Below, in pieces: positions 1-27,959 of a DNA stretch of 27,959 nt (positions within the stretch are counted from its first letter, which is position 1; each line of letters starts with the position of its first letter). The notes under the pieces were generated by a model that was not told where the DNA came from, did no database searches, and saw nothing but the letters and a program-made list of their open reading frames with translations. The stretch is taken from positions 1 through 27,959 of IMG/VR virus record IMGVR_UViG_3300025280_000128. One strand, given 5' to 3'. Position numbers and translations under genes: made by a program. The stretch is from a virus.

Positions 1-1
1 A

Positions 2-754
2 TACTACTACTTCCTCGGCAACTCCGAGGCTGACTTCGGCAACGCAGTCAAGTTGTGGCGATTCGACTCAAATGACATTGAGGCGGCCCCACCGTTCTAC
101 CAATCATGCCGTCTGAAGGTCATTCCCAACACGAGTGAGAATCAGAACCCCGACTTTGCCGACATACTGCGACTACCTCGCAAGTGGGTCAATGACATCG
201 TTCTCACGGATGACTTCGTTGAGCCAGATGTGCGCCAACAACTATCACCGGAGAAGTTCTGCGTCAATCCCGTCGTCCACGAATCATTCGTGGGTCTGGG
301 CGACCTACTGGAGCATTACCAAGCCAACCTCAAGGAGGTTCCCGGCCTCAACGCGATTGGCCCAATCGTCATCGTGAAGGGCAAGGTGACCTCCCTGTTC
401 AAGGAGGGTTGGGACACCGAGTACGATGACACCGGCAAGACATACAACATCAGGATTACCTCATGGGACCTGCAGCGGTCGTTCCCCTCGGGACTTCGCA
501 GTGAGGTCAACATACGAGTATCAGGCCATCTCAAGGAGAACTGCAATGTGTTCGACTACAGGGATGGCGACAAGTGGCAGCCATATGCCGAGCGCTCCAC
601 GATTCTAGTGTGTGGTCGGCTAGGTGTACAGGCCACCGATGATGGGGAGATTCCCCAGATTCGCGCCTTCGGGGTTCACGCAGTTCCACGATTCGTGGTT
701 CCTGCGCCCGAGGGCGGCGATACTGGTCTTGGCCAGTTTGACGGAGGAGAGTGA
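2..754 (+). CDS. OB-fold-like protein, 5' end cut by window edge (possible ssDNA-binding protein)
   Basis: The frame is open from base 2 to a TGA at 752-754, so at least 251 residues of a longer protein are visible. A TTG at 53 could initiate, but the same frame codes plausibly upstream of it, so I treat the gene as truncated by the window. The C-terminal half has alternating hydrophobic strands and glycines typical of an OB fold (IVIVKGKV, YNIRITSWD, VNIRVSGHL, STILVCGRLG, then PQIRAFGVHAVPRF). I infer a single-stranded-DNA-binding role from this pattern and from the recombinase-like ATPase four bases downstream. No family is recognised with certainty. The GGAGGAGAG near its 3' end is the likely ribosome-binding site of the next gene. 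Confidence 0.6.
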   Translation, partial: YYYFLGNSEADFGNAVKLWRFDSNDIEAAPPFYQSCRLKVIPNTSENQNPDFADILRLPRKWVNDIVLTDDFVEPDVRQQLSPEKFCVNPVVHESFVGLGDLLEHYQANLKEVPGLNAIGPIVIVKGKVTSLFKEGWDTEYDDTGKTYNIRITSWDLQRSFPSGLRSEVNIRVSGHLKENCNVFDYRDGDKWQPYAERSTILVCGRLGVQATDDGEIPQIRAFGVHAVPRFVVPAPEGGDTGLGQFDGGE

Positions 755-758
755 TTGA

Positions 759-1748
759 ATGGGTGGATTTGACGCATTGAAGAGTGAAGAGACAGCAGCA
801 GAAGAGGTTAAAACAGCCGACCCCTCTCTAGAACGCGTTCTAGAACGCGAGGAAAAAGTAGGCGTCGTTGAAAATGGGAGTATCGAATCAGAGGTTGAGG
901 CTGCAGCAGATGAGCAGTTGGGATGCCATGTGTTCTGTGGCGTCATCGGCTTTGAGGGTACTGGCAAGTCCGGTATCGTTCTCGATAGTCTGACCAAGAA
1001 GCAGGTTGACAACGGTGACTACATACTGTGTCTTGACTTCGACGGCGGCGCTGCCGCCACGAAGTCCGCCTATCACCGTGACAAGGCGGCGAACATTCGC
1101 ACCCTGTCACCTTGGGTGATGGCGACTGAGGACCGTACGACATACGACTATCCCAGCACTCACAGTAGGGTGATGGATATTGGTAGATTCGCTGTGCAAC
1201 AGGCCCACAAGCAGAACAGCCCCGACTACAAGGGGAAGCGGCTTGTCAAGTTCTTGGTGACCGCAGTCGACCAGTGGGATACCGTCTGCATCGTGAACAT
1301 GAAGGTCATTGAACTCGGCAAGGCCAAGGATGGCATCGAGGCCAGTGACCCCAACCGACTCGTCGGCAACCAATGGAACTGGTCGATTCGTTCCACTAGA
1401 TTCCACCAACTCACCGCAGTCTGTCGTGAACTCATGCGACTCGGTGTCGAGGTCTACTGGGAGACGCACCTCAAACCCGAGGTGTTCCGCAACGAGCAGA
1501 CGGGTGCATGGAAACCCGACTGGGAGAAGAACACTGACGCAAACCTCAAGCAGATTCTATGGTGTCGTCGCGAGGATGTGCTCGATGACGACGGCCACAA
1601 GACGGGCAAGACGGAGTACACCGTCGAGTTCTGGAAGGAGAACACCAACATCGCATTACAGGGCCAGAAGCGGGTCATCGCCATCACACGGAAGGGTGGC
1701 GACCCCGAGTGGTATGGCCTCAAGGAACTAGAGGAGGGATTATTGTGA
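759..1748 (+). CDS. P-loop ATPase, Sak4/RadA-like recombinase
   Basis: A 329-residue protein with Walker A GFEGTGKS at residues 64-71, followed by a strand rich in aspartate (CLDFDGG, about 91-97). A hydrophobic Walker B-type strand ends in Asp (FLVTAVDQWD, 165-174). This layout matches the phage Sak4-type subgroup of RecA/RadA ATPases, which help single-strand annealing and recombination with an SSB partner. The first 50 residues are acidic, low in complexity and contain an LER-VLER repeat, so they are probably a flexible tail. The ATG at 759 follows GGAGGAGAG with good spacing, and the stop overlaps the GTG of the clamp gene. A RadA-like role is inference; a phage terminase-like or other AAA_24 protein is less likely in this context. 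Confidence 0.75.
   Translation: MGGFDALKSEETAAEEVKTADPSLERVLEREEKVGVVENGSIESEVEAAADEQLGCHVFCGVIGFEGTGKSGIVLDSLTKKQVDNGDYILCLDFDGGAAATKSAYHRDKAANIRTLSPWVMATEDRTTYDYPSTHSRVMDIGRFAVQQAHKQNSPDYKGKRLVKFLVTAVDQWDTVCIVNMKVIELGKAKDGIEASDPNRLVGNQWNWSIRSTRFHQLTAVCRELMRLGVEVYWETHLKPEVFRNEQTGAWKPDWEKNTDANLKQILWCRREDVLDDDGHKTGKTEYTVEFWKENTNIALQGQKRVIAITRKGGDPEWYGLKELEEGLL
827..849 (+). repeat. 18-bp palindrome and 11-bp direct repeat inside the ATPase gene
   Basis: Bases 827-844 form a perfect palindrome centred at 835/836, and TCTAGAACGCG occurs twice (827-837 and 839-849). It encodes the LER-VLER repeat in the N-terminal tail of the Sak4-like protein. It may be a protein-binding site or a simple internal duplication. 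Confidence 0.6.
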
Positions 1749-2545
1749 CTAAGTGTGAACTGAATAGAATTGAACTGGCGAACTTCCTGTCATCGTTCGG
1801 GCCGGGCATAGATGACCTGCGCCTCGATGTCAAGGAGAACTATCTGGTTGGGGGTGTGGCTGCGCCCACCCACTTCCTGACGAAGAAGATAAGCGTGACT
1901 CAGATTGAGGGTGGTGGGTTCGTCATCGCTGACCTGTCAAAGGTGTCGGCGTTCCTCCGGGCTTGCTCCGGGGAGACTGTCGAACTACACCAACAGGAGC
2001 GTGACGGGTCGGCGCAGAGCCTACGCATATCGTGTGGGAAGAGCGTCGTGAACCTACCACCGACGAAGGATGTGAAGTCATCCAAGTCGCTGCCCACTGC
2101 CAAGAAGTTGGTGGATGATGCTGTCGCAACCAATTGGGAGAAGTGGGTGGACAAAGACCTATGTTGCAATGCAATTGTTAAAGTTGATGACATATTTGCA
2201 GTGTCATCTCTTGGTAAGGTAGTAGGTGCAGACAAACCATATCATCTATCATTTGTTGCAGACAAAAAAGAAATGATTATTCATACTGGTAGTGGTGTGA
2301 CTGGTCAAATGTTCCATACAGTCACAATAGACCCCGTTCTTAAACCAATAGGTAGTGAACTTGAAATTAATTCAGAAGATAAAGTCTATAAAACATCATT
2401 CGGACCTTGGTTTCCTGATGTAGTATCATGTTTGCCTTCTGGTAAGGCTCAGGTCTACACTGGTGACGGCACCGTGTTGATATTCAATCACCAAGAGAAG
2501 CACTGCTTGTTGGTGGTCATCGACCAAGACCTCGCTCAGGAGTGA
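1745..2545 (+). CDS. Sliding clamp, PCNA-like
   Basis: The likely start is the GTG at 1745, overlapping the previous stop as GTGA and preceded by GGAGGG, giving 266 residues, close to PCNA length. The protein has two halves of alternating beta strands. It begins with a helix-strand unit (ELANFLSSFGPGIDDLRLD), has a mid-protein linker (about 100-135) and ends with a clamp-like strand series (SGKAQVYTG, GTVLIFNH, HCLLVVID). The fold assignment is supported by size, pattern and position between a recombinase and DNA polymerase B; sequence identity to known PCNA appears low. It would encircle DNA and tether the polymerase. Bases about 2161-2450 are markedly AT-richer (about 35% GC in 2161-2220) than the rest of the gene, suggesting a recombined segment. 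Confidence 0.6.
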   Translation: MTKCELNRIELANFLSSFGPGIDDLRLDVKENYLVGGVAAPTHFLTKKISVTQIEGGGFVIADLSKVSAFLRACSGETVELHQQERDGSAQSLRISCGKSVVNLPPTKDVKSSKSLPTAKKLVDDAVATNWEKWVDKDLCCNAIVKVDDIFAVSSLGKVVGADKPYHLSFVADKKEMIIHTGSGVTGQMFHTVTIDPVLKPIGSELEINSEDKVYKTSFGPWFPDVVSCLPSGKAQVYTGDGTVLIFNHQEKHCLLVVIDQDLAQE

Positions 2546-2554
2546 GGTGACGGC

Positions 2555-2707
2555 ATGAGTAGTAAGCCACTGTATCTTTGTTATGCTACGGGTTGCTGCA
2601 CGATTATGAGCAACACATCTGAAACAATCAGCGAACACTTCATGCGAGCGCATGGATGGACTGCACAAGAGTGTCAAGAGTATTTCAGTGACGAGGTGGA
2701 TGACTGA
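2555..2707 (+). CDS. 50-residue C2H2-like zinc-finger protein
   Basis: A short gene between the clamp and the polymerase. ATG at 2555 follows GAGGTGA, and its TGA overlaps the polymerase ATG (TGATG at 2705-2709). Residues C9, C15, H28 and H33 form C-x5-C-x12-H-x4-H, with SEHFMRAHGW resembling the helix of a classical finger (C14 could replace C15). The tail is acidic (SDEVDD). C2H2 micro-proteins are common in archaeal viruses and often bind DNA, but no target can be read here. The tight coupling to the polymerase gene supports it being real despite its size. Confidence 0.65.
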   Translation: MSSKPLYLCYATGCCTIMSNTSETISEHFMRAHGWTAQECQEYFSDEVDD

Positions 2708-5019
2708 TGCTAGTCGAACAGGTCTATCCACATGGTTCCAACCGAGCATCCATCTACACACGCTATCGTGACAACGATGGCAACCTCATCGAGGAGACGG
2801 ATGACTCGTTTGAGCCATACTTCTGGATGTCCACCGACGAGCCCGCCGATGGCATATCCAACATGAATAACGCATTCCCTAAGACGCGCATCGACTGGCA
2901 TGACCTCGCCTACGGGATTGACGGCGTGGAACTGGTGCGTGTCGTGGCATGGACCCCGAGTGATGTACCAGACATGCGCAAGTGGTTGGGTGACACCTAC
3001 GAGGCTGATGTTCGATACCCCGACCGATGGTTGATAGACAATGTGCCGACCATGCCGAAGTGGGAACCTCGTAAGTGTTGGTTCGACATCGAGTGGAATC
3101 CTGATGACAGCAACGACTTCACCCAGTGTTGGGCCGCGCTTGACTCGTTCACTGGCGAGGGTGTCTGCTTCGGGTGGCGTGATGGTCAGCAGGAGTATGA
3201 GGTTGACTACCGTGACGGATATGTGTCACACATCTATTGTAGTGAGGAGGCCGTCCACGAGGCGGTCATCCAATACATCGAGGAGAAGGACTTCGACATT
3301 CTCATAGCCCACGCAGCGATGTGGGCTGACATTCCCCATATGACCCGCCGGTTCAAGAACTACAAGCGGCTGTCGCCTGTGCAGTCAGTGAGCCGTCTGC
3401 GCCCCAACTACGACTCATACAGATACACCGACCAACCAATCAAGGGGAGGTGGGTATTGGACACGGCAGCACCCGGCACCAAAGGCACTGGCATAGAACG
3501 GGTGTGGATGGATAGCGGCAACGGGCAACTACCCTCACGCAAGTTGAACGACATTGGGTTGTTGTTCGGGTTGGGTGAGAAGGATGATGTTGACCTGTTC
3601 AACGACTGGAATGAGAACTATGACCGACTCACCGACTACTGCTTCCGAGATGTCAAGTTGCTACAGGCGTGTGACGAGTTCGTGCGGTGCTCCGACTTCT
3701 TCATCAACATGGTTCGGTTCTGTGGTGTCACCCTGTCATCCACCTACAATGTGGGGCAGTTCGCACGAGGTCTGGTGAGCCGTCGAACCAAACTCAAGTT
3801 CCCCACTCGCAACCCATCCCGCCGCCGTGAGCGGGGGAGTCTCAAGGGTGCGACCGTGATGGAACCCACACCCGGTCTGCATGAGTCGGTTCTCGTAGCA
3901 GACTTCAAGGGTCTGTACCCCTCAATCATGCTAGGCAACCGACTCTGTTGGACGACCCGTAGGGATGAACCGAGCGACACCACACTCACGATGACCAATG
4001 GGACGCACTGGGAACAGTCTGGGGAGGCCATCCTTCCATCCATCGTAGAGCATCTGTTTGAGGAGCGACAGAAGTTCAAGGACGCGGGAGAGCATGGTCT
4101 GGAGAAGGCAGTCAAACGGGTGATGGCGTCACTGTACGGACTCACCGCCGAGACGAAGGGGCATGGCATGGCTGACCCCATCCTTGCCGACACCATCCTC
4201 ACTGAGGGGCGTAGTGCAATCGACAACATGGCTGAATATGCGTACAGCATGGGTCATGAGGTCCTGTATGGTCACACCGACAGTTGCTTCATCAAGTGTC
4301 CATTCGACCAGATTGACACGGTGACGAAGGTTCTAACCTCGGTCATCCAACAGGAGACTGGCAACCTGTCCCTCATCGCGGAGCCGGAGGCATGGATGCC
4401 ATACTGGTTCTGTGGTGATGTCAAGAACAGGTATGCCGGCATTATCCAATGGCCCGACAAGGATGCTGGTCGCCTCAAGGTGTCAGGATTTGAGATGAAG
4501 CACAGCAGCACCGCCCCGTTGTCTGCCAAGATGCAGCGAGAGGTGCTGACCATGCTCAGCAGTGGTGCATCCGAGTCCGACATCGGTGAGGTCGTATCGA
4601 AGTACTGCTTGGGCATACGCCGGAGTGACTATCCGATTGAGGACCTGTCATACCGCACTCGTCTGCGAAAGCAGATTGAACCTAATGAGACTACTCCACA
4701 CCGACCCGACAAGCACTACCCGAAGATTGCGGGCGGGTATGCGAAGGCCGCACGATACTACAACTGGCACCTCGTCACCGATGAACCGTTCAAGACGGGC
4801 GAGAGTGTGTACTGGACATACATCACGGACACTCCCGATGGATACCCGCAGACGAATGTGATTGCCTTTAGGGATGCCGGTGAATTGGAAGGATTCGTGT
4901 TCGATACCGAGATGATAATAACCAAGATGCTCCGTGATAAGTTGCGGCTCGTGTATGATGTACTCGACTGGGATTTGAAGGCAGTAACTGACGAGTTCAA
5001 ACCGAAGGGGTACTGGTGA
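2707..5019 (+). CDS. polB: Family B DNA polymerase with 3'-5' exonuclease domain
   Basis: A 770-residue replicative polymerase. Exonuclease motifs: Exo I FDIEW (D127, E129), Exo II region with D208 (HAAMWAD, lacking the usual N-x3-F-D wording), Exo III YCFRD (Y311, D315). Polymerase motifs: motif A DFKGLYPSI (D399), motif B KRVMASLYG (K470, A474 where Asn is usual), motif C YGHTDS (H523 where Asp is usual; D525 is the second, catalytic Asp). Exonuclease and both metal-binding aspartates D399 and D525 are therefore present, but two positions are non-canonical. It probably replicates the viral genome with the adjacent clamp. No C-terminal PIP box is visible; the protein ends in KPKGYW. The ATG at 2707 is translationally coupled to the zinc-finger gene upstream. 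Confidence 0.95.
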   Translation: MLVEQVYPHGSNRASIYTRYRDNDGNLIEETDDSFEPYFWMSTDEPADGISNMNNAFPKTRIDWHDLAYGIDGVELVRVVAWTPSDVPDMRKWLGDTYEADVRYPDRWLIDNVPTMPKWEPRKCWFDIEWNPDDSNDFTQCWAALDSFTGEGVCFGWRDGQQEYEVDYRDGYVSHIYCSEEAVHEAVIQYIEEKDFDILIAHAAMWADIPHMTRRFKNYKRLSPVQSVSRLRPNYDSYRYTDQPIKGRWVLDTAAPGTKGTGIERVWMDSGNGQLPSRKLNDIGLLFGLGEKDDVDLFNDWNENYDRLTDYCFRDVKLLQACDEFVRCSDFFINMVRFCGVTLSSTYNVGQFARGLVSRRTKLKFPTRNPSRRRERGSLKGATVMEPTPGLHESVLVADFKGLYPSIMLGNRLCWTTRRDEPSDTTLTMTNGTHWEQSGEAILPSIVEHLFEERQKFKDAGEHGLEKAVKRVMASLYGLTAETKGHGMADPILADTILTEGRSAIDNMAEYAYSMGHEVLYGHTDSCFIKCPFDQIDTVTKVLTSVIQQETGNLSLIAEPEAWMPYWFCGDVKNRYAGIIQWPDKDAGRLKVSGFEMKHSSTAPLSAKMQREVLTMLSSGASESDIGEVVSKYCLGIRRSDYPIEDLSYRTRLRKQIEPNETTPHRPDKHYPKIAGGYAKAARYYNWHLVTDEPFKTGESVYWTYITDTPDGYPQTNVIAFRDAGELEGFVFDTEMIITKMLRDKLRLVYDVLDWDLKAVTDEFKPKGYW

Positions 5020-5243
5020 TTACTATGGCTGAAAAAGGAAAAGTACTAAACGAGACACCCTATGGAAAGATACCCACAGGGAACCCGAACAAGAATGCGT
5101 GTGACGCATGGCAGCGAGCCGACTGTCTGGAGGCACGACTGCAGAATGAACCCGAGTCGTTGTTGATTCCGGGTCGAACCGACATACTCCAGTGTCCAGT
5201 ATGTGGACACAAGATAGAACTGGAAGTGAATAAAAATGAGTAA
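5016..5243 (+). CDS. Small Cys-rich protein with CPxCG knuckle
   Basis: A 75-residue protein whose GTG at 5016 overlaps the polymerase stop as GTGA, with an AGGGG five bases upstream; an ATG at 5025 is an alternative start. The C-terminus carries QCPVCGH, one half of a zinc ribbon, and two further cysteines (C29, C37) could complete a zinc site. The stop overlaps the start of the next gene in ATGAGTAA. Function is unknown. It travels with replication genes, so nucleic-acid or protein binding is the simplest guess. Confidence 0.6.
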   Translation: MITMAEKGKVLNETPYGKIPTGNPNKNACDAWQRADCLEARLQNEPESLLIPGRTDILQCPVCGHKIELEVNKNE

Positions 5244-5481
5244 ATGGATATGGAATAGGTTTATGGGTAAGCCCAAGGATGATGTGAAGAGAGGTGAACC
5301 ATGCTGCGTGTGTGGTCTCCCCAAGATGAGACAGACGACTCTGGAGGAGTTCGGATTCGAGTTCCCCGAGGATGGTCAGACGAAGTTGACTGACTTCTAT
5401 GAACTGTTTGAACCGGCACCCGTCACGACCGAGAGCATCGGTCTGCATGGGCAGCCACGCCAACACAGGGGGTCACTGTGA
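5236..5481 (+). CDS. Small protein with Cys knuckle and two PIP-box-like motifs (candidate clamp-interacting protein)
   Basis: An 81-residue protein. Residues C23, C24 and C26 form a CCxCG knuckle. After it come two copies of the PCNA-interacting-peptide pattern Q-x2-[L]-x2-[F]-[aromatic]: Q33-T-T-L36-E-E-F39-G (near-canonical) and Q48-T-K-L51-T-D-F54-Y (full match), 15 residues apart. The second is followed by ELFEP. PIP boxes dock proteins onto PCNA clamps in archaea and eukaryotes, so this product may bind the virus clamp encoded 3 kb upstream or the host clamp. It has no enzyme domain, so an adaptor or an inhibitor role is possible. The ATG at 5236 overlaps the previous stop. Binding is inference from motifs only. 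Confidence 0.7.
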   Translation: MSKWIWNRFMGKPKDDVKRGEPCCVCGLPKMRQTTLEEFGFEFPEDGQTKLTDFYELFEPAPVTTESIGLHGQPRQHRGSL

Positions 5482-5771
5482 TGTTCGGAGAAGTCACGAT
5501 TCAATATCAAGTTGGGAAGGAGATGGAGGAGGCCACAGGGATAGCCATACCATGCGACGGGCCGTTCCGTGAGTACTGGGTGTTGGAGTCCGGTGGGAGG
5601 CACCTGTGCATCCACCGTATGTCAATCATCAGCATCGTTTGTGATGTTCCATCTGCGTTCATCATACCTAGTGACGCCATCCTGCGTAGCAGGGAGATGT
5701 CCGACATCATGTTTGAGCAAGACTACCAGCAGATGCAGCAGAAGAACAGCGAGGAGGTGAACTACTCATGA
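5481..5771 (+). CDS. Conserved-looking protein of unknown function
   Basis: A 96-residue protein starting at ATG 5481, which overlaps the previous TGA (TGATG); a GTG three bases upstream is an alternative. An AGGGGG lies 8 bases before the ATG. The middle is a compact alternating beta pattern (FREYWVLES, HLCIHRMSIISIVCDV, AFIIPSDAILRS) and the C-terminus is a polar, Gln-rich helix (DYQQMQQKNSEE). I do not recognise a family. It sits in the run of small genes between DNA polymerase and the nuclease. Confidence 0.55.
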   Translation: MFGEVTIQYQVGKEMEEATGIAIPCDGPFREYWVLESGGRHLCIHRMSIISIVCDVPSAFIIPSDAILRSREMSDIMFEQDYQQMQQKNSEEVNYS

Positions 5772-6085
5772 GTGAAGTGGAAGATGAAGTATGCGAATTG
5801 ATACAGGCGAGGGCGAAAGTCGGCAAGGCCAAGTATGGCGTGTCGATGGAGCGCGGAGACCTCACGCACGACGAGTGGTTGGAGCATCTGCAAAATGAGA
5901 TGCTCGATGCGGTGGTCTACATTCAGCGACTACGCACACGAGAGCAGACGCTTGAGGCGAAGTTGCGAAAAATGATACAAACATATAGGGCCGCAGCAGA
6001 CCGCGCAGGCACAGCACAATTCGCCGCAGGATATGTCGGTATCGTGAATGAACTGACGGAATTACTCGATGGGGTGAGCGAATGA
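5768..6085 (+). CDS. MazG-like all-alpha protein (possible NTP pyrophosphohydrolase)
   Basis: A 105-residue helical protein. Residues 18-53 read VGKAKYG, then EWLEHLQNEMLDAVVYI, a pattern common in phage MazG-like proteins, where the E-x2-D pair (E44, D47) helps bind magnesium and the K-x-K-Y-G segment precedes it. MazG-type enzymes hydrolyse nucleoside triphosphates, and viral members may clean nucleotide pools or change host alarmone levels. The last third is a charged helix without recognised motifs. ATG at 5768 overlaps the previous stop (ATGA) and follows GAGGAGGTGA. The fold call is moderately supported; catalytic activity is uncertain because only one acidic pair is obvious. Confidence 0.55.
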   Translation: MSEVEDEVCELIQARAKVGKAKYGVSMERGDLTHDEWLEHLQNEMLDAVVYIQRLRTREQTLEAKLRKMIQTYRAAADRAGTAQFAAGYVGIVNELTELLDGVSE

Positions 6086-6366
6086 GTATATCAGATGAAG
6101 TAAAGAGATTGGAAGAAGAGAATGCGGAACTCCGCAAGACGAACGAGGACCTGAAGTTGGTTCGGGATGCCCTGCGCAACCTGTTGGACTTGGTGGAGGG
6201 TCTGTTGGGTGACACCCCACAACTGGATGATGTGGGGGAGGCAGACAGGCTGCTGCCGAAGAAGAAGGCGCTTGAGCAACCTCAGTACACCGTGACTGAG
6301 GTTGGTGGTGACGAGCAACAGCCCGCCATCTACAGGGTGGGACCGGGAGAGGGTATTGATGGGTGA
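6082..6366 (+). CDS. Coiled-coil protein of unknown function
   Basis: A 94-residue protein. Residues 5-45 form a strongly charged heptad-like helix (VKRLEEENAELRKTNEDLKL), predicted to be a coiled coil, followed by a Pro/Gly-rich beta-type tail (YTVTEVGGDE, AIYRVGPGEG). ATG at 6082 overlaps the previous stop, and the 3' end overlaps the nuclease start by 8 bases. No family recognised; possibly an oligomerisation or adaptor protein. Confidence 0.55.
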   Translation: MSISDEVKRLEEENAELRKTNEDLKLVRDALRNLLDLVEGLLGDTPQLDDVGEADRLLPKKKALEQPQYTVTEVGGDEQQPAIYRVGPGEGIDG

Positions 6367-7318
6367 ACTGAACAAGCAGTCCACCTACACATGGACACCC
6401 GACTCCGACAAGATGATTCGGGTCAGCAAGTCCACGCTCGGCACCTACAGTGATTGGTGTCCACAGCAGTTGTGGCTGTCCAAGGTATGCCCACGAGTTG
6501 AGAAGGTGGAGGACTACCTTATCATCGGTTCCAATGTGCATGACCGCATCGAGCAGTTCTACATCAATTGTCAAGATGAGTGGGGCGCGTCGCTCGCAGA
6601 GGGCGCGGACATACAATCCATCGAGGGGCTGTTCTTCCATGCATGGTTAGCGGCTCGTGATGGGAACGACAAGGTGGCATTGGAACGGCTGTCACAGTTC
6701 ATGCCCGCCGCCGAGGGTGACTACAAGGAACGGGAACACGACCTGCAACAGTGGATGCTGAAGCATGATGTCCTCCGTCTCAAGCACTGTGAAAAGCCCG
6801 AGGACTTCCTGCCGGTCGGCAACGAACTGGACCTCGATGCAATCGTGGATGTTGATGTGCCGGGTCATGGTATGGTGAAGGTTCACCTAAGGGGAATCAT
6901 CGACCGCATCTTCAAGACCGATGACGGGATTGCCCTGTTGGAACTCAAGACTGGTAAGTGGAACACCTACAAGGCCAGTCAGATGAGGGGGGAGATGGCG
7001 TACTACGCATACCTCCTTGATGAATCCGACTCCGACCTAGGACCCGTCACCCACTGGGGTTGGCGGTTCCCGAAGGCTGACCATTGGGACTACGACCCTG
7101 CGAAGAAGGTGAGCATCACCGCCATGAAGAAGCGACTGGCACGATTGGTGAAGTCATACCTTGAACAGGACTTCCCGGTGGTCAGCGACAAGCAGTCATT
7201 CAAGTGCGGGTACTGTGACCTCATGTCCTTCTGCCCCAAGTGGACGGTGTATGAGAACCCCATTGAGGTCGCCAATGGTGCCGAGCCAATCTACAAGGAG
7301 GGCTCCAATGACACCTGA
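6359..7318 (+). CDS. Cas4-like PD-(D/E)xK nuclease with Fe-S cysteines
   Basis: A 319-residue protein from ATG 6359, preceded by GGGAGAGGG; the frame is open further upstream but that part overlaps the coiled-coil gene. Catalytic core of the RecB/Cas4 class: H61, G-I-I-D182, ELK with E195 and K197, and a Q-motif helix (Q208, then MAYYAYLL). Four cysteines fit an iron-sulphur cluster: C34 (WCPQQLWL, like Cas4 CPRKLWL) and C283-x2-C286-x5-C292 near the C-terminus. Cas4-like proteins are 5'-3' or end-processing exonucleases; in viruses without CRISPR they probably act in recombination or DNA end resection. No cas1/cas2 or repeat array is present here, so CRISPR adaptation is unlikely. Confidence 0.88.
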   Translation: MGELNKQSTYTWTPDSDKMIRVSKSTLGTYSDWCPQQLWLSKVCPRVEKVEDYLIIGSNVHDRIEQFYINCQDEWGASLAEGADIQSIEGLFFHAWLAARDGNDKVALERLSQFMPAAEGDYKEREHDLQQWMLKHDVLRLKHCEKPEDFLPVGNELDLDAIVDVDVPGHGMVKVHLRGIIDRIFKTDDGIALLELKTGKWNTYKASQMRGEMAYYAYLLDESDSDLGPVTHWGWRFPKADHWDYDPAKKVSITAMKKRLARLVKSYLEQDFPVVSDKQSFKCGYCDLMSFCPKWTVYENPIEVANGAEPIYKEGSNDT

Positions 7319-7568
7319 GAGCACCACACCGTTCACGGTGGCTGTGGAATGGATGTTGCAGCGCCGCGCTCTCAACGCAGAGATTATAGTACGCATGGGG
7401 AAAGCGAAGAAGGCCCGAGGGTTTGATGCATTGCACAACGACCACACAATTCGATTCACCCTTGATGAGAACTATGTCGGTGACCCGAAGGAGGCATTGG
7501 ACATGATAGAGAAGTTGGTGGAGTGGGTAGACAAATGGAATCAGGTCGAAGTAGCAAAGCGGTACTGA
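7308..7568 (+). CDS. Small protein of unknown function
   Basis: An 86-residue protein from ATG 7308, which overlaps the nuclease stop by 11 bases and follows AAGGAGG. Upstream in-frame codons overlap the nuclease and have shadow-like composition, so the ATG is preferred. It starts TPFTVAVEWMLQRRALNAEIIVRMGKAKK and ends in a predicted amphipathic helix (EALDMIEKLVEWVDKW). No recognised domain. It overlaps the primase start by 34 bases. Confidence 0.55.
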   Translation: MTPESTTPFTVAVEWMLQRRALNAEIIVRMGKAKKARGFDALHNDHTIRFTLDENYVGDPKEALDMIEKLVEWVDKWNQVEVAKRY

Positions 7569-8665
7569 GGTTCGACTTCCCTCGGGAGGTCACGCTGTAT
7601 CGCCGCATCGTTCACACCAAGGCCGACTTTGAACGGTGGTGGAGTTCACTCGACAACGCCTCGGACGCGTACACGACGGTCTATGGGTTCCGTCAACTCA
7701 AGGAGCCGAACTTTCGTCGTGGTGACTACCACACGGCAATAGTACCCCACTTCGTCCTCGACTTCGACTGCAAGGTGTTGGTGGGTGGCGACCGCCATGA
7801 TGTCCCACCGGAGGTTCCGTTGGGTGAGGTGCGTCGTCTGCACCAAAAACTGGTTGATGACGACACTCTTCATGCCATCTGGTTCAGCGGCGGTGGCTTC
7901 CATGTGTGGGTCAAGTTGGCAGAGGACCACCTCCCCAGTCATGGTATGGAGTGTTCAATCCTCAAGGGTGCGGGGCGCAACCTCGTGCGCCAGTGGGCCA
8001 ACGAACTGCACCTCAACTGCATCGACCCCACCGTGACCTTCGACCTCGCATCCCTCATCCGTGTCCCGAACTCATACAATGTCAAGCGCGAGCGATGGAG
8101 CATCCCGCTACGCAGTGAGGAACTGTTGGAGTGGGAGTGGGAGCGCATACGGGATGAGGCCACCCACCCACGCAAGGGGCAGTTCTCATATGGTTCCAAG
8201 GGGTTGCACATCGACACCACCCAACTACGCCAGACCCATCTGGAGGGGATGCTCAACGACACCGCAGAAGTTCCGGCAATCTCGATGGGCAATGTCGCCA
8301 TCCTCCCATGCCTACAGGCAGCATCCTGTCGTGAAGGCAGTAATCCGACTCACGATGCACGATTCCACCTTGCATCATACCTCGCAGCAAGGCTGCGACA
8401 CTTCCGCCCACCCCAGACCATGAACGGACAGGTGCCAGAGCATATCGACCAGATTGTGGAGTTCATTCGCAGTCTGAAGTGGGTGGACTTCAATGAGGGC
8501 ATCACTCGTGAGCGTGTGACCCACATAGTGGAGGGGCCATATCGACACACTCCCTGTTGGAGCCTGTTCAACAGGGGATACTGTGTGGGCAAGTGCCACC
8601 TGTGGGACGGGTCAGGAACCATCCCCGATTCAAATACCTTTCAAACCCCATCAAAGGAGAGATGA
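7535..8665 (+). CDS. Archaeo-eukaryotic primase, PriS-like catalytic domain fused to PriL-like C-terminal domain
   Basis: A 376-residue protein from ATG 7535 (a GTG 12 bases upstream is possible). The catalytic half shows AEP motifs: VLDFDCK (D76, D78), WFSGGGFHVW (S118 to H123) and a later segment with RVPNSYN (R177 onward) preceded by candidate third-acid aspartates. The C-terminal half (about 250-360) resembles the PriL Fe-S domain: PCLQAA (C259), an Arg-containing helix (HDARFHLASYLAARL), then C341, C350 and C354 in HTPCWSLFNRGYCVGKC. One chain would thus combine the two subunits of the cellular primase. It would make primers for the adjacent polymerase. The stop overlaps the methyltransferase ATG (ATGA). 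Confidence 0.88.
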   Translation: MESGRSSKAVLRFDFPREVTLYRRIVHTKADFERWWSSLDNASDAYTTVYGFRQLKEPNFRRGDYHTAIVPHFVLDFDCKVLVGGDRHDVPPEVPLGEVRRLHQKLVDDDTLHAIWFSGGGFHVWVKLAEDHLPSHGMECSILKGAGRNLVRQWANELHLNCIDPTVTFDLASLIRVPNSYNVKRERWSIPLRSEELLEWEWERIRDEATHPRKGQFSYGSKGLHIDTTQLRQTHLEGMLNDTAEVPAISMGNVAILPCLQAASCREGSNPTHDARFHLASYLAARLRHFRPPQTMNGQVPEHIDQIVEFIRSLKWVDFNEGITRERVTHIVEGPYRHTPCWSLFNRGYCVGKCHLWDGSGTIPDSNTFQTPSKER

Positions 8666-10323
8666 ATGAAATGAACGAAGAGACGACATGTGACATACGA
8701 GTGGGCCACGCGATAGAACTACTGCGTGGCATACCAGACGGAACGATAGACCTAGTGGTGACCTCACCCCCCTACTGGGGGTTGCGTGACTACAAGACCG
8801 ACCCGGTGGTGTTCGGTGGCGACCGCGCCTGCTCGCATGAATGGAAAAATCCTGATTCAGACCACGCGGCTGTGTGTGATTGCGGTGCATGGAAAGGGCA
8901 ACTTGGATTGGAGCAAACACCAGAGGAGTTCATCGACCATCTTGTTGAGATATTCGATGAATGCAACCGGGTGCTGAAGCCCACCGGCAACCTGTGGGTG
9001 AACCTCGGTGACTCGTACATGAGGAAGGGGTCATACACCCCCCCGGAGAACTACGGGTTGCAGAAGCACCGTGACGAGGCCAACCACTTCCGACCCACCA
9101 CGATACCACCGGGCTACAAGGAGAAGGATTTGGTGGGCATCCCTTGGACATTCGCATTCGCAGCACGACGAGCCGGTTGGTATCTGCGCAACGACATCGT
9201 GTGGGCCAAGTCAATCAGCGGGCCACACTACAGGGGTGGGGTCTGTATGCCCGAGCCTGTGCGTGACAGATGCACACGGAGCCACGAGTTCTTCTTCCAC
9301 CTCACCAAGGAGTCCCGATACTACTACGACATAGAGGCGACGGTCGAACCGTTGGTCGATGCCACCATTGAGGATGGCCGACCGGAGCGAGGCACACGAG
9401 GTACGACAGATGAATATGGCAGAGCCATTGATGGTAATTGTGGTTTCGACACCAGTCTTGGTCGTAACATGAGGACCGTGTGGCACTTCAACCCACAGCC
9501 ATTCCCCGGCGCGCACTTCGCTGTGTTCCCGAAGCATCTCATTGAACCCATCGTCAAGGCATCCACTAGTGAACATGGGTGCTGTGGTAAGTGCGGTGCG
9601 CCTTGGAGTCGCATCACTAAGAAGATGTGGCGCAACCCGAGCGACCGTGAACAAGCACCCCAGAGCGAACACGCCGAGGATGAGACTGGATGGACTCAAC
9701 AAGGGAAGCAGAGGGCCATTAACGATGGTGACTTTCCAACGGGTGTCTACCATGAGACGACTGGGTGGCAACCCACCTGTGAGTGTCATGGGAAGTTCAT
9801 CAGGGAGGAGGTCATCATCCCACCACGAGGCAGCGAGGGTGTGGACTGGCGGGCAGCAGCCGAGGCTCGTGACGGCATCATCGACCGGGGTGCCGCGGGC
9901 AACACAGGTCTGGATGAGTGGTCGAAGCGTGTCAAGGATACGCAGGATGCATGGGGCGCAGACAGCACTGGTGGTTATGTCGGCGTCGAGTCGAAGTATG
10001 ACGACCGTGAGGAACACGGTGGCAGGGATGTCAAAGGCCGCATCATCGACGGCCTGACCAAGCCCAAAAAGAAGTACATCAACCGATACGAGTCAGACCT
10101 GCCGTTGGATAAACACCCAGTGGTTCCTGCCGTCGTGCTTGACCCGTTCAGTGGGTCAGGCACATCAGGTATCGTTGCGCTAGATGAAGGCCGGTCATAC
10201 ATCGGGCTGGAACTGTCGCCTGAGTATGCAGCCATGTCCCTGCGTCGTCTGAAGCAGGAGCGAACCGGACTCACGACCAAGAGGTTCCGTGAGGCCGCAC
10301 CAGAACTCAAGGAATACTGGTGA
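8662..10323 (+). CDS. DNA methyltransferase, beta class (N4-cytosine or N6-adenine), with zinc-like insertions
   Basis: A 553-residue protein. The catalytic motif TSPPYWGLRDY (S35-Y38) precedes the SAM-binding motif DPFSGSG (F496-G500), the order of beta-class enzymes; SPPY occurs in both N4-cytosine and N6-adenine enzymes. Between them lie two Cys/His groups (C-S-H-E-W with C-D-C-G, and G-C-C-G-K-C-G-A-P-W followed by C-E-C-H) seen in many phage methyltransferases. No restriction endonuclease is adjacent, so self-protection or gene regulation is more likely than restriction-modification. ATG 8662 overlaps the primase stop; GGAG at 8656-8659 is better spaced for ATG 8671, which would remove three residues. 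The recognition site cannot be read from sequence. Confidence 0.9.
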   Translation: MNEMNEETTCDIRVGHAIELLRGIPDGTIDLVVTSPPYWGLRDYKTDPVVFGGDRACSHEWKNPDSDHAAVCDCGAWKGQLGLEQTPEEFIDHLVEIFDECNRVLKPTGNLWVNLGDSYMRKGSYTPPENYGLQKHRDEANHFRPTTIPPGYKEKDLVGIPWTFAFAARRAGWYLRNDIVWAKSISGPHYRGGVCMPEPVRDRCTRSHEFFFHLTKESRYYYDIEATVEPLVDATIEDGRPERGTRGTTDEYGRAIDGNCGFDTSLGRNMRTVWHFNPQPFPGAHFAVFPKHLIEPIVKASTSEHGCCGKCGAPWSRITKKMWRNPSDREQAPQSEHAEDETGWTQQGKQRAINDGDFPTGVYHETTGWQPTCECHGKFIREEVIIPPRGSEGVDWRAAAEARDGIIDRGAAGNTGLDEWSKRVKDTQDAWGADSTGGYVGVESKYDDREEHGGRDVKGRIIDGLTKPKKKYINRYESDLPLDKHPVVPAVVLDPFSGSGTSGIVALDEGRSYIGLELSPEYAAMSLRRLKQERTGLTTKRFREAAPELKEYW

Positions 10324-10327
10324 TACC

Positions 10328-11032
10328 ATGTCCGACCTCTTGATTGACACCAACGAGCGTAGCAAGTTGACCGACGCCATCATCAATCGGTGTGACTCAC
10401 GAAGGCCACCAGTCCCATACCGCAAGCAGCAGTTGGTGGTGGGTGACTACGAGGCAGGTGGCTGCTCCATCGAGGCCAAGACAATCGCAGACCTCATCGA
10501 GAGTTCAAGGTCTGGTCACCTGTGGCGACAACTCGACAACATGGATGCCAACATAGACCAAGGCGCAGTCGTCGTGTGGGGTGATGTGGCCGCATACCTG
10601 TCCCAACTAAAGCGTCGTGCGCCCCACTCAAAGATGAACTTCACACGCGTGTCGAGGGAGGTGATGAGTGTGCTTGCCCGCATCACTGCGGACTTCGGGT
10701 TCACCGTCGTTCGTGCGACCAATGTGCTGGAGGCGTCGTCATACATCGTCAGCCTCCACGACAAGTTGGAGCGACCAGCCTCCCGTCATGGAGGGCGAGC
10801 GGTGCGCAGGGTATCTACTAACGATGTGCGAGCGGACATGTTGCTGACCATACCGGGGTTCGGTGAGGACATGGTGGACAACCTGCTGAAGCACTGTGGT
10901 AGCATCGAGGAGATGCTGGAACCTGACGCGCTGAAGGATGTCCCACGCATGGGAAAGGTGCTGCGCGCCCGCCTGTTGGAGGCCCTCTCATCTGAGGAGC
11001 CTGTGAAAGTTGAGAGGGTGAGGAAACAATGA
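10328..11032 (+). CDS. XPF/ERCC4-like nuclease with tandem helix-hairpin-helix
   Basis: A 234-residue protein from ATG 10328, four bases after the methyltransferase stop. The nuclease domain has LIDTNER (D7, E10), VVGDYEAGG (D40) and IEAKTIADL (E49, K51, D55), matching the GD-xn-ERK-x3-D signature with Ala in place of the Arg. The C-terminus has two helix-hairpin-helix units (LLTIPGFGEDMVDNLL and LKDVPRMGKVLRARLL). This is the architecture of archaeal XPF without the helicase, which cuts 3' flaps and branched DNA. A role in resolving recombination or replication intermediates is likely. No PIP box is seen at the C-terminus, unlike some archaeal XPF proteins. It ends the first rightward run, followed by a 78-bp gap. 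Confidence 0.88.
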   Translation: MSDLLIDTNERSKLTDAIINRCDSRRPPVPYRKQQLVVGDYEAGGCSIEAKTIADLIESSRSGHLWRQLDNMDANIDQGAVVVWGDVAAYLSQLKRRAPHSKMNFTRVSREVMSVLARITADFGFTVVRATNVLEASSYIVSLHDKLERPASRHGGRAVRRVSTNDVRADMLLTIPGFGEDMVDNLLKHCGSIEEMLEPDALKDVPRMGKVLRARLLEALSSEEPVKVERVRKQ

Positions 11033-11059
11033 TTGTATTAATTGTATCATCGGTTGTAT
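11033..11059 (+). repeat. Three short direct repeats TTGTAT
   Basis: Copies start at 11033, 11042 and 11054 (spacings of 9 and 12 bases), directly after the nuclease stop codon and upstream of the TATA-like sequence. They may be an operator or simply the effect of AT-rich composition. Confidence 0.35.
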
Positions 11060-11110
11060 TGGACATTAAATACCTTTGACAACCCATCATAATTACACGG
11101 AGAGAATATC
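11033..11110 (+). promoter_or_regulatory. AT-rich intergenic region with candidate archaeal promoter for the helicase gene
   Basis: This is the longest gap in the rightward module, about 31% GC. It contains an ATTAAATAC segment (11065-11073) that could serve as a TATA box, roughly 40 bases before the helicase ATG, and a CGGAGAG ribosome-binding sequence at 11098-11104. Three TTGTAT copies (11033-11038, 11042-11047, 11054-11059) lie upstream of the TATA-like site and could be a regulator site. The promoter call rests on position and composition only. Confidence 0.4.
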
Positions 11111-12547
11111 ATGGCAAGGAATTGGGAAGATTATCAAGTGGTGCAACGGTTTCCGTTGTTGAGAGATTACATAAATGTGTTCGGCAATGTGTCGTACTAC
11201 AATGATATGGCGGGGCTCATATCATTCTTCTATGCGCAGGGTCAGGTCTTGGTGGACCTCACGAGAATACCCATTGGGGGTTCACACCAAGACCCGCGTG
11301 TCCACCTGTTCTGGATACAGCCAACGAGGTCTGGTAAGACGATTGGGTGGGAGCACACCGGAGAAGTGATTGAGGAGATTGGGATTGACATAGCCAATTT
11401 CACCACAGGCTCCGACGCAGCACTCATCGGCTCTTGGAACAAGGAGGAGACTAGTGAAGGAACACAAACAACTCTGATACCCGGCGCTCTTGCAGGTAAA
11501 AAGTGTCTCAACATTGACGAGGGCAGCATCCTGTTTGACACAAAAAACAGGCATCTGCAGGAGGTCATCCTATACCTGCAACAAGCGTTGAACGCCGTCG
11601 GGACTCGTGCCAACATACTCACTAAACTTTTGAAGGATGGTGAGATTAATACTGAGTCTCGTATATCACTATGGTTGACTACATTCCCACCCGATGGTGT
11701 GCGTGAGGTCGTGTTAGGCAAGGGAGTGTTCCAACGGGTGCTGCTCCTAATCAGGCCTTGGGCAGTCGAACGGCGTGAGAATGTCAGTGAACGACGAATG
11801 AATACGGCGTTCAGGAAGCCGCCAGATTTTGAGCATGGTATAGGTGAGTTCAGAGATTACTTCCGAACCATACGAAAGAACTATCGTGACCGAATACTAT
11901 CTCTCGCAGACATAACCCTGATAGAGTGGGGGAACCTTGAGTTCGATGAAATTAACCAAATCCCCACTGGTCAGGAGGCATTGGTGCAGAGCGTCATGTA
12001 TGATGTGTGGGTCTTCAGCAATGACTACCACCCCCTCCTGAATGCACACAAGGACCATATGTACGAACTGGTCAGGTTGATGAACGAGCAGATGATGAGT
12101 GTGTGTGCCGCGTTCATCCCCAACCTGTTGAACTACACCATCATATTTTCAGTCCACATCGCACTGCTTGAGCAGTACACCCAACATGGTGAGGTGAGAG
12201 ACTACAAAGTCACAGGTGACCACTTAGATATGGCGGCTGAAATCATCTACGACCTGTACGAGGACTTGGTGACTTGGTTGGAGTCCGAGATTGAACTCAC
12301 ACAGGCGACCGAGGCTCGCAAGATAAAGAAGGAGGCGTGGCGAAAGGCTTACGCATCATGCAAGGTTGTGTCAGTTGATAAGAAGGAGGGCGACTGGGTG
12401 AGGAAGGCTGAGTTACTGAACATATACGCCTTGGAGAATGGTGGCATCAGTCGCAACTCCCAGTTCCTCCATTTCAAGAACGCCAAAAAATTATTCAATG
12501 AGACTCACATAGGAGTATCAAAGTTCGTGCAGTGGGTGGAAGATTAA
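11111..12547 (+). CDS. AAA+ ATPase, probable replicative helicase (MCM-like)
   Basis: A 478-residue protein. Walker A reads QPTRSGKT (residues 70-77), unusual because Gln stands where Gly is normal. A helix then leads to GALAGKKCLNIDEG (Walker B, D136, E137), close in wording to the MCM segment around its IDEF motif. SLWLTTFPPD follows as a sensor 1-type strand, then a GVFQRVLLLIRPW segment with an arginine that could act in trans. The C-terminal 200 residues are helical with charged repeats and no recognised zinc finger. Position among polymerase, clamp and primase genes supports a replicative helicase. MCM-like is my best fit; a DUF3987-like or other phage AAA+ helicase is the main alternative. 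It is the first gene after the 78-bp gap and is preceded by CGGAGAG. Confidence 0.65.
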   Translation: MARNWEDYQVVQRFPLLRDYINVFGNVSYYNDMAGLISFFYAQGQVLVDLTRIPIGGSHQDPRVHLFWIQPTRSGKTIGWEHTGEVIEEIGIDIANFTTGSDAALIGSWNKEETSEGTQTTLIPGALAGKKCLNIDEGSILFDTKNRHLQEVILYLQQALNAVGTRANILTKLLKDGEINTESRISLWLTTFPPDGVREVVLGKGVFQRVLLLIRPWAVERRENVSERRMNTAFRKPPDFEHGIGEFRDYFRTIRKNYRDRILSLADITLIEWGNLEFDEINQIPTGQEALVQSVMYDVWVFSNDYHPLLNAHKDHMYELVRLMNEQMMSVCAAFIPNLLNYTIIFSVHIALLEQYTQHGEVRDYKVTGDHLDMAAEIIYDLYEDLVTWLESEIELTQATEARKIKKEAWRKAYASCKVVSVDKKEGDWVRKAELLNIYALENGGISRNSQFLHFKNAKKLFNETHIGVSKFVQWVED

Positions 12548-13206
12548 TGTCCGATGTTCTTGCTCTCGATATTGAGACCAGTAATTATTCCTACGAGATA
12601 GGTGGTTGGGACAAGACCCATCTGTTCAAGACCACAGTCGTTGCCACCCATGATGGCCATGACTCCACTGTGTTCTGCAACGAGGACATAGATGTGGACG
12701 CCACCGTTGAAGCACTCCACCCACGCATCCTCGGTGACCACATCCTCAACCATGTCGAGGCTGGTGGTGCATTGGTCGGCCACAACATACTACGGTTCGA
12801 CCTCCCTGTTCTTCGGGACTCGCTCGATTGCTTTGCCGCAGGTGAGATACTGCGTAGCCATCGTGACAATATACTGGATACCTCTCAACACCTGCGCAAG
12901 TCCACCGGACTGATTGGTGACTCGTTCTTTGTCACCCTCGACGATGTGTGCAAGCATACGCTCGGCCAAGGGAAGGGTGCGATGAAGAGCATTGACGCAC
13001 CAAAGGCATGGAATAATGGTCATCATTCTGAGGTCGCCAAGTACTGCTTGGAAGACACAAGGTTAAATTGGGGATTGTGGCAGCATGGGGTTGAGGAAGG
13101 AGTCGTGAAGTCCCGGTCGAGATGGACAGGGGACATAGTTGACTTGGAGGTTGATTGGGAATGGGAGAAGGGAGAGACACCACTACACAAAAGGCACAGC
13201 AGTTGA
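12547..13206 (+). CDS. DnaQ-like 3'-5' exonuclease (DEDD family)
   Basis: A 219-residue protein from ATG 12547, overlapping the helicase stop (TAATG). Motifs: Exo I LALDIET (D8, E10), Exo II GHNILRFD (N80, D85), Exo III YCLED (Y166, D170), i.e. DEDDy type. It therefore looks like a stand-alone proofreading or repair exonuclease, additional to the exonuclease domain of the polymerase. The C-terminal 40 residues are charged and have no motif. Its 3' end overlaps the chaperonin gene by 46 bases. Confidence 0.85.
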   Translation: MSDVLALDIETSNYSYEIGGWDKTHLFKTTVVATHDGHDSTVFCNEDIDVDATVEALHPRILGDHILNHVEAGGALVGHNILRFDLPVLRDSLDCFAAGEILRSHRDNILDTSQHLRKSTGLIGDSFFVTLDDVCKHTLGQGKGAMKSIDAPKAWNNGHHSEVAKYCLEDTRLNWGLWQHGVEEGVVKSRSRWTGDIVDLEVDWEWEKGETPLHKRHSS

Positions 13207-14669
13207 ACATAAAGGCAGCAATCGCGGTAGCGAATACTGTCCGTTCCACGCTTGGGCCATTGGGTATGGACAAGATGTGCGTAGACCCACGAGGACACTT
13301 CGTGGTGAGTAATGATGGAGCGACGATACTGCGTGAACTGGATGTAGCACATCCGGGTGCGCAGATGGTCGTGAACATGTCAAAGACACAGGAGGTTGAA
13401 TGTAGGGATGGCACAACGAGCGTGGTTGTCATTGCAGGTAAGTTGTTGGAGAACACCGAGGGGCTTCTGGTCAAGGGGATACACCCGAACACCATCTGCA
13501 ATGGATACCGGAAGGCTTCGCAACAGGCGCTGCGTCTGTTGGATGACCTGAAGTTGGACGAGGTGGACCTGAGGGCAGTCGCCACAACAGCAGTAACCGG
13601 AAAGGCCGCAGAGCAGAACATCGAACATGTGGCAGAACTGTGTGTCAATGCCATTGAACTCACCAAGGGAGACGAGTCACGCATCAAGGTCATCAGTCAG
13701 GTTGGTGGGTCATTGGATGACTCACACCTGTTCGACGGCGTGATTCTCAACAAGGAGTTCGGCTCGACCGCCAACCCCACAGACCTGCGTGGCGGGGTGC
13801 TGCTGGTCAACACAGGTCTAACACCCCCACCCATGCATGACTCGATGCGTGTGCAACTGGGGTCGATGGATGCGGTGCAGCAGTTCCAGATTGCTGAGAC
13901 TCGTATGCTTGTAGAGCGCGCCCAGTCAATCATCAGCCTTGGTGTGGTATCCGTGTTCGTGCGGGACAATGTGCATGAGGCGGTCATCCACACACTGGCA
14001 CAGGAGGGAATCGGCATCGTGACACGAGTGCCAACCACCGACCTACAGGCAATCAGCCATCTAACCGGCTCACCCATCTATCACATGACCGAGGATGCGA
14101 ACCCCGACTCGCTCGGTGATGCGTCGGTGGTGGAGAAGGAGATAGGTGACATTCGATTCGTCACCATCGAGGTCGACAAACCCGATGTCGTCACTCTCGT
14201 CCTGCGTGGTGCCACGCGACAGACGGTGGATGAGTTGGAGCGGGCATTCGATGATGCCATAGGAGTCTCATCATTAGCCTACCGTGACCAGATGGTGGTT
14301 GCCGGTGGCGGCAGTGCGTTCTCATACATCAGCCACCACATCAATACCGACATCGAGGATGGTAGAATCCGCCTTGCTGTTGAGGCGTATGCCGAATCAT
14401 TGCTTTCCATACCGATAACGATTGCCGAGAACGCGGGACACAACCCCCTCGATATAGCAATCAAGGTCGAGGCCTGTGAACTGGCACACTACGCACCCGA
14501 CATTGAGTCCGGTGACATGGTTGACATGTCGTTGGAAGGTGTCATAGAACCGTACCGTGTGGTGCGACAGGCCATACAGTCGGCAACCGAGGTCGCCATT
14601 GCTATCCTACGCATAGATGACATCATCGGACGGCGGGGAGACGAGGAGCAGAATGGGCAAACTGCTTGA
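13161..14669 (+). CDS. Group II chaperonin (thermosome subunit)
   Basis: A 502-residue protein from ATG 13161, ten bases after GGAGG; the gene begins inside the exonuclease gene. Hallmarks: TVRSTLGPLGMDKM (about 26-39), SNDGATIL (50-57), DGTTSVVV (83-90), ENAGHNPLDIAIKVE near the C-terminus and a final RIDDIIGRRG. The apical domain and helical lid region are present. It is somewhat shorter than cellular thermosome subunits (about 540-550), mainly at the N-terminus, and the usual GDGTT motif begins with Arg (RDGTT); the ATPase-type Asp in FDDAI is kept. It would fold proteins inside a ring chamber with ATP, possibly virion proteins. Magroviruses are known to carry thermosome genes, which supports the virus assignment. 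Confidence 0.95.
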   Translation: MGEGRDTTTQKAQQLNIKAAIAVANTVRSTLGPLGMDKMCVDPRGHFVVSNDGATILRELDVAHPGAQMVVNMSKTQEVECRDGTTSVVVIAGKLLENTEGLLVKGIHPNTICNGYRKASQQALRLLDDLKLDEVDLRAVATTAVTGKAAEQNIEHVAELCVNAIELTKGDESRIKVISQVGGSLDDSHLFDGVILNKEFGSTANPTDLRGGVLLVNTGLTPPPMHDSMRVQLGSMDAVQQFQIAETRMLVERAQSIISLGVVSVFVRDNVHEAVIHTLAQEGIGIVTRVPTTDLQAISHLTGSPIYHMTEDANPDSLGDASVVEKEIGDIRFVTIEVDKPDVVTLVLRGATRQTVDELERAFDDAIGVSSLAYRDQMVVAGGGSAFSYISHHINTDIEDGRIRLAVEAYAESLLSIPITIAENAGHNPLDIAIKVEACELAHYAPDIESGDMVDMSLEGVIEPYRVVRQAIQSATEVAIAILRIDDIIGRRGDEEQNGQTA

Positions 14670-14823
14670 GGCACTGAAGCAGGAATGCGAGGTGTGCGGG
14701 GAGCGGGTGTTCGCTATACGCATCATCGGCAAGTACATTCGCACCCTCAACCGCATCCTGATATGGGAATGCCCCGAGTGTCATCACCTGTGGCAGAACC
14801 CGCAGCGTGATGAACTAGATTAG
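14653..14823 (+). CDS. 56-residue zinc-ribbon protein
   Basis: ATG at 14653 overlaps the thermosome 3' end by 17 bases and follows AGGAG. C12-x2-C15 and C40-x2-C43 (CEVC and CPEC) form a four-cysteine zinc ribbon around a basic, beta-rich middle (FAIRIIGKYIRTLNRILIW). It is the last gene of the rightward module, ending 9 bases before the stop codon of the opposite-strand gene. Zinc ribbons of this size bind nucleic acid or transcription proteins; the partner is unknown. Confidence 0.65.
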   Translation: MGKLLEALKQECEVCGERVFAIRIIGKYIRTLNRILIWECPECHHLWQNPQRDELD

Positions 14824-14832
14824 TTGATGCCA

Positions 14833-16185
14833 TCAGACATAGGATAGACGATACCATGTCTGTCCATCGAACACATACTGTGCGGTCTTGCCTGCTTCAA
14901 TAATCTGATTCGATATACCAGTGCCATTGAATCGAATGTTGTCATGCGAACCATTTGTATTCTGAATCCATATCATGTGACCCTCAGGGAACTCACCGTC
15001 TGGTGTGTAATCAAGTGTATGTGTAGTACCAGATGGTGCTGTAGTACAATCAGTGATGAATACTTGGTCGCCGTATGATGTGAACTTCCATACCTTGTTG
15101 CCACTTGTAGTCAGTTGAAACTTGTCTACTCCTTTTGAACCCAACCTAACAGTGGTCATTGCCCCACCTGCCGCCAATGATTGTTTTGCATTGCCCTGAC
15201 CTGAATAGTACAACACATCAGTGGGTGTCTGTGCATCAGCATAGGTGGCCGTAGTCGAGTCGTATCCGCCCTGTGGTCCCAAACCAAAGTCAGGACCAGA
15301 TGATGGGGGAGTGGGGTTAGTGGCATCGTTAATCGACGCCTTCCAGTTCTGATGACTGACCCATATAGCAGACACATCAATCCTGTTTGAACTGGTGGTG
15401 CCGCCGAAGTCGCCCTGTTCATCATGACCTGCACCATACTCCAAGTTCTTCAACTGAACATCGTTGTTGACACCTGTGTTGTATGCGCGCACTACGGTGG
15501 ATGCACCCGCAGTAGTAGATGATGTGGTGAGTGGAGTCATGTACTGTGGGGTGGTGTGCAAAAACACTCGCTTGTCATTGACCTCAACTATGTCGATAAG
15601 GTCACCACCCCCACCCGATGGGTTGTGGATGGCCCGTACGACCGCCAGAACGGTCGTCTGGGCATTCTTCTCGGTCACTCCGGTGATGGGGTCGGTCAGG
15701 AATCCGTCTGGCACAGGAGGGAACACGCCTGTTGATGTGGTAGTGGGTGTTCCACCAAGCACCCTGACACGGCTGTTGCTGACGGATGCATTGGAGTTCC
15801 CCACGAGGTAGATGACATACACCACCTCCTCACCAGATGCCAGCGCAGTGCTCGTCACATAGTTCTGAGCGTTCTCCAGTGTGAGGGTGATGTTGCTCCC
15901 CGGTCCACCTGCGAACTGGTACAGTGCGCCATCCAACACACAGAACCCACCATGAACCCTCAAGGTGTACGCAGACAACCGCTCACAATGGCCCGGTGCG
16001 TTGGTCATCACCTCGTTCCGGTTGGCTTGGTCCCTCGCACCATCCTGTAGGCGTAGGATACCGTTGCCATGAATGCCCTCCACTAGGTTGGTGAGTGACG
16101 GAGATGTAATCACATCACCATCTCGTAGTCCATCCACCCCTAGGGTGATGTTCGCTGCTGTGTGACCGGACTTGGGGTTGACCAT
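14833..16185 (-). CDS. Tail-fibre or tip-like virion protein
   Basis: A 450-residue protein, last gene of the leftward module. The N-terminus (SGHTAANITLGVDGLRDGD, then about 60-200) is a regular beta-rich domain with NPSGGGGDLIDIVEV. The middle is Gly/Ser/Thr-rich. The C-terminal 60 residues (GHMIWIQNTNGSHDN to FDGQTWYRLSYV) read like the closing strand series of phage fibre or receptor-tip proteins, which often end in a Trp-Tyr segment. GC falls from about 60% in the N-terminal coding part to about 43% near the C-terminus, as expected if the tip has been exchanged. No enzyme motif is visible. GAGGTGAG precedes the ATG at 16185. Function is inferred from composition and position. Confidence 0.6.
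   Translation of the reverse strand: MVNPKSGHTAANITLGVDGLRDGDVITSPSLTNLVEGIHGNGILRLQDGARDQANRNEVMTNAPGHCERLSAYTLRVHGGFCVLDGALYQFAGGPGSNITLTLENAQNYVTSTALASGEEVVYVIYLVGNSNASVSNSRVRVLGGTPTTTSTGVFPPVPDGFLTDPITGVTEKNAQTTVLAVVRAIHNPSGGGGDLIDIVEVNDKRVFLHTTPQYMTPLTTSSTTAGASTVVRAYNTGVNNDVQLKNLEYGAGHDEQGDFGGTTSSNRIDVSAIWVSHQNWKASINDATNPTPPSSGPDFGLGPQGGYDSTTATYADAQTPTDVLYYSGQGNAKQSLAAGGAMTTVRLGSKGVDKFQLTTSGNKVWKFTSYGDQVFITDCTTAPSGTTHTLDYTPDGEFPEGHMIWIQNTNGSHDNIRFNGTGISNQIIEAGKTAQYVFDGQTWYRLSYV
14834..14862. repeat. Inverted repeat at the convergent module junction
   Basis: Perfect 7-base arms CAGACAT (14834-14840) and ATGTCTG (14856-14862) with a 15-base loop, just past the end of the rightward genes and inside the last codons of the leftward fibre-like gene. 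It could form an RNA hairpin on both transcripts, but no T-run follows, so a terminator role is weakly supported. Confidence 0.3.
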
Positions 16186-16536
16186 CTAACTCACCTCGAT
16201 AAGGAATGAAAAGTGTAATTCGTTCTGCGTGTTCTTGGTGATTGCCCTGATGTCGGTGCGGTATATGGGGATGAACTCATCAGTGGATGCGTCCTTGTGC
16301 TGCAACACGACCTCCTGTACATCACTCTTGGGGAAGTCATAGGTCGTTCCGAACCTGCCCTCCACGAGGATTGTCTGGTCATCCAACACCCTGACCGTGG
16401 GAACGATTCGTGCCAACGCCCTCGCTCCTCCATCATCTGCGCTCGCCTGTGTGCCATCACTACCGATGACCAGTTCATTAATTTTCGCTGCTAGTTGGTC
16501 TACTAAAAACCGTCTAGCGTGGTTCAATACTGGCAT
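16186..16536 (-). CDS. Small virion-type protein of unknown function
   Basis: A 116-residue protein. A short N-terminal helix (ARRFLVDQLAAKINELVIG) is followed by a beta sandwich-like pattern (TVRVLDDQTILVEGRFGTTYDF, SDVQEVVLQHKD, FIPIYRTDIRAI, LHFSFLIEV). This shape is typical of small phage tail or baseplate proteins. ATG overlaps the upstream stop (TAATG), and an AGGAGG sequence lies about 9 bases before it. It sits directly before the fibre-like gene, which suggests an attachment or connector role; no family is recognised. Confidence 0.55.
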   Translation of the reverse strand: MPVLNHARRFLVDQLAAKINELVIGSDGTQASADDGGARALARIVPTVRVLDDQTILVEGRFGTTYDFPKSDVQEVVLQHKDASTDEFIPIYRTDIRAITKNTQNELHFSFLIEVS

Positions 16537-16979
16537 TATTTTTTCCCTCCTAAAAACACCAATTGTTCTGGTGGTATAATCTGTTTTGTTCTTGATTCAC
16601 TATCTTGTTTTATCTTCGCAGGGTGTGATGTATCTAGTGGTTCCCCACGAATACCCCACATATCTGAACCAAATGCCTGAGCAAAATCTTCACTAGGGGT
16701 GAATGATACAGTCGGGTCATGTTCCGCTACCATCTTCTCCCACTCTTCATCTGAGATATGGTATTGTGGGTCAGGGTGGTCATCAAGTTGTCTAAACCAA
16801 TCTTCATTATTCGCATATTCATTCTGTGGAACAAGACCTTGTTGATGAATCAATGGTCTGACTTTTTCATGTGAACCATGATAATACTTCACAGGTTGTT
16901 TATCTGGATAATCCTCAATCCAATTGTATAATTTGGTTTGGCGTTTCAACACTACCCAAGCAACATCAATTGGTTTCAT
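16536..16979 (-). CDS. ADP-ribosyltransferase-like protein with N-terminal tag
   Basis: A 147-residue protein. It begins MKPIDVAWVVLKR, the third member of the shared N-terminal tag. Residues 31-36 KYYHGS, 89-104 including VSFTPSEDFAQAFG and 134-141 IIPPEQLV follow the layout of ADP-ribosyltransferases and KptA-type RNA phosphotransferases: an H-G-[ST] motif for NAD, a middle strand with Ala-containing helix, and a final I-x-P-E segment (E138). Viral enzymes of this fold can modify host proteins or DNA. The gene is AT-rich (about 35-40% GC) unlike its surroundings. AGGAGG precedes the ATG at 16979, which overlaps the previous stop (ATGA). The fold call is moderate; activity is not shown. Confidence 0.55.
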   Translation of the reverse strand: MKPIDVAWVVLKRQTKLYNWIEDYPDKQPVKYYHGSHEKVRPLIHQQGLVPQNEYANNEDWFRQLDDHPDPQYHISDEEWEKMVAEHDPTVSFTPSEDFAQAFGSDMWGIRGEPLDTSHPAKIKQDSESRTKQIIPPEQLVFLGGKK

Positions 16980-17896
16980 TCATCAATCCTCCTCGCTATC
17001 ATTTCTGGAATCTGTTGTGTTATTCTTTTGTTAGCCCCAAGCATTCCTTGTCTAGGTGTCTTTGTTTCTATATCAAAATCATCTTGGTATAGTTCTAGCA
17101 TTTCTGGTGTAGCATAATTTGATACTACCACAGGGCCGGGGTGTGCTAACGCTGCATCCCGCACAGCCGTTTGTAGTTCATCTCCAAATCCACCTTGTCC
17201 ATATTGCCCTTGTCTCTTAGGGTATGGTGGGTCAATATATCCAAAAGAATTACGACCAAGACCTCGCATAACATCACGGAAATCTCGGTTGTCTATTTTC
17301 CATCTATGCATTGGTCGTTTGTATGATGTTAAATCAAAGGCTCTCTCTAAGTTTGGACTACCATGACCACCAGATGACATTAGCCTTCCTTGCTTGTTAT
17401 GTTCCATCAATCCACTGTGTCCTCTTCTGTTAAGTGCAAAGTATAATTGAGCCGCTTCTACTGAATGAGGGTCAGTCATTTGTAGATGGTTATATCTATC
17501 TTTCAATTGCTTATAGTTATCCTTTGTATTAGGACCAAAGTTAGGGATAGTTAAACCTCGTTTCAAATGTCTTTGGAAATTAACAAGAGGAGAACTAGTA
17601 TCATTCCACGAACCATGCTTTGGATTTACACCCATAATTGCTGCACCAGAGCCACCAAACACATCATGGAACGAGTGTGTATCTCGGAATGGCTCATATA
17701 ATTCTCTCAACTGAGGCACTAACCATCCTTTACCACCATAATAGTTTAATGGTGTTGGTAGTCCTGCAATGCTGCGAGGTTTGAATCCCTCCATAGCGGC
17801 TAGACCACGCGTAGGATGAGAATGATGGGTAACAGGGAATGTTGGTTGCCCCGCTACTGCCTTCAACACAGCCCACGCTGCTTCCATCGGCATCAC
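16976..17896 (-). CDS. Dam-like DNA adenine N6-methyltransferase (D12 class) with N-terminal tag
   Basis: A 306-residue protein from GTG 17896 (ATG at 17893 is the alternative). Motifs in alpha-class order: YYGGKGW (52-58), DVFGGSGAA with F80-G84 for SAM, ND at 98-99, and catalytic YIDPPYP (D222-Y225). Enzymes of this class usually methylate adenine in short sites such as GATC; the site here is unknown. Residues 1-13 are the shared tag (MMPMEAAWAVLKA). GC falls abruptly near base 17760, at about residue 46, from about 57% to about 38%, just before the catalytic domain, so the domain looks imported behind an older leader. It lies among virion genes rather than with the replication genes. The beta-class enzyme at 8662-10323 is unrelated. 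Confidence 0.9.
   Translation of the reverse strand: MMPMEAAWAVLKAVAGQPTFPVTHHSHPTRGLAAMEGFKPRSIAGLPTPLNYYGGKGWLVPQLRELYEPFRDTHSFHDVFGGSGAAIMGVNPKHGSWNDTSSPLVNFQRHLKRGLTIPNFGPNTKDNYKQLKDRYNHLQMTDPHSVEAAQLYFALNRRGHSGLMEHNKQGRLMSSGGHGSPNLERAFDLTSYKRPMHRWKIDNRDFRDVMRGLGRNSFGYIDPPYPKRQGQYGQGGFGDELQTAVRDAALAHPGPVVVSNYATPEMLELYQDDFDIETKTPRQGMLGANKRITQQIPEMIARRIDE
17873..17895 (-). repeat. 23-bp direct repeat, copy A (start of Dam-like gene)
   Basis: Exact match to 18247-18269. On the minus strand it covers the TGA of the preceding gene and the codons for MPMEAAW of the Dam-like gene. It encodes the shared N-terminal tag. Confidence 0.9.
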
Positions 17897-18270
17897 TGTT
17901 CACCGCTCTCCCAATACCTACCTGCTCTCAAATCATCGTCTATCATAGTCGGATTGAAAAGGTCGTGCCACCACTGCTGTGATAATTGGTCGTTTTCCTC
18001 CCCGTATGCCTCATGTCGTGCGAACGCTCCTCCCAAACGCTCGGTCTCGTTGTTGGTTCCATAGTGAGCATCCTTGAGTTGCCCGAGAGCCGTGACTGTG
18101 GTTTTCATCCTCTCCCATAAAGGGGCAATTTCCTCCCATGTGTAACGCGTGTCTTCCACGGCCTCCAAAGCCCGCACTGCGAGGTCGGCCTCCTTCGCCG
18201 CCGCCAAATACTCATCGTTATGGAAGGCGCGTCCCTTCAACACGCGCCACGCTGCTTCCATCGGCATCAT
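17893..18270 (-). CDS. Helical protein of unknown function with N-terminal tag
   Basis: A 125-residue protein beginning MMPMEAAWRVLKG at ATG 18270; a second ATG at 18267 overlaps the previous stop. The rest is mostly charged alpha helix (AAAKEADLAVRALEAVEDTRY, EEIAPLWERMKTTVTALGQL) with a Trp-rich C-terminal part (SQQWWHDLF). No family is recognised. AAGGAAGGTG precedes the start. GC is about 55%, like the core virion genes. It is the first of three tagged genes in a row and may represent the native member of the cassette. Confidence 0.6.
   Translation of the reverse strand: MMPMEAAWRVLKGRAFHNDEYLAAAKEADLAVRALEAVEDTRYTWEEIAPLWERMKTTVTALGQLKDAHYGTNNETERLGGAFARHEAYGEENDQLSQQWWHDLFNPTMIDDDLRAGRYWESGEQ
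18247..18269 (-). repeat. 23-bp direct repeat, copy B (start of helical tagged gene)
   Basis: Exact match to 17873-17895, covering the TGA of the baseplate-hub-like gene and the MPMEAAW codons of the helical protein. A recombination between A and B would delete or exchange exactly one gene. Confidence 0.9.
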
Positions 18271-20096
18271 TTTGTCAGCACCTTCCTTCTAGAGCGGCAT
18301 ACCCTCGTCTCGTGTGAGCGGGGGCGAGCATAGATTACCCTTGCGTCATTCGTCCATGTTTTATCAGCGCCAAACGAGGTCACGATATGGAATGTCGTGC
18401 TAGTGATGGCGTCATATGCTGCTGAGTATGCTAGGCTGTCATCTTGTGCAACAATCATTATCGTACCAGTTGCAGGGAATCCGTCAGTAGATGCCACAGT
18501 CAACAGTTTGGTCGCATGGATGTACTGTGCTGACCCACTACCAGCAATCTTGGTGGACAATGACGCACCTACACCAATGGCACCACGCGCTGCCTTAGTC
18601 ATGTCTGTCGTACCGATGGCAGAAGTGATGTTGCCTTGCGAGTACCTATGACCGATGATGAACCCTGCGTGTTTGTCGGGCGTGGCGTTGTTCACTGTCT
18701 TGATGTCATCGCTGTGGTTCCGGGCTAACGCCCCGACGAGGGTGAAGGTGCTGACGGATGGGATGACGAACAGACCGATGCTTCCGGTGTTGCTGTTCTG
18801 TAGTGTGCGGATTTGCTGCGTCAGGTCTGGTTCGGTCAGGTCGTTCTGCAACTCACCCCTACCTGTGAATCCGGTGAGCATTCTCTCGATACCAGTCTCA
18901 AAGGTGGTGAAGTCGAGGTCGGTGGTGTGGTCACGCAGGGAGTGGGTCGCCTCCAACACCGCCACATACCGCTGTGAGCCAGTGGACGGGGCCTTGTAGT
19001 GGACGACATCGCCGGGGCCGATGTCCCATGAGTTGATGTGACCCTTGCTTCGCAGCACATTCTGTGCCTTACGGTTCATGCGGAGGTACTCACCGGCCAC
19101 CCTACGAGCAGCCGTCTCAGTTCGTACCACAGGGTCTAATATCTCCATCGTCTTGATTGAACCTTGCTTCTTCTGTAGTTCTCCATCATCCACCACCACC
19201 ACTATATCATCATTGTTGGCTCGTTGTTTGCCCAGAATCTTCAGACGGTTGGCGAGCCCCACCAATGGTTCGCTTTGAACAGAGTTGACCCCTGTGGTTT
19301 CCCCGAGTGTCCGGTCGGTCAACAGGAACACTGATGGAGCATAGAGGAGGTTTCCAAATCGGTCGTAGAACATGGTGTGTCCATCATGACGACCTACGAA
19401 TCGCAGTGCTGATATGAGATTAACGCCTTGGAAGTTGGCGGACAGGAACCTCGTCGAGTGTCGCACGAGGTCTGCGCCCTTGTAGTTTGTACTAGTCGCA
19501 CCCCCACGAGGCCCGGTGAATGACAACCCGATGTCAACCGAGTTCAATGAGTGTGGGACTCCGATGAACAGTTGTTGAATCAGGTCTGTGGTGCGTAGAC
19601 CTATATCCACTGTTTGACCTAGCCTCACAGTCTTTTCAGTGAACTCGATGCCCTCAAGGGTTCGACCCCTCATGTTCTGCAGTGTCAACCTTGACCCGTA
19701 GGTGGCGGTATGCACCTCCTTGGGCCGCAGTCGTTGCTCAGTACTCTCCTCCTCTGCGAACAACAACAGCGGGGGGGCGCTTGAGGATGATGACAACTTG
19801 TTCCCATCGAAGTAGATGGCCCCGGTGTATCGTGAGCCATCACGCGTAGGGTGTGTGAGGCGCAGACCGTCCTGCTCCTCTATGAGGCTGTATGTTCGGT
19901 CGTGTGCATACTGGAAGTCCGTTCCCAACGGTGGTGTGACCTTGAGTATGGTTCCCTTGGTGTTGCTTCGCTCACGCGTGTATTCAGCATGGAGAACGGT
20001 GTTGTCCACGAATGCAGGGACACGAATAACTGATGTCACCTCGTTGAATATGGTGTCCTGTCGGCCCTTCGGTGGGAATGCCTGTGTTGATGCCAT
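18267..20096 (-). CDS. Baseplate hub or tail-spike-like protein
   Basis: A 609-residue protein from ATG 20096, overlapping the stop of the giant gene (TGATG). Residues about 290-400 follow the pattern of phage late-control/baseplate hub proteins (Mu gp44, P2 gpD type): LANRLKILGKQ, then DPVVRTETAARRVAGEYLRMNRKAQNVL, IGPGDVVHYKAP and RYVAVLEATHSLRDHTTDLDF. Such proteins form the hub at the tail tip. The C-terminal region (about 530-590) holds a small beta module (LLTVASTDGFPATGTIMIV) found as an insertion in tail proteins, followed by a basic tail (RVCRSRRKVLTK). This supports a tailed virion. The hub call rests on pattern only. Confidence 0.6.
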   Translation of the reverse strand: MASTQAFPPKGRQDTIFNEVTSVIRVPAFVDNTVLHAEYTRERSNTKGTILKVTPPLGTDFQYAHDRTYSLIEEQDGLRLTHPTRDGSRYTGAIYFDGNKLSSSSSAPPLLLFAEEESTEQRLRPKEVHTATYGSRLTLQNMRGRTLEGIEFTEKTVRLGQTVDIGLRTTDLIQQLFIGVPHSLNSVDIGLSFTGPRGGATSTNYKGADLVRHSTRFLSANFQGVNLISALRFVGRHDGHTMFYDRFGNLLYAPSVFLLTDRTLGETTGVNSVQSEPLVGLANRLKILGKQRANNDDIVVVVDDGELQKKQGSIKTMEILDPVVRTETAARRVAGEYLRMNRKAQNVLRSKGHINSWDIGPGDVVHYKAPSTGSQRYVAVLEATHSLRDHTTDLDFTTFETGIERMLTGFTGRGELQNDLTEPDLTQQIRTLQNSNTGSIGLFVIPSVSTFTLVGALARNHSDDIKTVNNATPDKHAGFIIGHRYSQGNITSAIGTTDMTKAARGAIGVGASLSTKIAGSGSAQYIHATKLLTVASTDGFPATGTIMIVAQDDSLAYSAAYDAITSTTFHIVTSFGADKTWTNDARVIYARPRSHETRVCRSRRKVLTK

Positions 20097-23000
20097 CAGT
20101 AGTCCACCGTCCTGAGGCTCCCAGTGCCTGTAGCATAGTAATCATCTGGTGTATCGTCATCATGGTCTGCCGTATTGAAGTCGGTTGTCGCATCTTCACC
20201 CTTCGGGTGTAGCGTCTGACTGTGCCTTGGCTCCACCGTGTAGTCATACCTCACCGTCACATCACCATCATCGTCCTCGGTGCCTTGGCGTCGTGATGCG
20301 TCGGAACGGTAGTGCTGCAGTGTGTTCTCGCTGATGATGAGACGAGCAACGGCATCTGCCAGTGTTGGTGTCGTTCCATCTACACCTGCCCCACGAATAT
20401 ATGGGCCATGAGACTTGTTGCTACTGAAAGAAGTACCCCCTTTGTGGTCTGGGATGTACGATGCTACATATGGCCCACTGGTTGGTGATGGGTTTGTTGT
20501 CTGGACATATCTCCCACTGGTCACTGCCCGAGCATTGGGCATATCATAGTTGAACAGCCCATATCGACAACCCCCTGTCATCTTAAAGAATGTTGCATGG
20601 CTAGATGATTGGGGTCCCTTCAATGTTGCTGGGCCTCGTGGCCTGAACAATGCTATATGGCGACTGTCAAGTGTCATGCACACTCGGAGTAGGAATCGGA
20701 TTGTCTTGTCTGTGGCATTCGTCCTTCGTCGCATTGGGTCATTCACACCGGCTGTGGCATTCCCTTGATATGGGTTCGATGTTGGCCCGAAGGTGCTTAG
20801 TACATACGCAGCATTGGCTGTGTCTATGCCCCAGTTGTAGTCATTGAATGGCTCCACATGGCTAGACACCTCCATGATGTAGTTGCCTCCCATCGGAGAT
20901 ACACCATGAGCGTTGTTGAATCGTAGCACACCACCCTCACCATCGGCCCACACATCAGTACCCGCTGTCTTAGACATGTCAAGGTGGGTTATCCCTGCAC
21001 CGATAGTCCCTACTCCTGATGAACTGTACAGGTCAATAGTTTCAAACGAACCTTGGAATATGTACCGTTGCCCTACTTCACGGTCTGTGTGTAGGCTGGT
21101 TGCCTGTGTTGCCTGAACAATGTAGTTTCGTGGGTCATTGTCACTGGCCTCGGTGACGGTCATGGAATCCAACCCGATGCGTGGTGACAAGCGAGATACG
21201 GGGTCATAGAACGATAATCCCTCTGCTCCAAACACCCCAGATATCTGTTCGACATTCGCTCCGACCATGCCCTCGGGCTTCAACAGCCCATCGGTGTCTG
21301 ATATGCCAAGACGACCACTGATTCCACGAGGCACCTCGTAGTCCTGTAGCGCATCGTTGCGTGGTCGCAACAGGCCGGTGGTGAATGGAGGTTCTGCAGT
21401 GTGATATGACATCACCATACCTATTGGGTTCATAGTGGTGTCCACATCCTGCAGTATGTACTCGTTGAAGAACACCGGGTATCTGGAGCCTCGCCCATCA
21501 CCTCGGTCACCAACACGAACACTGTCAATCGGGTTGAAGAAGTCTGCTAGTTTGGTGTAGTAACTACTGACCGCATCGAAGACGGCGTTGTTGGATTCAT
21601 TGCGATTGCCTTGTTGCACAGACGGTGGCTGCACTGTGTCTGGATGCATGAAGAACAGTGATGTGGCAGGTAGTGGGAATGGTAGGACATACCTCCATGC
21701 CTCCGGGTCGAATGCCGGTCGCACTCCGAACCCACGCACAGGGAATCGGCGGACATCCTCACCTGTGGTGTTGCCCCACCAGTCGACCACATAGTACATG
21801 TTTGCCTTCACGAGGTCTTCGATGCTCTTGCCTATATGGTCGCCGGGGAACAGCCGCCTTGACTTGTCATCGTTTCGTAGGACTCGGATGGGGCAACCGA
21901 ACGGTCTGGTCATGCGACGACCATCGCTATACCTGACCTGCCAAGTGGGGAGGTCATGGCTGAGCAACGCAGATGCATTCGTCTGTCTCTCAATGATGCC
22001 TGTTATCGTCCCATTCGCAAGGGTCGCTGTGTCATTGTTTGGCGTGACTGCACGACTTGTCCAAGTACCACTCTCCGCTTGAACGAATGGCCCGTTGAAG
22101 TATGCGTAGTGACCATTGCTATGTGAGCCTGATGCTGCATCTGCAACGCTCTTGATTGCGATAGCCCACTTGGGTCGATTGTATGGCTGACGCACCGAGA
22201 ACCGATAGCCAAAGCAGTAGTTCCGCGTCCAAGGAACACCGTCGTTCGGTGTGGTTGGGAAGTTGGCCCATGCTGCAGTCACCGTCTGGTCTGTTCGTAT
22301 CTCCATTGGGTCTAGTGCCGGTCCAGCATTATACTGGGCCGTGTACGCTATGCATGACCCAGAGAATGGGTCGGCTACATTCCAGCCTCGCTCGACATCA
22401 CCCCACATGTCCAACCGTGATGCACTGGCTCCGTATCGTGTCCCTCCGGGCCAGAACCCACCATAGAAGAACTTGGCACCTGATGGCATCACCGTTGGCG
22501 CTATGGGTGCGACTGAGTCGGGGTCCTCTGGCGCATTGGTAAGTGATGGTTGGATGAGATTTAGCACCGCACCAGATATGACCTTGGCCTCAAATGTGGT
22601 AAGGACACTAGTCCCACCACTAGTTGCAGTCAACCTGTTGGTGCCATATGTAATGGTGAATGTCACAGTGCCGGGAGCAGTGTATGCCCTCGCACCACCA
22701 CACTCAAGATAGAACCCATCAAATGTCCCACCATCTGCTCCAAAGTTGTTCACATGACCTCCTGTTAGTGTCGCACGATGGTTGGCATTATCCCATGCAC
22801 CTGTCGATGTACCACTTACAGACCTGTGGGACATTCCCTTCATGCCAAGTGCGAATGGGCCGTTGCTGATGGCATACGAGAACTCGTGGTAGTGAACCAT
22901 CTCAAACGATTCGGGCATGATGTTGTACGGCTTCTTGTTGACTGGTGGGTATGCATCATTCCGACCTCTGGCGTGTGACCCATCGGATAACTTGGTGTAT

Positions 23001-26000
23001 GGGCGACCCAGATTGTGATGCCACATGCACAGGTATGCATCGGCCATGTGAAGGCTGTTGGTGTCTCTGGTGCCGGACAACAACTGTGGTAGTGTGCGTG
23101 GTAGTGGGCTGATGGTCTGGTCAGTGTAATTATCGCCCGGTGAGAAGTTGTTGTGCGCGCCCATCAACCGGAGGGTACCCCCATTGTAGAGGCTGTGACT
23201 ACTGGTCAATACATTCCATATGGGGGAGGATGCACCTAGCCCATCTGCCGGGGTGAATACGAGGAACCTGTCTGTATCCCCAGTGGATGCCCCACTGGTC
23301 CCACGAGCCGTGTATGTTGCAAAGTGCTCTGTGCCAGCGGAATCAATCGTGACAACCTTGCGCCCGTATGTCGCACCGTTCAATGGGAACAGAGCGTTGT
23401 CATCAACAGACAGGGTGACACTAGCGGCGGCAGTGGGGTTGGCTACAACCTTACATCGTGGGTTGAGGCTCTGCAGTTCACGAGTGTATGGTTCATAGAA
23501 GTGAGTGGGATAACCGGCGAGTGTGATTTGGGCGCTGATGGCACCAAGTGTGGAGCGATTGAACAGATAGTAGTCATCCACGCCGAACAAGGTGAGACCA
23601 GAATAGTTGCCAGTCTGCACACCGATGGCCCACCAAGGGATGGTCAAGGTGTACCCCGGTGTGGCTCGCTTGAACGCGGTAGGATGATATGGCAGCGAAC
23701 GACGAGTGAAGGGAGGACTCATCGTCTCGTTCACACCCAACGGATTGAAGTTCGCCAATGGTGGTAGTGAGGTGAATTGCTGACCCGGTGCAGGGTCGAT
23801 GTCCAGCATGACTTCATTGATGTAGATTTCACATCCTCTCACATCAGCGGATACGGTGTCTGCTAGGATTAGACTGCTACCACCATAGGTGGCCCAGTCA
23901 TGTACGACACCGACAACAGTTGCCACCTGTTGGCCAGTAAGGTTCAATTCAAGGTCTGCCTCAAAAGCACCATCTGCTGCATTACGAGGCGAGGTTGTGT
24001 CGCCAAACGGTGTGTTCTCATGGAATCCAGTGATTTGCTGGCTGAAAATGTTGGGTTGGATAATGATTTGGTATGCCCCCACCTCTAATGGGTCAGGGAA
24101 GTGAGAGGTCTGGGTGTGTTGGTTGGCTGCCTCCAATATGATGACATGGCCACCCTTGCTGTTCACCACCCCTGCTACACCAGAAGAGGCGAGGATGCCA
24201 TACCCGTCGAACCGAACCTTGGTCTCAGTCATCAGTGTGAATGCCCCACCGTGGATGTCAGATGGTGCATAGTTCGGTGTCAGGTTGGAGAACCAGATGT
24301 TGGGGTCCATAGTTGGGAGGGCGTTCGCATTACCGCTGTTCTCATCTATATTGCTATCAAGCGATGCGTAGGCTGAACCAGCACAGGCTAGGTGGTCACG
24401 GTATAGACCTTGATACAATGGGTGTGCCAAGTGACCCGGCATCATGGCCATTGTCGCATTCACATAGTGGTGACCCATGCGTGGAATGGGCATGGGCGTC
24501 AACTTGGGTGCAGTGATGAGGGTGTAGGGATTGTCAGAAGTACCGGCATTCAACTTGTGCCATTCGATGCGTGGCATGTCTGGGCTGTCACCGCTTATCT
24601 CAGCATGGTCACGCAGTCGACGGGCAGCAAACAGGCGGGTGGTTCCTGCAGGTGTGTAGTAAGATGGATGGATGGTAGCGTCATCAAATGTAGAATCCCA
24701 CCCCGGCCCGAACACAACACCAGTGAACTTGGTGGAGCCAGTGGTGATGCCCGTATAGGATGCGATGGCTACCTTGCCCGCTGAGTTGGTGGCCACCAAG
24801 AACCATCGCCCTGTCCCATCATTGAGTTGTTCATCTAGATTACCAAATACTGGGCCTGATGTAAGACCACTCACAGTCGCATAGTGTACTGTTCCATCAT
24901 ACACAAGTTCGACGCCAGTGAACACAGTCTGATTGACGGTGATGTTGTCACGCACCACGAGGTTGGTTGCACTGCCACCTACAGGTGTCCGATGCAGGAA
25001 CTCAACTGAGCCAACATCCTCACGCTTGCTGTAGGATATGTCCATCTTGGTGATGTGAAAGTAGAGAGTGCGGTCATGGGGTTCGTATGCCGTCTGTAGT
25101 GGTGCATCGTTTGTGGCACCGTCCCAACCAGTCTGGAATGAATCTGGGAAGTCATGCGAGGTGCCAATCTCCTTTGAGTCTGCTGAGTTATTGCTCGGTC
25201 CCACTGAAATCTGTTCCCAATTATTGTTTTCCCAAGTCGGCCATGTAGCCACATCTGGGCCACTGCCATCGAATGCCTTGGATACGAATGAGGTTGGTTG
25301 GCCGGGATGCTGAAGCCCACCAGTGCCGATTGACTCATTCTGGTATGCCTGTAGGCGGTCGAACCCGGAGCGCACCACGATGTTGCCGGGGATGGTGTTT
25401 GGGTCTGGCAACTGGATGCGCATGTTCGGACTGTTGCCTGACCCTCCAAGGGCAGGTGCTAGGCCTTCGGTTGACCTGTCAGATATCTCCTTGAAGTCAC
25501 GAATGATGCTTCCGAACGGGGAGCCACCCTCGATGGTGTGTTCTTGCCCTGTGTCATCAATGACAACCATGCTTTCAAACTGGATGTCCTCGTTGGGGAT
25601 GATGAGTGCGTTCCTGACTAGATGAGGGAATCGCTCAGCCAGTTGTGGGTGTGCCAGTTCCTGTGCTTGGATGACAGGGAACATGGCGCTGTTGGTCGTC
25701 TCAAACGAGAACCGACAGTTGCCATAGGTTGTCTCACCAGTCTTGTAGTAGTTGGTGGTGCCGCTTTGCTTGCGCCATGTCCAAGGTACTGCTCCAAGAC
25801 CTCGGGCGTTGGGTGCAGGTAGTGATAGGTTGCCACCATCCATGCGCTTCCAGACTATGTGGTTCACGCCGAAGTTCAATGATGATGTTTTTCCGGTGTT
25901 GCTAAGGGGGTCATGCCAATATCGGTGTGGCTCATTGTCAGCATCGAATATGCCGGGGAATGCTGAGCCATCTCGTATCCCACCCAACCCATTCGTGTCT

Positions 26001-27959
26001 TGATATAGGGCATTGGCCATACCCAACCATTCCTTGGATGTGAACAGGTCACCAGTCTGGGCCGCACAGTTGTCTGCAAGTGCGTTGTCGGCACCGTCAT
26101 TGTTCACAGCCCCCCACTTCATATTGGTCCTCTTGGTGTTGTTAGTGGTGGGGTTGTCCATCCCGGCTACGACCTGTGCCTCCACATATGGCCCACCATT
26201 GGCTGGACACCAGTATCTACTTGGATTGTGGATGTCATTACTCCATGCAGTCGTGCGAAGGAGGCTCTCTGCTCGCGGTAGTACGGCTGTGTTATTGGTG
26301 TCAGCAAAGCCGGGTGGTGTCATTGAACTACCTCCGGGTGCTGTATCCCATATCCCACTCAAGAAGTCACCACACCCACTTTGTCCCAACCTGTCAGCGC
26401 GGGCAATCAACGGTAGTTCTCCTTCATGGCTGATGACGACAAAGTGATGTTCATGGGTTCCCTTCGTCTTGTTCATGTTGTTCATCCATCCAGAACCGTA
26501 CTGTACTGCTGCTGCTGCTGCTGCTGTGGTACTGTACTGACCGATGTAGTTGGAATAGTGACAGTTCAACCCGCTTCCATATGGTGAGAATGACAGGAAT
26601 GGATGCCATGCGCCCAAACCTCGACTGATGCCCCAGTATCCCTTCTCCACTATACCCAGTGAGTTGAGCATTGAGTATCGCTCCCCATGCCATCCAATGG
26701 CACCAATGGGTCGTGTCCGGTCTATCGCATCGGTCAGGCCATTGAAGTGTACATGAGTCCCTGCCAATGCATCCCACACATACTTCTGTGTGGTGGACAA
26801 TGATGAGTCTCCAACAGAGAACAATTGGGATAACTGATTGGATATACCACCATTGTCCCATCGGTGGTTGCCAGTCTTTGTCCAGATGTGCATGACAGGA
26901 GCCTTGTCGCCCGCAGCATCTGGTGTCACAACATGGCAAGCAGGTTCCAGATATATGTGACCCGGATAGGTGCTTCCCGGCCCAGATATGGTTCGCTTTG
27001 TGGCATCCACAGTTGGGTCTTCTACGATACGCATACCAGTTCGATAGTTTCGACCGATGAAGATGGAACGATTTGCTCCAGTTGCTTTTACTCCGGTGTC
27101 ATCACTACGAGCGACACCACGATAGAACCCATAAAATCCTCGGTCATTCATACTAGCGACTGTATCAAGACTCGTATCGGCTCCGACATACCGTTGGACC
27201 GCTCCAGCAGTATCTAGGAAGAACCTCGCCCAACCTACATAGGGTAGTGATGGTGGCATGTAGTAGGTCGACCCGCTGATGCTCAGACTCATTCCAGCAT
27301 CGCGGGCGGGGTCTTCAAAATGAGTACTTACTGCACCAACATGTGTCAAGTGGTCAGCACGACCGTTCAATGAGCCTGTACCAGCGAGAGTCTCCATCGG
27401 TAGTTGGACCCAAGAGTAGCGGTCCTGCTTGTGTGCGTGTTGGAATGATGGTAGGAATGTGCCACCTAATGCCTTGAGCGCTCCTGAACCCGGCCACTCG
27501 TTGATTGCACATGAGATGACTGCACCTAGTTCCTCTGAGTTCTGCACACGCGTTGCGTCGATGATGATTACATCGCGGTCTACATCTCCCTCGACACCAC
27601 CTGAGTAGTTGTCCTGAGCGTATCCCCAATCTGCAACCAGACGGCGTAGCATGGGCGCACCGACTCGGAACATGGCAGCATTGTCACCGACACGGTATGC
27701 AGCATTGAATGCAAACCCAGTACCATTCATGTCCGTCGATTGTCGCCACGGATACGAGTACACGCCGAAGTTGTTTGGGTTGCGTACGACTCGGTCATCG
27801 AAGAAGTGACCGCCCGGTGCATGTCCACCATCCATGTGCCATGAAATGTCTGCAGCGGTAGCATCTGCGTGTAGGTTGGAGAAGTCAAGGACTGGGCCGG
27901 CTGTAGGTGCGCCACCAGTTGCTGGGGTGGCATGACTAGCACCCACGATGGACTGCGAT
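20096..27959 (-). CDS. Giant virion protein, 5' end cut by window edge (probable tail or fibre protein)
   Basis: The frame is open from the stop at 20096 to the right edge. A GTG at 27946 would give 2,616 residues, but the frame continues upstream, so the start lies outside. Composition is rich in Gly, Asn, Thr, Tyr, Trp and His, with no coiled coils or membrane segments, which argues against a tape-measure protein and for a beta-rich surface protein. A short Ala run is encoded by a CTG repeat (26506-26526). A beta module (VTLSVDDNALFPLNGATYG, about 23300-23430) resembles that of the hub-like protein, and a related one lies at about 24850-24970. It is the first of the leftward genes seen and is probably a large host-contact or tail shaft protein; no named family is recognised. 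Confidence 0.7.
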   Translation of the reverse strand, partial: SQSIVGASHATPATGGAPTAGPVLDFSNLHADATAADISWHMDGGHAPGGHFFDDRVVRNPNNFGVYSYPWRQSTDMNGTGFAFNAAYRVGDNAAMFRVGAPMLRRLVADWGYAQDNYSGGVEGDVDRDVIIIDATRVQNSEELGAVISCAINEWPGSGALKALGGTFLPSFQHAHKQDRYSWVQLPMETLAGTGSLNGRADHLTHVGAVSTHFEDPARDAGMSLSISGSTYYMPPSLPYVGWARFFLDTAGAVQRYVGADTSLDTVASMNDRGFYGFYRGVARSDDTGVKATGANRSIFIGRNYRTGMRIVEDPTVDATKRTISGPGSTYPGHIYLEPACHVVTPDAAGDKAPVMHIWTKTGNHRWDNGGISNQLSQLFSVGDSSLSTTQKYVWDALAGTHVHFNGLTDAIDRTRPIGAIGWHGERYSMLNSLGIVEKGYWGISRGLGAWHPFLSFSPYGSGLNCHYSNYIGQYSTTAAAAAAVQYGSGWMNNMNKTKGTHEHHFVVISHEGELPLIARADRLGQSGCGDFLSGIWDTAPGGSSMTPPGFADTNNTAVLPRAESLLRTTAWSNDIHNPSRYWCPANGGPYVEAQVVAGMDNPTTNNTKRTNMKWGAVNNDGADNALADNCAAQTGDLFTSKEWLGMANALYQDTNGLGGIRDGSAFPGIFDADNEPHRYWHDPLSNTGKTSSLNFGVNHIVWKRMDGGNLSLPAPNARGLGAVPWTWRKQSGTTNYYKTGETTYGNCRFSFETTNSAMFPVIQAQELAHPQLAERFPHLVRNALIIPNEDIQFESMVVIDDTGQEHTIEGGSPFGSIIRDFKEISDRSTEGLAPALGGSGNSPNMRIQLPDPNTIPGNIVVRSGFDRLQAYQNESIGTGGLQHPGQPTSFVSKAFDGSGPDVATWPTWENNNWEQISVGPSNNSADSKEIGTSHDFPDSFQTGWDGATNDAPLQTAYEPHDRTLYFHITKMDISYSKREDVGSVEFLHRTPVGGSATNLVVRDNITVNQTVFTGVELVYDGTVHYATVSGLTSGPVFGNLDEQLNDGTGRWFLVATNSAGKVAIASYTGITTGSTKFTGVVFGPGWDSTFDDATIHPSYYTPAGTTRLFAARRLRDHAEISGDSPDMPRIEWHKLNAGTSDNPYTLITAPKLTPMPIPRMGHHYVNATMAMMPGHLAHPLYQGLYRDHLACAGSAYASLDSNIDENSGNANALPTMDPNIWFSNLTPNYAPSDIHGGAFTLMTETKVRFDGYGILASSGVAGVVNSKGGHVIILEAANQHTQTSHFPDPLEVGAYQIIIQPNIFSQQITGFHENTPFGDTTSPRNAADGAFEADLELNLTGQQVATVVGVVHDWATYGGSSLILADTVSADVRGCEIYINEVMLDIDPAPGQQFTSLPPLANFNPLGVNETMSPPFTRRSLPYHPTAFKRATPGYTLTIPWWAIGVQTGNYSGLTLFGVDDYYLFNRSTLGAISAQITLAGYPTHFYEPYTRELQSLNPRCKVVANPTAAASVTLSVDDNALFPLNGATYGRKVVTIDSAGTEHFATYTARGTSGASTGDTDRFLVFTPADGLGASSPIWNVLTSSHSLYNGGTLRLMGAHNNFSPGDNYTDQTISPLPRTLPQLLSGTRDTNSLHMADAYLCMWHHNLGRPYTKLSDGSHARGRNDAYPPVNKKPYNIMPESFEMVHYHEFSYAISNGPFALGMKGMSHRSVSGTSTGAWDNANHRATLTGGHVNNFGADGGTFDGFYLECGGARAYTAPGTVTFTITYGTNRLTATSGGTSVLTTFEAKVISGAVLNLIQPSLTNAPEDPDSVAPIAPTVMPSGAKFFYGGFWPGGTRYGASASRLDMWGDVERGWNVADPFSGSCIAYTAQYNAGPALDPMEIRTDQTVTAAWANFPTTPNDGVPWTRNYCFGYRFSVRQPYNRPKWAIAIKSVADAASGSHSNGHYAYFNGPFVQAESGTWTSRAVTPNNDTATLANGTITGIIERQTNASALLSHDLPTWQVRYSDGRRMTRPFGCPIRVLRNDDKSRRLFPGDHIGKSIEDLVKANMYYVVDWWGNTTGEDVRRFPVRGFGVRPAFDPEAWRYVLPFPLPATSLFFMHPDTVQPPSVQQGNRNESNNAVFDAVSSYYTKLADFFNPIDSVRVGDRGDGRGSRYPVFFNEYILQDVDTTMNPIGMVMSYHTAEPPFTTGLLRPRNDALQDYEVPRGISGRLGISDTDGLLKPEGMVGANVEQISGVFGAEGLSFYDPVSRLSPRIGLDSMTVTEASDNDPRNYIVQATQATSLHTDREVGQRYIFQGSFETIDLYSSSGVGTIGAGITHLDMSKTAGTDVWADGEGGVLRFNNAHGVSPMGGNYIMEVSSHVEPFNDYNWGIDTANAAYVLSTFGPTSNPYQGNATAGVNDPMRRRTNATDKTIRFLLRVCMTLDSRHIALFRPRGPATLKGPQSSSHATFFKMTGGCRYGLFNYDMPNARAVTSGRYVQTTNPSPTSGPYVASYIPDHKGGTSFSSNKSHGPYIRGAGVDGTTPTLADAVARLIISENTLQHYRSDASRRQGTEDDDGDVTVRYDYTVEPRHSQTLHPKGEDATTDFNTADHDDDTPDDYYATGTGSLRTVDY
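26498..26539 (+). repeat. (CTG)7 microsatellite flanked by 11-bp direct repeats
   Basis: Seven CTG units (26506-26526) encode a run of Ala on the minus strand. GTACTGTACTG flanks it at 26498-26508 and 26529-26539. It lies in frame in the giant gene, so unit gain or loss would change length without breaking the frame. Confidence 0.75.

Follow-up and report, generated by a model that had tools for sequence, protein, structure and literature searches.

To our knowledge, a few bacterial phages (T4, P1) have peptides that bring proteins into the virion. In encapsulins, a short peptide docks unrelated cargo in an HK97-fold shell. The capsid-targeting sequence (CTS) of T4 is N-terminal, spans 10-20 residues and is removed by the prohead protease (PMC5694885). 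In phage P1, the N-terminal 30 residues of DarB suffice to bring a reporter to the capsid (PMC9024508), and for the ejection proteins of SPN3US and phiKZ, N-terminal parts have been proposed to target inner head proteins (PMC5694885).

Here, we analyze a viral stretch of 27,959 nucleotides (IMG/VR record IMGVR_UViG_3300025280_000128, positions 1 to 27,959), which we call the window. An initial annotation had noticed that three consecutive genes in it encode proteins with a common N-terminal peptide (the tag) and had compared this peptide with the T4 sequence. Our data point to a position-independent motif with which a group of marine archaeal viruses may gather proteins for their virions.

Results

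The window and its virus group

Magrovirales is an order of tailed viruses of Poseidoniales, and a chaperonin together with HMG-CoA lyase is reported for Aoguangviridae. The window encodes a chaperonin (Cpn60_TCP1, 1.2e-128), a family B DNA polymerase at 2707-5019 (DNA_pol_B, 2.4e-24) and an ERCC4 nuclease (7.1e-12), and an HMGL-like protein (1.5e-20) was found in the relative G014 (in the window, only scanned genes were covered). Genes at 53-14823 lie on the plus strand and late genes at 14833-27946 on the minus strand, as selected among mechanically called ORFs. The same opposite-strand layout of replication and late genes occurs in relatives, and oppositely transcribed replication and morphogenesis modules are described for magroviruses (PMC12999244, PMC10768690). 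The capsid protein of relatives is related to that of Druskaviridae; in G004, the overlapping record that contains the window, the search found no gene for it. Of the 95 tagged loci that are independent of the reference contigs, 93 also hold genes without a tag that belong to this magrovirus-like group, a count that leaves out 23 of the at least 118 loci because they share DNA with these contigs. Judged from sequence, the window virus and the other carriers of the motif appear to be magrovirus-like archaeal tailed viruses.

The late genes around the tag are the following.

14833..16185, minus strand: conserved 450-aa protein, end of the late module
16186..16536, minus strand: 116-aa protein, downstream of the tagged genes
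16536..16979, minus strand: tagged gene 3, 147 aa, start MKPIDVAWVVLKR, ADP-ribosyltransferase-like (weak profile and fold evidence)
16944..16979, minus strand: tag 3, MKPIDVAWVVLK
16976..17896, minus strand: tagged gene 2, 306 aa, start [V/M]MPMEAAWAVLKA, D12/Dam-type N6-adenine methyltransferase
17861..17896, minus strand: tag 2, (V/M)MPMEAAWAVLK, GTG start
17893..18270, minus strand: tagged gene 1, 125 aa, start MMPMEAAWRVLKG, function unknown
18235..18270, minus strand: tag 1, MMPMEAAWRVLK
18267..20096, minus strand: YQBQ-like tail protein, upstream of the tagged genes
20096..27946, minus strand: giant protein, 2616-aa part (5885 aa in G004)

Three unrelated proteins behind one tag

The three consecutive tagged genes were confirmed, all on the minus strand and each sharing 4 bases with the next. 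They sit between the gene for the YQBQ-like tail protein (PF24032, 4.1e-06, 0.2 bits below the cut-off; phrog_400 tail protein, 0.00056) and two more same-strand genes. Their products have the N-terminal pattern M-x-P-[MI]-[DE]-x-A-W-x-V-L-K in common, beyond which the bodies are unrelated.

For tagged gene 1, profile searches gave no family match, the only relative in the viral contigs searched was its identical copy in G004, and none was found in the phages searched. Tagged gene 2 starts with GTG at 17896 or ATG at 17893. Its assignment as a Dam-like methyltransferase is borne out by MethyltransfD12 (PF02086; E 2.7e-17, 63.8 bits, cut-off 22), and TIGR00571 dam was matched (6.5e-20) by a sequence in alignment A1 that is presumably this protein; the methyltransferase part begins at about residue 44-52. 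Evidence that the third protein is ADP-ribosyltransferase-like, as proposed, is weak. A 24-sequence profile with tagged gene 3 gave 35 matches in the PDB, which represent about six kinds of protein, and all 35 have the ADP-ribosyltransferase fold, judged by name, but at weak E values (0.035-0.97) and with no family match at E<=0.1 in profile searches. Its structure model (pLDDT 63) gave weak Foldseek matches (E >= 0.069), and the first 34 of the 50 matches listed were Tpt1/KptA, DarT1 or PARP. The tag lies within a predicted helix (3-20), and the phages searched contained no match to this protein.

Spread of the motif

At least 118 viral contig stretches contain the DNA pattern of the peptide, and none contains its reversal. 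These loci hold 141 matches, two of which meet a stop within 30 codons. A relaxed pattern was found in 50 of 50 tagged records with no control matches, and a PSSM threshold of >8 gave 132 matches versus 2 with the reversed PSSM. The reversed-pattern and reversed-PSSM controls rule out chance as the origin of the motif. In cellular genomes (84,980 prokaryote species, a set that may lack Poseidoniales), the pattern occurred three times, each inside a longer frame (410, 383 and 348 aa) that is read from the opposite strand or in a different phase. A peptide code of cellular genomes was rejected because all three lie in such differently read frames, by which we judge them chance matches.

The N-tagged proteins (139 distinct sequences) fall into 65 families by single linkage. 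Family-weighted information falls from 4.5 bits at residue 12 to 1.1 at residue 13 and to 0.13-0.34 at residues 14-26; because the set was picked by pattern and PSSM, conservation of residues 3-12 is partly imposed, but the drop past residue 12 is not. Seventy representatives could be aligned over the tag alone. Four untagged homologues were inspected in bacterial phages, three of them methyltransferases and one an HD protein. The initial view that unrelated proteins encoded with virion genes have a short peptide in common, and that several of these proteins are probably enzymes, is supported and extends to 65 families. Together with the untagged phage homologues, these families exclude a peptide confined to true homologues, and sharing through full-length homology is rejected since similarity ends at residue 12-13. 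The hydrophobic moment of the tag is unexceptional (0.44 versus 0.28, a value reached by 16% of control windows).

Sampling by capsid protein gave 43 records (those of 80 loci with a contig of at least 29 kb), at least six of which had also been sampled by tag (G001, G002, G022, G029, L223 and L250). The strict core was present in 23 of the 43 and in no controls. Six of the 20 records without the strict pattern were inspected, and four had variants. No motif was seen in the entire 54-kb contig G065, including its tail-side site, or in 20 kb of G061.

Position, copy number and gene context

The motif has the core P-[MI]-[DE]-x-A-W-x-x-L-[L]-K and is predicted to form a helix. It also occurs internally (up to five copies per protein) and C-terminally, in the form [GS]EPMDxAWxLLK. 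In 15 contigs, selected for being tagged, an approximate automatic labeling gave 129 copies, 49 N-terminal, 66 internal and 14 C-terminal, with up to 17 copies per genome; some internal copies are N-terminal tags whose start was wrongly extended by a crude gene caller, and a few low-scoring matches are chance. For one and the same domain, the motif lies on the N-side or on the C-side, depending on the contig. Internal and C-terminal copies contradict the N-terminal leader originally proposed, and because of them docking motif is the better name; the motif behaves as a position-independent docking motif, with binding itself our inference. No shared cleavage site was found after the tag when the N-tagged proteins were searched for one.

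Tagged genes share the strand of the structural genes in 94 of 101 cases (opposite in 7). They cluster in two islands that adjoin the head and tail modules, but some lie elsewhere: in five contigs, one tagged family is found among the replication genes while keeping to the late strand. A protein encoded immediately upstream of TerL was recognized in 15 contigs and has the motif in 14 of them, the 15th being cut by the contig end; BLAST did not recognize this protein in G021, G041 and G065, stretches with a terminase.

Tagged bodies include Dam, HD_4/RelA-SpoT type, DUF6321 and DUF5872 proteins, and a function is known for a minority of the families. The DUF6321 protein has 32 K+R versus 2 D+E in 105 aa. 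All 12 proteins from the HD search were tagged, a biased figure because the search seed took in the end of the tag. One tagged family may be kinase-like, judged from its motifs; a PDB profile search gave no match for it, and its structure model reached a pLDDT of 37.

Tag DNA

Tags 1 and 2 are identical at 32 of 36 bases, and tag 3 matches them at 24 of 36. GC content in tagged gene 2 shows a break behind the tag, being 0.571 in the first 42 nt, 0.548 in the next 93 nt and 0.406 in the last 786 nt; tagged gene 3 as a whole has 0.392. Across loci, tag DNA is more alike within a locus (0.701) than between loci (0.651; 0 of 500 permutations), and 9 of 84 within-locus pairs of tags from non-homologous genes are at least 85% identical (86-94%). 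Common codon usage may in part be reflected in within-locus likeness. A trace of gene duplication, one of the options first offered for the peptide, is borne out in part, for the tag itself, by the near-identical pairs.

The nearest isolate

By capsid protein, the nearest isolate is HVTV-1 (Druskaviridae), with 32-35% identity among haloviruses. Its gp113-gp116, encoded between portal and protease, are proteins with repeated linker segments, and gp115, annotated as a zeta toxin, has an ADP-ribosyltransferase-like stretch by eye. No clear tag was found in the 97 of 102 kb scanned. Among the 31,278 residues scanned, one site alone scores above 4 bits (LVDAAQSILK, 8.9 bits). It precedes one linker, lacks the P and W, and may be either a chance match or distantly related to the motif. 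The linker sequences themselves differ from the magrovirus motif.

Discussion

The modularity, free position, multiple copies and near-confinement of the motif to this virus group can be read from the sequences themselves, as can its late-strand place beside the head and tail modules, its presence in the terminase-near protein and the varied bodies behind one tag. On this basis, we consider it probable that the motif is a docking motif that loads proteins into the virion, working much as T4 capsid targeting does. With its help, magrovirus-like viruses would bring a rapidly changing repertoire of proteins to a single viral partner late in infection. This partner would most likely be a component of the procapsid or virion assembly core, and tagged proteins would consequently lie inside the particle. 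The very basic ones would be internal proteins, and the methyltransferase, ADP-ribosyltransferase-like protein and HD hydrolase would be passed into the cell infected next. The receptor, the location in virions, injection and the functions of the cargo are thus proposals. As the tagged genes of the window lie in the tail module, the window does not favor capsid over tail. Weighing against virion loading are also the tagged genes outside the islands or on the opposite strand, the stretches in which the motif or the terminase-adjacent protein was not seen, the lack of a clear tag in HVTV-1 and the unexceptional hydrophobic moment. A bolder possibility, with somewhat less than an even chance, is that an entire order of tailed viruses of archaea has a universal, position-independent 12-residue cargo code, so that any protein with one or more copies, at either end or inside, would be loaded into the particle and the fast-changing effector islands would form a cargo manifest. 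New cargo would then be gained when a foreign body is joined to a tag already present, as the window methyltransferase suggests.

Docking could also be to something other than the virion, such as the virus chaperonin for folding, or a host machine to which effectors would be recruited. The helix-forming, hydrophobic features of the motif are consistent with this, its free position would suit any docking site, and all of the 15 tagged contigs except G008 and G020, which are covered in part, encode a homologue of the G014 chaperonin. We nevertheless regard such a partner as unlikely. A host ligand code is disfavored because the cellular genomes have no true copy of the pattern (with the caveat on Poseidoniales above), and an assembly role is favored because the motif clusters by terminase, portal and capsid genes and occurs in the terminase-adjacent protein; several multi-motif proteins are, moreover, low-complexity or very basic by eye. 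The absence of a common T4-like cleavage site after the tag counts against virion loading, and also against the idea that the motif is recognized or cut by an S78-type prohead protease, with multi-motif proteins as polyproteins cut into effectors. A gene for a Peptidase_S78 protein does adjoin the capsid gene, and [GS]-E precedes P in internal copies, where a cut would yield products starting like N-terminal tags. Yet proline after Glu is unfavorable for cleavage, and cutting at C-terminal copies would free a mere peptide of about 14-16 residues, which makes this explanation improbable. Cleavage and docking are in any case compatible, as T4 CTS peptides do both.

That a 5' sequence was copied as a duplication or translation-start cassette, for a good start region and with a functionless peptide, we consider very improbable. 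The near-identical tag DNA of non-homologous genes within loci, including tags 1 and 2 of the window, is what such copying would leave, but the peptide is kept where DNA diverges, as in tag 3 and between loci (mean 65%). Internal and C-terminal copies, unrelated to translation start, contradict such a cassette, which we reject.

If virion loading by this motif is correct, virion cargo among unknown ocean-virus proteins could be read from sequence alone, and it would become testable what these viruses bring into the cell, each tagged protein being a candidate for the virion interior or for injection. The tag could also serve to pack proteins of choice into virus-like particles in the laboratory. 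Our literature search, which covered some of the magrovirus papers, found no description of the motif, and as far as it goes this would be the first such code recognized in archaeal viruses.

The likeness to the T4 CTS of internal proteins and Alt is one of logic: a short peptide is common to diverse proteins, and at that level the original comparison stands. Unlike the T4 sequence, the magrovirus motif is also internal, C-terminal and repeated, and has no common cleavage site downstream, with an S78 protease gene present in relatives. P1 DarB is a single protein, not a motif common to tens of families. The SPN3US and phiKZ propeptides (PMC5694885) are cleaved and in several cases longer than 100 residues, not a repeated 12-residue motif. 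Encapsulins are cellular compartments, not viruses. Against these systems, the novelty of the proposed code would lie in its 65 or more families, its use at any position and its repetition within one protein.

Three tagged genes and their virus

Three adjacent genes of the window begin with one peptide of about 12 residues, M-x-P-[MI]-[DE]-x-A-W-x-V-L-K (the tag), and share no sequence beyond it:

18270-17893, - strand: tagged gene 1, 125 aa, begins MMPMEAAWRVLKG
17896-16976, - strand: tagged gene 2, 306 aa, begins [V/M]MPMEAAWAVLKA
16979-16536, - strand: tagged gene 3, 147 aa, begins MKPIDVAWVVLKR

Consecutive genes are joined by 4-base overlaps. Gene 2, which starts at GTG 17896 or ATG 17893, encodes a D12/Dam-type adenine methyltransferase whose domain begins at about residue 44-52. 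A second DNA methylase (8557-10323, replication module; N6_N4_Mtase, 2.3e-38) is untagged. Gene 1 matched no family model, and its only relative in viral contigs and phages is the copy in an overlapping record. Gene 3 likewise matched no family model. Its single-linkage family has 32 members, window copy counted; a 24-sequence profile (23 of these members plus one other) hit 35 PDB sequences from about six kinds of protein. By name every one of them has the ADP-ribosyltransferase (ART) fold, at weak E values of 0.035-0.97. The AlphaFold2 model of gene 3 (pLDDT 63, modest) is helical at residues 3-20, and the first 34 of the 50 PDB matches listed for it were tRNA 2'-phosphotransferases, DarT1 and PARPs, again weak (E >= 0.069). 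Gene 3 is thus a tentative candidate for an ART-like protein.

The window lies reversed within a 56-kb contig, G004 (99.98% identity). Besides a TCP-1/cpn60 chaperonin and a family B polymerase, it encodes two nucleases, of the ERCC4 and PD-(D/E)XK types. Three contigs of 97-107 kb (G014, G021 and G022) have replication/chaperonin genes and late genes in common with G004. No capsid gene was recognised in the window or G004; in G014 we identified a portal protein, terminase, S78 prohead protease, HMGL-like enzyme and SU10-type capsid protein, the last with haloarchaeal viruses (e.g., HVTV-1, HCTV-1 and HCTV-5; 32-35% identity) as nearest named relatives. Opposed replication and morphogenesis modules, the chaperonin and the HMGL-like enzyme of G014 match published magroviruses (PMC12999244, PMC10768690), and we therefore call the group magrovirus-like.

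One tag on many unrelated proteins

The pattern M-x-P-[ILMV]-[DE]-x-A-W-x-x-L-K at a start codon was searched in the DNA of IMG/VR contigs and matched at least 118 stretches; the reversed pattern matched none. These loci hold 141 matches, with a stop within 30 codons in two (L029 and L068) and a frame open to the stretch end in nine. A relaxed pattern was present in all 50 tagged records checked, with no control matches. These reversed-pattern and control counts rule out a chance origin. Genomes of 84,980 prokaryote species, a set that may not include Poseidoniales, gave three matches, each in a longer frame read otherwise. Among 95 loci sharing no DNA with 15 reference contigs (chosen because tagged), 93 carry untagged genes homologous to those contigs, and the other two are short stretches.

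A scoring matrix (PSSM) scan at start codons yielded 227 N-terminally tagged frames, 139 of them distinct, which fell into 65 families by single linkage of the sequence after residue 13. Aligning 70 representatives, we saw conservation in the first dozen residues and in one stray column. Family-weighted information fell from 4.5 bits at residue 12 to 1.1 at 13 and stood at 0.13-0.34 over residues 14-26; residues 3-12 belonged to the selection, so the unbiased part of this profile is the drop after them. The initial annotation had seen one N-terminal tag on unrelated proteins; this is confirmed and now extends to 65 families and at least 118 viral stretches; the peptide is not confined to full-length homologues, as conservation ends after residue 12-13.

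Recognised bodies behind the tag include the Dam-type methyltransferase, an HD_4/RelA-SpoT-type hydrolase, DUF6321 and a possible GNAT acetyltransferase (8.7e-4). The biggest family (32 members) contains the ART-like proteins, and most families matched nothing known. Phage homologues occur in 627 records for the methyltransferase and 420 for an HD protein. Alignments begin at residue 42-60 in 14 of 15 methyltransferase homologues listed (residue 12 in the other), and the tag is absent from all four phage homologues inspected (three methyltransferases, one HD). Each of the 12 HD relatives from viral contigs has the motif or a form close to it; this search is biased, its seed having partly included the tag end. 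Several tagged proteins of otherwise different sequence have a further short downstream element, approximately H-P-[AS]-[IV]-[AQ]-G (L003:2721-3377, L071:4354-5109, G041 22942-26220, G001 63183-65331).

In gene 2, GC content is 57% in the tag (42 nt), 55% in the next 93 nt and 41% in the remaining 786 nt, vs 53% for the virus; this is most simply read as the joining of a foreign body to a tag already resident. Gene 3, AT-rich over its full length (39% GC), does not show such a break. Tags 1 and 2 are identical at 32 of 36 bases. Tag DNA of non-homologous genes is more similar within loci (mean 0.701, 84 pairs) than between them (0.651, 8,917 pairs), a level reached in none of 500 permutations. 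Shared codon usage may contribute; the excess of pairs at least 85% identical (10.7% vs 1.2%) points to tag copying as well. The peptide is kept where the tag DNA differs.

Motif copies inside proteins and at C-termini

When all called proteins of the 15 contigs were scanned with the PSSM (>8 bits), 132 places scored, compared with two for the reversed matrix. We counted 129 motif copies, approximately labelled as 49 N-terminal, 66 internal and 14 C-terminal, with up to 17 per genome. The form [GS]-E-P-M-[DE]-x-A-W-x-L-L-K repeats inside proteins, with up to five copies in one (829 aa, G022) among the matches listed, which also include extreme C-terminal copies such as ...GEPMDIAWQLLKND and ...GEPMDLSFRLLKGEW. 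The internal-form DNA pattern hit 25 stretches of viral contigs, a set that partly overlaps the earlier one. All 27 copies are in open frames, and magrovirus-like untagged genes are present on 15 of the 16 stretches that are independent of the reference contigs. The motif precedes a 'YESSPERxKYREEL' domain in some contigs and trails it in others. That it is shared and independent of position is close to certain.

A second conserved segment, roughly F-x-G-[IV]-P-F-N-E-E-T-[GY]-F-T-x, stands in front of several internal copies (G038 19355-21001, G041 22942-26220, G020 48287-50095, G001 69136-70038); together with it the element there may be about 30 residues long.

Genomic location

In the 15 contigs, the structural-gene strand carries 94 of 101 tagged genes, clustered as two islands. 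The head-side island lies upstream of a conserved gene set leading into terminase, portal, protease and capsid; the tail-side island, the site in the window, lies between a giant protein, a YQBQ-like tail protein and the last late gene. The giant protein (window 20096-27946, G004 3838-21492) has 5885 aa in G004 and 5487 aa in G014, and its part within the window has no Pfam match. The protein just upstream of terminase holds one to three motif copies in 14 of the 15 contigs where it was recognised, the fifteenth being cut by the contig end; BLAST did not recognise it in three other terminase-bearing stretches (G021, G041, G065).

Sampling by capsid protein instead of tag gave 80 loci, 43 of them with contigs of at least 29 kb (at least six previously known as tagged). 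The strict core pattern occurred in 23 of these 43, with no control matches. Six of the 20 misses were examined, three only in part: G084 and G079 have variant-tag islands, G081 and G071 have the motif within the terminase-adjacent protein, and none was found in the first 20 kb of G061 or the whole 54-kb contig G065, which includes the tail-side site without the head-side island. From these hits and misses the motif is common in the group, its universality unproven.

Next to the head-side island, the other strand also bears a few tagged genes with good scores (G041 21661-21972, G020 46962-47309, G038 28570-30450, G008 35981-37486). In five contigs one tagged family, with putative kinase-like motifs, stands alone in the replication region, though encoded on the late strand (G014 18071-18865, G022 87332-88141, G002 16544-17353, G043 9655-10482, G011 13605-14432).

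Possible function

Repetition and position independence are expected of a short linear docking motif. We propose a helical motif whose side with A7, W8 and L11 docks to one viral partner during late assembly; docked proteins would thereby be incorporated into the particle and might serve as internal or injected proteins. Such roles fit the head-module protein with the motif, the lack of true motif copies in the cellular genomes that were scanned, the islands on the late strand and the basic and enzyme cargo, which includes a very basic DUF6321 protein (32 K+R vs 2 D+E in 105 aa) and DUF5872 stretches (27-31 K+R vs 6-7 D+E in 95 aa). On these patterns virion loading is the best explanation and a moderately probable one, within which we infer the binding itself, its receptor, the site in the particle (head or tail) and injection. 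The initial annotation had proposed a leader packaging effectors: packaging gains from the islands, the head-module copy and the cargo type, but internal and C-terminal copies rule out a strictly N-terminal leader.

The main rival retains docking and places it on a non-virion partner, for example the viral chaperonin, of which 13 of the 15 tagged contigs carry a homologue; the islands and the terminase-adjacent copy favour an assembly role over it. A lesser rival, that the motif is a protease signal, could act jointly with docking.

Comparison with known systems

We found no description of the motif in the papers searched, which cover part of the magrovirus literature. In HVTV-1, which has a related capsid protein, the scan took in 97 of 102 kb and gave no clear tag. 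The sole place above 4 bits is LVDAAQSILK in gp115 (between portal and protease), which lacks P and W, scores 8.9 bits, above the 8-bit line used for magroviruses, and precedes a linker repeated in gp115; another copy of this repeat reaches 3.1 bits. The repeat may embody the same idea as the tag and is conceivably a distant form of the motif. The protein is annotated as a zeta toxin, with an ART-like stretch by eye, and PMC8651126 lists an ADP-ribosyltransferase for HVTV-1. Genes 113, 115 and 116 (locus L214, HVTV-1 55000-102319), between portal and protease, have repeated linkers (VYVDSPDEAPEGVQVQ...; ..LKDWVSDPTEQAPNRWT..GEHRYQETKP), possibly an analogous cargo arrangement.

PMC3012670 presents the internal proteins of T-even phages as a defence set of high diversity in which the capsid-targeting sequence alone is conserved, and PMC9024508 reports that 30 N-terminal residues of P1 DarB suffice to send a reporter to the capsid. 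Unlike the T4 capsid-targeting sequence, the magrovirus-like motif is not restricted to the N-terminus; for this reason, and as processing like that of the T4 sequence is no more than possible, we do not class it as one. The T4 sequence is nevertheless a precedent, and by analogy the motif may work like a capsid-targeting or cargo-loading peptide.
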